Shown: one piece after another, positions 1-64,000 of the stretch | Position numbering within the stretch: position 1 is the first letter of the stretch | Layout: each line of letters opens with the position of its first letter | Assembly: GCF_015221995.1 (NCBI RefSeq) | Contig: NZ_JADFFM010000001.1 | Span: 1,364,001-1,428,000 of the forward strand | DNA length: 64,000 nt | From: Mucilaginibacter boryungensis | Lineage (GTDB): Bacteria > Bacteroidota > Bacteroidia > Sphingobacteriales > Sphingobacteriaceae | Reading direction: 5' to 3' | Program-made: the position numbers and the translations under genes | Notes under the pieces: generated by a model | Told to the model about the DNA's origin: nothing | Database searches by the model: none | The model's input: only the letters and a program-made list of their open reading frames with translations

Positions 1-1277
1 TCTACTTTTATCCAGATTTTTATAATAAAAAAAATGAGGACGATTTGAAAATTAATATTATTGGTCTTCAAATAATATTGTTTCTTGTTGCCTCGATAGG
101 TTTTATAATAATATGTTTTTTTGGTAAAATAAGCATAGAGATAATAATAAGTGCGCTATTACTTATGTTTTTTCAGATTTTCATAAATTTATTGTATAGT
201 TTTTTACAAGCCGAACGTGCTATTACAGTTCAGATTACATCTACCGTTATACAAAGTATTATACAAATATTAAGTGTTGGAATATGCTTTGTGTTTTTCC
301 CGCAACAATTATGGCTGATTCTGTTTATGCTTTTTTTTAGCTATTTTATAGCTACTATATATGTTTTGTTTTGCACGAAAATTATCAAGATGCTTACTTT
401 TAATAACATAAAGGAAAAATTTAGTGCAGAGTTAGCAAAAAAGATACTTTTATATGGACTGCCTATATGCGTATGGTTCTTTGCTTCACAATTTTATACC
501 GTTGGTGACAGGGTATTATTTAAATATTTTAATGTGGTTCAATATGTAGGTAATTACGCATCGTTTAGAGATTTGGCCGTTGGTTTGTCGGGCTTTTTAA
601 CTATGCCGTTATTATTAGCATCGCATCCCATTATTATAACCATGTGGAAAAATGGCGACGAGAAATATAAGATAGAACAGCTAATAGAACAAAATATAAG
701 GATATTGATCCTTTTTTTTTTCGTATCGTTTGTGCTTACAATATTATCGGGTAAATGGATTATGACTACAATAGTATCTGTTAAATATTTGCTGAATACA
801 ACCTTAATGTGTTTAGTTCTATTATCTATATTTATCGGGACAATTTCAATGTATATTCACAAAGCACTTGAAGTTACAGGCAAAACACTTTTAATGAGCA
901 AAATATCAATTTGTGTAGCTATATTAAGCTTTGTTTTAAATTTTGTGATATTACCATTATATGGCGTAACAGGTGCAGTTATTGTTAATCTTGTTTGCCA
1001 GGTTACTTATTTAATAGCAGTATATTATTATTCAAAGAGCATTTTAAAGCCAAAACTTAAAATCAAATTCATAGCATCTGTGTTACTGTGTGTAACAGTT
1101 ATATTTACAATAGATTTATTGTTACGCAAAACATTAAAAAATCATTATACAAACTTGTATGAATTTGTATATACATGTATAATGTGCTTGATTTTTTTAA
1201 GCCGTTCTCAAGATATTAAATTGTTATTCGCTCCCCTTTTTAAAAAGAGGCCACTTAGTAATACCGATAATATATAA
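1..1277 (+). CDS. Wzx-type polysaccharide flippase, 5' end cut by window
   Basis: This is a multi-pass membrane protein of the Wzx/MATE-like flippase family, which moves undecaprenyl-linked oligosaccharide repeat units across the inner membrane. The frame stays open from position 3 to the left edge, so the TTG at 45 is not the real start and the N-terminus lies outside the window. Upstream residues read YFYPDFYNKK, which resembles the end of the first cytoplasmic stretch of such flippases. About ten to eleven hydrophobic segments are visible. It is followed after 2 bases by a Wzy-like gene, which fits a Wzx/Wzy-dependent pathway. Family assignment rests on hydrophobic pattern and context. Confidence 0.85.
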   Translation, partial: YFYPDFYNKKNEDDLKINIIGLQIILFLVASIGFIIICFFGKISIEIIISALLLMFFQIFINLLYSFLQAERAITVQITSTVIQSIIQILSVGICFVFFPQQLWLILFMLFFSYFIATIYVLFCTKIIKMLTFNNIKEKFSAELAKKILLYGLPICVWFFASQFYTVGDRVLFKYFNVVQYVGNYASFRDLAVGLSGFLTMPLLLASHPIIITMWKNGDEKYKIEQLIEQNIRILILFFFVSFVLTILSGKWIMTTIVSVKYLLNTTLMCLVLLSIFIGTISMYIHKALEVTGKTLLMSKISICVAILSFVLNFVILPLYGVTGAVIVNLVCQVTYLIAVYYYSKSILKPKLKIKFIASVLLCVTVIFTIDLLLRKTLKNHYTNLYEFVYTCIMCLIFLSRSQDIKLLFAPLFKKRPLSNTDNI

Positions 1278-1279
1278 AG

Positions 1280-2551
1280 ATGAGTTATCTGCTTTTAATA
1301 GGCTTATTGGTTATTGTTTCGCAAATGCGAAAGATGTTTGCAACTAGCTATTTATCACCTACAGGTGTTTTTTGTGGGATATGGATTATTATTTTACTAT
1401 TAATGAGAATAATGGCACCTGATTTTTATTTTAGTTTTGAAGCCGCATTTTACATTTCAGTTTTTGTGTGCTGTTTGTTTATCGGCGAGTTAATAGCCTA
1501 TGGGATATTAAGAAAAGAGTGGGTACCCACTGTAAGCTACACTTATTACACAAGCGATGATTATAAAAAAAGGCTAAAAAAATACACAATATTAATAAGC
1601 TTGATGTCATTAATAGGCTCAATAATTTATTTAAAAGCATTTATTGATTTTTTTGGATCTTTTGCACAATTCTTAATCGCTGGTTCACTTATTCGTGAAT
1701 CATTATATGCTGGAAGCATAAGTATACCTGTTATTTCATTGATATTGGGTTTACTTAGCTATACGGCAATTAATTTATCAATGACATATTATACGAAGTT
1801 TGGATTTAACTGGATCCAAATTATCCCATTCCTGAGCGTGGTAATAATGTCATTTAGTCAAGCTGCAAGGGCGGGGTTAGTAATATTGATATTTCAATTG
1901 TTCGCTGGTAAAATATTTAGATTATTTACTAAAAAGTCAAAAAACATTGAATTGAAATTATTTAAGCCAATTTTAATAATTGTACCGATTTTGATAACCG
2001 TGTTTGTTTTGGTAGAATCGTTTAGGCAGCAAAATTTTGAAGTAAATAATTCAAAAATTGAAGATACATCTGCCTCTTTTAGTGTATATGCTTTTGGGGG
2101 TGTAGCTGGTTTTGCTGCATATTTAAATACAATAAGGCCATACTCTGAGAATTTAACGTATGGGCGTTATACATTCAGTTCATTGTATGATATTTTGGGA
2201 ATTGCTAGATCTGAACCAGGGGTTTATAATCAATATTTAAAGGTATCCCCAAGTTTAACTGGAAATATATATAGTATTTTTAGGCCATTAATGGAAGATT
2301 TTGGGGTAGTTGGTTTAATGATATGGGCATTATTATTGGGGCTTGTATCCAATTACTTCTTTACAAATAGCCTAAAAGGATCATTGATTAGTATTTCATA
2401 TTGTATCACCTTATATACATATATGATGTTCAGTTTTATAGCCCCACTAACTCAATTTAATTCATTTATTTTAAGCTGTTTCTTAAGCCCTTTAATAATT
2501 TTTATAGCTAAAATTAAATTTTCACCAATTGTTCCCAAAATAATAAAATAA
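1280..2551 (+). CDS. Wzy-type oligosaccharide repeat unit polymerase
   Basis: A 423-residue inner membrane protein with roughly ten to eleven transmembrane segments and a large loop between the later ones. The segment around residues 315-345 (PSLTGNIYSIFRPLMEDFG followed by another membrane helix) resembles the signature region of oligosaccharide repeat unit polymerases, which join lipid-linked repeat units in the periplasm. Wzy proteins diverge strongly, so topology and position right after the flippase carry most of the weight. The gene is 2 bases after the flippase stop and 10 bases before a glycosyltransferase, so one transcript is likely. Confidence 0.8.
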   Translation: MSYLLLIGLLVIVSQMRKMFATSYLSPTGVFCGIWIIILLLMRIMAPDFYFSFEAAFYISVFVCCLFIGELIAYGILRKEWVPTVSYTYYTSDDYKKRLKKYTILISLMSLIGSIIYLKAFIDFFGSFAQFLIAGSLIRESLYAGSISIPVISLILGLLSYTAINLSMTYYTKFGFNWIQIIPFLSVVIMSFSQAARAGLVILIFQLFAGKIFRLFTKKSKNIELKLFKPILIIVPILITVFVLVESFRQQNFEVNNSKIEDTSASFSVYAFGGVAGFAAYLNTIRPYSENLTYGRYTFSSLYDILGIARSEPGVYNQYLKVSPSLTGNIYSIFRPLMEDFGVVGLMIWALLLGLVSNYFFTNSLKGSLISISYCITLYTYMMFSFIAPLTQFNSFILSCFLSPLIIFIAKIKFSPIVPKIIK

Positions 2552-2561
2552 TATTGTCTTA

Positions 2562-3374
2562 ATGAAAGTCGCCTTTATTTGTGTTAATTATAACAATTCA
2601 AAAATAACTCAAGAATATGTAAAAAGTGTTTTAAATATAAAAGGGAGCTATGAAGTTATTATTATAGTGGTGGATAATGCATCAGAAAAACATGACGTTC
2701 AGGCACTTGAGGAATTGAATCACTCACAAATGATTTTAATTAAAAGCCAAACTAATGTGGGATATTTTAAAGGATTAAACTTGGGCATACAGGCTATAAG
2801 GCCTAAGGAATTTGATTTTATATTTGTTAGCAATAATGATTTGACATTTGATGTTAATATTTTGAAAAATTTAGAGCAATTAAATATTGAAGATAGCACA
2901 TTAGTTTTAGCTCCTAATATTATCAGAATTGATGGTGTACACCAAAACCCGCATATTGTAAATAAGTTTTCAGCAATACAAAAGATATACAGAAGAGTTT
3001 ATTTTATGAATTATTACATTGCATCGTTCCTGCAGTTACTATATAACAGAATAAAACCCAGGTTAGTTTCTGAAGATAGGGTAGGGTATAACCAAACCCA
3101 AACGATACTTATGGGTTATGGAGCATGCTACATACTTACAAGTTTTTTTTTTAATTATTTTAAGGAATTAGATGCCCCCGTATTTTTAATGGGCGAAGAA
3201 GGTATTTTAGCAAACCAGGTATTAAGTGTGAATGGAACAACATTATACTGTCATGATTTGTTAGTTACGCATCATGACCATACCTCTATAGGAAAAGTTG
3301 GAGTCAAAAAAATGTATAAATACTCTAAACAGTCATATAAATATTATTTAAAATATTTAAAACATGTTCAATAA
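2562..3374 (+). CDS. Glycosyltransferase family 2
   Basis: A GT-A fold glycosyltransferase of 270 residues. The N-terminus MKVAFICVNYNNS is the usual first strand and nucleotide-binding turn of GT2 enzymes, VVDNAS follows near residue 37, and FVSNNDLTFD near residue 90 takes the place of the DxD metal-binding motif, with an NND form as in many rhamnosyl-type GT2 enzymes. No membrane helix is evident, so it is probably a cytoplasmic or membrane-associated enzyme adding one sugar to the lipid-linked repeat unit. Donor and acceptor cannot be told from the sequence. Confidence 0.88.
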   Translation: MKVAFICVNYNNSKITQEYVKSVLNIKGSYEVIIIVVDNASEKHDVQALEELNHSQMILIKSQTNVGYFKGLNLGIQAIRPKEFDFIFVSNNDLTFDVNILKNLEQLNIEDSTLVLAPNIIRIDGVHQNPHIVNKFSAIQKIYRRVYFMNYYIASFLQLLYNRIKPRLVSEDRVGYNQTQTILMGYGACYILTSFFFNYFKELDAPVFLMGEEGILANQVLSVNGTTLYCHDLLVTHHDHTSIGKVGVKKMYKYSKQSYKYYLKYLKHVQ

Positions 3375-3389
3375 CTAAACTTTGTTATA

Positions 3390-4337
3390 ATGGCTAATAA
3401 GGGAGTTAAAAATTCAATTTTATCACTATCCCCCAAAATAGAATTGTTTGTACGTAAACTTTATAAAAATAATGTTAAGTTTTTAGCGAAGTTTAATAAA
3501 AACAAAGTTCAAGTGAGCCAATTAACTGACTTTGAAAAAATAAGTACAGCACTAAAAACTTTAGGAGTTTCTGAAGGTAGGATTTTGGTTTTACACTCAT
3601 CTTATGAAGTTTTAGAAGGCACAGGATTATCTCCATTACAAGTAATTGATAAATTAATATCACTTATAGGAGATAACGGTACTTTGGTTATGAATTCAGC
3701 GAGAAGGTTTCCTGAAGAAGTTAAACATCTAAATGATTTGGATAAGGATTATGGTGATGAGGTTGTAACTTACAATGTAAAAAAATCTAGAGTTTGGACT
3801 GGTACCTTACCTTTCTTTATGTTAAGGCATAAAGATGCATTAATTAGTAAATTCCCAATAAATCCAGTAGTGGCCATAGGAAAGCAAGCAAAAGAAATGG
3901 TTAAAGATAATCTTACTGATTTGGGTACAAGTTGTGGAATAAATTCGGCATGGAAATATTGTGTGGATAATGATGCGATAGTAGTGGGCATAGGAATTGA
4001 TTTAACACATAGCTTAACAATTATTCATGTTGCTGAAGATATGATGGGTGATAAATGGCCAATACCAAATTGGTACCGAAAAAGAAAATTTAAAATAATA
4101 GATGTAGATGGTACAGAAATTCTTACAACAGTGAAAGAAAGGAGACCAATATGGGGATCTAGATATTTTGCCGAACGAACATTATGTAAGGACCTATTAA
4201 ATGAAGGTATTTTAAAAAGTTTAACAGTTGATGGTGTATTAATTGAAGCGGTTGACTCAAAAGTGCTTATTGAGTATTTGAACTCGAAGAATGAAACAGG
4301 ATATCCTTATTTTGGCATTAAAAAATTCATAAAATAA
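3390..4337 (+). CDS. AAC(3)-family N-acyltransferase-like protein
   Basis: This 315-residue protein matches the Antibiotic_NAT family (aminoglycoside 3-N-acetyltransferase fold): VLHSSYEVLEG near residue 68, a GDNGTLVM stretch, the KFPINPVVAIGK region, and THSLTIIHVAED near residue 212, which corresponds to the conserved histidine region. Homologues inside polysaccharide loci are believed to acylate amino sugars and not antibiotics. Its stop codon overlaps the start of the next gene by one base (TAATG), so translation is probably coupled. A carrier protein lies two genes downstream, so an acyl-ACP donor is possible but not shown. Confidence 0.82.
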   Translation: MANKGVKNSILSLSPKIELFVRKLYKNNVKFLAKFNKNKVQVSQLTDFEKISTALKTLGVSEGRILVLHSSYEVLEGTGLSPLQVIDKLISLIGDNGTLVMNSARRFPEEVKHLNDLDKDYGDEVVTYNVKKSRVWTGTLPFFMLRHKDALISKFPINPVVAIGKQAKEMVKDNLTDLGTSCGINSAWKYCVDNDAIVVGIGIDLTHSLTIIHVAEDMMGDKWPIPNWYRKRKFKIIDVDGTEILTTVKERRPIWGSRYFAERTLCKDLLNEGILKSLTVDGVLIEAVDSKVLIEYLNSKNETGYPYFGIKKFIK

Positions 4338-5434
4338 TGCAAATATCTTTCCGATTAAAACTGAGCAATACAATTCCATTATGCTTTATAGCTAATAATG
4401 AGTTACTTATTTCTAAAAGTAATATTATATATATATATAATATTGAAAGAAATTCTAAACGTAAGTTAACTACGTTGCCAATTAATATATATATCGCAAC
4501 AATTACAAGGTTTCGAATTTTAGCAAGAATTTTCAGACTTGGAGTACGGTACGCTATACCAATAGGCGATGATAAAGTACTGATAGTTTTCAACAAAAAA
4601 ATTTATGAGCTTAATATAATTGATGGTTCATTTTTTGAGACCTTAGATATTAAACGAGGGAATAGGCCACTAAATATTGCTAATATTAAAGATATAAAAG
4701 GCTTTACAAACGCTACTTGTTTCGGCGAGTATTTTTTTAACCCTAATAAAAGCCCCGTTCATATCTATTCAAGATCAAGTCAATCAAACTGGAATATTGT
4801 TTACACATTTCCCAAAGAAACAGTAGATCATGTTCATGCAATTATTCCAGACAACTATACTAACTGCGTATGGATATTAACTGGCGATTTTGAAAATGGG
4901 GCGGGTATATGGATGGCTCAAGATAATTTTAAAGTTGTTAAACCAATTTTAGTTGGCAAACAAATATACCGTGCTTGTGTTGCATATCCACAAAAGGAGG
5001 GGCTTATTTATGCTACTGATAGCCAATTTGAAACCAATTCTATTCGTTTACTTAAAAACACAGACAAGGGGTGGGTTTCAGAATTAATTTGTGAGATTAA
5101 TGGACCAGCGATATATGGTTGTAGGGTTAAAGATGATATATTTATTTCAACATCAGTGGAAGGAAACAGTTTATCTAAAGGTCGTTTGAAGATGTTTTTA
5201 GATCGTGAACCAGGGCCTGGTGTAAAAGATAATAAAGTGCATATTGTAGGGGGAAATATCTTAAAAGGATTTAAAACACTTAAAACAAATGAAAAAGATT
5301 TTTTTCCATTTCTTATTTTTCAGTTCGGTGTAATAGCTTTTCCAACGGGAGATAACAATTCTAGTTCTTTGATATCTTTTAATATAGGCTTAAAAAATAA
5401 TGATTTTGATACTGAAGTGTTTACAATAAATTAA
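4337..5434 (+). CDS. Unrecognised protein, beta-propeller-like
   Basis: I do not recognise a family with confidence. The 365 residues are strand-rich with repeated short blocks of the kind LLISKSNIIYIYN, VLIVFNKKIYEL, CVWILTGDF, EGLIYATDS and DIFISTSVEG, which suggests a six- or seven-bladed propeller resembling BNR/sialidase-type folds. There is no signal peptide or membrane helix, so it is probably cytoplasmic. The start ATG overlaps the stop of the AAC(3)-like gene, and the acyl carrier protein follows after 5 bases. The three genes look like one translationally coupled unit. Function unknown. Confidence 0.7.
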   Translation: MQISFRLKLSNTIPLCFIANNELLISKSNIIYIYNIERNSKRKLTTLPINIYIATITRFRILARIFRLGVRYAIPIGDDKVLIVFNKKIYELNIIDGSFFETLDIKRGNRPLNIANIKDIKGFTNATCFGEYFFNPNKSPVHIYSRSSQSNWNIVYTFPKETVDHVHAIIPDNYTNCVWILTGDFENGAGIWMAQDNFKVVKPILVGKQIYRACVAYPQKEGLIYATDSQFETNSIRLLKNTDKGWVSELICEINGPAIYGCRVKDDIFISTSVEGNSLSKGRLKMFLDREPGPGVKDNKVHIVGGNILKGFKTLKTNEKDFFPFLIFQFGVIAFPTGDNNSSSLISFNIGLKNNDFDTEVFTIN

Positions 5435-5439
5435 ATATT

Positions 5440-5682
5440 ATGATTAATAAAGACTTTTTTTTGAATGGACTAAAGGAGCAATTCGAAGAGGGTGATGCCG
5501 ATAGTTTAACATTTGATACTGAATTTGAAAGTTTGGATACATGGGACTCGTTAACACGATTTTCAATAATTGCATTTATAAACGATGATTATCAAATCAT
5601 AATTGGGCCGGACGATTTCAAAAAATTAAAAACTCCACAAGAAATTTTTGACTATATAAGTATCGAGCTTAATAACACCTAG
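5440..5682 (+). CDS. Acyl carrier protein, first of two in the locus
   Basis: An acidic 80-residue helical protein with the phosphopantetheine attachment motif WDSL; Ser37 is the expected attachment residue. Flanking features (LDTWDSLTRFSIIAFI, then a second helix ending in YISIEL) fit the ACP fold. It would carry a thioester-bound acyl group in the cytoplasm after modification by a phosphopantetheinyl transferase. Because it lies in a sugar locus, a specialised role apart from bulk fatty acid synthesis is likely. It closely resembles the second carrier protein at 11828 in length and motif. Confidence 0.88.
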   Translation: MINKDFFLNGLKEQFEEGDADSLTFDTEFESLDTWDSLTRFSIIAFINDDYQIIIGPDDFKKLKTPQEIFDYISIELNNT

Positions 5683-5755
5683 CATTTAGTTGTCAATATA
5701 AATGGTGGAATCCTTTGGCTTTATCACAATATATAATATTTTTTAATAAATTAAT

Positions 5756-6784
5756 ATGCTTAACAACAAAACCCTGTTAATAACCGGCGGCACCGGATCT
5801 TTTGGCAATGCAGTATTAACCCGTTTTTTGAACACCAACCATTTTAGCGAAATACGGATATTTAGCCGTGATGAAAAAAAACAAGATGATATGCGCAATC
5901 AATTGAAGAATGAAAAATTGAAATTCTACATTGGTGATGTGCGCGATTATTCAAGTATTGAAAAGGCAATACGTGGAGTAGATTATGTATTTCATGCAGC
6001 AGCACTTAAGCAAGTACCTTCTTGTGAATTTTTTCCATTGGAAGCTACTAAAACTAATGTTTTTGGTACGCAGAATGTTATTGATGCTTCTATCGCCCAT
6101 AAGGTAAAAAAAGTTATATGTTTAAGTACAGACAAAGCAGCATATCCTATAAATGCTATGGGGATTTCAAAGGCTTTAATGGAAAAAGTGGCTATAGCAG
6201 CATCCAGGAATATTACTGATAATGCTACCGTAATTTGCTTAACACGTTATGGTAATGTAATGGGGTCGCGTGGGTCTGTAATACCATTATTCTTAAAACA
6301 AATAAAGGAAGGTAATCCAATAACAATAACAGATCCTAATATGACTAGATTTTTAATGTCATTAGAAGAGGCTGTAGAATTAGTTTTATTTGCATTTGAA
6401 CACGGTAACCAAGGAGATTTATTTGTAAATAAAGCACCTGCTGGCACTATTGCCGATTTAGCTACAGCATTGAAGGAGCTATGTAAAGCAAACAGCAAAG
6501 TTAAAATAATAGGTACCAGACATGGCGAAAAATTATATGAAACTTTGTGTACAAGAGAAGAGATGAAAAAAGCTGAAGATATGGGCGATTTTTATAGGAT
6601 ACCTGCAGATAACAGGGATTTAAACTATAATCAATTTTTTTCCCAAGGTGAACTAGATATTTCAATGATCGAAGATTATCATTCACATAACACAGCACGA
6701 TTAGGCGTTGAGGGTATTAAATTACTTTTATCAAAATTACCAATAGTGAGGAAAGAAGTCTTAGGTGATAGTGAAGCTATTTAA
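5756..6784 (+). CDS. capE: UDP-GlcNAc 4,6-dehydratase/5-epimerase, CapE/FnlA type
   Basis: A soluble 342-residue extended short-chain dehydrogenase. The NAD-binding motif GGTGSFG lies at residues 11-17, and STDKAAYP with MGISK at 124-139 gives the Met/Lys active site of inverting 4,6-dehydratases, where Met replaces the usual Tyr. CapE converts UDP-GlcNAc to the 2-acetamido-2,6-dideoxy-L-arabino-hexulose intermediate, the first step toward UDP-N-acetyl-L-fucosamine. The next two genes are CapF-like and CapG-like, which makes this pathway assignment strong. The length is normal for the soluble type, in contrast to the membrane-anchored PglF-like gene at 18868. Confidence 0.92.
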   Translation: MLNNKTLLITGGTGSFGNAVLTRFLNTNHFSEIRIFSRDEKKQDDMRNQLKNEKLKFYIGDVRDYSSIEKAIRGVDYVFHAAALKQVPSCEFFPLEATKTNVFGTQNVIDASIAHKVKKVICLSTDKAAYPINAMGISKALMEKVAIAASRNITDNATVICLTRYGNVMGSRGSVIPLFLKQIKEGNPITITDPNMTRFLMSLEEAVELVLFAFEHGNQGDLFVNKAPAGTIADLATALKELCKANSKVKIIGTRHGEKLYETLCTREEMKKAEDMGDFYRIPADNRDLNYNQFFSQGELDISMIEDYHSHNTARLGVEGIKLLLSKLPIVRKEVLGDSEAI

Positions 6785-7042
6785 TATCCCTCGTAATATG
6801 GATAATAAATTTAAATACTCCGCTCTAGGATTAACCCGGACTGGCAAAGCTCCAAAATGAGTACATTACTAATTACACTAATAATTCGAATATCTCCAGG
6901 TTGATTTAGTAAAATATTTGAAGAAAAGCAAATCAACTAATAATATAAATCAACTGCTCAACTTTTCAATTTCATGAGGTGCCAATTTAATAAGACTTAT
7001 TATTATTGGTAAATAAGTAGGTTCATGTAACAAATATATATA
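6785..7042 (+). other. Non-coding gap inside the capE-capF pair
   Basis: A 258-base AT-rich stretch separates two genes that are normally adjacent. No open frame longer than about 25 codons with a start is present. One frame reads DLVKYLKKSKS before stopping, which looks coding-like and could be a remnant of a lost gene, but no family is recognisable. No clear promoter or terminator hairpin was seen. Confidence 0.4.
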
Positions 7043-8161
7043 ATGATTAAAATAGGTATTACAGGACAAAATGGGTTTATTGGACAACACTTATATAATA
7101 CACTTGGCTTATTCAAAGACGAGTATGAAAGAGTTGAATTCCGTCGGGATTTTTTTAAAGATGAAATTAAGTTAAAAGAATTTGTTGCCAAATGTGATGT
7201 TATTGTGCATTTAGCTGCCATGAACAGACATCCTGATCCTAGTACAATATATCATAATAATATCAATTTAGTTAAAAAATTAATTGATGCATTAAGCGCA
7301 ACAAATAGTAAAGCACATGTACTCTTTTCCTCATCTTCTCAAGAAGAAGGCGATAATTTATACGGTAAAAGTAAAAAGGATGGAAGAGAACTCTTATTCG
7401 ACTGGGCTCAGAAAGCAGAGGCTAATTTTACAGCAATGATAATTCCTAATGTATTCGGACCTTTTGGTGCTCCGAATTATAATTCATTTATAGCAACCTT
7501 TTGCCATAAAATTGTAAACGCCGAACAACCTCAAATTAATAATAACAGTAGTATAAAGCTTATATATGTTGGAAATTTGGTATCAGAAATAATTGAAATA
7601 ATTAAAAATGTACCTAAAACTAATTTAATAACAATACCTCACCATGATGAATATAAAGTTTCAGAAATATTAAACCTTTTGCAAGGGTATAAAAGCCAAT
7701 ACATGGATTTGGGCATTGTACCACTATTAAGAACGAAATTTGAGATTAATTTATTTAATACGTTTCGAAGTTATATTGATCTAGATAAATATTACCCTAT
7801 TAAATTAACTTCACACGCAGATGATAGGGGGGCATTTGTTGAAATTATAAGGTTGAACACTGGTGGGCAGATCTCATTTTCTACAACCTTTGCTGGCGTA
7901 ACTCGCGGTAATCATTTTCATACACGAAAAATAGAGCGGTTTGCTGTAATTAAAGGTAACGCATTGATTCAATTAAGAAAAATTGGTTCAAACACTACAA
8001 TCAATTTCCATCTTTCCGGTGATGAGCCTGCATATGTCGATATGCCAATATGGTATACCCATAATATAAAAAATGTAGGACGGGAAGATTTATATACTAT
8101 TTTTTGGATAAACGAATTTTTTAATCCTGAAGATCCAGATACTTATTTTGAAACGGTTTAA
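7043..8161 (+). CDS. capF: UDP-2-acetamido-2,6-dideoxy-hexulose reductase with cupin domain, CapF/FnlB type
   Basis: A two-domain, 372-residue enzyme. Residues 1-240 form an NADPH-dependent SDR domain starting with GITGQNGFIGQH. Residues from about 250 form a cupin domain with GNHFHTRKIERFAVIKG, whose histidines are the expected metal ligands. This architecture is characteristic of CapF, which epimerises C3 in the cupin domain and reduces C4 in the SDR domain to give UDP-6-deoxy-L-talosamine. It sits between CapE-like and CapG-like genes. Full length, no damage seen. Confidence 0.93.
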   Translation: MIKIGITGQNGFIGQHLYNTLGLFKDEYERVEFRRDFFKDEIKLKEFVAKCDVIVHLAAMNRHPDPSTIYHNNINLVKKLIDALSATNSKAHVLFSSSSQEEGDNLYGKSKKDGRELLFDWAQKAEANFTAMIIPNVFGPFGAPNYNSFIATFCHKIVNAEQPQINNNSSIKLIYVGNLVSEIIEIIKNVPKTNLITIPHHDEYKVSEILNLLQGYKSQYMDLGIVPLLRTKFEINLFNTFRSYIDLDKYYPIKLTSHADDRGAFVEIIRLNTGGQISFSTTFAGVTRGNHFHTRKIERFAVIKGNALIQLRKIGSNTTINFHLSGDEPAYVDMPIWYTHNIKNVGREDLYTIFWINEFFNPEDPDTYFETV

Positions 8162-8175
8162 ATAATATTACCAAC

Positions 8176-9321
8176 ATGATAAAAAAAATGAAAGTAATGA
8201 CGGTTGTTGGTACACGGCCAGAAATTATACGATTATCAAGAGTATTAATTGCATTAGACCAATCTGATGCTATCGATCATATTTTAGTGCATACAGGTCA
8301 GAACTATGATTATGAACTTAATCAAATATTTTTTGACGACATGAACCTGCCTAAGCCTGATTATTTTTTGAATGCAGCAGGGCAAACAGCAACTGAAACT
8401 ATCGGTCAAATATTAATTAATATTGACCCATTGCTAGAAAAAGTAAACCCCGACGCTTTTTTAGTACTTGGAGACACTAACAGTTGCCTTTGTGCTATTC
8501 CTGCCAAAAAACGACATATCCCAATATTTCATATGGAGGCGGGTAATCGCTGTTTTGATCAGCGTGTCCCTGAAGAAACTAATAGAAAAATAGTCGATCA
8601 TATCTCAGACATTAATTTAACATATAGTGATATTGCAAGAGAATATTTATTACGCGAAGGATTACCAGCAGACCGAATTATAAAAACAGGTTCACCTATG
8701 TTTGAGGTTTTAAATCATTATTTACCAAGTATTGAATCTTCAGATATTTTAAATAAGCTCAATTTAACAGAAAATCAATTTTTTGTAGTATCGGCCCATC
8801 GAGAGGAAAATATTAATGATGAGAAAAAATTTCAAAATTTAATGGAAAGCCTTAACATTGTAGCCGAAAAATATAAGTATCCTATAATCGTAAGTACACA
8901 TCCGCGCACGCGAAAAATGATTGAGAGCAAGCAATTAATCATGAAGCCTGAAATCCAGTTTTTAAAACCGATGGGCTTTATAGATTACAATGCATTACAA
9001 ATGGGATCATTTGCGGTACTTTCAGATAGTGGCACTATATCTGAAGAATCATCAACTTTAAATTTTCGAGCTTTAAATATAAGAGATGCGCATGAGCGGC
9101 CGGAAGCTATGGAAGAGGCTTCGGTTATGATGGTGGGGTTAAATACTGAGCGCATTTTGCAAGCTTTAAAACAACTTAAATACCAACAAATAGGTAAAGA
9201 CAGGAACTTTAGAAGGGTGGCTGATTACTCTATGCCTAACGTTTCAGAAAAAGTAGTGCGCATCATTATAAGTTATACCGATTATGTAAAACGAACGGTA
9301 TGGAGTGAAACAGGTAATTAA
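8176..9321 (+). CDS. capG: UDP-GlcNAc 2-epimerase family, CapG/FnlC type
   Basis: A 381-residue member of the WecB-like 2-epimerase family (GT-B fold). Visible signatures are TVVGTRPEIIR at the N-terminus, VHTGQNYDYELN near residue 40, HMEAGNRCFDQRVPEETNR near 118 and SDSGTISEESS near 284. After CapE and CapF, the expected reaction is C2 epimerisation to UDP-N-acetyl-L-fucosamine, not ManNAc formation. The start at 8176 has a plausible alternative four codons later at 8188 (MKVMTVVG). The stop overlaps the start of the next glycosyltransferase. Confidence 0.92.
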   Translation: MIKKMKVMTVVGTRPEIIRLSRVLIALDQSDAIDHILVHTGQNYDYELNQIFFDDMNLPKPDYFLNAAGQTATETIGQILINIDPLLEKVNPDAFLVLGDTNSCLCAIPAKKRHIPIFHMEAGNRCFDQRVPEETNRKIVDHISDINLTYSDIAREYLLREGLPADRIIKTGSPMFEVLNHYLPSIESSDILNKLNLTENQFFVVSAHREENINDEKKFQNLMESLNIVAEKYKYPIIVSTHPRTRKMIESKQLIMKPEIQFLKPMGFIDYNALQMGSFAVLSDSGTISEESSTLNFRALNIRDAHERPEAMEEASVMMVGLNTERILQALKQLKYQQIGKDRNFRRVADYSMPNVSEKVVRIIISYTDYVKRTVWSETGN

Positions 9322-10526
9322 TGAACATTATATTTTTAACTATTACACGGATAACAGGTATTTCAGAAAGAGGAATATACACAGACTTAATGCGTGAATT
9401 TCGAAATGAAGGGCATCAGGTATATATCGCTTGCCCAACAGAAAGGAAATACAAACAAAACACAAATTTAACAAAAGTAGATGGAGTTCATATTCTGAGT
9501 ATTAAAACTCTTAATATACAAAAAACAAGCCTGATTGAAAAGGGAATAGGTACATTATTATTAGAATCACAATTTTTAGAATCCATTAAAAAATACTATG
9601 ATAATGTGAAATTTGATTTGGTTATATATTCGACACCACCAATAACTTTTACAAAAGTTATTAGATATATTAAATACAAATACAGGGCGACTACGTATCT
9701 ATTACTCAAAGATATATTTCCTCAAAATGCAGTTGATTTAGGTATGATAAAAGAAAATGGGATCATACATAGGTACTTTAAAAATAAAGAAAAACGACTA
9801 TACAGTGTCTCTGATTATATTGGATGTATGTCGCCTGCTAATGTTGACTATATAACTTCACATAATAAAACAGAGGTTGGAAAAAAGGCAGAAGTTAATC
9901 CTAATAGTATTGAGCCATTTTTAAAAACTATTTCCAATGTCGAACGTATTGCTATTAGAACCCAATATAATATACCCTTAAATGATACAGTTTTTGCATA
10001 TGGCGGTAATTTAGGTAAACCGCAAGGAATTGATTTTTTAATTGATATATTGATACATAATAATAATAAGCCAGGCACCTTTTTTTTAATTGTTGGGGAT
10101 GGTACTGAATATTTAAGGCTAAAACTAAGTATAGACAAGCTAAAAAGCAAAAATATACTTTTGCTGAAAAACTTACCTAAGGCGAATTATGATCAATTGT
10201 TATTATCATGCGATGTAGGGCTTATTTTTTTGGATAAAAGGTTCACTATACCTAATTTTCCATCACGCCTTTTATCATATCTCGAATGCCACTTACCCGT
10301 TATTGCAGCAACTGATAGTAGTACAGATATTGGTGATACTATAGTCAAAAATAATTTTGGAACATGGTGTTTAAATGGAGATTTATCTGGATTTAATAAA
10401 TTAATTGCAGAGTATTGTGAAAATATAGCATGGCGACAAGAAATGGGCAATAATGGGAATAATTTTATGATGAAGAACTATTTGGTACAACAGTCCTATC
10501 AAACTATTATGAAGCATATGTTATAA
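9321..10526 (+). CDS. Glycosyltransferase family 4, WbuB-like (probable FucNAc transferase)
   Basis: A 401-residue GT-B glycosyltransferase. The N-terminus [11 protein letters not shown], the [12 protein letters not shown] segment near residue 97 and the C-terminal [21 protein letters not shown] block are typical of the WbuB branch, whose studied members transfer L-FucNAc. Since CapE, CapF and CapG just upstream would make UDP-L-FucNAc and the ATG overlaps the CapG stop (TAATG), this is the likely FucNAc transferase. The stop in turn overlaps the PglC-like start, so FucNAc may be the second sugar of the repeat unit. Donor specificity is an inference. Confidence 0.85.
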
Positions 10527-11131
10527 TGTATAAATGTTTTTTTAAAAGAGTGACAGATCTTACTTTAGCCATAGTAGGTATAGTCATATTATTTCCAATA
10601 TTGATTTGTACGGCAATTTGCTTACTTATTGGCAATAAAGGGAATGTGTTTTTTTTACAAGCCAGACCGGGACTAAACACGAAGATATTTAAAATAATAA
10701 AGTTTAAAACAATGAATGATAAAAGGGACGGTAAAGGGAACCTTTTATCGGATGCTGAACGCTTAACTCCGGTGGGAAAATTGGTCAGAAAGTTATCGTT
10801 AGATGAATTGCTACAATTAATAAATGTGATAAAAGGTGATATGAGTTTAGTTGGTCCTCGCCCGTTGTTGCCTCAATATATATCATTATATAATGAATTT
10901 CAATTAAGGAGGCACAATGTTAAACCAGGGATAACAGGGTGGGCACAAATAAACGGAAGAAACACAATAAGCTGGCAACAAAAATTTGATTTAGATGTTT
11001 GGTATGTTGAGAACATGTCCTTTTGGTTAGATTTGAAAATTATATTTTATACTTTTTTGAAAGTTCTTAAATCAGGAGATGTAAATGCAGGGGATAATGT
11101 TACCATGGATGCATTTAACGGCAATAATTAA
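10526..11131 (+). CDS. Phosphoglycosyl transferase, PglC-like (repeat-unit initiation)
   Basis: A small monotopic phosphoglycosyl transferase of 201 residues. It has an N-terminal hydrophobic helix (residues 10-35), FFLQARPGL and FKIIKFKTM around 42-62, the catalytic Asp-Glu pair at residues 93-94 within [19 protein letters not shown], and [13 protein letters not shown]. The size and motifs match PglC, which transfers a sugar phosphate (di-N-acetyl-bacillosamine phosphate in the model case) to undecaprenyl phosphate. The usual LDELPQ reads LDELLQ. The following PglD-like gene and the PglE-like gene at 15956 support a bacillosamine-type first sugar. Confidence 0.9.
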
Positions 11132-11170
11132 AATGTATATTTGCGGTAGGCCTTAAAGTAAATAAATTAG

Positions 11171-11821
11171 ATGACAAAATACGGTATATACGGCGCTGGT
11201 GCTTTAGGACAGGAGGTGTTTTTAAATGTTACTGATATACTTAAGCAACAAGGAAAAGAATGGGATTTTATCGGTTTTATTGATGATTCGTTGCCCCAAG
11301 GCACGGTAGTAAAATATGGGAAAGTTGCAGGTAATATTCATTTTTTGAATGCAGTTGCTTACAAATTGGAAATTATTATTGCGATAGGAAATACTATTGC
11401 AATACAAAATATTTACCAAAAAATTGATAATCCGAAAATCAGTTTCCCCAATATTATACATCCATCTGTTTCATATTTAAATAAAGATTCGGTTACTATG
11501 GGTAAGGGGAATGTGATTGGAATGTTAGGATTGGTTAGTTTCGACGTTAATATAGGAGATTTTAATATATTTAATACTAGGGTATCAATTGGGCATCATG
11601 TCCAAATAGGCTCATTTAATATTTTTCATCCTAATATTCAAATTTCCGGGAATGTTAAAATTGGCGACTCTAATACTTTTGGCTTTAATTCTGGTATAAT
11701 TCCTGCAAAAAAAATCGGCAATAAAAATACCTTTGGTCCCGGCTGCATTGTAACAAGGAATATTGCAAACGATAGTTTATATATTGGCAATCCTGCTCAA
11801 AAATTTAATTTTAATACTTAA
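11171..11821 (+). CDS. PglD/NeuD-family sugar N- or O-acyltransferase
   Basis: A 216-residue protein with a Rossmann-like N-terminal half (GIYGAGALGQEV, residues 5-16) and a left-handed beta-helix of hexapeptide repeats from about residue 98. His142/His143 in SIGHHVQIG line up with the catalytic base of PglD. PglD acetylates the C4 amine of UDP-4-amino sugars with acetyl-CoA. Here the gene is 6 bases upstream of an acyl carrier protein and a set of fatty-acid-type enzymes, so it may accept an acyl-ACP donor. That substrate is inferred only from position. Confidence 0.86.
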   Translation: MTKYGIYGAGALGQEVFLNVTDILKQQGKEWDFIGFIDDSLPQGTVVKYGKVAGNIHFLNAVAYKLEIIIAIGNTIAIQNIYQKIDNPKISFPNIIHPSVSYLNKDSVTMGKGNVIGMLGLVSFDVNIGDFNIFNTRVSIGHHVQIGSFNIFHPNIQISGNVKIGDSNTFGFNSGIIPAKKIGNKNTFGPGCIVTRNIANDSLYIGNPAQKFNFNT

Positions 11822-11827
11822 AATAAT

Positions 11828-12058
11828 ATGGATATAACAATTTTTGTTAAAAATTTTGCACTTCAGTTTGACGAAACAGAGCCTGAATTAATAACGAGCG
11901 ATACAAATTATAAAGATTTAGAAGAATGGAGTTCACTTACAGCATTATCAATTATCGCAATGGTAGATGAAGAATACGATGTGAAATTATCTGGAAATGA
12001 TATAAAGAACGCAACCTCTATAGTTGACTTATTTGAAATTGTAAAATCAAAAGTTTAG
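11828..12058 (+). CDS. Acyl carrier protein, second of two in the locus
   Basis: An acidic 76-residue ACP-like protein. The motif WSSL places the expected phosphopantetheine serine at residue 36, aligned with Ser37 of the carrier protein at 5440. Helices around it (LEEWSSLTALSIIAMV) fit the fold. It follows the PglD-like gene by 6 bases and precedes a ketoacyl-ACP synthase III by 7 bases, so it is very probably the carrier for the acyl group built by the downstream enzymes. It lacks the classic DSL triad, having SSL. Confidence 0.87.
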   Translation: MDITIFVKNFALQFDETEPELITSDTNYKDLEEWSSLTALSIIAMVDEEYDVKLSGNDIKNATSIVDLFEIVKSKV

Positions 12059-12065
12059 ACATATT

Positions 12066-13121
12066 ATGGCATTTTTAACTTTTCAAAATGTTAAATTAGA
12101 CGGAATCGCATCGAGTGTCCCTAAAAGTAAACAGAAGGTTGAGGATTGCCAATGTTTGACTAAAACTGAAGCTGAAAAATTATCAATAACGACAGGCATT
12201 TGGGAAAGAAGACTTGCTAATACAGATATTTGTACAAGTGATTTGTGCTTAGCCGCTGCTGAACAATTGATTAAGGATTTAAATTGGGAAAAGTCTTCAA
12301 TCGATGCATTAATATTTGTAACACAAACACCTGATTACATTTTACCATCTACTGCTCCGATACTCCAAGACAAATTAAATTTAAATAAAACCTGTTTAAC
12401 CCTAGATATATCACTCGGATGCTCAGGATATGTTTATGGACTAACAACTTTATGTGCATTGGTATCATCCGGATCAATAATGCGAGCATTATTATTAGTT
12501 GGTGATACAATTACTAAAATATGTTCTCCGCTTGATAAAAGCACTTATCCATTGTTTGGAGATGCTGGTTCAGCGACAGCTTTATCATATGATAAAAACG
12601 CTAAACCAATAAGTGCCAACCTTTACTCAGATGGAAGCGGTTCCGAAAGTATAATAGTAAAAGACGGGGCTTACAGAAACACAATAACTGAAGAATCTAT
12701 TAAAACAAAAAATATTAGTGAGGGGATACAAAGAAGCGCGAATCAATTAATGTTAGATGGAATGGATGTGTTTTCCTTCGGAATTAGCAAAGCGCCACAT
12801 GTGGTTAAAGAATTGCTTGGTAATTTAAATATAGAAACAAAAGATGTTGACTATTTTATTTTTCATCAAGCGAACAAGATGATGAATGACAAAATAAAAA
12901 AAAAACTAGCATTAACGGATGCGCAAGTACCATATTGTCTTGAAAAGTTTGGCAATACAAGTTGTGCAACAATTCCTTTAACTATTAGTACACAATTATC
13001 TGAAAATCTTAATGCGCAATCTGCCAAATTGATACTGTGTGGTTTTGGTGTTGGATTATCTTGGGGCGCTATGTATTTAGAGGTAGATTCGCTGGTTTGT
13101 TCACCTTTAATAGAACTATAA
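12066..13121 (+). CDS. Beta-ketoacyl-ACP synthase III (FabH-like), copy 1
   Basis: A thiolase-fold condensing enzyme of 351 residues with an intact catalytic triad: Cys119 in SLGCSGYVYG, His267 in FHQAN and Asn297 in FGNTS. KAS III enzymes condense an acyl-CoA with malonyl-ACP to give a 3-ketoacyl-ACP. The neighbours (own ACP, FabG-like reductase, Rieske oxygenase, second KAS III, amino-sugar enzymes) point to a dedicated short acyl group for a surface sugar and not to membrane lipid synthesis. The stop at 13119-13121 is 2 bases before the reductase start. Confidence 0.93.
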   Translation: MAFLTFQNVKLDGIASSVPKSKQKVEDCQCLTKTEAEKLSITTGIWERRLANTDICTSDLCLAAAEQLIKDLNWEKSSIDALIFVTQTPDYILPSTAPILQDKLNLNKTCLTLDISLGCSGYVYGLTTLCALVSSGSIMRALLLVGDTITKICSPLDKSTYPLFGDAGSATALSYDKNAKPISANLYSDGSGSESIIVKDGAYRNTITEESIKTKNISEGIQRSANQLMLDGMDVFSFGISKAPHVVKELLGNLNIETKDVDYFIFHQANKMMNDKIKKKLALTDAQVPYCLEKFGNTSCATIPLTISTQLSENLNAQSAKLILCGFGVGLSWGAMYLEVDSLVCSPLIEL

Positions 13122-13123
13122 TA

Positions 13124-13861
13124 ATGTTCAATTTACAAGATAAAAGAATTTTAATAACCGGAGGATCATCGGGCATTGGCAGACAGATAGCAATACATGC
13201 AGCTGAAAATGGTGCTATAGTTACAATATTAGGCCGCGATAAAAAAAGATTATCAGATGTGTTTACGGAATTAGCTGGCAAAGGGCATAATTTTTTTGCT
13301 TTAAATTTGACAAATGAGCAAGAGGTAACAACGTTTATAAAAAGCCAAAATACTTTTGATGGTGTAGTATTTAATGCAGGTATTGTTGAATATTCACCAG
13401 TAAAATTTTTAACAAATGAAAAAATTAAAACAGTTTTTGATATAAATTTTAATAGTACTGTTATATTAAGTCAGCAATTATTAAAGAATAAACTTATTGA
13501 AAAAAAAGGGTCATTAGTTTTTATTTCTTCTATTGCATCGGTTATAGGTATCGGTGGCACTGCATTATATGCAGCCTCGAAAGCAGCACTTAATGCATAT
13601 ACTAAAGTAATAGCGACAGAGACTGCTGCACAGGGAATTAGGGCAAATAGCATAAGTCCAGGTATAGTTATAACACCTATGACAGAACAGTCAATAAACG
13701 TATCGACTGATCGTAGTATGGATGATAAGGAAAAAGAATATCCGCTTGGATACGGTAAACCCGAAGATGTATCTGCACTAGCTGTTTATTTATTAAGCAA
13801 TGCAAGCAAATGGATGACAGGGTCAAATTTAATAATTGACGGAGGTCTGACACTAACTTAA
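13124..13861 (+). CDS. SDR oxidoreductase, FabG-like 3-ketoacyl-ACP reductase
   Basis: A 245-residue classical short-chain dehydrogenase: TGGSSGIG at residues 12-19, FNAG near 83-86, Ser136, and the YAASK motif with Tyr149 and Lys153, ending in IIDGGLTLT. A longer in-frame start at 13037 lies inside the upstream KAS III gene and would add residues with no SDR similarity; ATG 13124 gives the standard N-terminus. The likely reaction is NADPH-dependent reduction of the 3-ketoacyl-ACP from the adjacent synthase to a 3-hydroxyacyl-ACP. The substrate is inferred. Confidence 0.92.
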   Translation: MFNLQDKRILITGGSSGIGRQIAIHAAENGAIVTILGRDKKRLSDVFTELAGKGHNFFALNLTNEQEVTTFIKSQNTFDGVVFNAGIVEYSPVKFLTNEKIKTVFDINFNSTVILSQQLLKNKLIEKKGSLVFISSIASVIGIGGTALYAASKAALNAYTKVIATETAAQGIRANSISPGIVITPMTEQSINVSTDRSMDDKEKEYPLGYGKPEDVSALAVYLLSNASKWMTGSNLIIDGGLTLT

Positions 13862-13870
13862 TAGCCCTGT

Positions 13871-14947
13871 ATGAAATCTAATATATCTCCTGAATACTAT
13901 TACTCTGAATCAATTTTTCAGAAAGAAAAATTAATTTTTAAGAATCATTGGCATTTTTTTGGATTTAAAACACAACTTACTAAACATAACGATTATTTGA
14001 CCCGCACAATAGCGGATACTCCTGTGCTGGTACAAAATATAAAAGGTGAGATAATGGCTTTTTTAAATGTTTGTTCACATCGCTTTTCAATACTACAACA
14101 AGAAGCAAGTGGCAACAGACCATTAGTTTGTCCATACCATGGGTGGTCATACAACCAGGACGGTATACCTACAGGAATACCTAAAAAACCATTATTTCAA
14201 AATTTTTCAAGTAATGAGCTTTGCGAATTAAGTTTAAAAAGTTATCAAATTAGTTTTTGCGGTAATTTATGTTTTGTGAATTTAAGTAATTCAAAACATT
14301 CATTAAATGATTATTTAGGGGATTATTTTAATGAGCTTGAAGATTTGTCTCTTTCTACCCAAGAAATGATAGACATTAATCAACTTGATATAAAAGCGAA
14401 TTGGAAAATCATAGTTGAAAATACACTTGAAAGTTATCACGTAGGCTTAATTCATACCAATACTTTTAAGAAACTGGGAGCAAGCGGATTGAATTTTAAT
14501 TTTACATCTTTCCATTCAAGTTGGGATGCAGATTTACTTATAAAACGAACAGATGATTCTTTAAAGAAAATTGAAAATATTTTTGCCCCACGTAAATATT
14601 ATATTAATGGATATAAACATTTTTTAATTTTCCCCAATTTATTAATCTCCACAACCCATGGGAGCTCATATAATTTTTCATTAATTGAACCATTGAGCCC
14701 CAACGAAACACGTTTTAATAGCTATGTTTTTTTGGCTTATATTAAAGATGATGCAAAAAGGGCATTCGTCTCAGCTTATAAGCAAACAGTTATAGAATTT
14801 AATAGAGAGGTTTTTGGAGAAGATAAAGCCATTTGTCAATTAGTTCAAAAAGGAGTAAATCATACTAATCTTTCGGGTGTTTTAAGTTTAGAAGAAGAAC
14901 GTGTACATGCATTTCAAAATACTTATATAAAATTAATACAGAAATGA
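13871..14947 (+). CDS. Rieske-type non-haem iron oxygenase, alpha-subunit-like
   Basis: A 358-residue protein with both halves of a ring-hydroxylating oxygenase alpha subunit. The Rieske [2Fe-2S] ligands are Cys68, His70, Cys87 and His90 (CSHR and CPYHGWSY). The mononuclear iron site has Glu187, His190 and His195 in ESYHVGLIH, with Asp318 a likely third ligand. No reductase or ferredoxin gene is nearby, so electrons must come from elsewhere. Lying between FabG-like and KAS III genes and overlapping the latter by 4 bases (ATGA), it probably hydroxylates or oxidises the acyl chain or the sugar. The actual substrate is unknown. Confidence 0.9.
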   Translation: MKSNISPEYYYSESIFQKEKLIFKNHWHFFGFKTQLTKHNDYLTRTIADTPVLVQNIKGEIMAFLNVCSHRFSILQQEASGNRPLVCPYHGWSYNQDGIPTGIPKKPLFQNFSSNELCELSLKSYQISFCGNLCFVNLSNSKHSLNDYLGDYFNELEDLSLSTQEMIDINQLDIKANWKIIVENTLESYHVGLIHTNTFKKLGASGLNFNFTSFHSSWDADLLIKRTDDSLKKIENIFAPRKYYINGYKHFLIFPNLLISTTHGSSYNFSLIEPLSPNETRFNSYVFLAYIKDDAKRAFVSAYKQTVIEFNREVFGEDKAICQLVQKGVNHTNLSGVLSLEEERVHAFQNTYIKLIQK

Positions 14948-15951
14948 AGGCTAACATTAAAGCGATTTCTTATTATTTACCTGAACAAATTTTAGATAAT
15001 GTTCTAATAAATGAGATATTTCCAGAATGGTCAATAGATAAAATATCAAACAAAACCGGGATATATAAAAGACATATTGCGGACAAAAATGAATTTGCCT
15101 CAGATATGGCAATAAAGGCAGCTACGCAATTGTTTGATGAATATAAAATCTTACCTTCTGAAATTGATTACATTTTACTGTGTACGCAAAGCCCAGATTA
15201 TTTTTTACCCACAACCGCTTGTATTGTACAGCATAAATTAGGGATACCCACAACTGCGGGAGCGCTGGATTTTAATTTAGGGTGTTCTGGCTATGTATAC
15301 GGATTAAGCCTAGCCAAGGGTCTTATAGCCGCTAATATTGCTAATAACGTTTTGCTCATTACAACAGAAACTTACAGTAAGTATATTTATGACAAAGATA
15401 AAAGCAATAGGACAATTTTTGGCGATGCCGCATCTGCTTCCCTTATATCATCATCTGGAGAAGGACTAACTATTGCAGATTTTGTTTTAGGTTCGGATGG
15501 CAGTGGCGCCGAAAACTTGATAGTTAAACGCGGTGGAGCAAAGTATCCTGTTAATATTACGGAGAATATAATTAAAGATGAATATGGAAATGAGCACAAC
15601 GAGAATAATTTATATATGAACGGCTCTGAAATATTTAATTTTACTAGCCAGGCTGTCCCACAGTTGGTTCATTCTACCCTTCAAAAAAATAATCTTTTAA
15701 TAAGTGATATCAATCTGTTTATTTTTCATCAAGCTAATAAATATATGCTTAATCATTTACGAAAAAAAATTGGCATTGAAGAGAATAAATTCATGTATCA
15801 TCTTGAAAACTGCGGCAATACGGTATCCTCAACCATACCAATTACGTTAAAAGAAGCTTTAACCCAATTAATTATTAAACCACAAATGTCTATAATGCTC
15901 GCTGGGTTTGGCGTAGGTTATTCTTGGGGCGGTGTGGTTCTGAAATCTTAA
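14944..15951 (+). CDS. Beta-ketoacyl-ACP synthase III (FabH-like), copy 2
   Basis: A second complete KAS III of 335 residues with Cys114 in LGCSGYVYG, His262 in FHQAN and Asn292 in CGNTV. It shares the general pattern with copy 1 (both have QTPDY or QSPDY and CSGYVYG) but is clearly diverged, so this is not a recent tandem duplicate. The start overlaps the Rieske gene stop by 4 bases, implying coupled translation. Two synthases with two carrier proteins could serve two condensation rounds or two separate acyl groups. It could also act as an acyltransferase, as some KAS III homologues do. Confidence 0.92.
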   Translation: MKANIKAISYYLPEQILDNVLINEIFPEWSIDKISNKTGIYKRHIADKNEFASDMAIKAATQLFDEYKILPSEIDYILLCTQSPDYFLPTTACIVQHKLGIPTTAGALDFNLGCSGYVYGLSLAKGLIAANIANNVLLITTETYSKYIYDKDKSNRTIFGDAASASLISSSGEGLTIADFVLGSDGSGAENLIVKRGGAKYPVNITENIIKDEYGNEHNENNLYMNGSEIFNFTSQAVPQLVHSTLQKNNLLISDINLFIFHQANKYMLNHLRKKIGIEENKFMYHLENCGNTVSSTIPITLKEALTQLIIKPQMSIMLAGFGVGYSWGGVVLKS

Positions 15952-15955
15952 ATAT

Positions 15956-17092
15956 ATGAATTCTAAAATATGGCTTTCCAGTCCGCATATGGGTGGTGCA
16001 GAACACCAATTTGTACAAGAAGCTTTTGATACGAATTGGGTGGCACCATTGGGGCCGCATGTTGATGGATTTGAAAAGGATTTGTCAGACTTTTTAGGAG
16101 GCAATCAACACGTCGCAGTATTAAGCTCAGGAACAGGCGCGTTACACTTAGCCTTAGTTATGTTAAATATTGGGCCCACTGATGAGGTTTTCTGTCAAAG
16201 CATGACTTTTTCGGCATCAGCAAACCCAATAAAATACGTTGGGGCTACCCCGGTTTTTATCGATAGTGAAAAAGATACATGGAATATTGATCCTAACTAT
16301 TTAGAGGATGCTATTAAAAACCGAATAGCAGATGGTAAAAAGCCGAAAGCAATTATAGTGGTGCATTTGTATGGAATGCCTGCAAAAATGAAGGAGATAA
16401 CTGAAATTGCTGGTAAATATGAAATACCAGTAATTGAAGATGCCGCCGAAGCCTTAGGATCGCATATTAATGGACAAATGTGTGGTACAATGGGTACAAT
16501 GAGCATATTATCATTTAATGGAAACAAAATAATTACTACGTCGGGTGGCGGCGCCTTGGTATCATCAGACAAACAATATATTGATATGAGCAAGTTCTTG
16601 GCTACACAGGCACGAGACGATGCGCCGCATTATCAGCACTCGCACATCGGTTATAATTACCGTATGAGCAATATTAGCGCAGGCATAGGTCGCGGGCAAA
16701 TGCAAGTGCTCCCCAGCAGGATAAATAAAAGGCGCGATATATTTGATCAATATGTAACCCACTTTGGAGGGGCGCCTGGTGTTAGTTTTTTAGAAGAACC
16801 GAAAGGATTTTTTAGTAATCGCTGGTTATCGACCTTAACAATAGATCCATTAAAAGCCAATGGTGTTACCCGTGAAAAGTTAAGGCTTGCACTATTTGAA
16901 AATAATATTGAATCGAGGCCCCTATGGAAGCCAATGCATTTACAGCCTGTTTTTAAAAACTGTTTATTTTTTGGAAACAATGTATCCGATAAATTGTTTG
17001 AAAATGGATTGTGTTTACCATCCGGGTCGAATCTTTCAGATAATGACTTGGAGCGGGTGTTCACTATAATGAAAGCAACATTCAGGTTTTAA
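15956..17092 (+). CDS. DegT/DnrJ/EryC1-family sugar aminotransferase (PglE-like)
   Basis: A 378-residue PLP-dependent aminotransferase. SSGTGALHLAL near residues 57-67, EDAAEALGS at 161-169 and the PLP lysine Lys191 in SFNGNKIITTSGGG are all present. The N-terminus (LSSPHMGG, FDTNWVAPLGP) is typical of PglE-like enzymes that aminate C4 of UDP-4-keto-6-deoxy-GlcNAc using glutamate. With the PglF-like dehydratase at 18868, the PglD-like and the PglC-like genes, it completes a bacillosamine-type route. It follows KAS III copy 2 by 4 bases, which ties the acyl module to this amino sugar. Confidence 0.92.
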   Translation: MNSKIWLSSPHMGGAEHQFVQEAFDTNWVAPLGPHVDGFEKDLSDFLGGNQHVAVLSSGTGALHLALVMLNIGPTDEVFCQSMTFSASANPIKYVGATPVFIDSEKDTWNIDPNYLEDAIKNRIADGKKPKAIIVVHLYGMPAKMKEITEIAGKYEIPVIEDAAEALGSHINGQMCGTMGTMSILSFNGNKIITTSGGGALVSSDKQYIDMSKFLATQARDDAPHYQHSHIGYNYRMSNISAGIGRGQMQVLPSRINKRRDIFDQYVTHFGGAPGVSFLEEPKGFFSNRWLSTLTIDPLKANGVTREKLRLALFENNIESRPLWKPMHLQPVFKNCLFFGNNVSDKLFENGLCLPSGSNLSDNDLERVFTIMKATFRF

Positions 17093-17174
17093 TTAATTAT
17101 TATTAACATGATTAATCCTTTAGTTATTATCTAGTCTAACATTGGGTAAATGTTATTTGCACTTCAAGTTATTT

Positions 17175-18773
17175 ATGAAGCCTATTATACAAATTATATT
17201 ATTAATTATTTGTCTGTTGATTTCCCCTGTTTTTGCAAAAGCCCAGTCTGAAATTATACCATTAAGTAATGATATTAATAACCGTATAGATAAAAACATT
17301 TATTTTTCTGGTAACGAGCGCAATCACACAGCTATACGACCATTTATTGTAGGCGATGCACTTGATTCTGCTAAATATTATTCTCTTTTATTCCCTGTGA
17401 TACCTAAGCATTGGCAAACCAAAAGTTGGCTGCACCGGAAAATATTTACTGAGCATTTAATTGAATTTAAAAGACCGGACTTTGAATTAACGGCAGATTT
17501 TTTACCCAGTTTATCTATTGGAAAAGAGGGAAGTCGTTCATTGAACCTTAATACCCGTGGGTTTGAAGTAAAAGGGGTAATAGGGGTTAAAAAATTATTT
17601 TCTTTTAATACCTATTTATATGAAAATCAGGCAAAGTTTGCCAATTATATTACCAAGTTTGTTAATGAGAACCAAGTAGCACCCGGCCAAGCCACGCTTC
17701 ATAATACTACAATACATAATAGTTTTGATTTCGCTTATTCAGGCGGGACATTGTCATTTACACCATCTAATTTTTTAAATATTCAGATGGGGTATGATAA
17801 AAATTTTATTGGTGATGGCTATCGTTCATTATTGTTATCGGACAACGCTGTTAACTATCCTTTTATAAAACTAACGGCAACCCTTGGGCCCATACGTTAT
17901 ATGGCAATGTATGCTCAGTTTACTGATGACTATGGCATTGTAGCTAACGATGACATACCGTTTCCGAAAAAACATGGCATATTTCATTATTTAAGCTGGA
18001 ATGCGAATAAAAACCTAAACTTCGGCTTGTTTGAAAATGTAATGTGGGAGCCGGGTGATATTGATTTTACTTACCTAAATCCAATCATATTTGCCCACCC
18101 GGTTGATCAGGCTAATGGCTCACCAGGTAAATCACTAATTGGTTTTACAGGCAGCTATAAATTTTTGAACCACTATGTACTATACGGACAATTTGCATTA
18201 AATGAATTTACATTTAAAGAAGTATTTGCGGGAACGGGTTATTGGGCCAATAAACAAGGCGAGCAATTAGGATTAAAATACTTGGAGGCATTTAATATAA
18301 AGGGGCTTAATTTACAGGCAGAATTAAATTCTGTGCGTCCATATACTTATGCATCACAAAAAACTGCTACAAATTATAGTCATTTAAATCAATCGTTAGC
18401 CCACCCATACGGAGCTAATTTTAGAGAGTTTTTAATGATCGGAAATTATAATATCAAGCGCTTCTCTATCAGGGAGCAAGTAGGCTATAGCTTATATGGC
18501 CAGGACACCTTAGGTGTTAATTATGGGAAGAATATAAATCTATCTTATAAAGACAGGGCGGCCGATTATGGCAATTTTATAGGTCAGGGCGTTAAAACAC
18601 ATTTATATTATTTAAATTCTAATATTTTTTACTTATTAAATCCAAAAAATAATTTGGGGTTAGAGTTTGGATACACTGCAAGACGCGAAAACAGTAAGCT
18701 GGGAACAAGCAATACTTCTGTTATAACGTTTGGGATAAGAAGCTCTTTCAGGAATTTATATTACGATTTTTAA
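17175..18773 (+). CDS. Outer membrane beta-barrel, Wzi/RemB-like capsule assembly protein
   Basis: A 532-residue exported protein. ATG 17175 gives a clean signal peptide (MKPIIQIILLIICLL, cleavage near AKAQ); the earlier TTG at 17142 would add 11 polar residues in front and is unlikely. The body is rich in alternating strands and aromatic residues, with segments such as GDIDFTYLNPIIFAHP near 295 that resemble Wzi-type capsule anchoring barrels and the related RemB proteins of Bacteroidota. The role is probably attachment or assembly of the polymer at the cell surface. The C-terminus ends in a strand with terminal Phe, as outer membrane barrels do. Confidence 0.75.
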   Translation: MKPIIQIILLIICLLISPVFAKAQSEIIPLSNDINNRIDKNIYFSGNERNHTAIRPFIVGDALDSAKYYSLLFPVIPKHWQTKSWLHRKIFTEHLIEFKRPDFELTADFLPSLSIGKEGSRSLNLNTRGFEVKGVIGVKKLFSFNTYLYENQAKFANYITKFVNENQVAPGQATLHNTTIHNSFDFAYSGGTLSFTPSNFLNIQMGYDKNFIGDGYRSLLLSDNAVNYPFIKLTATLGPIRYMAMYAQFTDDYGIVANDDIPFPKKHGIFHYLSWNANKNLNFGLFENVMWEPGDIDFTYLNPIIFAHPVDQANGSPGKSLIGFTGSYKFLNHYVLYGQFALNEFTFKEVFAGTGYWANKQGEQLGLKYLEAFNIKGLNLQAELNSVRPYTYASQKTATNYSHLNQSLAHPYGANFREFLMIGNYNIKRFSIREQVGYSLYGQDTLGVNYGKNINLSYKDRAADYGNFIGQGVKTHLYYLNSNIFYLLNPKNNLGLEFGYTARRENSKLGTSNTSVITFGIRSSFRNLYYDF

Positions 18774-18867
18774 AGCTATAATTGACAGATTTTAACCTAT
18801 TTAGAATTATATTGACGGATTTTTAAAATTTCCTATTACTTTTACTTAATTTCTAAATGTATCTGCT

Positions 18868-20823
18868 ATGTTAAATAGAATGAATATTGTGCCCCGATGG
18901 ATCATCTTTTTCTTAGATATATTTTTTTGTACAATATCTCTAATATCAGCTCACGCTATTAGTAATAATTTTGAACTGAGCCATCTTGATTACAACTTAT
19001 TAAATAAAATATTATTTACTTTCCTGATTATCAACTGCATAGTGTTTACCATGCTCAAAACTTATTCAGGTATTGTAAGATACACCAGTGGTCAGGACTC
19101 TGTTCGAATATTATTTTCAGTGTTGATTAGTAATGTAGCATTTTATATAATATCGAAATCGTCATTGCTTGCTGATGTTGCATTAAGCCGGATAGAGCAG
19201 GTAATAATTATAAATGTGCTGTTTAGCTTTGTATTACTTATAAGTTATCGGTTAATGGTAAAATATATGTTTAGCTATATAAATAATTTGAAACTTAATC
19301 AAAAACGTGTTATTATTTATGGGGCTAACGAAACTGCAATAACCACTAAACGTATTCTGGATCAACAGGGAACTGGACTAAATATGAATATTGTGGCGTT
19401 CATAGACGAAGATGAAAGGAAGCGTGGGAAGAAAGTTGATAATATCAGAATATACCAATTAGCTGACATTGAAAAAATTATTATTTCGGAGAGGATTAAT
19501 GAGTTAATTATTGCTCAGGCGGACGTTGATATTAATATAAAAAATACCATAGTTGATATATGCTTAGTACACAATGTACGCGTTTTGAATATTCCGCCAA
19601 TAACAAATTGGATAGGCGGGCACCTTAATCCAAGCCAACTTCAAAACATAAAAATTGAGGATGTTTTAGAAAGGGAACCTATACAAGTAAATAATGTGCT
19701 TATCGATCAGCAAATACATGGTAAAAACATATTGGTTACGGGCGCTGCAGGATCTATCGGTTCTGAATTGGTTAGGCAATTAATACAATACCAGCCTGCT
19801 GTAATTATTTTAAATGATATTGCCGAAACAGCTTTACACGAGTTACAATTAGAACTGGAAGATGCTGGACATGAAAATAGTAGCTTTATTACATTTATAG
19901 GGGATGTGAGAAATGCGGAAAGAATGACCTTGTTATTTGAAACGTATACTCCTAATTATGTTTATCATGCAGCTGCTTATAAACATGTGCCAATGATGGA
20001 GAATAACCCATGCGAGGCTATTAATACCAATGTATTAGGGACTAAAAATATTGCCGATTTATCTATGCGATATGGTGTAGATAAGTTTGTAATGATCTCT
20101 ACCGATAAGGCTGTTAATCCAACAAATGTAATGGGGGCCTCAAAGCGTATTGCCGAAATGTATGTGCAATCTCTTATCGATTTTCATTCCAATGATAATA
20201 TTATCATTAACAATGGGATGAGTATAATGACTGATAAGATTAAAGGGAAAAAACGTACTAAATACATTACTACCCGGTTTGGTAATGTGTTGGGATCCAA
20301 TGGGTCGGTAATACCAAGGTTTAAAGCACAAATACAAAAAGGTGGTCCCATTACTGTAACGCACCCCGAAATAACACGTTATTTCATGACTATACCCGAA
20401 GCTTGTCGTTTAGTACTTGAAGCGGGATCTATGGGAAGTGGAGGCGAGATATATTTGTTTGATATGGGTAAATCGGTAAAAATAGTTGATTTAGCCAAAA
20501 AGATGATCCGTCTATCAGGCTTTGTGGTTGACCAGGATATTAAAATCACTTTTACTGGTTTAAGACCTGGGGAAAAGCTTTATGAAGAGTTATTGAACGA
20601 TGCAGAAAATACTATGCCTACGCATCACGAAAAGATAATGATAGCTAAGGTGCGGAAACAATCGTACATGCAAATTAACAAGCATGTTAACGAATTGATT
20701 TCACTTTCAAGCATGTATAATGACCATATAGTAGTAAGAAAAATGAAAGAAATTGTGCCGGAATATAAAAGCAACAATTCCATATTTGAGGAATTTGATG
20801 TGGAAATCCCGGTGGCGCTATAA
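18868..20823 (+). CDS. Membrane-anchored NDP-sugar 4,6-dehydratase, PglF/CapD-like
   Basis: A 651-residue protein with about four N-terminal membrane helices (to residue 125), a Rossmann domain (RVIIYGANETA near 147) and a C-terminal SDR dehydratase domain with VTGAAGSIGSELVRQL near 290. The active site STDKAVNPTNVMGASK carries the Asp-Lys and Met/Lys arrangement of PglF-type dehydratases. It probably converts UDP-GlcNAc to the 4-keto-6-deoxy sugar used by the aminotransferase at 15956. Length and layout are normal for the family. A rho-independent terminator follows the stop. Confidence 0.92.
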   Translation: MLNRMNIVPRWIIFFLDIFFCTISLISAHAISNNFELSHLDYNLLNKILFTFLIINCIVFTMLKTYSGIVRYTSGQDSVRILFSVLISNVAFYIISKSSLLADVALSRIEQVIIINVLFSFVLLISYRLMVKYMFSYINNLKLNQKRVIIYGANETAITTKRILDQQGTGLNMNIVAFIDEDERKRGKKVDNIRIYQLADIEKIIISERINELIIAQADVDINIKNTIVDICLVHNVRVLNIPPITNWIGGHLNPSQLQNIKIEDVLEREPIQVNNVLIDQQIHGKNILVTGAAGSIGSELVRQLIQYQPAVIILNDIAETALHELQLELEDAGHENSSFITFIGDVRNAERMTLLFETYTPNYVYHAAAYKHVPMMENNPCEAINTNVLGTKNIADLSMRYGVDKFVMISTDKAVNPTNVMGASKRIAEMYVQSLIDFHSNDNIIINNGMSIMTDKIKGKKRTKYITTRFGNVLGSNGSVIPRFKAQIQKGGPITVTHPEITRYFMTIPEACRLVLEAGSMGSGGEIYLFDMGKSVKIVDLAKKMIRLSGFVVDQDIKITFTGLRPGEKLYEELLNDAENTMPTHHEKIMIAKVRKQSYMQINKHVNELISLSSMYNDHIVVRKMKEIVPEYKSNNSIFEEFDVEIPVAL

Positions 20824-20844
20824 ACAATTAGCGCATAAAGAAAA

Positions 20845-20874
20845 AAAGGCCCTGTTACCCCAGGGCCTTTTTTT
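20845..20874 (+). terminator. Rho-independent terminator after the pglF-like gene
   Basis: A perfect 10-base stem (AAAGGCCCTG pairing with CAGGGCCTTT), a six-base loop and a T run lie 21 bases after the stop at 20823. This closes the polysaccharide transcription unit before the heptose genes. Confidence 0.9.
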
Positions 20875-20950
20875 CAAATCTGTCAATTACAACTTCCAAT
20901 GCAATGGTATTATAACGATATTTGCTTTTCATACAAAATATACCTCATAA

Positions 20951-21907
20951 ATGCCGGTTACTAAAACCCCAATTAATAAGAAAATAAAAATCTGTGTTAT
21001 TGGTGATATTATGCTGGATCACTATATCAATGGTTCGTGCGATCGTATATCACCCGAAGCCCCAGTGCAGGTGGTTGATGTTGCTACTGAAGCTTATAGT
21101 TTGGGCGGGGCGGGTAATGTGCTAAAAAACCTTAAAGCGCTGGGCTGCGAAGCGTCGATTATTAGTATTTGCGGCAATGATACTACCAGTAAAATATTAG
21201 ATACTGAACTTTCAAATACTCATCCTGCTTTTTATTACCTGGCTAAGGATAGTACTCGCCAAAGCACAATAAAAACAAGGGTAATAGTAAGCAGGCACCA
21301 ACTATTACGGTTAGATAAAGAAGATAAACATTATTGCGATAAAGATATTGCTAATGAATTGATTGATTTTTTTAAAAAGAAAGTTACAGACATTGACGTA
21401 TTAATTATATCAGATTATTGCAAGGGTGTGTTAAGCCCATATTTGGTAAAGGAGTTATTAGCAATATGCAACCAGTATAAAGTGATCACTATAGTTGACT
21501 CTAAACATAAAGACCTGTCAAAATATAAAGGGGCAACCCTAATTAAACCTAATAAAAAAGAGGCCGCGCTGGCATCGGGTATATCAATTACAAATGACGA
21601 CACTTTGGAACAAGCCTGTAAAATAATTGCTGATATTGCCGCTTGTAAAACGGTGGTGGTAACCTTATCAGAGGATGGGATTGCAATTTATAATGAAGAA
21701 AAGCTTACCAAAATACCCACAAAAGCTATCGAAGTATTTGATGTTACAGGTGCGGGCGATACCGTTATTGCTGCGTTAGGGTTTGCTTTGGCTAATAAAA
21801 TGGATATTAAAGAAGCCTGCAATTTTGCCAACCATGCGGCAGCTGTGGTTGTGGCTAAATTTGGAAGCGCCGTAGCAACTTTAGATGAGATAAACAATAT
21901 AAGCTAA
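20951..21907 (+). CDS. PfkB-family D-glycero-beta-D-manno-heptose-7-phosphate kinase
   Basis: A 318-residue ribokinase-fold kinase corresponding to the N-terminal half of HldE/RfaE; the nucleotidyltransferase half is absent. GDIMLDHYINGSCDRISPEAPV at the N-terminus is the heptose kinase signature, and GAGD with the catalytic Asp270 is near the C-terminus. It phosphorylates heptose 7-phosphate at C1 in ADP-heptose synthesis. GmhA follows after 8 bases. The adenylyltransferase and GmhB phosphatase are not in the window, so the pathway is completed elsewhere or beyond these genes. Confidence 0.9.
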   Translation: MPVTKTPINKKIKICVIGDIMLDHYINGSCDRISPEAPVQVVDVATEAYSLGGAGNVLKNLKALGCEASIISICGNDTTSKILDTELSNTHPAFYYLAKDSTRQSTIKTRVIVSRHQLLRLDKEDKHYCDKDIANELIDFFKKKVTDIDVLIISDYCKGVLSPYLVKELLAICNQYKVITIVDSKHKDLSKYKGATLIKPNKKEAALASGISITNDDTLEQACKIIADIAACKTVVVTLSEDGIAIYNEEKLTKIPTKAIEVFDVTGAGDTVIAALGFALANKMDIKEACNFANHAAAVVVAKFGSAVATLDEINNIS

Positions 21908-21915
21908 TTGTGTAA

Positions 21916-22488
21916 ATGGGAAAACTGAATAAGATATTAGCCCAGGTGCAAGAACACCAACGTGTAATTGAGAAATTATCAGAAAAAAATTTTATTGATA
22001 AAATAGAGGCCATATGCCGATTGATAGTAGATACAATTAAAAGGGGGAATAAAGTATTACTTTTTGGTAACGGAGGTAGTGCCAGTGATGCGCAACACAT
22101 AGCAGCCGAATTTACTGGACGATTTGTTAAAAACCGTAAAGCATATCCTGCTATTGCTCTTACTACCGATACATCTGCAATAACAGCTATAAGTAACGAT
22201 TATGGGTTTGAACGCATATTTGCTCGCCAGATTGAAGCGTTAGCGCAAACTGGAGATGTGGTTATAGGTATTTCAACAAGTGGTAACAGCCCAAACGTGA
22301 TACTTGGTTTGCATGAGGCAAAAAAACAGGCATGCAAATTAATTGGCTTTACAGGTAATGACGGAGGACAAATGAAGGATATTTGTGATTATTGCCTAAC
22401 TGTGGATAGTGATATTACCGCCCGGATACAAGAAGCGCATATATTAATAGGCCATATTATTTGTTCGGCAATTGATGATCTATGTTAG
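21916..22488 (+). CDS. gmhA: Sedoheptulose-7-phosphate isomerase
   Basis: A 190-residue SIS-domain isomerase. LLFGNGGSASDAQHIAAEF near residue 46 and GDVVIGISTSGNSPNV near 112 are the phosphosugar-binding loops, and the C-terminal QEAHILIGHIIC carries the conserved His. GmhA converts sedoheptulose 7-phosphate to D-glycero-D-manno-heptose 7-phosphate, the substrate of the kinase encoded just upstream. The 8-base spacing supports one transcript. Confidence 0.93.
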   Translation: MGKLNKILAQVQEHQRVIEKLSEKNFIDKIEAICRLIVDTIKRGNKVLLFGNGGSASDAQHIAAEFTGRFVKNRKAYPAIALTTDTSAITAISNDYGFERIFARQIEALAQTGDVVIGISTSGNSPNVILGLHEAKKQACKLIGFTGNDGGQMKDICDYCLTVDSDITARIQEAHILIGHIICSAIDDLC

Positions 22489-22717
22489 GTGAAGATTGCG
22501 CCATTAGCTCATCTATATTCTTTCTTCAGCATAATTAAATTATTGGTTTATAAAAAAATCATATAATTTTAAAAGTAATCTGCCAAACGAAATTATTTAA
22601 TATTGAATTATCCTTATGCCTAAAAAAGTATCAATTGTAATATTAGTATCCTTGATATTTTCGGCTATTTTGTATTAAATTAGCTGAAAATTAATTTAAA
22701 CCTTACCCGGGCAAGGA
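22489..22717 (+). other. Intergenic region with a 20-codon mini-ORF
   Basis: 229 bases with no proper gene. An ATG at 22616 opens a 20-codon frame (MPKKVSIVILVSLIFSAILY, stop at 22676-22678) that looks like the start of an exported or membrane protein. It may be a remnant or a leader peptide. Its first 16 bases recur at 40692 in another intergenic region. No strong terminator follows gmhA. Confidence 0.4.
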
Positions 22718-24121
22718 ATGATCTACAGGTACGCTACTTTTATTAAGGCTATTAACCTTTCTATTGATTATACTATACTAAATATTAGTATGGTTATAGC
22801 GTATCTTATCGTTGATAAATCATATATATTTTGGGCAAGCAATAAAAATTATTTGCCAGTAGTACTTGTTTTTAACTTAATATGGTTATTAGCTGCCAAT
22901 ATTACCGGGTTATATGAACAGGTATTAAATAAGGATTCCATCCGCACCTATCAAAGTGTATTTAAAACCTATCTGCTTTTTGTTTGCCTTATTTGTTTTA
23001 CCATTATTATTATCATCGGCACAAAAGCATATTTTATCACTCGTGAGTATTTATTTTATTCATTAGCGTTATTTGGTTTTTTAGTTGGGATATGGAAGTT
23101 GATATTCCTGGCTATACGTCGTAGCGATAGAAATTTATTAATTGATGCGCGAAATATTATAATAGTTGGTGCGGGCAGGATAGGTAACGACCTGTTTCAA
23201 TATTTTAAAAACAACCGGGATAAAGGATATAACGTTTTGGGCTTCTTTGATGACAAGCCCGATAATATAATTGATAAAAAGTTATATCTGGGGACTACCG
23301 ATAATTGTATCGATTACGTTATAACCAATCAGGTTGATGAAATATTTTGCGCATTACCATTCACAGATTCACATAAGATAGAACAACTAATGCTTGATGC
23401 TGATAAGCATCTTATCAGGTTTAAAATAATTCCTGAATATTATATTAATTCAAAAAAATCAATGTTTATACAAAACTTTGATCATATCCCTGTTATAGCC
23501 GTACGGCCTGAACCATTAGAAAGCATATTAAACAGGATGGTAAAGCGTCTTTTTGATTTTCTGTTTTCATGCTTTGTTATTGTATTTATATTAAGCTGGC
23601 TTTGTCCTATAATGGCCATTCTTATTAAACTGCAATCGCGCGGGCCGGTATTTTTTGTTCAACTACGGTCGGGCAGGGATAATTTGCCATTTAAATGTTA
23701 CAAGTTTCGCAGTATGCGCATTAATAATGAAGCGAATAAAATGCAGGCCACCCGCAATGATGTGCGTATTACCAAAATAGGCGCATTTATGCGCCGGACC
23801 AATATTGATGAACTGCCCCAATTTGTCAATGTATTACTTGGCGAAATGTCGGTAGTTGGCCCACGCCCTCATATGATAAGCCATACCGAAGAATATTCTA
23901 AGTTGATAGACCAGTTTATGGTGCGTCATTTTATGAAACCTGGTATCACCGGCTGGGCCCAGGTAAAAGGTTTGCGTGGGGAAACCAAGACTACCGAAGC
24001 GATGATGAACAGGGTAGAAGCCGATGTTTGGTACCTGGAAAACTGGTCGTTCCTGCTGGATATGAAAATTATAGTAATTACTATCTGGAATACTTTGCGG
24101 GGCGAATCAAATGCTTTTTAA
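22718..24121 (+). CDS. Undecaprenyl-phosphate hexose-1-phosphate transferase, WcaJ-like
   Basis: A 467-residue polytopic phosphoglycosyl transferase. It has about four to five N-terminal membrane helices, a central Rossmann-like domain (IIVGAGRIGNDLFQYF near 147), a hydrophobic helix near 282-303 and a C-terminal catalytic domain with KCYKFRSM, NIDELPQF and VGPRPH. WcaJ-type enzymes start repeat-unit synthesis by transferring glucose or galactose 1-phosphate to undecaprenyl phosphate. This is the second initiator in the window, after the small PglC-like one at 10526. The length is typical for the family. Confidence 0.92.
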   Translation: MIYRYATFIKAINLSIDYTILNISMVIAYLIVDKSYIFWASNKNYLPVVLVFNLIWLLAANITGLYEQVLNKDSIRTYQSVFKTYLLFVCLICFTIIIIIGTKAYFITREYLFYSLALFGFLVGIWKLIFLAIRRSDRNLLIDARNIIIVGAGRIGNDLFQYFKNNRDKGYNVLGFFDDKPDNIIDKKLYLGTTDNCIDYVITNQVDEIFCALPFTDSHKIEQLMLDADKHLIRFKIIPEYYINSKKSMFIQNFDHIPVIAVRPEPLESILNRMVKRLFDFLFSCFVIVFILSWLCPIMAILIKLQSRGPVFFVQLRSGRDNLPFKCYKFRSMRINNEANKMQATRNDVRITKIGAFMRRTNIDELPQFVNVLLGEMSVVGPRPHMISHTEEYSKLIDQFMVRHFMKPGITGWAQVKGLRGETKTTEAMMNRVEADVWYLENWSFLLDMKIIVITIWNTLRGESNAF

Positions 24122-24124
24122 TTC

Positions 24125-24913
24125 ATGGTTACCCTTACCGATCAATTAGGACGGGAAATTACCTTATCTAATCAGCCTAAGCGTATTGTTTCGTTAGTGC
24201 CATCCCAAACAGAGTTGTTGTATTACCTGGGGCTTGATAGTGCCATTTGTGGCATAACTAAATTCTGTATCCATCCAACTCAGAAAACTCTAAATACAGT
24301 AAAAATAGGCGGTACAAAACAATTGAACATTCCACTCATCAAATCACTTGGCCCCGACCTTATTATTGCAAATAAAGAAGAGAACGACCGTTTGCAGTTA
24401 GAGGAATTAATGTCGGGATACCCAACCTATGTTAGCGATCCATATAACCTCACTACGGCACTGCAAATGATAAACGACGTTGGAGTGCTCACCGGGCGGG
24501 AAGGACCCGCAAGGCGGCTCTATGATGCGATAATGACTGCTTTTAATGAATTGCACTTGCCGACCCAAAGTTTACGCGTTGCTTATTTTATTTGGCGTAA
24601 ACCGTATATGGTTGCCGGTAAGCTTACTTTTATTGATGATATGTTACAGCGATGCGGCTTTACCAATGCTTTTGAACAAGCCCGTTACCCCCAAATCTCC
24701 GTGAACGATCTGGTAGCGGCAAATCCTGAGGTGGTGCTTTTATCATCCGAGCCATACCCATTTAAGCAAAAGCACGTTAATGAACTGCAAGCGTTATTGC
24801 CAAATGCTTTAATAAAACTGGTTGATGGCGAAATGTTTTCCTGGTATGGTAGCCGGATGCTATATGCCCCCGGATATTTTATGGGACTGATTAACAGTAT
24901 AAAGCAGCTTTAG
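24125..24913 (+). CDS. Helical-backbone metal receptor, BtuF-like, without signal peptide
   Basis: A 262-residue protein of the periplasmic binding protein type that binds cobalamin or iron chelates: KRIVSLVPSQTELLYYLGL near the N-terminus, GPDLIIANKEENDR near 76, and a C-terminal SWYGSRM block. No signal peptide is visible, and no ABC permease or ATPase is adjacent. Signal-less homologues are common in Bacteroidota and their role is not settled. The gene starts 3 bases after the WcaJ-like gene, so it is probably co-transcribed by read-through. Confidence 0.8.
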   Translation: MVTLTDQLGREITLSNQPKRIVSLVPSQTELLYYLGLDSAICGITKFCIHPTQKTLNTVKIGGTKQLNIPLIKSLGPDLIIANKEENDRLQLEELMSGYPTYVSDPYNLTTALQMINDVGVLTGREGPARRLYDAIMTAFNELHLPTQSLRVAYFIWRKPYMVAGKLTFIDDMLQRCGFTNAFEQARYPQISVNDLVAANPEVVLLSSEPYPFKQKHVNELQALLPNALIKLVDGEMFSWYGSRMLYAPGYFMGLINSIKQL

Positions 24914-24948
24914 CATTAAAATCATTTCCTACTTAAATTTTTTAATAC

Positions 24949-24956
24949 TATCTTTG
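24949..24956 (+). promoter_or_regulatory. Bacteroidota -7 box for tRNA-Leu
   Basis: TATCTTTG matches the Bacteroidota -7 consensus TAnnTTTG exactly and ends 21 bases before the mature tRNA 5' end. A -33 TTG is not evident at the usual distance (TTTCC is there instead), so the call rests on the -7 box. Confidence 0.55.
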
Positions 24957-24977
24957 CCAACTCTAAAAATCCTAACT

Positions 24978-25059
24978 GCGGAAGTGGCGTAATTGGTAGC
25001 CGCACCAGACTTAGGATCTGGCGCTTCACGGCGTGGGGGTTCGAGTCCCTTCTTCCGCA
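24978..25059 (+). tRNA. tRNA-Leu, anticodon UAG
   Basis: The seven-base acceptor stem GCGGAAG pairs with CTTCCGC, with discriminator A at 25059 and no encoded CCA. The anticodon arm CCAGA-CTTAGGA-TCTGG gives anticodon TAG (reads CUA leucine codons). A long variable arm (class II tRNA) and the T-arm GGGGTTCGAGTCCC are present. The 82-base length fits tRNA-Leu. A strong terminator begins 2 bases downstream. Confidence 0.96.
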
Positions 25060-25060
25060 C

Positions 25061-25095
25061 AAAAACGCCCTTACAGTATTGTAAGGGCGTTTTTT
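25061..25095 (+). terminator. Rho-independent terminator after tRNA-Leu
   Basis: A 15-base perfect inverted repeat (AAAAACGCCCTTACA pairing with TGTAAGGGCGTTTTT) around a GTAT loop, ending in a T run. The A and T tracts make it work in both directions, so it can also end the minus-strand efflux operon whose last gene stops at 25130. Confidence 0.93.
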
Positions 25096-25129
25096 ATATT
25101 TTGCCGTTACTATTTGTGGCCTCGTCTTA

Positions 25130-26212
25130 TTACTTGATTAGGTCACCCTCTTTAATATCATCGCTGGCATTCTGAATAATCTGATCATTAGCTGCTAAAT
25201 TGCCAAATACTTCCGTGGCATTTTTATTGGCCAACCCTTCTTTGATATCCACCAATTTAGCTTTGCCGTTTTTGACGACAATAATATATTCCATTTCGGT
25301 AGAGCGGACAATAGCGCTGTTAGGTACTACTAAAGATTTTGCGCCCGACAACATGGGTATTTTTACTTCGCCATACATACCTGGTTTCAACTGTCCATCT
25401 TTATTAATTACATCTATCTCAATAGCTTCAGAACGCATATTACCCAATGTGTTGGCCAATCGACTGATCTTTGCGGTATGCTGAATGCCCGGCATAGCGT
25501 TAAAAGTAAAAGTAACTGGCTGTTTGAGATCGACCTTGTCCACATAATTCTCTGGTATAGCTACTTCTAAACGTAACCTTCGGATATCCTGTAAAACCAG
25601 CATAGGTTGGTCGGTTGATTTACCGGGCGCAACAAGTGCACCGGGTGAAACATTTCGTTGTACGATCATGCCGTCGAATGGTGCATAAATATGAAGATAA
25701 CCACTTACTGTCCTTACTGATTCCACATTGGACTTTTCAGCATTTGCTATGGCTATGTCGGCCTTCATGCGCGAAATGGCATTATCCAGGTCGAGCGGTG
25801 AAACCGAACCTGGTTCGGCAGCGGCCTGTTTTAAACGGGTATATTTTTCTTTGCTGGCGTTGGCAGTTTCCTGGGCCTGCAAATAGCGTGAATTAGCTGC
25901 CTGTAGCTGCGATTCCATTTCCGGCGCTTCAAGCGTTATTAACAGTTGCCCTTTTCTGACCTGCGACCCCCGGTCAACAAAGATCTGTTTTACAAAACCA
26001 TTAACTTTCGGAAATAGGTTTACTTCATTAAATGGATTTAATTGCCCTGGCAACTGGGCATAACTGGATAAGGCCTTTTCTGTAATACAACCTATTTCGT
26101 ATTTTTTACTGCCAGCCGTTTTGGCTTCAGTCAGGTCAACTGGTTTTTGATTGCCAGAGCAGGCTGCAAAAAAGCATGCTATAGATGCTGATATGATCAA
26201 TTTCATTTTCAT
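25130..26212 (-). CDS. RND efflux periplasmic adaptor (HlyD/MFP family) lipoprotein
   Basis: A 360-residue membrane fusion protein. The signal peptide ends in a lipobox with Cys18 (FFAAC), so it is probably anchored in the inner membrane. PLDLDNAISRMKADIAIANA in the coiled-coil hairpin, IYAPFDGMIVQRNVSPGALV in the lipoyl domain and a C-terminal barrel (ELKPGMYGEVKIP-like) are in normal order. It links the RND permease to the TolC-like channel. It is the last gene of a four-gene minus-strand operon, 3 bases after the permease stop. Confidence 0.92.
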   Translation of the reverse strand: MKMKLIISASIACFFAACSGNQKPVDLTEAKTAGSKKYEIGCITEKALSSYAQLPGQLNPFNEVNLFPKVNGFVKQIFVDRGSQVRKGQLLITLEAPEMESQLQAANSRYLQAQETANASKEKYTRLKQAAAEPGSVSPLDLDNAISRMKADIAIANAEKSNVESVRTVSGYLHIYAPFDGMIVQRNVSPGALVAPGKSTDQPMLVLQDIRRLRLEVAIPENYVDKVDLKQPVTFTFNAMPGIQHTAKISRLANTLGNMRSEAIEIDVINKDGQLKPGMYGEVKIPMLSGAKSLVVPNSAIVRSTEMEYIIVVKNGKAKLVDIKEGLANKNATEVFGNLAANDQIIQNASDDIKEGDLIK

Positions 26213-26215
26213 GTT

Positions 26216-29200
26216 TTATATAGCTGAGGTTTTAATAGCTGTTGTTTCTTCGGGCATTAAGGATGGAGATTTATAAGTGGTTTTATTTTGTACCCAGGCA
26301 AATACTAAGGGCAGAATAAACAATGCGGCCAATGTAGAGGCAAACAATCCACCGATTACAGCACGGCCCAACGGCGCGGTTTGCTCGCCGGCCTCGCCCA
26401 TTCCCGATGCCATAGGTACCATACCCGCCATCATGGCGAAACTGGTCATCAGGATAGGGCGCAAACGGATAGCCGCGCTGGTAACAGAAGCCCGTGTAGC
26501 ATCTTTAAATTCTAACCGTAGTTTCTCTCCATTAGTTACAATAAGGATAGCATTTGCTACGGAAACACCGGTTGACATGATCATCCCCATATAAGATTGC
26601 AGGTTGAGGGTAGAGCTGGTAAGCAGTAACGCCGCCAGCGAACCGAGTATTACTGCCGGGACGGTAGATAATACTGTTAAGGATAGCTTGAAAGATTGAT
26701 AGTTGGCGGCCAGCAATAAAAATATTACTAATACCGCAAAGCCCAATCCGCTTTGTAAACTACTCATCGTTTCAGTAAGCAGGTTGGTCATTCCCTTTAA
26801 TTCGGCTATTAATCCCTTGGGCGGGGTACCTATTCCTTTCAAAGCTTTTTGCACATCGGCTGTAGCTGTACCCAGGTCCATTTTGTTAATATTGGCGCTT
26901 ACTGTTAAAAATCGCCTTGGGCCGGCACGATCGTATTCACCGGGCGCATGGGTCATTTTAAAATCTGCTACATCGGCAAGTGTTGGCGTATTTTGACCTT
27001 TTAGGAGAGGGATTTCCTTCAACTCGTCTATAGTATTCATCGTATACTCTGGTATTTGTACCTGTACCTGATAGGTGTATTGTTTGTTTTCATCCAGCCA
27101 CTGGTTCTTCTCGGTAAAACGACTGGAGGATGTACTCGCAGTTACGGACCTGGCAATATCTGTAACAGTCAAACCAAACTGTGATACCTTTTGCCGGTCA
27201 AGCGTTATTGCTATTACCGGGATATTCAGTGGCTGAACAATTTGCACATCCCGCAAATAAGGTATCTGCTTTAGTTTAGCAACCGCTTTATTTGCATAGG
27301 TTTCTATCTGCGCCATATCCTTTCCCGCAACCCGTAATTCAATTGGGGTTGAAGCCCCCTGGCTCATAATCTTTTCGGTCATATCTATCGGTTCAAAAGT
27401 AATGCGCAGGTTAGGCATAGCGTGACCGATGTTTTTACGCAGGGCATCTTTCAATTCGTCCATATTAACCTTATAGCTTTCGTCCAGCTTAACTTGCAGG
27501 ACGGCCTCGTGTGTGCCTGTATTAAAAATATACAGGTTACTGCTGCCGTAACTGCTGGGAATGATGCCCACATAACCCGAACTGATCTCGATATGATGGT
27601 CAACAGTTTTATCAATAATGTTCAGCACCTGTTTAAATTTATCTTCGGTGCGTTCCAGCCTGGTACCATCAGGCGCTTTAATCCGGATCATAAACTGGCC
27701 GTTGTTCAATTTTGGCATCATATCCTTACCGATAACGATGAAACCGATACCAGCTAAAACAATAACCACCACTAAATATATGGGCACAATAAGTTTTTTA
27801 TGAGGCATCCACCGGGTAATAATATTCATAAAACGCAGTTTTACCTTTTCAAAAAAATCGTTGTCCTCCGGGTGTTCCCGTTCTTCTCTCAAGTGCTTGT
27901 TTATCTGTAGCTCTTCTTCGCGGTTCAATGCCTCGCCGGCGTGGGCATGTATTTTGCCATGGTGATAGTGCTGGTATTGTGCGGCGTTAATTAGCCAGTT
28001 ACTTAATATTGGCACAAGGGTTTGGGCCAGAATATAAGATACGATCATGGTTAACCCGATAGACAAAGACAATGGCAGAAACATCGCTTTAGGGACACCA
28101 TTCATAAGAAAGGACGGCGCGAATACGGCAAGGATACAAAGCAGGATAAGCAACAATGGAAACGATATCTCCTCGCAGGCCTCATAAATAGCCAGTTTTT
28201 TCGATTTGCCCATTTCCAGGTGCTGATGAATATTTTCTATCGTAACAGTCGCCTGGTCAACCAGGATACCTATTGCCAAGGCCAGGCCGCTCAGGGTCAT
28301 AATATTAATGGTTTGGCCGAAGGCGCCCAATAACATTACGCCTAAAAGGATAGAAACCGGGATGGTAATCACTACAATTAAACTACTTCGCCAATCGCGC
28401 AGGAATAACAATACCATTAAGCCGGTAAGCAAAGCCCCTAGGCCTCCTTCGGTCATTAAACTTTTAACGGCGTTTATTACAAAAACAGATTGGTCAAATT
28501 CATAGGATACTTTAATGTCGTCGGGCAATAAGTTTTGCATTTCAGGTAATTTAGCTTTCAAGCCCTGTACAACTGACCAGGTGGATGCACTGGCTGTTTT
28601 TACTATCGGAATGTATACCGATCTCTTTCCGTTGATCAAAGCATAATCAACCGTAATATCCGAAGCATCGGCCACGCGCGCCACATCTTTCACCAGCACC
28701 GAAACGCCGTTTTTAGTTTTGATTGGGATATCACCAAACTCTTCAGATCTTTTAACCAGTGAGTTAATAGTAGTTGTAAACATGGTATTACCGATGCGCA
28801 GGTTACCCGACGGCGACATGGCGTTAAACTTAGCCAAGGCCTCCACTACCTGATCGGGCGTTAGATCGTAACTGCGTAATTTGGCCGGATCGACACTCAC
28901 GGTGATAGAGCGCGAATTGGCGCCAAAAGGCGGGGGGGCTGATAATCCCGGCACCGAAGCAAACATAGGCCGGATACGGGTAGCTGCCATATCGTATATT
29001 TCTTTCAGACTGCGGCCGGGAGCGGATAATACTAACTGGCCTACCGGCAAAGATGAAGCATCGTACCGGATTACCTGTGGTGGTAAGGCTCCCGGCGGGA
29101 AGAATTTCATGGCGCGGTTTACCTGTAAGGCTACCTGAGCTTGTGCTTCTGCCATATCGGTGCTTTCGTAAAAGCTGATCTTAAGCATGGTAAGCCCCTG

Positions 29201-29455
29201 TATATTTTTAGTAGAAATATTTTTAATGCCGTTTACATACAGGAACTGATCCTGCAAACGGGTGCTAAAAAAACCCTCCATTTGCTGAGGCGACATACCG
29301 CCATAGGATTCGATGACATAGATGGTAGGCAGGTTTAACTGCGGGAAGATATCTATAGGGATATTTATGGCACTAAGCACGGCGAAGATCATCAAACTCA
29401 TGGTAATTACTACCACGGTAATAGGCCGTTTAAGTGCGGCGGTGACCATTGACAT
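26216..29455 (-). CDS. RND efflux permease (AcrB/CzcA superfamily)
   Basis: A 1079-residue, 12-helix proton-driven transporter with two large periplasmic loops. ALKRPITVVVITMSL starts helix 1; the conserved helix-4 motif reads LAIGILVDQATVTIENI with Asp400 followed by Gln401, where AcrB-type pumps have two aspartates. The second half has MMAGMVPMASGMGEAGEQ. It probably exports amphiphilic or toxic compounds together with the adaptor and TolC-like protein of the same operon. The substrate cannot be told. A cytoplasmic or loop insert rich in His and Glu lies around residues 495-530 (QHYHHGKIHAHAGE). Confidence 0.93.
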   Translation of the reverse strand: MSMVTAALKRPITVVVITMSLMIFAVLSAINIPIDIFPQLNLPTIYVIESYGGMSPQQMEGFFSTRLQDQFLYVNGIKNISTKNIQGLTMLKISFYESTDMAEAQAQVALQVNRAMKFFPPGALPPQVIRYDASSLPVGQLVLSAPGRSLKEIYDMAATRIRPMFASVPGLSAPPPFGANSRSITVSVDPAKLRSYDLTPDQVVEALAKFNAMSPSGNLRIGNTMFTTTINSLVKRSEEFGDIPIKTKNGVSVLVKDVARVADASDITVDYALINGKRSVYIPIVKTASASTWSVVQGLKAKLPEMQNLLPDDIKVSYEFDQSVFVINAVKSLMTEGGLGALLTGLMVLLFLRDWRSSLIVVITIPVSILLGVMLLGAFGQTINIMTLSGLALAIGILVDQATVTIENIHQHLEMGKSKKLAIYEACEEISFPLLLILLCILAVFAPSFLMNGVPKAMFLPLSLSIGLTMIVSYILAQTLVPILSNWLINAAQYQHYHHGKIHAHAGEALNREEELQINKHLREEREHPEDNDFFEKVKLRFMNIITRWMPHKKLIVPIYLVVVIVLAGIGFIVIGKDMMPKLNNGQFMIRIKAPDGTRLERTEDKFKQVLNIIDKTVDHHIEISSGYVGIIPSSYGSSNLYIFNTGTHEAVLQVKLDESYKVNMDELKDALRKNIGHAMPNLRITFEPIDMTEKIMSQGASTPIELRVAGKDMAQIETYANKAVAKLKQIPYLRDVQIVQPLNIPVIAITLDRQKVSQFGLTVTDIARSVTASTSSSRFTEKNQWLDENKQYTYQVQVQIPEYTMNTIDELKEIPLLKGQNTPTLADVADFKMTHAPGEYDRAGPRRFLTVSANINKMDLGTATADVQKALKGIGTPPKGLIAELKGMTNLLTETMSSLQSGLGFAVLVIFLLLAANYQSFKLSLTVLSTVPAVILGSLAALLLTSSTLNLQSYMGMIMSTGVSVANAILIVTNGEKLRLEFKDATRASVTSAAIRLRPILMTSFAMMAGMVPMASGMGEAGEQTAPLGRAVIGGLFASTLAALFILPLVFAWVQNKTTYKSPSLMPEETTAIKTSAI

Positions 29456-29461
29456 AATAAT

Positions 29462-30844
29462 TTAATTAAAAAGGTTTAAAATGTAATTGACCTGATTGAC
29501 GGTAACCGCTTTTTGAAACAAGGCGCTGGTGTAAATGAACCGGGCTTGCGCGTAATCAGTTTCGGCCCGGTATAAAATGTTTAAAGCCGCATTAAGTTCG
29601 ATAATATCAGTTAAGCCATTTTTATACAATGATAGTTTTTGACGATAACCCGCATTAGCAGCCCTTAGTTGGTTGGGAATTTCCACCAGGCGCTGTTTAG
29701 CAGTATTAAGTTCTACATCGGCCTGACTGACACCTAAGGCCAATAATGATTTCTGTTCGTCCAGTTTTTTTATCGCATAGTCGGTCGCCGTTTTTTGCGT
29801 GCGCAGTTTAAGCTGTTTACGGCGCAGGTCGAACAGGTTATAAGAGACACCCACACCAACAAGGTAATTGTTTCGGTCGAACCCAAAACCGCTGGAAAGA
29901 TCATTAAAATGGTCGTTACCATCTATACTGGAGCCACGCCCCCAGGCGGCAGCTTCCAGTAAAATCTTAGGGTTGTATTGTTTCTTAACCAGTTCCTCTT
30001 TCTGCCGGCTGTTTTGAACAATTGACCTATAATAATTGATAATGGGATGATTTGCGGTATCTGCAACCATCAGTTGGGGGACATTAGTTTGTGAAATCAG
30101 TCGCGTTTCGGCCAGTGTGTCCGGTACAATGCTTTGATAAGGTAAGCCACTAACAGCTGCTAATTGCAGTTGTGTTTGTTTAAGCTGATTATCCAGTTCA
30201 ATATAAGTTAATCTTGCTTTTGATAGCTCGGCTTCAGCTATACTGGTGTCAACGCCCGGCCTGATACCACTTTTAGCAAGCGATTGAATAGACCGCCTGA
30301 TCTGCTGGTTACGCTCAATATTGCGGGACTGGATCGTTAAATAATCCTGCAAGCGCATCAGTTGCAGGTAATTACCAATGGTATAGGCTTGTAATTTGTA
30401 TTTTGATTGCTGGAACAGGTTTTGTTCTACGGCAATATCTGAGCTGGCAACATTATTCTGGGCCGCATAAGCCCCGAAATTGTAAATTTCCCAATCCAGC
30501 GCAACTATGCCCAGATTAGTTAAAACAGCCGAAGTATTACTTTCAGCACGTACTCCCCGCGAGTTAGATGGGATGATGCCAAAGCCAAAGTATGGCCCGG
30601 CGGTATTATTATTAGTACCTATATCGGTTTGATAATTCAGTTTTAAATTAGGAAGCCAATTGCCCCGGATTTCCATAGCTTGTGCTTGCCTGGTTGCAAT
30701 AGCAGCAGAATCAGCAATTAATGCAGGCGCTTTTTGATCAACTTTATTAAGAAGGTACTTCAGCGTAACCCGGTGTTGGGCACGGACCGCAATGGCTGAT
30801 AATAGCATCAATGCGGCGCACCCATATATTTTAACATAGTGCAT
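29462..30844 (-). CDS. TolC-family outer membrane efflux protein
   Basis: A 460-residue exported protein with a signal peptide (cleavage near VRAQ, residue 22) and two repeats of long alpha-helical segments separated by short strand regions, the layout of OEP/TolC channels. YNLFDLRRKQLKLRTQK near 325 and the C-terminal FIYTSALFQKAV helix fit the second repeat. It forms the outer membrane exit duct for the RND pump encoded 6 bases downstream. Confidence 0.92.
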   Translation of the reverse strand: MHYVKIYGCAALMLLSAIAVRAQHRVTLKYLLNKVDQKAPALIADSAAIATRQAQAMEIRGNWLPNLKLNYQTDIGTNNNTAGPYFGFGIIPSNSRGVRAESNTSAVLTNLGIVALDWEIYNFGAYAAQNNVASSDIAVEQNLFQQSKYKLQAYTIGNYLQLMRLQDYLTIQSRNIERNQQIRRSIQSLAKSGIRPGVDTSIAEAELSKARLTYIELDNQLKQTQLQLAAVSGLPYQSIVPDTLAETRLISQTNVPQLMVADTANHPIINYYRSIVQNSRQKEELVKKQYNPKILLEAAAWGRGSSIDGNDHFNDLSSGFGFDRNNYLVGVGVSYNLFDLRRKQLKLRTQKTATDYAIKKLDEQKSLLALGVSQADVELNTAKQRLVEIPNQLRAANAGYRQKLSLYKNGLTDIIELNAALNILYRAETDYAQARFIYTSALFQKAVTVNQVNYILNLFN

Positions 30845-30936
30845 CTTTGGGTAATTAAGAAATTAGAAAAAGGAATACAATAACCTCAGTTAAGCGGTTA
30901 AGAGAGGCCAGCCAAACAGTGGCCTAAGAAGGAAGA

Positions 30937-31302
30937 TCAAATAGTTAATTTGCCTGAAAGCAGGTATCGATGCAGCGGAGGGGATAAACTTAAATGAATG
31001 TTTGATAAAATGCCGGCAGTAACCCGTTTAGCTTTGTTAAATGTTGGAAATAAAATATTTAATAAGGCAGTAAACAGGAATGTAAGGGCCAAAAATGGAT
31101 TGGCCAACTGTTTTTGGATAGTTGTAACATCAAAAGTACTATCCTCTATATATTCCTGCTTACGCTTGGTAAATGCTTTGGCACAAACACGGATCGGTTT
31201 TCCTTCCTGAATTTTTTTAACTGCGTGAAATCCCACGAATGGCTTTGCTGCCAACATTAAGGCCGCAAGAAATAAGAAGTAAGGGATACTTAGCACACGC
31301 AT
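30937..31302 (-). CDS. Small membrane protein of unknown function
   Basis: 121 residues with an N-terminal hydrophobic segment (YFLFLAALMLAAKPF) and a second one near residues 70-85 (FLALTFLFTALLNILF). I recognise no family. It lies 92 bases upstream of the TolC-like gene on the same strand and is the first gene of the efflux operon as far as can be seen. A set of inverted repeats precedes it. The opposite strand has a shorter 70-codon frame that I regard as a shadow. Confidence 0.55.
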   Translation of the reverse strand: MRVLSIPYFLFLAALMLAAKPFVGFHAVKKIQEGKPIRVCAKAFTKRKQEYIEDSTFDVTTIQKQLANPFLALTFLFTALLNILFPTFNKAKRVTAGILSNIHLSLSPPLHRYLLSGKLTI

Positions 31303-31313
31303 AATATCAATAA

Positions 31314-31376
31314 CGCAACTTTATTCAAAGTTGGAAAGAATTTTTTCATCATTGGTTATGTAACAGGAAAGTTGCG
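31314..31376 (-). promoter_or_regulatory. Inverted repeats upstream of the efflux operon
   Basis: CGCAACTTT at 31314-31322 pairs with AAAGTTG at 31327-31333 (7-base stem, 4-base spacer) and again with AAAGTTGCG at 31368-31376 (9 bases). Three half-sites just before the first gene of the efflux operon suggest an operator. No regulator gene is adjacent. Confidence 0.45.
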
Positions 31377-31494
31377 CAGTTATCAGATTAAAAAAAATTA
31401 TCGTAGAAATTGATGCCAGTGTAATAATATGATCGCCTGATTTTTTCAAATGACTTGCAATTATCATATAGTATATCTACGTTAGTAAAATAAA

Positions 31495-31538
31495 TGTAAT
31501 TATTACAATTATTATCCAATAGTGATCTGTTCACAGAT
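31495..31538 (+). promoter_or_regulatory. Two short dyads upstream of the GH31 gene
   Basis: TGTAATTATTACA (31495-31507) is symmetric around one base, and ATCTGT-TC-ACAGAT (31525-31538) is a second dyad 30 bases closer to the start. They are candidate regulator sites in the 268-base gap before the GH31 gene. No consensus promoter could be fixed with them. Confidence 0.35.
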
Positions 31539-31570
31539 ATTTCACTACCTAATACCCGGCAATAACAATT

Positions 31571-33904
31571 ATGAAAAAAACCTTGTACTTATCGGTTGTG
31601 CTTTTTATAGCTTATACCAGCATCGCATTTTCGCAATCATATCAGCGTTTGGGGCAGGGGGTTAAAACAATTACGCAATCGATAGCTATCGAGGTTCAAT
31701 TTTATTCACCACAAATTGTGCGTGTATTAAAGCAACCTCAAGGAAACGTACTGAAAAAAGAAAGCCTGGCCGTGATAAAAAAGCCGCAGCAAACACAGGT
31801 TGATATTAGTGCCCAACACGATACGGTAACTTTAAAAAGCAGCGCTGTTGAGGTAAAATTAAATTTAAAAACAGGCGGCGTCAGCTTTGTTTCTGCTGTT
31901 AGCGGCGTACCCTTGTTTACCGAGAAGGATTACGGCACACAGTTTACGCATGTTAAAGATGGCAACGAGGCATCTTTTGATGTACGGCAAGCTTTTATAT
32001 TAGATAAAGACGAGGTTATTTATGGGCTTGGGCAACAACCTAATGGTAAATTGAACCAACGTGGACAAAAGGTGTATTTGCGTAACGAAAACACGCGGGT
32101 TTGTATCCCCTTTTTTCAATCGGTAAAGGGCTATGGCATTTATTGGGACAGTTATGCCCCTACCACTTTTACCGACAATATACAGGAAACAGCGTTTGAT
32201 TCGGAAGTTGGCAACTGTGCAGATTATTATTTTATGTATGGAGGAGGAGCCGATGGTGTAGTTACCCAGATGCGTGACCTTACAGGGCAAGCGCCTATGA
32301 TGCCTTTATGGGTATATGGCTATAACCAGTCGCGCGAACGCTATAAAACACAATTTGAACTTGTTGACGTAGTTAAAAGATACCGCGCGTTAAAAGTTCC
32401 TTTAGATGGTATCGTGCAGGATTGGCAATATTGGGGTAAGGACGATAACTGGAACGCGATGAGTTTTGATGCTACCACGTATCCGAAACCACAGTTGATG
32501 GTAGATAGCGTACACCTTTTGCATGCCCACTTGTTTATTGTTTCCTGGCCAGGATTTGCCCCTAAAACGCCGCAATTTCAGGAATTCAAGCAAAAAAATA
32601 TGCTGATCAATTTTGACACCTGGCCTCCGGGTGCCAATACACGTCCCTATGATGTGTATAACCCCGAGGCACGTGATATCTATTGGGGGTATCTAAATAA
32701 AGGAATTTTCTCATTAGGCCCTGATGCCTGGTGGCTGGACTCGACGGAACCGGATCATATCAATATAAGGGATAAGGATTTTGACCAGCCTACTTTTTTG
32801 GGCACTTTTAGAAGTGTTCAAAATGCTTTTCCATTAGCGCACACAAAGGGGGTTTATGAGCATCAAAGGGATGAATCAGCTACCAAACGTGTGGTGCTGC
32901 TTACACGTTCTGCGTTTGCGGGACAACAGCGTTATAGCGCTAATACATGGAGCGGTGATATACGGTCGGACTGGCCAACCTTTAAAAAACAGATACCGAA
33001 TGCGCTTAACTTTTCGATGACCGGGCTGCCATATTGGAATGCCGATATAGGTGGCTTTTTTGCTGGCAACTGGAATAGGGGCGGCGGTATCAACAATCCG
33101 GAATTCAAGGAATTATATGCCCGCTGGTTGCAATTTGGCGCTTTTACGCCAATGATGCGATCGCACGGCACAGATATCCCGAGAGAGATATATCAATTTG
33201 GCAAGCGTGGCGATCAGATATTCGATGTAGTTGAAAAATTCATCAACCTGCGTTATAGCATATTGCCTTATATCTACTCAACTGCGTGGAATGTTACACA
33301 TAATTCGGGTTCTATTATGAGGCCGTTATATGCAGGGTTTGGGCAGGATAAACAAGGATATGAAGTTAATACGGAATACCTGTTTGGTAAATCGTTTTTA
33401 GTAATGCCGGTTACCGATAAGGGCGTTAAAAGTCAAGATGTTTATCTGCCAGCCGGTACTAAATGGTACGATTTCTGGACGGGAGAGATTGCAGAAGGCG
33501 GTAAGAACATTGAACGGGCCACACCAATTGATATATTACCGTTGTATGTGCAGGCTGGCTCTATTATTCCGTGGGGGCCAAAAGTGCAATACGCAAACGA
33601 GAAGAAATGGGACAATTTAACTATCCGGGTTTATCCTGGTGCTGATGGTGAATTTACCTTGTATGAAGATCAAAACGATAATTATAATTATGAAAAGGGT
33701 GTGTATGCCACTATAGATTTTGCATGGAACGATAAAGAACGCACATTGACCATTAATGAACAAAAAGGGGCATTTCCGGGAATGATTACCAAAAGGAAAT
33801 TTAATTTGATCATTGTCAAGCCTAATCATGGCACAGGCATTGAAACTACTTCTCCTGATAAAACCATCAATTATAATGGCAGGGATATAAAAGTCAAATT
33901 TTAG
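31571..33904 (+). CDS. Glycoside hydrolase family 31 (alpha-xylosidase/alpha-glucosidase type), exported
   Basis: A 777-residue exported enzyme with a signal peptide cleaved near AFSQ (residue 21), an N-terminal beta-sandwich, a TIM barrel and C-terminal sheet domains. The nucleophile is Asp390 in WWLDSTEPD and the likely acid/base Asp463 in WSGD. MPLWVYGYNQSRERYKTQ near 244 is typical of the barrel start. The C-terminal part with WYDFWTGE and IRVYPGADGEFTLYEDQND fits the DUF5110-type domain of bacterial GH31. Xylose genes at 41.9-44.7 kb make alpha-xylosidase attractive, but the substrate is not proven. Confidence 0.92.
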   Translation: MKKTLYLSVVLFIAYTSIAFSQSYQRLGQGVKTITQSIAIEVQFYSPQIVRVLKQPQGNVLKKESLAVIKKPQQTQVDISAQHDTVTLKSSAVEVKLNLKTGGVSFVSAVSGVPLFTEKDYGTQFTHVKDGNEASFDVRQAFILDKDEVIYGLGQQPNGKLNQRGQKVYLRNENTRVCIPFFQSVKGYGIYWDSYAPTTFTDNIQETAFDSEVGNCADYYFMYGGGADGVVTQMRDLTGQAPMMPLWVYGYNQSRERYKTQFELVDVVKRYRALKVPLDGIVQDWQYWGKDDNWNAMSFDATTYPKPQLMVDSVHLLHAHLFIVSWPGFAPKTPQFQEFKQKNMLINFDTWPPGANTRPYDVYNPEARDIYWGYLNKGIFSLGPDAWWLDSTEPDHINIRDKDFDQPTFLGTFRSVQNAFPLAHTKGVYEHQRDESATKRVVLLTRSAFAGQQRYSANTWSGDIRSDWPTFKKQIPNALNFSMTGLPYWNADIGGFFAGNWNRGGGINNPEFKELYARWLQFGAFTPMMRSHGTDIPREIYQFGKRGDQIFDVVEKFINLRYSILPYIYSTAWNVTHNSGSIMRPLYAGFGQDKQGYEVNTEYLFGKSFLVMPVTDKGVKSQDVYLPAGTKWYDFWTGEIAEGGKNIERATPIDILPLYVQAGSIIPWGPKVQYANEKKWDNLTIRVYPGADGEFTLYEDQNDNYNYEKGVYATIDFAWNDKERTLTINEQKGAFPGMITKRKFNLIIVKPNHGTGIETTSPDKTINYNGRDIKVKF

Positions 33905-33993
33905 AAAAGGTTAAATACACCTTGCGGTTACCACGCAATTGAATAACACTTCAGGTATTATTGCATAGCTTTGATATCGATAGCCTGATCAGT

Positions 33994-35091
33994 TTACAGT
34001 GTTAATTTATCAAAATTCCACCAGGCCGTTTGCTTAGGGGCATCACCCAACGTATAGGGTTCGCCAATACGGGGTACATTTACTTGCACATTCAACTTTT
34101 CAGCAGCGGGCAATAGCTTTTCTATAGGTTCGTTCCACGGACGATTGGCCTCCTCGAATTTAGCCCAATGGATAGGTTGCAGCAAACGGGCTTGCAGGTC
34201 GACCGCAGCCTGGGCGGTTTGTCCAAGCCACAGATGTGTCCATGGCCAATTAGGGCTGTACTGTCCGCATTCCAGCAGTGCCAGGTCAAATGGGCCGTAT
34301 TGCTGGCCTATCTGTTTAAAGTGTGGCCCGTAGCCGCTATCGCCGCTATAAAACAAGCGGTACTGGTTTGCCTGTATCACGTATGATGCCCAAAGGGTTT
34401 TATTTTCTTTACTATAGGTTCGGTTACTTTTATGTTGTGCCGGCGTAGCGGTGATTTGCAGCCCGCCAGGCAACGTTGTTGATTGGTTCCAGTTTAATTC
34501 GATGATCTTTTTACGGTCGAAGCCCCAGTACACCAAATCGGCCCCCACGCCCATAGGTACTACTGCCATTTTAATACGGCTTTTCAATTTTACCAGGGTG
34601 CGATAATCCAGGTGATCGTAATGGTCATGAGAGATGATCAACACATCTATGGGCGGCATATCATCCGCATGATAATTTGTTGTGCCTTTAAATGCGGTAA
34701 CTAATCCGGGTACCGGCCCGGCGTGATTGCTAAAAATAGGATCGATAAGTATATTACCCTGCCCGGTTTTGATCAGCAAAGACGAATGCCCGAACCAAAC
34801 CACTGTCGGTGCAGGGTCAGGCAGTGTTTTCAAATCGGTCTTGACCCATGGCAGTGGCTGGGAAGGCCTTAGGGTTTCAGGGCGGCGGCGAAAGAGCAGA
34901 TTGTGTTTAACAGTAGTGTCGGCACGTTCGGCCAGATTTTCAAAAGCGCCATTTTTATAATTTGGCAGGGCTTCTAACCTGGTAAGCTCGTCACCTTTCG
35001 GGTTTGTGCCTACTGATTTTACCATACCACAACCAGCAACTACCATCAACAACAGCGTAGCTATCCCTACCTCCAAACAACTCCTACTCAT
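33994..35091 (-). CDS. Metallo-beta-lactamase-fold lipoprotein, UlaG/NAPE-PLD-like
   Basis: A 365-residue lipoprotein (lipobox VVAGC, Cys21) with the MBL-fold metal site His155, His157, Asp159, His160 in ISHDHYDHLD. VVWFGHSSLLIKTGQGNILIDPIF near 97-120 and FYSGDSGYG further on are typical of the UlaG/RomA/NAPE-PLD-like branch, which hydrolyses phosphodiesters or lactones. It is unlikely to be a true beta-lactamase. It stands alone on the minus strand between two hydrolase genes. Confidence 0.88.
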   Translation of the reverse strand: MSRSCLEVGIATLLLMVVAGCGMVKSVGTNPKGDELTRLEALPNYKNGAFENLAERADTTVKHNLLFRRRPETLRPSQPLPWVKTDLKTLPDPAPTVVWFGHSSLLIKTGQGNILIDPIFSNHAGPVPGLVTAFKGTTNYHADDMPPIDVLIISHDHYDHLDYRTLVKLKSRIKMAVVPMGVGADLVYWGFDRKKIIELNWNQSTTLPGGLQITATPAQHKSNRTYSKENKTLWASYVIQANQYRLFYSGDSGYGPHFKQIGQQYGPFDLALLECGQYSPNWPWTHLWLGQTAQAAVDLQARLLQPIHWAKFEEANRPWNEPIEKLLPAAEKLNVQVNVPRIGEPYTLGDAPKQTAWWNFDKLTL

Positions 35092-35323
35092 ACCTAAAAA
35101 TGGAAAACGCTTATTATCCGGAATAAACGGTTATTTTTTGTATTTATTTTATCAATGACGAAAATAGTAAATTAAAAAAGAGTTTTTGCCCTTAATGATA
35201 ATGAGTTATGAGTTTTTGCTCGTGTAACAAACTATGCTCTGAACCGTAATGAAACTATTATATATACCGGTTTTAATATCAATAAATGTATAACTTTAAT
35301 TATTCATCCTATCTAACTAACCA

Positions 35324-36637
35324 ATGAAGAAACAACTGTTCACTTTTGTATTTGCTGTGCTTAGCCAGTTAATGTATGCGCAAACTTATACGCCAACCAC
35401 TGCAAACCTGGAAAGCCGTAAGGTATTTGAAGATATGCGTTTCGGGATGTTTATTCACTGGGGGCCTTTTAGCATCCCGGGCTCGGGTGAGTGGGTAATG
35501 AATCAAAGGAATATAACAGTAAAAAATTATACCCGGCTGGAAGATTTTTTTAACCCCATTAGTTTTGATGCGGCAAAATATGTGAGCACAGCCAAAAGCG
35601 CGGGTATGAAATACATTACCTTAATTACCCGGCATCACGATGGTTTTAGCATGTGGGATACAAAATATTCCGACTTCAATATTATGCATACCCCTTACAA
35701 AAAGGATATTGTTAAACTCATAGCCGACGAATGCCACAAACAAGGCATAAAGCTGGTATTATATTATTCCTTACTGGATTGGCGACGAGACGATTATTCA
35801 TACTGGACAGGCAATACCGGGCAGGGGACCGGCAGGACTGTACATGGCGACTGGAACAACTACATTAAGTTTATGAAAAACCAGCTTACCGAGCTTTTAA
35901 CCAATTATGGTGAAATAGAAGGCATTTGGTTTGACGGTTACTGGGACCAGGTAAAAAAGGGGACAAAAGAACCACAAGTTGACTGGCATACTGCCGAGAT
36001 ATATACCCTGATACATAAGCTTCAGCCTAAATGCCTGGTAGGCAACAACCACCACAGCACACCTTTGCCCGGCGAAGATTTCCAGATGTTCGAAAAAGAT
36101 TTGCCTGGTGGCAATACAACCGGCTTTGGTGGGGCCGCAGCATCTTCATTACCTTTAGAAACCTGCGAAACCATGAACGATTCGTGGGGCTTTAATATTA
36201 CCGATACGAAATATAAATCGGTACCATCACTTATTCATTACATGGTTAACGCAGCGGGGTATAACGCTAATTTTTTACTTAACATTGGCCCTATGCCCAA
36301 TGGCGCTATCCAGCCAGAGTTTATAGATACATTAAAAAATGTTGGCCAATGGATGAAAGCGAACGGCGCTACTATTTATGGCACACGCGGTAACCTGATA
36401 CCTCAACAAAGTTGGGGTACAGTTACCATGAAGAATAAAACTATATACGTGCATATTTTAAAACCGGTAGGTAATAAACCTGTATATATTCCGAACATCA
36501 CGCAAAAGGTGTTAACTGCGATGCTGTTCGGCAATAAGCATAAGGTAAGATATGAACAGCAAAACGGTGGAGTTACCTTATATTTGGATGATGTTGTCCC
36601 TGATAAAATAGACACCATAATCCAGCTTGAAATTTAA
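35324..36637 (+). CDS. Alpha-L-fucosidase, GH29, exported
   Basis: A 437-residue enzyme with a signal peptide (cleavage near MYAQ, residue 20). RFGMFIHWGPFSIPG near 40, YITLITRHHDGFSMWDTKYSDFN near 95 and GIWFDGYWD with nucleophile Asp204 are the GH29 hallmarks. It would release fucose from glycans in the periplasm or outside. The CocE-type hydrolase follows after 21 bases and may be co-transcribed. A C-terminal sandwich domain appears short, as usual in bacterial single-barrel GH29. Confidence 0.93.
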   Translation: MKKQLFTFVFAVLSQLMYAQTYTPTTANLESRKVFEDMRFGMFIHWGPFSIPGSGEWVMNQRNITVKNYTRLEDFFNPISFDAAKYVSTAKSAGMKYITLITRHHDGFSMWDTKYSDFNIMHTPYKKDIVKLIADECHKQGIKLVLYYSLLDWRRDDYSYWTGNTGQGTGRTVHGDWNNYIKFMKNQLTELLTNYGEIEGIWFDGYWDQVKKGTKEPQVDWHTAEIYTLIHKLQPKCLVGNNHHSTPLPGEDFQMFEKDLPGGNTTGFGGAAASSLPLETCETMNDSWGFNITDTKYKSVPSLIHYMVNAAGYNANFLLNIGPMPNGAIQPEFIDTLKNVGQWMKANGATIYGTRGNLIPQQSWGTVTMKNKTIYVHILKPVGNKPVYIPNITQKVLTAMLFGNKHKVRYEQQNGGVTLYLDDVVPDKIDTIIQLEI

Positions 36638-36658
36638 AGTGTACAGACTTAGCCTTAT

Positions 36659-38503
36659 ATGAAAAAAATACTTCTGTTTGCAATTATCTGTTTACCTATT
36701 ATAGCCAACGCCCAAAATCCAGATTCGGCCTGGTTTGTAAATAATTACGTTAAAAAGGAAGTGACTATTCCCATGCGGGATGGTGTTAAGCTTTTTACTT
36801 CCATCTACATGCCGAAGGACCAGTCAGAGAAACATCCCATATTGCTTACCCGCACACCTTATTCCGTGGCGCCATATGGTGCGGCATACAGGTCTTACTG
36901 GCGTAGTTATATGATGCGTTACTGCCGCGAAGGTTATATTATGGTTAACCAGGATATTCGCGGTAAATATATGAGCGAAGGGATATTTGAAGTTGTGCGC
37001 CCTTTCAATCCCAATAAAAAAACCAACAAGGATATTGATGAGGCAAGCGATAGTTACGATACTATTGACTGGCTGGTAAAAAACATAGACAACAACAACG
37101 GTAACGTTGGCGGAATAGGCATATCATTTCCAGGCTTTTATGCTACCATGATAGCGCTAAGCGGGCACCCCGCATTAAAGGCTGTTAGCCCGCAGGCACC
37201 GGTTACCGACCGCTTTTTTGGTGATGATGACCATCATAACGGTGTGCTGATGCTAATGGATGCCTTTGATTTTCATGTGGGGTATGGTTTTAGTGCACCA
37301 AGCAGGGCGCCTTCCACAAAGGGGGCCAGGGGTATTAATATCCGTTTGCAGGATAATTATGATTATTATTTAAAAATGGGCGCTATGCCCAATTTTACCA
37401 AAATGAGCGGCGACACCATGAAGTTTTGGAGCGATATGATGAATCATCCAAATTTGGATGCCTGGTGGAAAGCCCGTGATGCCCGCAGCGGGATAAAAAA
37501 CGTAAAACCAGCTATGCTAATAACCGGCGGATTATTTGATGCTGAAGATGGTTACGGCGCCTGGCATACTTACGATGCCTTAGTTAAGCAAAGCCCTGCA
37601 ACAAACAGCAAATTAATAATGGGCCCATGGTACCATGGCCAATGGGCCAGTAATAATGGTACCCGTTTGGGTAATGTGCAATTTGGCAGCAATACCTCTG
37701 TTTACTATCAAAATATGGAAGTGCCGTTTTTTAATTACTATTTAAACGGTAAGGGAAGCGATACGTTAAGCAAAGCGACTATCTTTTTTTCAGGCGAGAA
37801 TAAATGGCGCAGGTTTTCTCAATGGCCGGTGGCAGGTATCAAGCCTACGCCAATTTATCTTGAGGAAAATGGGAAACTGTCGTTTAAGGCAGCAAACAGT
37901 ACAAAACCTACTTTTGATAGTTATGTAAGCGATCCTGCTAAACCCGTTCCGTATGCTGAGAAAGTGCATGCATCGCGCACACGTGAGTATATGGATGACG
38001 ATCAGCGTTTTACAGCCCGCCGTACAGATGTGCTGACTTATGACAGTGGGATATTAGCAGATGATATTACCCTTGCCGGCCCTGTAGTCGCCGATTTGAT
38101 GGTTAGCCTTTCAAACACCGATGCGGATTTTGTAGTAAAACTAATAGACGTTTTCCCGGATGATACACCGGTTGATCCTGTTACTAAATATCCCATGGGC
38201 GGTTACCAAATGCTGGTACGCGCTGAGATTATGCGCGGCAAATTCAGAAACAGCTTTGCTAAGCCCGAACCATTTGTGCCCGATAAGCCAACACAGGTAA
38301 AATATACCTTACCCGATGTTGCGCATACCTTTAAAAAGGGACATAAAATAATGATACAGGTGCAAAGCACCTGGTTCCCGTTAACAGACAGGAACCCGCA
38401 GCAATTTGTTGATATCAACCACGCAAAAGATACCGACTTTGTAAAGGAAACAATTAAGGTTTATCATAACAGTTCCAAAATCATACTGCCGGTTATTCAA
38501 TAG
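36659..38503 (+). CDS. CocE/NonD-family alpha/beta hydrolase (S15-like), exported
   Basis: A 614-residue exported protein (signal peptide ending near ANAQ, residue 19) of the X-Pro dipeptidyl-peptidase/CocE group. The nucleophile is Ser156 in GIGISFPGFYATM; an Asp-containing LITGGLFDAEDGYG and GPWYHGQW supply the rest of the triad region; the C-terminal half is a jelly-roll (VADLMVSLSNTDADFVVKLIDVFPD). Family members are acylases, cocaine esterase-like enzymes or peptidases. The substrate is unknown. Confidence 0.9.
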   Translation: MKKILLFAIICLPIIANAQNPDSAWFVNNYVKKEVTIPMRDGVKLFTSIYMPKDQSEKHPILLTRTPYSVAPYGAAYRSYWRSYMMRYCREGYIMVNQDIRGKYMSEGIFEVVRPFNPNKKTNKDIDEASDSYDTIDWLVKNIDNNNGNVGGIGISFPGFYATMIALSGHPALKAVSPQAPVTDRFFGDDDHHNGVLMLMDAFDFHVGYGFSAPSRAPSTKGARGINIRLQDNYDYYLKMGAMPNFTKMSGDTMKFWSDMMNHPNLDAWWKARDARSGIKNVKPAMLITGGLFDAEDGYGAWHTYDALVKQSPATNSKLIMGPWYHGQWASNNGTRLGNVQFGSNTSVYYQNMEVPFFNYYLNGKGSDTLSKATIFFSGENKWRRFSQWPVAGIKPTPIYLEENGKLSFKAANSTKPTFDSYVSDPAKPVPYAEKVHASRTREYMDDDQRFTARRTDVLTYDSGILADDITLAGPVVADLMVSLSNTDADFVVKLIDVFPDDTPVDPVTKYPMGGYQMLVRAEIMRGKFRNSFAKPEPFVPDKPTQVKYTLPDVAHTFKKGHKIMIQVQSTWFPLTDRNPQQFVDINHAKDTDFVKETIKVYHNSSKIILPVIQ

Positions 38504-38519
38504 TATCCACAGTTATTTA

Positions 38520-38873
38520 TTAGCTTTCGTGCAAGCTTAACCGGTTGCCATCGGGGTCAATCACCGCCGCGAATTTCCCCCAGGGTGTTTGGTCTATTTT
38601 ACCTACTGGTATGCCTTTAGCAGTTAGCTCTGCAATTTCGTTAGTGAGGTTATCTGTTTTAATTACAAGTCCATTAATACAACCCGGCGGCATATTATCA
38701 AACCAGGTAACCAGGGTAATGCTTACATTACTGTCGGGAAGCCCAAGCTGTATCCATTTCTTATCAGCTTCAAATGTGGCTTCTGCCAATAAGTTGAATC
38801 CTAATTGCAGGTAAAACTCTTTTGACCGCGCCTGGTCGGTTACCGGTATGGAAATAATTTCAATTGATTTCAT
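38520..38873 (-). CDS. VOC-family (glyoxalase/bleomycin resistance fold) protein
   Basis: A 117-residue protein with the two beta-alpha-beta-beta-beta modules of the vicinal oxygen chelate fold: IEIISIPVTDQARSKEFYLQLGF at the N-terminus and WGKFAAVIDPDGNRLSLHES at the end. Only a C-terminal region Glu/His is retained as a possible metal ligand, so catalysis is uncertain. It is the last gene of the ArsR/SRPBCC operon, 18 bases after the preceding stop. Confidence 0.88.
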   Translation of the reverse strand: MKSIEIISIPVTDQARSKEFYLQLGFNLLAEATFEADKKWIQLGLPDSNVSITLVTWFDNMPPGCINGLVIKTDNLTNEIAELTAKGIPVGKIDQTPWGKFAAVIDPDGNRLSLHES

Positions 38874-38891
38874 AGATGTTTATTTAGTTAT

Positions 38892-39368
38892 TTAGCAATC
38901 AGCAGGTACATTTTCAGAGGTATGAATGCCTTGCACATAATTATTTAACACTATTTTAAATCGCCTGGCAATGCCATTTCTCCAGCCACTGCCCATAAAT
39001 ATACTGGCCAGGTAGTTATGGAAACCTTTAAAGCCTTTCTGTTCAAGTAATAGTTCGGTACCGCCATTTTTGGCTTCCAGTGTCCAGATTACCCGGGTGT
39101 CAAGCTTAATAACTCCCGGTTTTGGCCCGCCTTTCCATGAATAGGCGAGTTTTTTAGAAGGTACCAATTCCAGCACTTCGCAATAAACCGTACCGTCAAA
39201 TCCCATTTTGGGTATTGGTTTGCTATGGAAATTAAACTTGTGACCAACAATTGGCTTAAAATCGTTTTTCATTAGCCACTGGCTAAGCAGGGTAGGGTCG
39301 GTTAAGCACTCCCAAACTTTTTGAGGTGGATGTGCTAAAAACCATCTTATGTGGATATCACGCTCCAT
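38892..39368 (-). CDS. SRPBCC/AHSA1-domain protein, copy C
   Basis: A 158-residue START-like hydrophobic-pocket protein: FLAHPPQKVWECLTD at the start and RVIWTLEAKNGGTELLLEQKGF in the middle are AHSA1-family signatures. The segment QWLMKNDFKPIVGHKF is nearly identical to that of the copy at 40164-40616, so the two are paralogues from a local duplication. The function is unknown; ligand binding or chaperone-like activity is expected in the family. It is 6 bases downstream of copy B. Confidence 0.9.
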   Translation of the reverse strand: MERDIHIRWFLAHPPQKVWECLTDPTLLSQWLMKNDFKPIVGHKFNFHSKPIPKMGFDGTVYCEVLELVPSKKLAYSWKGGPKPGVIKLDTRVIWTLEAKNGGTELLLEQKGFKGFHNYLASIFMGSGWRNGIARRFKIVLNNYVQGIHTSENVPADC

Positions 39369-39374
39369 ATTTAA

Positions 39375-39845
39375 CTATACTTCGGTTTTTACCAAAACAT
39401 CACTCTTTAAATGCGGCTGACCTTTCCCTGTGGTAATAAAGTTTTGTAAGCTATGCTGCAGGAAATAGTTCCAGCCTTTAAAGCAGTCGGTATAACATTC
39501 ACTCTCAGGGACTAAACCAATATGGGTGAAATGCAATAGCGTTTTGTCCTGTTTTTTAGAAATCTCAAAGGAAATTTGAGTGCCGGTCCATTCATTTTTA
39601 TCGTTGAGAAAACTTAAATAGCTTTCGGTAACCAGCCATTCCACTTTTTTGTTAGGGATTACTTCCGTTAGCTTCTGTTTGGAATAGTGCATATCTGCAA
39701 AACGGACCTCAAATTCATCGTTCAGGTTTTCTGAATGTCCTTTAAAATCTTCCGACCACCAGGCGCGGATATCGTTAATGGCATGAAATACTTCCTCCGG
39801 GGTTTGGTCTACGATGAGCGTAGTTGTGAAATCTTGTGTGTTCAT
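39375..39845 (-). CDS. SRPBCC/AHSA1-domain protein, copy B
   Basis: A 156-residue SRPBCC protein starting with [29 protein letters not shown] and containing [28 protein letters not shown]. This WW/GLVP form is a distinct subfamily from copies A and C, so it is not a recent duplicate of them. It lies 14 bases after the ArsR stop in the same operon. Confidence 0.9.
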
Positions 39846-39859
39846 GGTTTTATAAATAC

Positions 39860-40195
39860 TTAGTTTGGTAATTCGTTATTTAATAAAGTTTCCAGTTTTT
39901 TCAGTTTCGATGTCCAGAACCCGTCGAAATAGGAGATCCATTTCTGTAGTTCGCTAAAGCCATCCTGTTTTAATGTACAATACCTTTCGCGGCCAACATC
40001 CTGAATGGAAATAAAACCGGCGGTATACAATATTTTTATATGCTTTGAAACAGCAGGGCGGCTCATATCAAAATTTTCGGCCAGGCTGTTAATGGTCATA
40101 CTATCTTCAGATAACAGCATTAACATTTTACGCCTGCTCGCATCGGCTACTACCTGGAAAGTATCAAGCGTTGGTATTGGCATGGGTTTCAGCAT
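39860..40195 (-). CDS. ArsR-family transcriptional regulator
   Basis: A 111-residue winged-helix repressor. [36 protein letters not shown] forms the HTH and [13 protein letters not shown] the wing. No metal-binding ELCVCDL-type motif is visible, so it belongs to the non-metal ArsR group often found with AHSA1 genes. The start at 40195 overlaps the end of copy A by 32 bases; ATG 40183 is an alternative. It probably controls its own operon through the two dyads at 40622-40665. Confidence 0.9.
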
Positions 40196-40616
40196 TTAAG
40201 TTAGTACCAATTTTGGTCATGTGTTTCAACCAGCCTTCCTGCATAGAGTTGAACAATGGCAGGTTTTCCATTATTTTGAAGCCATTATGCTCCAAAAGCA
40301 ATTCGGTGCCACCTTCTTTTGGTATCAATGTCCAGTTTACCACCGAATCGACATTTACGCCACCGTTTATCGAATAGCATTGCCAAGTGTAAGCAAGACG
40401 CTCATAGGGTTTTACTTCAGTAACAGTGCAGTCAATTACTCCGCTAAAATCTATGTCAGCGCTGCATCCGGCCGTAAATTGAAACTTGTGACCTACAATA
40501 GGTTTGAAATTGTTTTTCATTAACCATAATTGAATTAGGTCAGCATTAGTAAGATACTCCCAAACGGCCTTTGGCGGGTGGGCGAAGAATAATTGATGTT
40601 TAATTTTTTGTGCCAT
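40164..40616 (-). CDS. SRPBCC/AHSA1-domain protein, copy A
   Basis: A 150-residue AHSA1-type protein: HQLFFAHPPKAVWEYLTN, LWLMKNNFKPIVGHKF and NWTLIPKEGGTELLLEHNGF match copy C closely. It is the first gene of the five-gene operon and overlaps the ArsR start, implying coupled translation. A well-formed promoter with operators lies directly upstream, leaving a 5' untranslated region of only about 15-20 bases. Confidence 0.9.
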   Translation of the reverse strand: MAQKIKHQLFFAHPPKAVWEYLTNADLIQLWLMKNNFKPIVGHKFQFTAGCSADIDFSGVIDCTVTEVKPYERLAYTWQCYSINGGVNVDSVVNWTLIPKEGGTELLLEHNGFKIMENLPLFNSMQEGWLKHMTKIGTNLNAETHANTNA

Positions 40617-40621
40617 AATAT

Positions 40622-40670
40622 GTAACTTGTAAGTTACTCAAATGTATAAGTAACTTTTGGGTTACGCAAA
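40622..40670 (-). promoter_or_regulatory. Promoter and twin operators of the ArsR/SRPBCC operon
   Basis: On the minus strand, TTTG at 40670-40667 (-33), 20 bases, then TACATTTG at 40646-40639 (-7) match the Bacteroidota promoter consensus. The perfect dyad GTAACTT-GT-AAGTTAC (40622-40637) lies just past the -7 box over the expected start of transcription. The related GTAACTT-TT-GGGTTAC (40650-40665) fills the spacer, 28 bases away. ArsR binding here would block the polymerase. Confidence 0.75.
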
Positions 40671-40753
40671 TTTTTTTCAAAAAAATTTATAATGCCTAAA
40701 AAAGTATATCGGCTATATTAAGTTTATTAATGAAATGGCTGTAACCGGATGCT

Positions 40754-41785
40754 TTATTTTTGCGTTGATGTGCGGATGATAAGCTTAGGTTTAATGCTGA
40801 TAGTTTTATTTACATTACTACTATTACCCATTTTATTGTCCATTTGGTCGAAATAAGAATTGGCTATAGTTTTGCCCATTTCCATGCTATATTGGTCGAT
40901 AGTGGTAATTGATGGGCTGGTAATACTGGTAAAGTCCTCATTCGAATAACCGCATATGCCTAATTCATCAGGCACCTTAATGCCAATAGCTGTAGCCACC
41001 TCCAAAACACCAAGGGCAGAGAAATCATCTCTTGATGCAAATATGGCATCCGGCGGGTTCGGCAGACTTAATAATTTACGGACAGCCTCAGTTCCTAGCT
41101 CTTTTGTTTTCGCATTAGCTACTATCAACTCGTCTATAACAGGCAGGCCGCTTGTTTTTAAAGCATTAAGGTAGCCGGCTTTACGTTCGCGAAATACATG
41201 CAGGTTTTGCGGCCCCTCAAGCAAGGCTATGCGTTTGTATCCCTGGCCTACCATATGCAGCACAGCTTCCATTGAAGCTTGCTCATTAGCGTTGATCACC
41301 TTAAGCGTTTCAAGGTTATCGGCCACACGGTCAAACTGGATAAGCTGGATATGATGATCTATTACGTTTTGCAAGTGGGTATAATCGCTACCCTCGGCCG
41401 AAACTGATATAACAATACAATCTACATGCTGGTTTATCAGCGTGTTAATACATTGTACCTCTTTATCATGTAATTCATTAGACTGGCATATCACTAAATT
41501 ATAACCCCGCTGATAAGTAACTGCCTCAATCCCTGCAATTACGTTGGAGAAAAAGTTTTGGTTAATGCGGGGTACCACAACACCAATAGTTTGCGATTTG
41601 CCTTTGCGTAAATTTGAAGCCAGCGTATTAGGCTTGTACTTCATTTCAGCAGCTGTTTTTAATATCAGCTGCCTGGTGTTTTCGTTAACGTTTTTATTAT
41701 TGCTCAACGCACGCGAAACCGACGAAGCTGTTAAATTCAGTTTTCTGGCAATGTCGTAAATGGTAACTCTCTTTTTAGGATTCAT
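40754..41785 (-). CDS. LacI-family transcriptional regulator (probable xylose regulator)
   Basis: A 343-residue regulator with an N-terminal HTH (VTIYDIARKLNLTASSVSRALSNN, residues 7-30), a hinge helix ending near TLASNLRKG and a periplasmic-binding-protein-like sugar domain (TIGVVVPRINQNFFS). It is transcribed divergently from xylB-xylA, and a CAATCGATTG palindrome overlaps the xylB -33 box, so xylose-related control of that operon is likely. The effector is inferred from neighbours only. Confidence 0.9.
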   Translation of the reverse strand: MNPKKRVTIYDIARKLNLTASSVSRALSNNKNVNENTRQLILKTAAEMKYKPNTLASNLRKGKSQTIGVVVPRINQNFFSNVIAGIEAVTYQRGYNLVICQSNELHDKEVQCINTLINQHVDCIVISVSAEGSDYTHLQNVIDHHIQLIQFDRVADNLETLKVINANEQASMEAVLHMVGQGYKRIALLEGPQNLHVFRERKAGYLNALKTSGLPVIDELIVANAKTKELGTEAVRKLLSLPNPPDAIFASRDDFSALGVLEVATAIGIKVPDELGICGYSNEDFTSITSPSITTIDQYSMEMGKTIANSYFDQMDNKMGNSSNVNKTISIKPKLIIRTSTQK

Positions 41786-41829
41786 GTTCGTTGTGTAATA
41801 TTAAAAAAAAATAAAGAAATATTTTTTTA

Positions 41830-41867
41830 CAATCGATTGCATAGCAGAAAAATTAAAATTACTTTCG
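41830..41867 (+). promoter_or_regulatory. xylB promoter with overlapping LacI-type operator
   Basis: CAATCGATTG (41830-41839) is a perfect 10-base palindrome of the LacI/CRE kind. Its last three bases TTG (41837-41839) form the -33 element; exactly 20 bases later TACTTTCG (41860-41867) is a -7 box. Repressor on the operator would cover the -33 element. The ATG of xylB is 59 bases after the -7 box. Confidence 0.7.
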
Positions 41868-41926
41868 TAGGTGTTATGCCATTATTAAGCCTTTCAAAAT
41901 AAAAAAGAGGAATACCCATTACATAT

Positions 41927-43411
41927 ATGTTACTATTAGGAATTGATATTGGCACTTCATCGGTGAAGGTTTCGGTGGTTGATCCGTCAACGCAAAAAGC
42001 ATTGGCATCGGCGCAGTATCCCGATACGGAATCGCCTATTTTATCGCAGCATCCCGGTTGGGCCGAACAATCGCCTGATATGTGGTGGGACCAGGCCCGG
42101 CAAGCTTTAAAAAAATGCCATGCCAGTGGGAAATATAATCCTTTTGATATTTCGGCTATCGGTATTGCTTACCAAATGCATGGCCTGGTGCTGGTAGATG
42201 AAGATCAAAACGCGTTGCGCGATAGCATAATCTGGTGCGATAGCCGAGCGGTTGAAATTGGCGATAAGGCGTTTGATGAGATCGGTCACGATATCTGTCT
42301 TTCTCATTTTCTGAATTCGCCGGGGAATTTTACGGCAGCCAAACTGGCCTGGGTAAAACAGAACGAACCGCATATATATGCTAAAATAGATAAGATCATG
42401 CTCCCCGGCGATTATATCGCCATGAAGCTAACCGGCGAAATTACTACATCAGTATCTGCATTATCTGAAGGCATATTTTTTGATTTTCTGAATAACCGCC
42501 TGTCAGATACCATATTGGATTATTTTGGCTTTAGCGCCGGTCTGTTCCCTGAAATAAAACCGGTATTCGCTGTCCATGGCAAATTGCGGTCATCCATAGC
42601 TGAAAAACTGGCCCTGAAAACGGGCATTCCGGTAGCTTATAAAGCTGGCGACCAACCCAATAATGCCTTGTCGTTAAATGTGTTAAAGCCAGGCGAAGTA
42701 GCCGCTACAGCAGGAACATCGGGGGTAATTTATGGAATAAGTGATCAGTTGACCTACGACCCGCAATCGCGCGTGAACACTTTCGCGCATGTAAATTATA
42801 CCGAAACACAAAAACGTTTAGGCGTACTGTTATGTATAAATGGGACGGGCAGTCTTAACCGCTGGACTAAAAATATAGCAGGTTCAAGCATAGGCTATAA
42901 CGAAATGAACGCACTGGCTAAGCAAGCCCCTTTAGGTAGCGATGGTTTGCGGATATTACCGTTTGGTAATGGGGCCGAGCGTATGTTGAACAATAAGCAG
43001 GTAGGCGTCCATCTTCACCATATCGATCTTAATTTGCACACACAGGCACATATATTTCGCGCTGTGCAGGAAGGTATTGCCTGTGCATTCCGTTACGGGC
43101 TGGATATTATGCGCGAAAATAACATGAAACCAACTGTGATACGAGCCGGTAAAGCCAACCTGTTTTTAAGCGACCTTTTTACCGAGGCTTTTGTAAATGT
43201 AACCGGCGTACCGGTAGAACTTTACGAAAACGACGGTAGTGTGGGTGCAGCGTTAGGCGCTGGCATTGGAGCGGAAATATTCAGTACGCCTGAGGAGGCA
43301 TTTTCGCAAATAAAAAGTATTAAAACAGTAGCGCCATCAACCAATGGATATGAAACCGTTTATGGTGAGTGGAAGGAATTATTAGCAGCACAATTGAATA
43401 ATTATAGATAA
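41927..43411 (+). CDS. xylB: Xylulokinase
   Basis: A 494-residue FGGY-family kinase. [17 protein letters not shown] at the N-terminus, [19 protein letters not shown] near 44, [11 protein letters not shown] near 83 and [31 protein letters not shown] near 240-270 are typical of xylulokinase. It phosphorylates D-xylulose at O5, the step after xylose isomerase. The xylA gene follows after 11 bases. Confidence 0.93.
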
Positions 43412-43422
43412 TTATAAATAAA

Positions 43423-44751
43423 ATGAACGTAATAACAGGAGAAAAAGAGTTTTTTAAAGAAATCAACCAGATAAAATACGAAGGCCGCGAAACCGACAAC
43501 CCATTTGCATTTCGTTGGTATGATGCGGGTAGGGTAGTAGCCGGGAAAACCATGGCCGAACACTTGCGCTTTGCCGGTGCTTACTGGCACAGCTTTGTGG
43601 GTAACGGCAGCGACCCGTTTGGCGGGCCGACGCATATATTTCCCTGGGATGTTAAAACCGATGCGGTGGAACGTGCTAAGGACAAAATGGATGCCGCCTT
43701 TGAATTCCTTACCAAAATGAATTTGCCTTACTACTGTTTCCACGATGTTGACGTAGTAGATTACACCGATGATATTAGGGAAAACGACCGCCGCCTGCAG
43801 GCAATGGTTGAATATGCCAAACAGAAACAGGCAGCCAGTGGTGTAAAGTTGCTGTGGGGTACGGCCAACCTGTTCTCGCATAAGCGCTATATGAACGGGG
43901 CATCAACTAACCCCGATTTCCACGTGCTGGCCCACGGCGCGGCTCAGGTAAAGGCGGCATTAGATGCTACTATTGCATTGGGTGGCGAGAACTATGTGTT
44001 TTGGGGTGGTCGCGAAGGCTATATGAGCTTATTGAACACCAATATGAAACGGGAACAGGAGCACCTGGCCAAATTTCTGCATACGGCTAAGGATTACGCC
44101 CGTAAGCAGGGTTTTAAAGGCACTTTCTTTATTGAACCAAAACCTTGCGAGCCAACCAAACACCAGTACGATTATGACGCGGCTACAGTGATCAGCTTTT
44201 TGCAGAAATACGATTTGCTGAACGATTTTAAACTAAACCTTGAAGTAAACCATGCTACTTTAGCAGGGCACACCTTCCAGCACGAGTTGCAGGTAGCTGC
44301 GGATGCGGGCTTGCTGGGATCGATAGACGCTAATCGCGGCGACGCGCAAAATGGCTGGGATACCGACCAGTTCCCCAACGATGTTACCGAGGTTACCGAA
44401 TATATGCTGATCATCCTGCAGGCTGGCGGCTTCCAGGGCGGCGGGATAAACTTCGACGCTAAAATACGCCGGAATTCAACCGATATAGCCGATCTTTTTC
44501 ACGCGCATATAGGCGGAATGGATATTTTTGCCAGGGCGTTGGTAACGGCCGACGAAATACTGCAAAAATCGGATTACAAAAAGATCAGGGCCGGGCGGTA
44601 TGCATCATTTGATAGCGGCAAAGGCCAGGAGTTTGAACAAGGGAAACTATCGCTGGAAGACCTGCGGGAATATGCTATTCAAAACGGCGAACCGGCGGTA
44701 ACAAGCGGCAGGCAGGAGTATTTGGAAAACGTGATAAACAGGTATATTTAA
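43423..44751 (+). CDS. xylA: Xylose isomerase
   Basis: A 442-residue TIM-barrel enzyme of the long (class II) type. YYCFHDVDV near 105 has the active-site His, [17 protein letters not shown] near 188 and [22 protein letters not shown] near 228 hold the metal-binding Glu and Lys, and [15 protein letters not shown] follows. It converts D-xylose to D-xylulose with divalent metal. Such bacteroidal class II enzymes are well known. A terminator follows the stop. Confidence 0.96.
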
Positions 44752-44773
44752 GATTGCCCACATCATAAAAATT

Positions 44774-44802
44774 TAGCGCTGGCTTTTGGTCAGCGCTTTT
44801 TT
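44774..44802 (+). terminator. Rho-independent terminator after xylA
   Basis: AGCGCTG pairs with CAGCGCT across a nine-base loop and is followed by six T residues, 23 bases past the xylA stop. It ends the xylBA transcript. Confidence 0.85.
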
Positions 44803-44898
44803 ATTGCTGGTATTTTATGGTCTTACCCGTCATTTAATTGTTACAAGCAGGTTTGCCATATCATCGTATATTAGTTAAACCTGTTTTAACTGATCACC

Positions 44899-46500
44899 AT
44901 GCAAAAAACTATCGCGGTACTGGTACTCCTGGTCCTATCCTCATTAAGCTATGCGCAAAAGCAAACTTTTACCTCAGGAGGGAAGCTAAAACCCGAACAG
45001 GCTATTATGGATATAAGGCATTATACCATAGCTTTAAATGTAAATGTGCCAAAAAAAAGCATTGACGGCTATACTACCGTTGATGTTATTATGGCACAGC
45101 CCACCAAATCGCTGATATTCGATCTGCTCGATTCGTTTAAAATAAGCAAGGTATTGGTTAATAACCGGCCACAACGCTTTAATTATTCACAAAACCTGAT
45201 CACTATTAATTTAGACAAGGAATTGCCAGCCGGGAAAGCAAGTGTAAAAGTTATTTATGGTGGCAAACCACATGTGGCCAGGCGCCCGCCATGGGACGAC
45301 GGTTTTATATGGACCAAAGATGATAGCGGTCATCCATGGGTTGAAATTACCGCCGAAGGAACCGGTGGTAAAATTTATTTCCCCTGTAAAGACCACCCTT
45401 CGGATGAACCGAACGAGGGTGTAGATATGCTTATTACCGTCCCGGCAGATTTGGTAGTTGCGGGCCCGGGCTTACTAATTAACACTAAAAAACAAGGGAC
45501 TACTGCTACCTATCACTGGAAAACCAATTACGGGATAAACAATTACAGCATTGTTTTTAATGCAGGCAACTATGCTGTAGTAAGCAGGTCTTATCACACG
45601 GTTGATGGAAACACCGTACCTATGCAGTTCTATGTACTAAAAGATGATGTTGATAAAGCACAACATCACCTTGATGTTTTTGAAAAGACAGTCCATGAAC
45701 AAGAAAAATACTTTGGCGAATACCCATGGGCGAAAGAAAAAATCGGCATTGTGCAAACGTCGCACCTGGGCATGGAGCACCAAACCATGAATGCTTACGG
45801 CAATAAATTTAAATATACCAAAGTTGGGGGTGAAGATTATGATGGCCTTATGCACCATGAATTTGGGCATGAATGGTGGGGCAACAAAGTGACTGCTAAA
45901 GATTGGGCAGATTACTGGATCCACGAGGGCATCGGTACATATGGTGATGCTTTATATATCCGCGAGTTTGAAGGGCAGCAAGCTTATATTAACTATTTTA
46001 AACGTGGAGCTTTTGGTGGGATAAAAAATGATAAACCGGTAGTATTGGGTAAAGATATCGATGAGGAGGCAGCATACAATAGCGACATATATCCTAAAGG
46101 GGCTTTTTTTATGCACACACTCTGTTATGTAATGGGCGATGATGTTTTTTTACCGGCCCTGCGGAAGTTTGTTACTGATAAAAGATATACTTACGATAAC
46201 CTGGTTGTTACCGATGATGTGGAACAGTATTTTAGCCAGACGGCCGGTAAGGACCTTAAACCATTGTTTCACCTTTTCCTATATACAACCGATAAGTTGG
46301 AAATGCACATTAAGCAAATGACCAACGACCGGTATGCCATTCAATTAACTAATATAGCTATGCCTTTGCCGGTTGATATTACTACTGATGGAACAACCAA
46401 ACGTGTGACATTAAGCAATGTGCCGGTAATTATAAGCAGTAAAACTATGCCGGTACTTGATAAAGATACCTATTATCTGAAAAAAGTAGTGATTGATTAG
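44899..46500 (+). CDS. M1-family metallopeptidase (aminopeptidase N-like), exported
   Basis: A 533-residue exported zinc peptidase; the signal peptide is cleaved near SYAQ (residue 20). The zinc site is His320, Glu321, His324 in HEFGH with Glu343 in HEGIGTYGD, 18 residues later as expected. GMEHQT near 291 replaces the usual GAMEN exopeptidase motif, a form common in shorter bacterial M1 enzymes. The C-terminal helical domain is short. It probably trims peptides in the periplasm. Confidence 0.92.
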   Translation: MQKTIAVLVLLVLSSLSYAQKQTFTSGGKLKPEQAIMDIRHYTIALNVNVPKKSIDGYTTVDVIMAQPTKSLIFDLLDSFKISKVLVNNRPQRFNYSQNLITINLDKELPAGKASVKVIYGGKPHVARRPPWDDGFIWTKDDSGHPWVEITAEGTGGKIYFPCKDHPSDEPNEGVDMLITVPADLVVAGPGLLINTKKQGTTATYHWKTNYGINNYSIVFNAGNYAVVSRSYHTVDGNTVPMQFYVLKDDVDKAQHHLDVFEKTVHEQEKYFGEYPWAKEKIGIVQTSHLGMEHQTMNAYGNKFKYTKVGGEDYDGLMHHEFGHEWWGNKVTAKDWADYWIHEGIGTYGDALYIREFEGQQAYINYFKRGAFGGIKNDKPVVLGKDIDEEAAYNSDIYPKGAFFMHTLCYVMGDDVFLPALRKFVTDKRYTYDNLVVTDDVEQYFSQTAGKDLKPLFHLFLYTTDKLEMHIKQMTNDRYAIQLTNIAMPLPVDITTDGTTKRVTLSNVPVIISSKTMPVLDKDTYYLKKVVID

Positions 46501-46522
46501 ATAGGAGATTAGGTGATTTTTT

Positions 46523-47176
46523 TTAATTGCTAATCCCTAACTCTACCATCACGTAATTCACAATCACATCGCAGCGCACCAGGTTAAATTCAAATATTTC
46601 CTTTGGCTGCCAGTAATTGTTTAATTCCTCCCTTAACATTTCTTTGGCGCGTGCAAGCCGTATCTTAACATTCGATTCGCCCAGTTCCAGCACCTCCATG
46701 GTTTCATTAGTGCTCATGCCTTGCACTTCGCGCATTATAAATACCATACGGTATTTTTCTGGCAAGGTTAAAACGGCTTGTTCCAGTATTTGCTTTAATT
46801 CTTTGTTCATAAGCGCATCTAAAGGGGTGGTTTGATGGGTACTATGCTGGTGCATACTTTCGGTAAGCACCTTTTCCAATTTTATTTTTCGTTTTTTACG
46901 TAACAGGCTTTCGTTAATTAATATCCTGGTAAGCCATGTATTAAAGCTGGATTGAAATTTAAAATTCGGCAATTGCCTGTATGCATTTATATAGGCTGTT
47001 TGCATCACATCCTCAGCCTCTTTATTATCATTAACTATAGACATGCTGATGCGGTACATTTGCGAATTATATTTGCGCATCACCTGCTCATACAAATGGG
47101 TTTCGCCATTTAATATTCTTGTTATCAGGTTCTCATCACTTATAGCTTTAGCAATAACAGAATGCCCGGGGCTCAT
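46523..47176 (-). CDS. ECF-like RNA polymerase sigma factor with C-terminal extension
   Basis: A 217-residue sigma-70 family protein: region 2 (EQVMRKYNSQMYRISMSIVNDNKEAEDVMQ) and region 4 (LPEKYRMVFIMREVQGMSTNETMEVLELGESNVKIRLARAK). After region 4 it has about 35 extra residues including FNLVRCDVIVNYVM, with a Cys-Asp pair that could be a sensing element. No anti-sigma gene is adjacent. A 10-base inverted repeat with GTAAC elements lies upstream, between it and the divergent membrane protein gene. Confidence 0.9.
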   Translation of the reverse strand: MSPGHSVIAKAISDENLITRILNGETHLYEQVMRKYNSQMYRISMSIVNDNKEAEDVMQTAYINAYRQLPNFKFQSSFNTWLTRILINESLLRKKRKIKLEKVLTESMHQHSTHQTTPLDALMNKELKQILEQAVLTLPEKYRMVFIMREVQGMSTNETMEVLELGESNVKIRLARAKEMLREELNNYWQPKEIFEFNLVRCDVIVNYVMVELGISN

Positions 47177-47219
47177 ATAGCAACTAATTTTGATTGATAG
47201 AGTATTAAACTAATAAAAC

Positions 47220-47271
47220 GGTTACAAAAGTGCTGAAAATAAATTTTGTAACCCTTTTTTGTTGAGTAACC
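47220..47271. promoter_or_regulatory. Inverted GTAAC repeats between sigma factor and DoxX-like gene
   Basis: GGTTACAAAA (47220-47229) and TTTTGTAACC (47244-47253) form a perfect 10-base inverted repeat with a 14-base spacer, and GTAACC recurs at 47266-47271. ECF sigma factors often use -35 elements with an AAC core, so these could be divergent promoters read by the sigma factor encoded next to them. The -10 elements are not clear. Confidence 0.45.
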
Positions 47272-47294
47272 TCTAATACATAAAATTAAACATT

Positions 47295-47681
47295 ATGGAA
47301 GATCAATCAAAAACAATTAACTCGGTACAAACCTTGTTGAAATTCACTTACGGGTTAGTTCCCATAGTAGCAGGGGCTGATAAATTCACTAATCTGCTGA
47401 CAGATTGGGCGCATTACCTTAGCCCCTCACTGGCAACAATGCTGCCGTTCAGCGCACACGTGTTTATGATGATTGTTGGCGTAATTGAAATTGTAGCTGG
47501 TGTGCTGGTGCTTATTGTTCCACAAAAAGCCGGTTACCTGGTTAGTGCATGGCTGGTGCTTATTGCCTTAAACCTATTGTCAAGCGGCAATTACTATGAT
47601 GTTGCCGTACGCGATATTGTTATGGCTATTGGCGCTTTTTCGCTGGCAAGAATTTCAGGTGTTACTACCGGAAGAAAATAA
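47295..47681 (+). CDS. DoxX-like small membrane protein
   Basis: 128 residues with four hydrophobic segments and a first half (LLKFTYGLVPIVAGADKFTNLL) similar to DoxX-type four-helix membrane proteins. The function of the family is unclear; some members act in redox or terminal oxidase complexes. It is divergent from the sigma factor gene and probably shares its control region. Confidence 0.65.
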   Translation: MEDQSKTINSVQTLLKFTYGLVPIVAGADKFTNLLTDWAHYLSPSLATMLPFSAHVFMMIVGVIEIVAGVLVLIVPQKAGYLVSAWLVLIALNLLSSGNYYDVAVRDIVMAIGAFSLARISGVTTGRK

Positions 47682-47691
47682 TAGAAAGCTG

Positions 47692-47722
47692 GCTGATGGT
47701 TATATTTAGTATAACCATCAGC
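47692..47722. terminator. Hairpin between convergent genes
   Basis: A perfect 13-base stem (GCTGATGGTTATA pairing with TATAACCATCAGC) with a five-base loop sits between two converging genes. No long T run follows on either strand, so it is a probable but not classic bidirectional terminator. Confidence 0.6.
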
Positions 47723-47728
47723 TATTAC

Positions 47729-48217
47729 TTAGATTGTTCCGCTTATTTCTGCTTTCTCCTGGTAATCCAGGTTTAAGTCGGTACCTACTTTATCGCGCGT
47801 TGGCTTTATGGCTATAAAGTTCAATACTATTAATCCCGAAATTGCCAGGAAAAATAAATTGCCCGACAACAAATAAGCCACAATGCCAAAAAGCGAAGGG
47901 CCTTCCAGTAAAGCCAAACGCGCAATAAACGCACTTTGATAGCACATTAGTTTTTCATTCAGCGTGCTTTTATTTGCAGCCAAATTAAGTAATTGCTTAT
48001 AAACAATACTTCCCGCCACAAAGCAGCCCAAGGTTGTTATGGGCACCACCAAAACCAAAGGATCGCGGGTGGTTAAATTAAAACCTTTAGCCTGGGTTAT
48101 GGCAAAAGCAGTTGCGCCGAATAACAGCTGCCCTGCAAGTAAGGCAAAATATATAATAGTCAACAGTTTGAAGAATAAACGGGGGTTGAGGATTGGTGTT
48201 CTGTTATAAGTATTCAT
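47729..48217 (-). CDS. Four-helix membrane protein of unknown function
   Basis: 162 residues with four hydrophobic segments (residues 15-40, 52-73, 92-118 and 121-142). No catalytic motif or recognised family. The loop LIVYKQ..NLAANKSTLNEKLMCYQSAF is charged and probably cytoplasmic. It stands alone on the minus strand. Confidence 0.7.
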   Translation of the reverse strand: MNTYNRTPILNPRLFFKLLTIIYFALLAGQLLFGATAFAITQAKGFNLTTRDPLVLVVPITTLGCFVAGSIVYKQLLNLAANKSTLNEKLMCYQSAFIARLALLEGPSLFGIVAYLLSGNLFFLAISGLIVLNFIAIKPTRDKVGTDLNLDYQEKAEISGTI

Positions 48218-48314
48218 TTAATTGGATAGTTAGGTTTCCCGATAAAAATAATAAATATCCCGATAGTAACATAAGGGTACTAATCGCAAATTTTCCATAC
48301 TTTTAAATCATCAC

Positions 48315-49634
48315 ATGGAAAATAAAAACAACCCCAAAACCATAAAGGCCTGGGCAATGTTCGATTGGGCAAACTCGGCTTATAACCTTGTTATCACATC
48401 TACCATATTCCCGGCTTATTATGTTGCTATAACAGCTAACCCTAAAAACGGCGATCACGTTAGTTTTTTCGGCCATAGCTTTATCAATACCGCATTATCA
48501 AATTACGCGCTGGCGGCAGCTTATTTAGTTATGGTGCTGTTGCTGCCTATCCTATCGTCTATTGCCGATTACCGGGGGAACAAGAAGATATTTATGCAGT
48601 TTTTCACCTGGATAGGGGCGTTATCATGCTGCTGCCTTTTCTTTTTTAAAGCAGAAAGCCTGGAATTTGGTATCATTTGTTTTGCGCTGGCAGCCATTGG
48701 CTATAGCGGCGGTTTTGTTTTCTACAACTCGTACCTGCCCGAAATTGCAACGCTGGATATGCAGGATAAAGTGAGCGCTAAAGGGTTTACTTATGGTTAT
48801 ATTGGCAGTGTGTTGTTGCAACTCATATGCCTGGTATTTGTGTTAAAGCCAGATTTATTCGGCTTGAACGGGGGCAGTGCCGCGCGGTTATCATTCCTGC
48901 TGGTGGGCTTATGGTGGATAGGTTTTGCCTACATCCCTTTCAGTATTTTACCCAAAGGCAGCCCAAATGCGCAGGTACATAACCATCATATTATTAAAGG
49001 CGGTTTTATTGAACTGGCAAAAGTTTGGGCCAAAGTAAAATCTATGCCTTTGCTGAAAAGGTTTTTGCCTGCCTTCTTTTTTTATAGCATGGGGGTACAA
49101 ACCATCATGCTGGTGGCTGCAGGCTTTGGCGCTAAGGAACTTAAAATGCCTACCAGCGGACTGATCGAAATTATCCTGATCATTCAGTTAGTAGCTATTG
49201 GCGGCGCTACTATCATGTCGCGTTTATCGGGCGTGTATGGGAATATAAAAGTGTTGGCCGGTGTAGTGGTGATATGGATAGGCGCTTGCATTGCGGCATA
49301 TTTTACTACCAATATTCCACAGTTTTTTGCACTGGCTATTGTTGTAGGCTTAATTATGGGCGGCATACAATCACTATCGCGGTCTACCTATTCAAAGTAT
49401 TTACCGCAGGATATTCCGGACACGGCATCCTATTTCAGTTTTTACGATGTTACCGAAAAACTGGCTATAGTGGGGGGCATGTTCAGCTTTGCTTTTATTG
49501 AAGAATTGACAGGCAGTATGCGCAATTCTGCATTAGCATTATGCGTTTTTTTTATAGTTGGATTAGTTTTATTGATTTCTTTGCTCGTTGCTGAAAAAAA
49601 GGTGCGTAAAAATTCAGAATTTAGCGCCGCGTAA
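48315..49634 (+). CDS. MFS transporter, UMF1/Atg22-like family
   Basis: A 439-residue, 12-helix transporter. The N-terminus KAWAMFDWANSAYNLVITSTIFPAYYV is the signature of the UMF1 (vacuolar effluxer-like) branch of the major facilitator superfamily, and MGGIQSLSRSTYSKYLP near 346 is the second conserved block. The substrate is unknown. The LutA-like gene starts 14 bases downstream. Confidence 0.88.
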   Translation: MENKNNPKTIKAWAMFDWANSAYNLVITSTIFPAYYVAITANPKNGDHVSFFGHSFINTALSNYALAAAYLVMVLLLPILSSIADYRGNKKIFMQFFTWIGALSCCCLFFFKAESLEFGIICFALAAIGYSGGFVFYNSYLPEIATLDMQDKVSAKGFTYGYIGSVLLQLICLVFVLKPDLFGLNGGSAARLSFLLVGLWWIGFAYIPFSILPKGSPNAQVHNHHIIKGGFIELAKVWAKVKSMPLLKRFLPAFFFYSMGVQTIMLVAAGFGAKELKMPTSGLIEIILIIQLVAIGGATIMSRLSGVYGNIKVLAGVVVIWIGACIAAYFTTNIPQFFALAIVVGLIMGGIQSLSRSTYSKYLPQDIPDTASYFSFYDVTEKLAIVGGMFSFAFIEELTGSMRNSALALCVFFIVGLVLLISLLVAEKKVRKNSEFSAA

Positions 49635-49648
49635 TTGCTTGTATTTAA

Positions 49649-50377
49649 ATGAAGGTAGAATTATTTATCCCCTGTTTTATGGATCAGCTGTACCCAGATA
49701 CAGCTATGAATACGGTAAAAGTGTTGGAAAAAGCCGGGTGTACAGTTGTTTATAATCCTGCCCAAACCTGTTGCGGCCAACCGGCGTTTAATGCGGGTTT
49801 TTGGGACGATGCTAAAACCGTGGGTGAGAAATTCCTGTCAGATTTTTCGGAAGACAGCGTTATTGTAGCGCCCTCCGCATCGTGCACCGGTATGGTACGT
49901 AATTACTATACCGATCTGTTCCTTAATACAACCAAACACAACAAATGCCGTAATATACAAGGCAATATTTTTGAGTTATCAGAATTTCTGGTAAACATAC
50001 TGCAATTCGATTATTTTGGCGCCGAACTGGACGGTCGCGCTGTTTATCATGATAGCTGTAGCGGCTTGCGTGAGTGCAAAATAAAAGATGAGCCCCGTAA
50101 ACTGCTGGAAAAAGTACATGGTTTAGAATTAGTCCCACTGAAAGATAACGATACCTGCTGTGGCTTTGGCGGCACATTTGCTGTTAAATTCGATGCGATA
50201 TCCACAGCTATGGCGCAACAAAAAGTAAACAATGCGCTGGAAGCGGGTGCCGAATATATCCTCTCTACAGATACATCGTGCCTGTTGCACTTACAAGGTT
50301 ATATCGATAAACAAAACCTGCCCATAAAAACCATGCACCTGGCCGATGTACTGGCACACGGTTGGGGGAATGTTTAG
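49649..50377 (+). CDS. LutA/LldE-like Fe-S oxidoreductase subunit (CCG domains)
   Basis: A 242-residue protein with two cysteine-rich CCG domains: TCCGQPAFN near residue 41 and TCCGFGGTFAV near 170, each preceded by conserved Cys-containing segments. In the LutABC lactate utilisation complex LutA has this layout. LutB and LutC are not adjacent here, so either they lie elsewhere or the protein serves another oxidoreductase. Confidence 0.9.
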   Translation: MKVELFIPCFMDQLYPDTAMNTVKVLEKAGCTVVYNPAQTCCGQPAFNAGFWDDAKTVGEKFLSDFSEDSVIVAPSASCTGMVRNYYTDLFLNTTKHNKCRNIQGNIFELSEFLVNILQFDYFGAELDGRAVYHDSCSGLRECKIKDEPRKLLEKVHGLELVPLKDNDTCCGFGGTFAVKFDAISTAMAQQKVNNALEAGAEYILSTDTSCLLHLQGYIDKQNLPIKTMHLADVLAHGWGNV

Positions 50378-50393
50378 GAAAATATAACTTCAT

Positions 50394-50720
50394 TCACCAT
50401 CTGCGCCGAAGTTCAAAAATTAATACGGCCAGTATAATTACCGTCCCTGCCCATGTCCAGATTGGCGTCCGGGTTTGCTTTTTCACTTTCTCGTAAGTAA
50501 ATTTTAATGATGCAGGCATATGCTTTAACTTTAATACCTGCCGGCAATGGTTGCATTGCGATACACCTGTTTTGCCAACAGGAAACATCGGGATATAAAA
50601 TACGTGCGCATAGCGTTGAAGGATATACATATCCATGGTATGTATAGTAAGGCAATTGGTGCATTGGTTGCCAATAGGCTCGACGATTAGTTTGGTAGAC
50701 TTAGTTCCGTAAACGATCAT
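50394..50720 (-). CDS. Zinc-ribbon membrane protein
   Basis: 108 residues with two CxxC pairs (CTNC near residue 19 and CNHC near 56) forming a zinc-ribbon-like site, and a C-terminal membrane helix (WTWAGTVIILAVLIFEL). The spacing and the FYIPMFPVGK segment fit zinc-ribbon domain proteins common in Bacteroidota. Function unknown. Confidence 0.75.
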   Translation of the reverse strand: MIVYGTKSTKLIVEPIGNQCTNCLTIHTMDMYILQRYAHVFYIPMFPVGKTGVSQCNHCRQVLKLKHMPASLKFTYEKVKKQTRTPIWTWAGTVIILAVLIFELRRRW

Positions 50721-50817
50721 TAAAAGCTGATTAAGACAAGGCCTTAGGGTATAGCTAATCTATAAAAATGATATGGTTATGAGAAGCTTTTTTACGATAA
50801 ATCAGCAAAAAATTGCG

Positions 50818-50857
50818 TACTTTCGTTCCCGATTACAAGATCACTCCCGTAAGTGAT
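50818..50857 (+). promoter_or_regulatory. thrS promoter -7 box and leader hairpin
   Basis: TACTTTCG at 50818-50825 matches the -7 box seen at xylB. ATCACT-CCCGTA-AGTGAT (50840-50857) makes a six-base hairpin near the expected 5' end of the transcript. No TTG was found at the -33 position. The leader of about 70 bases leaves room for control of threonyl-tRNA synthetase, but no known riboswitch or T-box is recognisable. Confidence 0.45.
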
Positions 50858-50903
50858 TGACTATCAAATTATTTATTTTTTGAACAAAAAATCATAGTTG
50901 TAG

Positions 50904-52829
50904 ATGATTAACATTACACTTCCCGATGGGTCCGTGCGTCAGTATGACAAAGGGATCACTTCCGCGCAAATTGCATTATCCATTTCAGAGGGGCTGGCCC
51001 GTAACGTTTTAGCTGCCGAGGTTAACGGCGAGGTTTGGGATGCTACCCGACCTATCGAAAAAGACTCGCATGTAAAACTGTTAACCTGGAACGATACCAA
51101 GGGTAAATCAACTTTTTGGCACTCGTCGGCCCACTTGCTGGCCGAAGCTTTAGAAGCTTTATATCCTGGCACCAAGTTTGGCATTGGCCCGGCTATTGAA
51201 ACCGGTTTTTATTACGATGTTGATTTTGGCGACCGCGAATTTTCATCGGATGACTTTAAAAAAATAGAAGATAAGGTATTAGAACTGGCTAAAACCAAAG
51301 CCGAATATATTCGCAAACCGGTAAGCAAAGCCGACGCGATTGAATACTTTACCGAAAAAGGCGACGAGTACAAATTAGATCTGATAAAAGACCTGCCCGA
51401 TGGTGCCATCACCTTTTATACCCAAGGTAATTTTACCGACTTATGCCGTGGCCCGCATATCCCCAACACCGGCTTTATTAAAGCTGTAAAGTTAATGAAT
51501 ACTGCCGGGGCGTACTGGCGTGGAGACGAAACCCGCAAACAGTTAACCCGTATTTACGGTGTTACTTTCCCTAAGCAAAGCGAGCTGACCGATTATCTGC
51601 ACCTGATAGAGGAAGCAAAAAAACGCGATCACCGTAAACTGGGTAAGGAACTGGAGTTATTCGCTTTCTCGGATAAAGTAGGGGCAGGCTTGCCTTTATG
51701 GTTGCCAAAAGGTGCTGCCCTACGCGAACGCCTGGCCAACTTCCTGCAAAAAGCGCAGGTAAAGGCTGGTTATGAGCAGGTGATTACCCCGCATATCGGG
51801 CATAAAAACCTGTATGTAACATCAGGCCACTACGAGAAATATGGCAAGGATAGCTTCCAGCCGATAAAAACCCCGCAGGAGGGAGAGGAGTTCTTTTTAA
51901 AACCAATGAACTGCCCGCACCACTGCGAGATATATAAAACAAAACCACGCAGTTACAAAGACCTGCCCGTACGTTTTGCAGAATTTGGTACCGTTTACCG
52001 TTACGAACAAAGCGGCGAGTTGCATGGGTTAACCCGTGTCCGCGGCTTCACTCAGGACGATGCACATTTATTCTGCCGCCCGGACCAGGTGAAAGAAGAA
52101 TTTAAAAAGGTGATTGACCTGGTACTGTATGTATTCAATGCTTTGGGTTTTGAGAATTATACTGCACAGGTTTCCTTGCGCGATCCGGAAAATAAGACTA
52201 AATACATTGGTACCGATGAGAACTGGGCTTTGGCAGAAAGCGCTATTATTGAAGCGGCTGCCGAAAAAGGTTTACAAACCGTGGTAGAATTGGGCGAGGC
52301 TGCCTTTTATGGGCCTAAGCTGGATTTTATGGTGAAGGATGCCCTGGGCCGCAAATGGCAATTGGGTACCATACAGGTAGATTATAACCTGCCTGAGCGC
52401 TTTGAACTGGAATATACCGGCAGTGATAACCAGAAGCACCGCCCGGTAATGATCCACCGCGCGCCGTTTGGCTCGCTGGAAAGGTTTGTGGCCGTGTTAA
52501 TTGAGCATTGCGCAGGCAATTTCCCGCTGTGGTTATCGCCCGAACAATTTATTATTCTGCCTATCTCTGAAAAATATGAAGAATATGCGAAAAAACTTTC
52601 AGATGAACTAAAAGATTCCGATATTTGCGGGCTTATTGATTTCAGGGACGAGAAGATCGGGCGTAAAATACGCGACGCTGAAGTTAAAAAGATACCGTTT
52701 ATGCTAATTGTAGGCGAAAAAGAAGCTACCGAAGGGCAGGTTTCTGTACGCCGCCACGGACAAGGTGATTTAGGCAGCATGACGATAGAAGAATTGAAAA
52801 AACAAATAATTAAAGAAATAACAGTATAA
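50904..52829 (+). CDS. thrS: Threonyl-tRNA synthetase
   Basis: A full-length 641-residue class II synthetase. The N-terminal TGS domain ([19 protein letters not shown]) is followed by the editing domain with [12 protein letters not shown] near residue 73, the catalytic core with the zinc ligands of [10 protein letters not shown] near 336 and [17 protein letters not shown] near 355, and the anticodon-binding domain ([17 protein letters not shown] to the end). It charges tRNA-Thr. The infC gene starts 1 base after its stop, so these two form a tight pair. Confidence 0.98.
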
Positions 52830-52830
52830 C

Positions 52831-53397
52831 TTGGCATTAAACAAACCATTTAACAGAGGTCCGAGGCCACCTTTTAAAAAGAAGGAAGCCGAACATAACA
52901 TCAATCAATTTATCAGGGCACAGGAAGTGCGCCTGGTAGGTGAAAATGTTGAAACGGGTGTTTACTCACTCAGGGATGCGCTGGCATTAGCACAGGAGCA
53001 GGAATTGGATCTGGTTGAAATATCTCCGAACGCGGTTCCGCCTGTTTGTAAGATAGTGGACTATAACAAGTTCATTTACGAACAGAAGAAAAAGCTGAAA
53101 GAGATAAAAAATAACGCCAAGCAAACCGTTATTAAAGAGATACGTTTTGGACCGAACACCGACGACCACGACTTTGACTTTAAGCTGAAACATGCTACTA
53201 AGTTTTTGGAATCGGGCGAAAAGGTAAGGGCATACGTACACTTTAAAGGCCGTGCCATTGTATACAAAGAGCAGGGCGAAATATTATTGCTGCGCTTTGC
53301 ACAGGCTTTGGAAGAAGTGGGCAAAGTAGAGCAATTGCCAAAGCTGGAAGGGAAACGGATGTTTTTAACCGTGGCGCCTAAAGCTTTAAAAAAGTAA
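52831..53397 (+). CDS. infC: Translation initiation factor IF-3, TTG start
   Basis: A 188-residue IF-3. The N-domain has [42 protein letters not shown] and the C-domain [21 protein letters not shown]. The frame opens with TTG at 52831; no ATG precedes the conserved N-domain after the thrS stop, so TTG is the start. Rare start codons in infC allow IF-3 to control its own synthesis in E. coli (there AUU), and the same may hold here. Confidence 0.97.
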
Positions 53398-53407
53398 TTA
53401 ATTAAAC

Positions 53408-53452
53408 GTGCAGTGATGCACCATATAAAAGAAAACGTATAGGTTAATACGT
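53408..53452 (+). promoter_or_regulatory. Two hairpins between infC and rpmI
   Basis: GTGCA-GTGA-TGCAC (53408-53421) and ACGTAT-AGGTTA-ATACGT (53435-53452) are perfect short hairpins in the 76-base gap before rpmI. They resemble the kind of structured site bound by L20 in other bacteria for feedback control of rpmI-rplT, though the sequence does not match a leader I know. Confidence 0.4.
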
Positions 53453-53473
53453 CTAATAAAAACAAACAGAGTT

Positions 53474-53674
53474 ATGCCAAAAATGAAAACCAATTCCAGT
53501 GCAAAAAAGCGTTTTAAGCTTACTGGAACCGGTAAAATCGCAAGGAAGAACGCATACAAAAGCCACATCTTAACCAAGATGTCTACTAAACGTAAGCGTA
53601 ACTTAGGTCACACCAGCTTAGTATCTGATGCTGACATGGGTAACGTAAAACGTATGCTTTGTATCGGAAAGTAA
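53474..53674 (+). CDS. rpmI: Ribosomal protein bL35
   Basis: A 66-residue basic protein starting [22 protein letters not shown], the bL35 signature, in the usual infC-rpmI-rplT order. Part of the large ribosomal subunit. Normal length. Confidence 0.98.
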
Positions 53675-53749
53675 TTAATTAATTTTTAACCCAGGTATTC
53701 GAGTTCGACAAGTTCCTGCAAAGGACACTCACTACCAAAAAACAGTAAC

Positions 53750-54094
53750 ATGCCACGTTCAGTAAACGCAGTAGCGTCAAGAAGAAGACGCAAAAAGATC
53801 ATGGACCTCGCAAAGGGGTACTATGGTTCACGCAGCAAGGTTTATACCATTGCGAAAAACACAGTAGAGAAAGGTTTACAATACGCTTACCGCGACCGTA
53901 AAACCAAGAAAAGAGAATTCCGCGCTTTGTGGATCCAGCGTATCAATGCTGGTGCACGCCAGTATGGTATTTCTTACTCACAATTAATGGGCAAACTAAA
54001 TGCTAAATCAATTGGTTTAAACCGCAAAGTATTAGCCGACTTAGCTATGAACAACCCTGATGCTTTCAAAGCAGTTGTTGATGCAGTAAAATAA
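53750..54094 (+). CDS. rplT: Ribosomal protein bL20
   Basis: A 114-residue basic protein ([45 protein letters not shown]) with the full bL20 pattern. It binds 23S rRNA early in assembly and often represses its own operon. Last gene of the operon; a strong terminator follows. Confidence 0.98.
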
Positions 54095-54113
54095 GCTAAC
54101 GCTAAATAACATT

Positions 54114-54148
54114 AAAAACGCCCCTTGATATCTCAAGGGGCGTTTTTT
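54114..54148 (+). terminator. Rho-independent terminator after rplT
   Basis: A 15-base perfect stem (AAAAACGCCCCTTGA pairing with TCAAGGGGCGTTTTT) around TATC, with flanking A and T tracts, 19 bases past the rplT stop. It can act in both directions and also serves the convergent DUF72 gene. Confidence 0.93.
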
Positions 54149-54162
54149 ATTTTAATTTAAAA

Positions 54163-54248
54163 TGTCATTGCGAGGAGCGGAGCAACGCGGCAATCTCGTA
54201 GTATGCTAATCAAACTACGAGATTGCCACGCTATCGCTCGCAATGACA
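54163..54248. repeat. 86-base palindromic (REP/MITE-like) element
   Basis: The ends TGTCATTGCGAG and CTCGCAATGACA are perfect 12-base inverted repeats, and the centre holds a second perfect pair, GGCAATCTCGTAGT with ACTACGAGATTGCC, around an 11-base loop. The parts between are imperfectly complementary. The sequence type (CATTGCGAGGAGCG... GCAATCTC) resembles dispersed palindromes common in Bacteroidota intergenic regions. It lies between a terminator and the end of the DUF72 gene. No other copy was noticed in this window. Confidence 0.85.
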
Positions 54249-54254
54249 AAGGCT

Positions 54255-55178
54255 TTAATCAAACAAAGTCGGCCCTTTATCCCTGTCAATGAACGTAGGC
54301 CTCAATAAATTCAAGCCCAAAGCCTTATTCAGTTCATCACTTACATAATCAGCCAGCTCTGGCGAGTAGCGCTCATCATGCTGGTGCATAAAAAACCACA
54401 CGGATTGCAAGCCCTGGTCGGCCCAGCTTTTAATGCGGGTTACCCATTCATCAACACGCTTGTAATCGGTAGGATCAAGGCTGTTGCCAACAAAACGGAT
54501 AAACGCATGCGGAATGGGCAATTCCATATGCACACAATCGCGCCGGCCCGAAGCGTCAGTTATAACAGCGCCTATGCCCAATTCTTTCAGTGTATTGAAT
54601 AACAATTCACGTGTTTCGGTCACGGCATACCACTCTTTATGTCGTACCTCAACAAACACTGGTACATCTTTAGGTAAATGTTCCAAATAGGCTTTTAATT
54701 CAGGGAAACTTTTGGGCGTGTAGTTATCGCCCAATTGCAAAAATATAGGCCCTAATTTTTCGCCAAACGCCATAATTCCTTCATAAAACTGCGTGGTAAT
54801 ATCATCAGCATTCTTTAACCTTCGGATGTGGCTGATGCTCTGCGAAAACTTTGGACAAAATTTAAAGTTGGGGTTTACCGTCGCTTTTTCTTTCCATTTG
54901 GCAATAGTTTCGGGACCATAAACCTGATAAAAGGTGGCATTAAGTTCAATGCAATCAAAGTGTTTAACATATTCATCCAAAAAATTAGCGTCTTTGGTTT
55001 TAGGCGGATATATTTTGCCTACCCATTCCTTGCGGCCCCATTTGGCGCAGCCTACATGTACTTGCACAGTGCCACTACCTTTGGCAGCAGCCAATGTAGC
55101 TGTGGTTATAGCTGGGTCGGGGGGTAAAGAAAAATCGGTAAACGGTAGTTGTTCGGGAGCGATGCGGCCAAATTCCAT
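54255..55178 (-). CDS. DUF72-domain protein
   Basis: A 307-residue TIM-barrel-like protein of the DUF72/YecE family: VHVGCAKWGRKEWVGKIYPP near 37, HFDCIELNATFYQVYG near 72, FKFCPKFSQSISHIRRL near 106 and PVFVEVRHKEWY near 175. The biochemical function of the family is unknown. It stands alone on the minus strand, ending 6 bases from the palindromic repeat. Confidence 0.93.
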   Translation of the reverse strand: MEFGRIAPEQLPFTDFSLPPDPAITTATLAAAKGSGTVQVHVGCAKWGRKEWVGKIYPPKTKDANFLDEYVKHFDCIELNATFYQVYGPETIAKWKEKATVNPNFKFCPKFSQSISHIRRLKNADDITTQFYEGIMAFGEKLGPIFLQLGDNYTPKSFPELKAYLEHLPKDVPVFVEVRHKEWYAVTETRELLFNTLKELGIGAVITDASGRRDCVHMELPIPHAFIRFVGNSLDPTDYKRVDEWVTRIKSWADQGLQSVWFFMHQHDERYSPELADYVSDELNKALGLNLLRPTFIDRDKGPTLFD

Positions 55179-55268
55179 GGTAATAGTATTTAGTTCGAAA
55201 ATTAAGTAATATTTCGTTCAGATCACCGCTATTAAAAACTTTCGCATAATTTTTTCATGGGGTATCCC

Positions 55269-55314
55269 CGCAATCGTTTGCGTAGTTTTTTACCTGTTAG
55301 TATACACTAACGGG
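55269..55314 (+). promoter_or_regulatory. Two operator-like palindromes upstream of the GH28 gene
   Basis: CGCAATCGTTTGCG (55269-55282; 12 of 14 bases symmetric) is of the LacI/CRE type, and CCTGTTAGTATACACTAACGGG (55293-55314; 9 of 11 base pairs) is a second symmetric site. Both lie within 85 bases of the GH28 start, which suggests substrate control by regulators encoded elsewhere. Confidence 0.5.
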
Positions 55315-55350
55315 TTTTATTTTTAGCGTTATTTGGGATATATAAACCAA

Positions 55351-56988
55351 ATGATGAAGAAGAACCTGCTAAAATGGCCTGCTACAGCGGCGTTAGTTTC
55401 CCTGCTGTTTGTACACTATGCCAACGCCCAGCAATCCACCGGGCACGATATGGAATACTATATAACCCACGCGCCATTTAAAATGCCCGCGGTTACCGAG
55501 CCACATTTTAACAGCAAAATTTATAATATAAAAGATTACGGTGCGGTAGCTGATGGCCAAACGTTAAATACCGCCGCGTTTGAAAAGGCGATAACGGCCT
55601 GTAGTACAGGCGGCGGCGGTACGGTATTGATTCCGCCGGGATTATGGCTTACAGGGCCAATTGAACTGAAAAGTAATGTAAACCTGCATGCCGACCGTGG
55701 TGCGCTGATTACCTTCAGTACCGACCATACACTATACCCAATTGTTAATGGCAAAGCACAAACACTACTATCGGGAACCAAATTGGAAAATGTAGCTATT
55801 ACCGGCGAAGGCGTTTATGATGGCGGCGGTGAAACATGGCGCCCTTTGAAAAAAAGCAAAGCATCGCCAACACTTTGGTCGGATATGTTAAAGGCCGGCG
55901 GTGTTGTAAGTAAGGATGGCAGTATGCTTTGGCCTACAAAAGAAGCTATGGAAGGCGAGGAATACCTGAAAACCCTGAAAGGAAAAGCCAATCCAACCGC
56001 GCAGGATTACCTGCCCGCGCGCGACTTTCTGCGCCCTACTATGGTATCGGTACAAAACAGTAAGAATGTGCTGATTGACGGGCCGACATTTAAAAACTCG
56101 CCACAGTTTGCCTTGAATCCAAAGAACTGTACCAATATGATCATCCGTAATGTGACCATATTTAATGAATACTGGGCACAAAACGGTGACGCGATAGATC
56201 TGTCATCCTGCAAAAACTCGGTAGTGTACCGTTGTACTGTGCATGCGGGCGATGATGGCATCTGCATGAAATCGAGCGGTGGCAAAGGTGATGCGCTGAA
56301 TGATGCTGCGTTAAAAAACATTGTTATTGCCGATTGTATTGTTTATCATGCCCATGGTGGATTTGTGATAGGCAGCAATACCGATGGCGGTATGCAAAAT
56401 GTATACGTAACCAACTGTAATTTTGTAAATACCGATGTGGGTATCCGGGTAAAAAGCAGCCGTGGCCGCGGGGGACCGGTACGTGATATTTATATAGACA
56501 ATGTTTATATGCATGATATACTAAACGAAGCTGTTTTGTTCAGTACTTATTACGAGGATGAAAAACCTGCCCAACCCGGGCAAAAGTTTGAGGTAAACAG
56601 CAAAACCCCAATTTTCAGCGATTTTTATATCAGCCACGTTTATGGCAGTGGGGCAAAATCGGCTATATCTATTACGGGGCTGCCTGAGAGGCCGGTAAGC
56701 AAAATTCATTTCAGCGATGTAGTACTTTCAGCGACTAAACCGGTAGATATAACCGAGGCATCAACTATTACTATGGATAATGTGAAGATCCTATCGCCAC
56801 AAAAAACACTGATCACCGCGAATAACGCCTGGGATATCAGCCTGAAAAATATCAGCTTTGATGCCAATGTGAATACGTTGATCAACGCTACTGGCGAAAA
56901 AAGTAAAGGGATAACCGTATCGGATACCGATTTAAAGAATGTAAAAGTGGGGGCAGGTAGTGCAGCAGGAGCTGTTAAGGTAAAGTAA
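55351..56988 (+). CDS. Glycoside hydrolase family 28 (polygalacturonase), exported
   Basis: A 545-residue exported pectin-degrading enzyme with a right-handed beta-helix. ATG 55351 gives a proper signal peptide (cleavage near NAQ); the TTG at 55333 adds six residues without support. GH28 catalytic blocks are present: NGDAIDLSSC, HAGDDGICMKSS, a diverged HGGFVIGSNTDGG and IRVKSSRGRGG. The N-terminal KIYNIKDYGAVADGQTLNT is the pectate-lyase-superfamily opening. It would release galacturonate or rhamnogalacturonan fragments. Normal length for the bacterial type. Confidence 0.92.
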   Translation: MMKKNLLKWPATAALVSLLFVHYANAQQSTGHDMEYYITHAPFKMPAVTEPHFNSKIYNIKDYGAVADGQTLNTAAFEKAITACSTGGGGTVLIPPGLWLTGPIELKSNVNLHADRGALITFSTDHTLYPIVNGKAQTLLSGTKLENVAITGEGVYDGGGETWRPLKKSKASPTLWSDMLKAGGVVSKDGSMLWPTKEAMEGEEYLKTLKGKANPTAQDYLPARDFLRPTMVSVQNSKNVLIDGPTFKNSPQFALNPKNCTNMIIRNVTIFNEYWAQNGDAIDLSSCKNSVVYRCTVHAGDDGICMKSSGGKGDALNDAALKNIVIADCIVYHAHGGFVIGSNTDGGMQNVYVTNCNFVNTDVGIRVKSSRGRGGPVRDIYIDNVYMHDILNEAVLFSTYYEDEKPAQPGQKFEVNSKTPIFSDFYISHVYGSGAKSAISITGLPERPVSKIHFSDVVLSATKPVDITEASTITMDNVKILSPQKTLITANNAWDISLKNISFDANVNTLINATGEKSKGITVSDTDLKNVKVGAGSAAGAVKVK

Positions 56989-57011
56989 TAAAACCACCGC
57001 GGCATTGCGAT

Positions 57012-58634
57012 TTATATCAAACTCTGTCTGAAAGTAGGCATGCCGCGGCGTTTGGATGCTTGTTCATAGCCATAAGCCAGTTTAATCAGCTCGTGTTCGC
57101 TATAAGCTGTACCAATAAAGGACAATCCCATTGGCAAGCCCAGCACTTCGCCCATAGGCACCGTAATATGCGGATATCCGGCCATAGCGGCAGGCGACGA
57201 GAACGAAAAACCGGTATCATAATCGCCGTTGATCAGGTCTATGCAGCAGGCCAGGCCGTTGGTAGGGCCAACTATAGCTGATAGTTTATGTTTCTTTAAG
57301 ATGGTATCAATAGCGTTTCGCGATGTTTCTGTAGATTTTTTCAGGGCATCAAGGTATTCTTTGGTATTCAAATCGCCTTTGGTTTGTGCCAGTTCCAGCG
57401 TTTCCTGTTTAAAGAAAGGCATGGCATCATGGGCGTTTGCTTTATTAAAAGCAATTACATCGGCCAGAGATTTTACCTTCGCATTTGCACCGGCTAAGTA
57501 ATTGTTCACCCCATCTTTAAATTCATATAATAACACCTGGTATTCACCATCGCCAATTTCTTTTAATTGACTAAGCAGATCGATCTCTTTTACCTTAGCA
57601 CCTTTGCTTTTTAACACCTGTATCGCTTCGCGGAACAAGCTTACTACCGCCTCATTACCTTTCAAAAATGATTTTTCAATGCCTATGCGTTTACCGGCCA
57701 ACCCGGCGCTATCTAAAAACTTGGTGTAATCAGGCTGAGCTTGTCCTTTGCTGGTTAAGGTCGCCGCGTCTGTAGTGTCTATCCCCGCAAGGGTGGTCAG
57801 CAGTATCACCGCGTCTTTTACGGTGCGCGCCATTGGCCCGGCAGTGTCCTGAGTTTTAGAGATAGGAATAATGCCCGTGCGACTTAACAGGCCCACGGTT
57901 GGTTTAATGCCCACCAGGCCATTTACTGATGACGGTGATACTACCGAGCCATCCGTCTCCGTGCCTATGGCTACGGTGCATAAATTGGCTGCCGTTGCCG
58001 ATCCTGATCCCGAACTTGAACCGCTTGGGTTCCTGTTTAAAATATAGGGCATCCGGGTTTGTCCGCCACGGCTGCTCCATGCACTGGTTGACCGGTTACT
58101 ACGGAAATTAGCCCATTCGCTTAAATTGGTTTTGCCTATAATTACAGCACCGGCTTCTCTCAATTGGGTAATAATAAAGGCATCTTTAGCAGCAATATGC
58201 CCGTTCAGCGCTAATGCCCCAGCGGTGGTCATCATTTTGCCGGCTACATCAATGTTGTCTTTCACCAATACCGGGATACCATGCATAGCGCCGCGCACTT
58301 TACCGTTTTTGCGTTCTTTATCCATCGCATCGGCCATAGCCAGTGCATCGGGGTTCAGTTCTATGATCGAATTTAGTTTTGGCCCTTTTTTATCTATCGC
58401 CTCGATACGTTTCAGATATAGTTCGGTAATAGAACGCGAGGTGTAAGTACCCGCATTCATTTTTTCCTGTAACGTATCTATAGTGACTTCATTCAGTTCA
58501 AATTTGTCGTCGAAAACGACATCGTCCCCGCTTTCTTTTTTATCAGATGAAATTAAATTGCATGAGCCGCTTGCCACGGCGGTGATAGCCAAACCGGCTA
58601 ATGAACTATTTTTCAGGAAACTTCTTCTGTGCAT
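57012..58634 (-). CDS. Amidase-signature hydrolase, Tat-exported lipoprotein
   Basis: A 540-residue amidase with the Ser-cis-Ser-Lys triad: Lys125 in VLVKDNIDV, a serine of NPSGSSSGSGSA (residues 203-213) and Ser230 in ETDGSVV. The N-terminus has a twin-arginine motif (RRSFLK, residues 3-8) and a lipobox-like SGSC with Cys25, so it is probably exported folded and anchored by lipid. Family members hydrolyse diverse amides; the substrate is unknown. The stop lies 23 bases from the converging GH28 stop. Confidence 0.9.
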   Translation of the reverse strand: MHRRSFLKNSSLAGLAITAVASGSCNLISSDKKESGDDVVFDDKFELNEVTIDTLQEKMNAGTYTSRSITELYLKRIEAIDKKGPKLNSIIELNPDALAMADAMDKERKNGKVRGAMHGIPVLVKDNIDVAGKMMTTAGALALNGHIAAKDAFIITQLREAGAVIIGKTNLSEWANFRSNRSTSAWSSRGGQTRMPYILNRNPSGSSSGSGSATAANLCTVAIGTETDGSVVSPSSVNGLVGIKPTVGLLSRTGIIPISKTQDTAGPMARTVKDAVILLTTLAGIDTTDAATLTSKGQAQPDYTKFLDSAGLAGKRIGIEKSFLKGNEAVVSLFREAIQVLKSKGAKVKEIDLLSQLKEIGDGEYQVLLYEFKDGVNNYLAGANAKVKSLADVIAFNKANAHDAMPFFKQETLELAQTKGDLNTKEYLDALKKSTETSRNAIDTILKKHKLSAIVGPTNGLACCIDLINGDYDTGFSFSSPAAMAGYPHITVPMGEVLGLPMGLSFIGTAYSEHELIKLAYGYEQASKRRGMPTFRQSLI

Positions 58635-58728
58635 AATAGCAGATATATTTTAGCTAAATTTATGGATTTTCGGACATAATCCCTATACCGCACGCATCGT
58701 ATAACAAAAAATCATAATTGCTGGTGGA

Positions 58729-60006
58729 TTAATCTTCCATTTTAGAATACTTCCTGGTATCACCCATAGCTATATAAACCACCAGCGAAATAGCGATACA
58801 GGCGGTGACGTAATAATAAAACCATTCCTGATGACCGGCATTTTTAAAAAGGAGGGCAAAATATTCAGCAGTGCCGCCGAAAACAGAAACCGCTATAGCA
58901 TAGGGAAACCCCACGCCCAATGCGCGCACATGTACCGGAAACAATTCGGCTTTAACCACGGCATTAATAGAGGTATAACCGCTGACGATCAAAAGCGCCG
59001 CCATCAACAGCCAAAAAGCCAGGTTGGATTGGTGTGTACCGCTTAACGCCAGCATAATTGGTATAGTTAACAGGGTTCCCAAAACACCAAAAGCAATAAG
59101 TAAGGGTTTGCGCCCAATCTTATCAGATAGTAACCCAAATAAAGGTTGTATCAGCATAAACACCACCAGCGTAAGGGTTGATATTAGTGTAGCTGTATTC
59201 TTACTAAAGCCTGATGTAACCACCAAAAACTTTTGCATGTAGGTAGTGAATGTATAGAAAGCCACTGTACCTCCCAAGGTTAAACCAACAACAGTAAGTA
59301 CCGCTTTAGGGTGTTTGGCCAACGCTTTAAGTGTTCCGCGGTCGGCGTGGGTTACTTCATCTAATTTGGCCGATTCCTGCAAACTGCGGCGTAAATACAT
59401 TACGGTAACCGCTAAAAACGCGCCTATGGCGAAGGGGATACGCCAGCCCCACTGATGCAATTCTTTCTCGGTAAGGAAAACGCGCTGCAATAGCACCAAT
59501 ACGCCAAGCGCCAATAATTGACCCATGATCAATGTAACGTACTGAAAACTGGAGTAAAAGCCCCGGTGCTTTTTTGTGGCCATTTCACTGAGGTAAGTGG
59601 CGCTGGTACCATACTCGCCGCCGACACTCAGGCCCTGGATAATGCGGGCCAATACTAACACAATGGGCGCGGCAATGCCAATGGTTTTATAGCCCGGCAC
59701 TACCGCAATCATTAACGAGCCGACACTCATCAGCAATACCGATAGCGTGAGGGCGGCTTTGCGGCCCTTTTTATCGGCATAAGTGCCCATCAGCCAGCCA
59801 CCAACCGGGCGCATCAGGAAACCGATGGCAAAAATACCCGCACTGTTTAATAACTGCACCACCTGGTTATCCGAAGGGAAAAAGCTGCCTGCAAAGTATA
59901 GGGTGAAGGCCGAATATACATACCAATCGTACCACTCAACCAAATTCCCTAACGAGCCGCCAATAATTGACCAGATACGATGGGTGGTGGTTTGTTGTGC
60001 TTGCAT
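58729..60006 (-). CDS. MFS transporter, metabolite:H+ symporter (KgtP-like) family
   Basis: A 425-residue, 12-helix transporter. GSLGNLVEWYDWYVYSAF near residue 17 and FLMRPVGGWLMGTYADKKGRKAAL near 58-80 are signatures of the MHS branch, which imports organic acids such as 2-oxoglutarate or citrate, or osmolytes. GLSVGGEYGTSATYLSE follows. The substrate cannot be specified. It is divergent from the beta-lactamase gene with 92 bases between the starts. Confidence 0.92.
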   Translation of the reverse strand: MQAQQTTTHRIWSIIGGSLGNLVEWYDWYVYSAFTLYFAGSFFPSDNQVVQLLNSAGIFAIGFLMRPVGGWLMGTYADKKGRKAALTLSVLLMSVGSLMIAVVPGYKTIGIAAPIVLVLARIIQGLSVGGEYGTSATYLSEMATKKHRGFYSSFQYVTLIMGQLLALGVLVLLQRVFLTEKELHQWGWRIPFAIGAFLAVTVMYLRRSLQESAKLDEVTHADRGTLKALAKHPKAVLTVVGLTLGGTVAFYTFTTYMQKFLVVTSGFSKNTATLISTLTLVVFMLIQPLFGLLSDKIGRKPLLIAFGVLGTLLTIPIMLALSGTHQSNLAFWLLMAALLIVSGYTSINAVVKAELFPVHVRALGVGFPYAIAVSVFGGTAEYFALLFKNAGHQEWFYYYVTACIAISLVVYIAMGDTRKYSKMED

Positions 60007-60098
60007 GGAATGACAGATGTGTTAGGCTAAGATAGAATTTATAAGGTTTAAAATTACCCCCTAAGTTAAATCGTCGCCTAAAGTTGTTAGTTTTGGTT

Positions 60099-60989
60099 AT
60101 GCACAAATTATTATCTACGGCTCTTATTTTGCTAAGTTTATCAACCTTTACTGCTCATGCGCAACATATGCCATTACGGTCAGAAATTGACCGAATTGCC
60201 AAAGCATCAAGCGGGAAAGTAGGGGTGGCGATAAGCCTGCTGGAAAATAGCGATACCTTAACTTATCATAACCACGACCGCTATGTACTGCATAGCGTAG
60301 CCAAACTTGCTATAGCCATGGCTATGATGCACGAGATTGATCTGGGCCATTTTAAACTTGGCCAGCAGATACACATTACTAAAGCCGATCTACCGCCAAC
60401 TTATAGTCCGCTACGCGATAAATATCCTGATGGGAATGTTGATGTACCGTTGGAAATGTTGCTGACCTATATGGTTTCGCTAAGTGATAACAACGCCTGC
60501 GATATTTTAATGAAGCAATTGGGCGGTGCGCAACCCATAGAGAACTTTATACATGGCCTGGGTATTAACCCAATTGCCATTAAAGCAACCGAAGCGCAGA
60601 TGGCAGCGGCCTGGCCGGTGCAGTATACTAACTGGTGCCAGCCGTATACACAAATACAATTACTGGGATTGATTTATCATGGTGGGCCTTTATCTAAAAA
60701 AAGCAATGAATTTTTGATGCGCATTTTGCTGGCCACATCAACCGGGCCAAAACGTTTAAAAGGCCTGCTGCCTGCCAGCACGCCTGTGGCCCACAAAACC
60801 GGTACATCGGGTACCAATGATAAGGGCCTGAGTGCAGCTACTAATGATGTTGGGATAATTATCCTACCCAATGGCCATCACCTTGCCGTGGCTGTTTTTA
60901 TTACCGATTCTTATGATCCTATTACCACACGCGAATTGGTTATTGCCCGGATTGCAAAAGCCGCGTACGATGAATTTGTAAAGAAGTAA
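60099..60989 (+). CDS. Class A beta-lactamase, subclass A2-like, exported
   Basis: A 296-residue serine beta-lactamase. ATG 60099 gives a signal peptide (cleavage near AHAQ, residue 22); the TTG at 60084 is not needed. Active-site motifs are complete: Ser66-x-x-Lys69 (SVAK), Ser129-Asp130-Asn131 (SDN), Glu165 in the omega-loop region and Lys233-Thr-Gly (KTG). The pattern resembles the A2 group of Bacteroidota. It should hydrolyse penicillins or cephalosporins in the periplasm. No regulator gene is adjacent. Confidence 0.93.
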   Translation: MHKLLSTALILLSLSTFTAHAQHMPLRSEIDRIAKASSGKVGVAISLLENSDTLTYHNHDRYVLHSVAKLAIAMAMMHEIDLGHFKLGQQIHITKADLPPTYSPLRDKYPDGNVDVPLEMLLTYMVSLSDNNACDILMKQLGGAQPIENFIHGLGINPIAIKATEAQMAAAWPVQYTNWCQPYTQIQLLGLIYHGGPLSKKSNEFLMRILLATSTGPKRLKGLLPASTPVAHKTGTSGTNDKGLSAATNDVGIIILPNGHHLAVAVFITDSYDPITTRELVIARIAKAAYDEFVKK

Positions 60990-61103
60990 CACTCCCCTGT
61001 GATTTTTAGCTTTTGCCCGATGATGACAGTTTGCAAGGCTTTGGTAAGATCGGGGATAATAATTTATTCATAAACAGCGTAATACCTATTATAAAGGTAA
61101 TGA

Positions 61104-61790
61104 TTAATGGGATACCAGCCCGGATACTACGTTGATGCTTAACGCTAATATGGCAGTATTAAACGCAAAGGCTATAAGGCCGTGGATCAATGCCAGGCGA
61201 CGTATGCGGCGGGATGATATCTCTACATCTGATACCTGGAAAGTGGTGCCTAAAACGAAAGAAAAATACACGAAATCAAGATAATCAGGCTCTTCACCGC
61301 CGGGGAAATCTAAGCCGCCTAAAGGCTTTTTACCAGCGCCATCGGGGTTGGTGCTATAAAACATGTGCGCATAGCGCATACTAAAAATGGTATGTACCAG
61401 CCACCATGATACCACAACCGATATCATACTTAATATCACATGCCCGGTAATTTGTGCTTGTGAAAGCTGTTTATCGGATTTAAGCAAAAACAAAATGGAT
61501 ACTAAACTTACTAATGCCGCGCCTATTACAAATATAAAAATAAGTGTACGGCTGGAATCTTCTATCCGGGCAACATTGCGTACTTCTTTAGGGTGGCAAG
61601 TAAATATCAATATCCAATCCATAATAATGACGCTTAACGCGAACGACGACCATGTTAAAAGCACTACGCCTATAGTAGACAGTGATGTACGGATAAAAAA
61701 GAATGTAATGACGGCGACTACCAGCGATATATAAAAGCGGTAGTGGGCATCCATAGTAAATAATGCGTGGCGGGTAGGGGCTTTGGTCAT
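61104..61790 (-). CDS. DUF1345 membrane protein
   Basis: A 228-residue protein with five to six membrane helices. Segments WWLVHTIFSMRYAHMFY and GLDFPGGEEPDYLDFVYFSFVLGTTFQVSDVEISSRRIRR match the DUF1345 family. The latter block contains the TxxVSD-like pore-loop motif that recalls ion channels, but the function is unknown. Single gene on the minus strand. Confidence 0.9.
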   Translation of the reverse strand: MTKAPTRHALFTMDAHYRFYISLVVAVITFFFIRTSLSTIGVVLLTWSSFALSVIIMDWILIFTCHPKEVRNVARIEDSSRTLIFIFVIGAALVSLVSILFLLKSDKQLSQAQITGHVILSMISVVVSWWLVHTIFSMRYAHMFYSTNPDGAGKKPLGGLDFPGGEEPDYLDFVYFSFVLGTTFQVSDVEISSRRIRRLALIHGLIAFAFNTAILALSINVVSGLVSH

Positions 61791-61885
61791 GAGCAGATAG
61801 TCATGGTAAATAGTTCACAGATTATGGTTATAAAGATAAGTGTTTTAGTTAACCCGAAACTATGAACTATTGTTACAATAGTATA

Positions 61886-62092
61886 TTAAAAATCATCTTC
61901 ATCTACAATATGTGCTACACGGCCAACCTGCCCGTCTTCTAATTGGACTTTTATGCCGCGGGAATGGTAGGCTGCGCTGGTAAGCAGGCGTTTTACAAAA
62001 CCACGTGTAAGGGTGCCGGTACGCTGGTCTTTTTTTAGGATGATGTCAACCTCTAATCCCGGATATATGTCTTTTCTGTTTTGGCCGTTCAT
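61886..62092 (-). CDS. YwbE-family small protein
   Basis: A 68-residue protein: MNGQNRKDIYPGLEVDIILKKDQRTGTLTRGFVKRLLT fits the YwbE family (about 60-70 residues, mostly beta). The family has no assigned function. Next to it, 97 bases upstream, is a divergent XRE regulator. Confidence 0.88.
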   Translation of the reverse strand: MNGQNRKDIYPGLEVDIILKKDQRTGTLTRGFVKRLLTSAAYHSRGIKVQLEDGQVGRVAHIVDEDDF

Positions 62093-62189
62093 GGTTATTC
62101 GTATATATTGTAGTTAATTTCCCAAATGTCATAAAAATGACGCAAACAAGTTTTAGGAAAATAACTTAGGTGCTACTTTACTTTGTGTT

Positions 62190-62792
62190 ATGGAAAAAAA
62201 TATACTCGGCACTAAAATAAAATTGCTGCGCAATGGCAAAGGCTATTCGCAGGAGTATCTGTCCGACCTGGCACAATTAAGTTTGCGCACGGTACAACGT
62301 ATAGAGAATGGCGAAACCGAGGCCCGGGGCGATACACTTAACCGGCTGGCAAAGGCTTTGGAAGTTGGAATAGACGAATTGATAAGTGTAGAGCCATCAA
62401 TAAGTAGCAATGGCTATATTGCTTTAATGTGCCTTTCGGCATTAGCCTCCTGCTTTGTTTATTTTCCATTTTTAGGTTTGATAATTCCATTAATACTATG
62501 GTTGGCTAAAAAAGATACGCAACCTGATATCAATAACGCAGGAAAGAGAATATTGAATTTTCAGCTGACCTGGACTATTGCTTTCCTGATCTGGGTAGTT
62601 TTTATCATATTTTTTAGCAGCAGGCTATTTAGCTCACTGTCACCCGACATAGGTTTAGGATTACCCGAACTTCTATTGCTATCTATTATAATATTTCCAT
62701 TTTATAACATGGTAATGGCTATCATTAATACCGTACGGGTATTAATGCATAAAGAGGTGAAATATTGGCCAGTGATCAGGTTTATCAGGTAA
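62190..62792 (+). CDS. XRE-type HTH regulator fused to membrane helices
   Basis: A 200-residue protein. Residues 5-65 form a lambda-repressor-like HTH (KIKLLRNGKGYSQEYLSDLAQLSLRTVQRIENGE). The rest carries about three to four hydrophobic segments (LMCLSALASCFVYFPFLGLIIPLILWL, LTWTIAFLIWVVFIIFF, LLLLSIIIFPFYNMVMAI), so it is probably membrane-anchored. Such HTH plus DUF4870-like fusions are frequent in Bacteroidota; their signals are unknown. Confidence 0.88.
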   Translation: MEKNILGTKIKLLRNGKGYSQEYLSDLAQLSLRTVQRIENGETEARGDTLNRLAKALEVGIDELISVEPSISSNGYIALMCLSALASCFVYFPFLGLIIPLILWLAKKDTQPDINNAGKRILNFQLTWTIAFLIWVVFIIFFSSRLFSSLSPDIGLGLPELLLLSIIIFPFYNMVMAIINTVRVLMHKEVKYWPVIRFIR

Positions 62793-62853
62793 CACTTAAT
62801 TGTCCGTTAGCTATTGGTTTCAGCTGCAATAAGGTTATCAAAACACGTTGTAT

Positions 62854-63708
62854 TTAAGCCGGGACCAATGCCCACGTTTCACGTATCCGGCCCATATTGG
62901 CTGCTTGTTGCGACAATTCATCAATAATATCCGGCGATAGGTATTTCAGAGACGATAACTGTCCCTGTATGCCATCTGCTTTTTTGTGAATTTTTAAGCC
63001 TTGTTCTGCAAAAAAAGCTTCAGCTTGTTCAAAAGACTCAAACTTGTTTTCTTCAACATTATGCGATCTAAGGAATTGACTGAACTGATCGGAAGCCGTC
63101 CGCACCCCATCTATCCTGATATAGATGTCCGCTGTTATCCAATATCCGCCACGTTCTGTTAAAACCTGCCGTATTATATGGCATAGCTGTTTTTTTTCTT
63201 CTGTATTAAAATAAACCAGCAAACCTTCATTTAAAATAGTTAGCGGTCCGGGAGGGAAGTGACTGATGGTTTCAGTAACGCTCGCCTCGTCGAGCGCGTT
63301 CATAGGCATCACTAACAATTCACCTTGTAAATCAAGTGAGCGGTTTGCGATCAGGTCATTAATAATATCGTTCTTATCTTCAATTACACCGGGCAGGTCT
63401 GTATCTATAAAGGTAACCTGGGGATAATGCAAAGCACGATCTAACCCACGGAAGGAAAAGCCTGAGGATATTTCTAATATATTATCCCCTCCAAGGGACT
63501 CCAACAAATTGTTTACTGCTTTATAACGCGCCTCGAAATGGATCAGGCGTTTTAAGAACGTAGTGTCTTGGCCTTTTTTGTCTAAAGCTGCATCTGCGCC
63601 GTGGCCCCAAACCAGCTTAACTGCATCTGCCATGAAAGGGATATCGGTGAGGCCTTTCATTAATAACAAACCTTTAGCCGAGGGGCTTATTGAACTATAA
63701 TCGCGCAT
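62854..63708 (-). CDS. SAM-dependent methyltransferase, LCMT/Ppm1-like
   Basis: A 284-residue class I methyltransferase of the leucine carboxyl methyltransferase-like family: FLKRLIHFEARYKAVNNLLESLGGDNILEISSGFSFRG near 50-85 has the SAM-binding loop, VTFIDTDLPGVIEDK near 95 the acidic residue, and GPLTILNEGLLVYF near 152 motif IV. Bacterial members often act on small secondary metabolites; the substrate is unknown here. Complete at both ends. Confidence 0.88.
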   Translation of the reverse strand: MRDYSSISPSAKGLLLMKGLTDIPFMADAVKLVWGHGADAALDKKGQDTTFLKRLIHFEARYKAVNNLLESLGGDNILEISSGFSFRGLDRALHYPQVTFIDTDLPGVIEDKNDIINDLIANRSLDLQGELLVMPMNALDEASVTETISHFPPGPLTILNEGLLVYFNTEEKKQLCHIIRQVLTERGGYWITADIYIRIDGVRTASDQFSQFLRSHNVEENKFESFEQAEAFFAEQGLKIHKKADGIQGQLSSLKYLSPDIIDELSQQAANMGRIRETWALVPA

Positions 63709-63776
63709 ACCAGAGATTAAATAACAGTTTTAGATAACGTTTTTATTATTAAAGCAATACCGCTTTTTGAGACCTT

Positions 63777-64000
63777 TCAGTTATCGCTTAAAATATCCAG
63801 GCAATCTTTACCCATACTTTTCAACCGCTCATCAAGCGAGTTTAATGCTACCGTATCTCCCATATTTTTGTACAGCGTCTTAATGGCCTCAAGTGTATCG
63901 TCGCTTGGGTCGCAGGCCTGTGCTTTTTCCAAATGCTTCAGCGCTTTATTGGCGGCGGCAATATATTGGGCTTTCAGTGTCTTAAAAGCAGGGTCGTTGC
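63777..64000 (-). CDS. TPR-like protein, C-terminal end only (cut by window)
   Basis: On the minus strand a frame enters at the right edge and ends with TGA at 63779-63777. The 74 visible residues (for example AQYIAAANKALKHLEKAQ, then DDTLEAIKTLYKNMGD, ending CLDILSDN) have the spacing and helical pattern of tetratricopeptide repeats. The start lies outside the window, so total length and function are unknown. Confidence 0.7.
   Translation of the reverse strand, partial: NDPAFKTLKAQYIAAANKALKHLEKAQACDPSDDTLEAIKTLYKNMGDTVALNSLDERLKSMGKDCLDILSDN

Follow-up and report, generated by a model that had tools for sequence, protein, structure and literature searches.

In Mucilaginibacter boryungensis, seven closely spaced genes within a surface-glycan cluster (O-antigen or other) probably, though by a narrow balance, build an N-acyl group for UDP-QuiNAc4N on a dedicated acyl carrier protein (ACP), with the Rieske oxygenase encoded among them oxidizing the hydroxyacyl chain to a more hydroxylated group. 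Such a Rieske oxygenase is a genuine recurring part of modules of this type. The layout itself is mostly known, and the Rieske enzyme alone appears to exceed the precedent from Flavobacterium psychrophilum.

Organization of the Locus

The window, i.e., the whole stretch of 64,000 nucleotides analyzed, contains seven real and intact genes at 11171-17092, all on the + strand and with the same coordinates as in the first-pass annotation (Table 1). Intergenic gaps are of 6, 7, 2, 9, -4 and 4 bp, and Pfam assigns PglD_N + hexapeptide, PP-binding, ACP_syn_III (twice), SDR, Rieske + Ring_hydroxyl_A and DegT/DnrJ domains, in agreement with the earlier description of a single, tightly packed run. The start of the SDR was set at ATG 13124, the mechanical ORF call having placed it at GTG 13037. 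Chance or artefact was ruled out, as the ORFs are intact and the set recurs in the surveys described below.

Table 1. Predicted features of the module and of its surroundings (positions in the window).
Feature	Position	Strand	Basis
AAC(3)-family transferase	3390-4337	+	PF02522
365-aa ORF between AAC(3)-family transferase and second ACP	4337-5434	+	
Second ACP	5440-5682	+	PF00550
L-FucNAc genes FnlA, FnlB, FnlC	5756-9321	+	FnlB by NF047837; FnlA, FnlC by inspection
Glycosyltransferase, WbuB-like by position	9321-10526	+	named by analogy with PMC6519341
PglC-like initiating phosphosugar transferase	10526-11131	+	PF02397
PglD-like hexapeptide N-acyltransferase (predicted acyl-ACP:UDP-QuiNAc4N acyltransferase)	11171-11821	+	PF17836/PF00132
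Dedicated ACP, 76 aa	11828-12058	+	PF00550, 21.2 bits (cut-off 20.8)
KAS III type a (KSa), predicted chain-extending synthase	12066-13121	+	PF08541/PF08545; Cys-His-Asn intact; KS tree
FabG-like SDR, predicted 3-ketoacyl-ACP reductase	13124-13861	+	PF13561
Rieske non-haem iron oxygenase, alpha subunit only, 358 aa	13871-14947	+	PF00355 + PF00848
KAS III type b (KSb), predicted starter synthase	14944-15951	+	PF08541/PF08545; 3gwa, 330.5 bits
PglE-like UDP-4-keto-sugar aminotransferase	15956-17092	+	PF01041; 1o61, 310.7 bits; 4ztc, 308 bits
PglF-like UDP-GlcNAc 4,6-dehydratase, membrane form	18868-20823	+	family by inspection of ORF and sequence

Several of these assignments fall below the cut-offs of curated families. 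The aminotransferase scores 382.5 bits against TIGR04181 (LegC family; cut-off 420), and the solved structures it best matches, 1o61 and 4ztc, are titled only "aminotransferase" and "aminotransferase homolog"; we take both to be C. jejuni PglE. FnlB similarly reaches 260.8 bits against NF047837 (WbcJ), under its cut-off of 500. Related loci hold counterparts of these neighboring genes: FnlA, FnlB and FnlC are 80, 63 and 82% identical to those of G035, the WbuB-like glycosyltransferase 54% (G035) and 52% (G628), and the PglF-like ORF 56% (G035) and 42% (G493) to ORFs adjoining those modules. Upstream, the AAC(3)-family transferase, the 365-aa ORF and the second ACP form a possible second acyl-transfer unit, kept in G628 at 59, 56 and 58% identity, respectively. 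The 365-aa ORF has zero matches in Pfam, NCBIfam or PHROG.

KAS III and Rieske genes are frequent in natural-product clusters, and the ACP, KAS III and Rieske genes could in principle yield a free small molecule while merely located inside a glycan cluster. This reading is very improbable, given that a PglD-like transferase and an aminotransferase belong to the same tight run and that a transferase of the PglD, hexapeptide or GNAT type adjoins the module in many relatives.

Carrier Protein, Synthases and Acyltransferase

All key active-site residues had initially been considered intact. This holds for the Rieske oxygenase and for both KAS III, which retain their Cys-His-Asn residues (C119/H267/N297 and C114/H262/N292), but the ACP has W-S-S-L in place of D-S-L ahead of its attachment serine. 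Since five related modules (G035, G397, G493, G795 and G706) also have W-S-S in their ACPs, and others W-N-S, the motif is a recurring variant and decay of the ACP was ruled out. This protein is 54-59% identical to the ACPs of G478, G369 and G401 and 23% identical to that of L032.

The acyltransferase shares a PglD N-terminal domain and hexapeptide repeats with PglD/PerB/VioB-type sugar N-acetyltransferases, and its nearest solved structure is VioB (7txp). Unlike these enzymes, it scores below the cut-off of TIGR03570 (NeuD/PglB/VioB sugar acetyltransferase; 140.8 versus 160.8 bits) and its predicted donor is an acyl-ACP rather than acetyl-CoA. Among the surveyed modules, its closest counterparts (40-43% identity) are those of G396, G336, G340 and G493, which have two KAS III each. 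The locus of G035 has the same layout without KSa and Rieske genes; its KSb is the sister of the window's in the KSb tree (support 100/98), and of the proteins common to the two loci the acyltransferase has diverged furthest, at only 30% identity versus 54-82% for the rest.

Relation to Known Systems

Viosamine islands are known to use FabH, FabG and ACP proteins to install a short hydroxyacyl group, with a C4 chain, on an amino sugar. To our knowledge, these islands are devoid of a Rieske gene.

The closest precedent is the O-polysaccharide R1 of F. psychrophilum, in which a 3,5-dihydroxyhexanoyl group has been chemically established on N-4 of Qui2NAc4N. The main text of that study proposes that this group is made by the products of wfpC-wfpG, namely two KAS III (wfpC and wfpE), a PglD-like transferase, a reductase and an ACP (Cisar et al., 2019, PMC6519341). 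As in the window (where PglF, FnlA and FnlC were assigned by inspection and by similarity to genes of related clusters), two KAS III, an ACP, a ketoacyl-ACP reductase and a PglD homolog stand together in a QuiNAc4N/L-FucNAc cluster with PglC, PglE, PglF and WbuB homologs and three L-FucNAc genes (PMC6519341). This set supports the proposal that the window holds a dedicated ACP/KAS III/SDR module for a short acyl group on the 4-amino position of a bacillosamine-type sugar, as do the adjacent PglD-, PglC- and PglF-like and L-FucNAc genes. Two differences were found: the gene order, as judged by the wfp lettering, and an additional candidate for chain modification in the window, the Rieske oxygenase between SDR and KSb. 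By order of gene names only, wfpC would correspond to KSb and wfpE to KSa.

The second KAS III, which the first-pass annotation placed beyond the known parallel, is thus precedented, since the F. psychrophilum set already has two (PMC6519341). The same claim for the Rieske gene stands relative to F. psychrophilum and has to be tempered by the Xanthomonas flagellar cluster XCV2003-XCV2013, where a Rieske 2Fe-2S protein, an acetyltransferase, two SDRs, a 3-oxoacyl-ACP synthase, an ACP and an aminotransferase appear in a row, in a table that gives them without interpretation (PMC3826837). As compared by the gene names of this table alone, the set is similar, but in a flagellar setting and with one KAS III. 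Another candidate precedent (PMC9478572) was discarded, its "Rieske" being a respiratory protein.

A Distinct Clade of Rieske Oxygenases

The metal ligands expected of a Rieske non-haem iron oxygenase, namely the C-X-H/C-X2-H motif (C68/H70/C87/H90), a 2-His-1-Asp site (H190/H195/D318) and a bridging carboxylate (E187), are retained by all 21 module sequences, that of the window among them. By profile, the nearest solved relative is CntA (6y8j, E 1.9e-39). Carnitine is a 3-hydroxybutanoate. CntA is expected, according to published accounts, to hydroxylate the carbon beside the ammonium of carnitine and holds this quaternary amine with the aromatic residue Tyr203 (PMC7948474, PMC10952381). The window enzyme shares with CntA and group V Rieske oxygenases the bridging Glu and identical metal ligands. 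In contrast, the position of Tyr203 is occupied by T185 (T, V or A in all 21 module sequences, with no aromatic residue), which disfavors a quaternary-amine oxygenase; the Cys-X-X-Cys found by the iron in some group V members is replaced by S188/V191; and the genomic context is one of ACP and KAS III genes. E-C-Y-H-C is present in eight of the nine Rieske proteins of the second module type. Also unlike CntA, the enzyme has no CntB-like reductase near it in the window: the genome has two PF00175 matches, both outside the window, the Fer2-bearing one lying ~1 Mb away. The structure predicted by AlphaFold (8 rows, mean pLDDT 61.6) has matches among Rieske alpha subunits in the PDB. As residues 185-227 are below 50, nothing was drawn from it on the pocket.

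Phylogenetic analysis separated the 21 module Rieske proteins (window + 20) from 22 background ones with support of 100/99, and a second tree, from a short search, separated them from 30 background sequences (SH-aLRT 98). Mechanical ORFs that reached too far at the N-terminus were cut back before tree building; a duplicate G628 fragment was left out of both trees and bg_L031 of the second, while flagged long branches and open forks were kept. Neither KAS III nor ACP genes were found within 1.5 kb on each side of the 22 background loci of the phylum sample, within 16 kb at four of these, near nine further background loci or near the six weak matches of the 249-genome survey. The tree split and these loci rule out an accidentally captured, ordinary degradative Rieske enzyme. 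Some background loci have an SDR, and one has a PglE-like ORF.

Recurrence of the Rieske Gene in Two-Synthase Modules

Counting the genome under study, 17 of the sampled genomes encode a Rieske protein of this clade within a module, as does one gammaproteobacterial contig. All strong matches lie inside a module that has KAS III of both types, whether among 395 genomes (4/4, this genome being one of the four) or among 249 genomes of a single genus (14/14), G478 being counted in both surveys. In its own family (201 genomes), a match at E <= 1e-30 was present in the genome under study only. The conserved co-occurrence anticipated by the first-pass annotation is borne out, and homologs scattered at random were not encountered in the samples searched.

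The Rieske gene is present in 17 of the 22 modules combining KSa and KSb, versus none of the 31 that have a single synthase or two of the same type. These counts are inflated by kinship, ten of the 17 Rieske modules being common to one locus, and an independent-pairs test with four usable pairs (2.3 in agreement, 0 in disagreement, 1.7 without difference) was not significant. Contig-cut genomes (G627, G535 and G565) and a second, separate KSb locus of G817, which has no Rieske gene, had been dropped from the counts; G411, whose module also lies at the start of a contig, was retained, as its ACP and SDR genes adjoin. For the KSb tree, the sequences of G627 and G535 were excluded as truncated, along with the second KSb of G817 and one of the two KSb from G524.

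The five two-type modules without a Rieske gene indicate that this gene is optional. They would also fit a product that is the known 3,5-dihydroxyhexanoyl group, with a silent or minor role for the Rieske enzyme, as would the main text on F. psychrophilum R1, from which the word "oxygenase" is absent (PMC6519341). We regard this as improbable, as the ligands are invariant across the module sequences and the gene is retained while its position within the module varies among relatives.

The pairing of the Rieske gene with two synthases is less consistent outside the two surveys. Glycosylation islands of Azospirillum also hold clade Rieske proteins, albeit with less sure placement; one KAS III was seen in two of three stretches, and in the KS tree every KAS III from Azospirillum is placed on the KSa side. 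With a single KAS III, as in these stretches and in the Xanthomonas table, the chain presented to the Rieske enzyme would be shorter or of another kind.

Proposed Biosynthetic Pathway

In the favored pathway, KSb would condense acetyl-CoA with malonyl-ACP, and reduction by the SDR would give 3-hydroxybutyryl-ACP. KSa would then add a malonyl-ACP unit to form 3-oxo-5-hydroxyhexanoyl-ACP, which a second SDR reduction would convert to 3,5-dihydroxyhexanoyl-ACP. The Rieske oxygenase, likely supplied with electrons by a general ferredoxin-type reductase, would hydroxylate the chain, probably while ACP-bound, at C-4 or C-2, leading to a trihydroxyhexanoyl group. The PglD-like enzyme would transfer this group to N-4 of UDP-QuiNAc4N made by PglF and PglE, before the PglC-like enzyme begins the lipid-linked unit and L-FucNAc is added. 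We infer the order of the synthases as well as what the Rieske enzyme acts on, when, at which position and with what product; no chemistry for Rieske-bearing strains was found in the literature.

The acyl chain as substrate is supported by the diversity of amino-sugar genes which related Rieske proteins accompany: QuiNAc4N-type genes, loci with a DesI-like aminotransferase (a label given by a best match below cut-off) and, in Azospirillum, pseudaminate and NeuB genes. The favored pathway also draws on the relationship to CntA, whose substrate carnitine is a 3-hydroxybutanoate, and on the lack of an aromatic residue at the Tyr203 position. The diversity of amino-sugar genes, along with the constant association of strong matches with ACP/KAS III modules in the two surveys, argues against oxidation at a post-transfer step, whether of the UDP-sugar, the lipid-linked sugar or the polymer, or of the sugar ring itself. 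As ring hydroxylation would likewise add 16 and the present data do not fix the stage, such late action is unlikely rather than negligible.

Slightly less unlikely is another oxidation of the acyl chain, by desaturation, cyclization or keto formation, with the SDR perhaps acting on the product. Rieske oxygenases described elsewhere catalyze desaturation and C-C bond formation (PMC12445004). At one locus, moreover, Rieske and SDR share only 32 and 41% identity between groups, versus 89% for KSb, 91% for ACP and 84% for the aminotransferase, a pattern that counts for the favored pathway as well and would fit two enzymes acting in sequence. The neighbors of this jointly diverged pair remain 73-91% identical, and the joint change of the two adjacent genes may reflect a single recombination event, not functional coupling. 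Furthermore, G035, without Rieske and KSa, has an SDR 65% identical to that of the window, so the SDR need not act on a Rieske product. A further natural contrast, in favor of the proposed pathway, is G748, which has the gene order of G683, G817 and G740 minus the Rieske gene and with an additional PglC-like ORF.

Implications for Surface Antigens

More tentatively, and at somewhat less than even confidence, hydroxylation of the chain can be extended to a general scheme, in which a dedicated Rieske clade would hydroxylate ACP-bound, short polyketide-like chains before their amide linkage to an amino sugar. The Rieske-reductase pair would be a swappable, antigen-diversifying cassette, and its relatives would decorate other amino sugars, O-antigens and flagellins across phyla.

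If true, a gene rule for N-acyl groups in clusters of this sort would follow: one KAS III for a C4 hydroxyacyl group, two for a C6 dihydroxyacyl group, and two with a Rieske enzyme for an oxidized C6 group, with computed sugar-residue masses of ~272.14, 316.16 and 332.16 Da, respectively (228.11 for the diacetyl sugar). Rieske enzymes would gain a probable carrier-bound aliphatic substrate, and oxygenase tailoring would become part of how bacteria make their surface antigens. That Rieske and reductase have changed together at one fixed locus suggests a route to antigenic variety which leaves the rest of the locus unchanged.

Organization and glycan setting of the acyl module

The seven ORFs are closely packed on one strand (intergenic gaps of 6, 7, 2, 9, -4 and 4 bp), and a domain search returned the families that the first-pass annotation had assigned from the sequence alone. 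Catalytic residues are intact in both KAS III synthases (types KSa and KSb), as is every metal ligand of the Rieske oxygenase, and the Y-x3-K motif of the SDR and the aminotransferase lysine are both seen in the sequence. The Asp usually preceding the phosphopantetheine serine is replaced in a number of module ACPs, by Ser in the window and in five related modules and by Asn in others.

Upstream of the run lie L-FucNAc genes, a WbuB-like glycosyltransferase and a PglC-like initiating transferase, and downstream a PglF-like dehydratase, several of these names being given by inspection. The PDB entries nearest to the aminotransferase are 1o61 and 4ztc, which we take to be C. jejuni PglE. Based on this match and on the gene setting, the sugar is most likely UDP-QuiNAc4N. 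The cluster also holds an AAC(3)-family transferase, a 365-aa ORF (no match in Pfam, NCBIfam or PHROG) and a second ACP; this trio is kept together in genome G628 (59, 56 and 58% identity), with KSb directly after the ACP, and is possibly a second acyl-transfer unit serving another sugar.

Coordinates of the module and of related features
Feature	Sequence	Position	Strand
Seven-ORF run, in the order below	window	11171-17092	+
PglD-like hexapeptide transferase	window		+
ACP	window	11828-12058	+
KAS III (KSa)	window	12066-13121	+
SDR	window		+
Rieske oxygenase	window		+
KAS III (KSb)	window	14944-15951	+
DegT-type aminotransferase	window		+
AAC(3)-family transferase, 365-aa ORF, second ACP	window	3390-5682	
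Stretch resembling locus L121 (G628)	window	45-11131	
Third KAS III, second SDR, 410-aa ORF after the module	G628 (L134; also L121)	5266-10434	
PhyH-family dioxygenase (PF05721) and methyltransferase	G570 (L086)	6470-7294	

Association of the Rieske oxygenase with two-synthase modules

A KSb profile matched 20 of 395 genomes of a phylum sample, which we take to be Bacteroidota, and 22 of 249 genomes of one genus (g29), presumably Flavobacterium, and a KSa profile matched 27 of the same 395. Pooled, these surveys gave 56 different genomes, each of whose neighbourhoods was read; three were cut by contig ends and set aside, leaving 53 modules. Both KAS III types occur in 22 modules, of which 17, the window among them, carry a Rieske gene (the exceptions being G397, G795, G493, G477 and G748). 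None was found in the five modules with two synthases of one type or in the 26 with a single synthase. This distribution (17/22 versus 0/31) corresponds to a Fisher p of 8e-10, kinship being ignored. Ten of the 17 Rieske-bearing modules sit at one common locus, and with this locus counted once the figures become 8/13 versus 0/30 (p = 9e-6, G495 not yet included). A stricter, independent-pairs test, which had too few pairs, was not significant (on average 2.3 of 4 pairs agree and 0 disagree).

With the Rieske protein as query, 26 of the 395 phylum genomes matched at E <= 1e-25. The four strong matches (E <= 2e-48, one being the window) all lie in modules with both KAS III types, and the other 22 (E >= 4e-35) have no KAS III or ACP within 1.5 kb on either side. 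In g29, matches at E <= 1e-30 came from 19 of 249 genomes; the 14 strong ones (E <= 1e-83) represent 14 of the 16 genomes having both types, and six weak ones (E >= 3e-38; six genomes) have no such neighbours. Thus, in these two samples, this Rieske type was found solely within the module.

Outside the phylum, a scan that gave 10 loci yielded one module, on a gammaproteobacterial MAG contig (L032, CAISUE010000044.1), in the order aminotransferase-ACP-KSa-SDR-Rieske-hexapeptide transferase-KSb and with a Rieske protein at 37% identity. In a plasmid collection, 53 records matched the Rieske protein at E <= 1e-20, including 15 from Azospirillum. Three of these were read. The Rieske gene of Sp7 (33%) adjoins genes for a KAS III, a GNAT transferase and two SDRs; pseG, pseI, ACPs, another KAS III and a flagellin are encoded at a greater distance. 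In 4B and B510 a single KAS III was seen, separated from the Rieske gene by ~4 and ~6.5 kb, respectively. At the Azospirillum plasmid loci L071, L072, L073 and L137, sugar genes of the nonulosonate or other kinds accompany those for KAS III, SDR and Rieske enzyme, and in Sp7 flagellin is next to them. In a Xanthomonas flagellar cluster, XCV2007-XCV2013 comprise, in a row, a Rieske protein, an acetyltransferase, two short-chain dehydrogenases, one 3-oxoacyl-ACP synthase, an ACP and an aminotransferase; a published table shows this set in many of the genomes that it covers (passages of PMC3826837). The word 'glycosylation' is absent from the main text of that article, whose passages attach no interpretation to the XCV2003-XCV2013 rows; these genes are perhaps a flagellin-glycan acyl module. 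Collectively, the Azospirillum, L032 and Xanthomonas cases show that the link between Rieske enzyme and acyl module is wider, and that the presence of both KAS III types is not a general rule.

Natural contrasts and proposed roles of the synthases

In G035, from the family of the window, the order FnlA-FnlB-FnlC-GT-PglC-PglD-ACP-SDR-KSb-PglE-PglF is that of the window but without KSa and Rieske. The two KSb are sisters (support 100/98), and proteins common to both clusters have 54-82% identity apart from PglD (30%), which in the window is closer (40-43%) to those of G396, G336, G340 and G493, all with two synthases. Such a pattern would be expected if the acyl group had changed. G748 has the order PglC-KSb-ACP-KSa-SDR-transferase-(PglC-like ORF)-PglE, and G683, G817 and G740 have PglC-KSb-ACP-KSa-Rieske-SDR-transferase-PglE.

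At one g29 locus, found in ten genomes, two Rieske types are present. Between the two groups, identity is 32% for the Rieske protein and 41% for the SDR, versus 89% for KSb, 91% for the ACP, 84% for the aminotransferase, 77% for KSa and 73% for the transferase. Rieske and SDR genes thus change jointly, and stand in opposite order in the two groups, which could reflect one recombination of neighbours with no functional need. G628, also of g29, bears the second Rieske type and has in common with the window, at 52-85%, the cluster from the flippase-like and polymerase-like genes (both named by inspection) to PglC. The likeness of the window to L121, from another family, suggests that the locus may have been transferred with exchange of its acyl genes. 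The additional genes of G628 are perhaps one more elongation step, and the dioxygenase in the single-KSb module of G570 is possibly a different oxygenase in a similar role.

In the synthase tree, KSb makes up one side. It is the only synthase in 16 of the 53 modules and hence can presumably start a chain. The window-type KSa clade is mostly accompanied by a second synthase, KSb among them; in G316, G336, G340 and G396 the partner is another, otherwise single, enzyme of the KSa branch, and G220 is the exception to pairing. A separate KSa subclade contains those of G683, G817, G740 and G748. Because KSb occurs alone and window-clade KSa is mostly paired, KSb would be the starter and KSa the extender.

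Precedent in Flavobacterium psychrophilum

In F. psychrophilum, wfpC and wfpE encode two ketoacyl-ACP synthases, wfpD an ACP, wfpF a reductase and wfpG a PglD homologue, and wfpC-wfpG are proposed to be responsible for the 3,5-dihydroxyhexanoyl substituent that NMR showed on Qui2NAc4N, the full chemistry being attributed to MacLean et al., 2001 (passages of Cisar et al., 2019, PMC6519341). The lettering suggests a gene order of the G748 type. Neither 'oxygenase' nor 'fabH' occurs in the main text of that article, and none of six terms sought is present in that of Rochat et al., 2017 (PMC5601056). The second KAS III and the Rieske enzyme had both been held to go beyond the known module; since the wfp set has two synthases and 'oxygenase' is absent from the main text of PMC6519341, the former is precedented there and the latter is not. 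Among the matches listed, open-access titles and shown abstracts (subscription journals being mostly outside) described no Rieske enzyme for surface-glycan biosynthesis, and 'trihydroxyhexan' did not occur among the matches listed from the open-access literature. PMC3826837, with its uninterpreted Xanthomonas rows, was among the articles matched for Rieske.

Predicted activity of the Rieske oxygenase

Module Rieskes (21, Azospirillum and L032 included) separated from 22 background sequences on a branch supported at 100/99, and from 30 in a second tree at 98 (short search); long branches were flagged, and this split is more secure than the positions of Azospirillum and L032. Among solved structures, a profile search places the carnitine monooxygenase CntA (6y8j, E 1.9e-39) nearest, and in a single-sequence search with the window protein other Rieske oxygenases outrank it. 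The predicted structure, of modest quality (mean pLDDT 61.6), resembles Rieske alpha subunits generally; IadD/E and stachydrine demethylase head the ranking, in which CntA appears from position 12 onward. No reductase gene adjoins the window Rieske gene. The genome encodes two PF00175 proteins, one with FAD, NAD and Fer2 domains, a set presumably PaaE-like.

CntA binds the quaternary ammonium through Tyr203, and its Glu205 forms the bridge between the centres (passages of PMC7948474). The bridging Glu is retained in module Rieskes, and the Tyr203 position is T/V/A in 21/21 of them and Y/F in 21/22 background sequences. Judged by these residues, the window enzyme is thus CntA-like with the quaternary-amine determinant missing. 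It also lacks the group V Cys pair (as described in part of PMC10952381), which 8/9 second-type Rieskes have. The substrate of the module Rieske would be a 3-hydroxyacyl chain. Carnitine is likewise a 3-hydroxybutanoate. Because CntA is expected to act at the carbon adjoining the ammonium of carnitine (passages of PMC7948474), the analogy weakly favors C-4 as the position of attack.

The module is real and recurring. Its kind, an ACP-dependent gene set supplying acyl groups for the N-acylation of amino sugars, is known, and here a Rieske oxygenase is added to it. The best reading of its product is an oxidised C6 acyl group.
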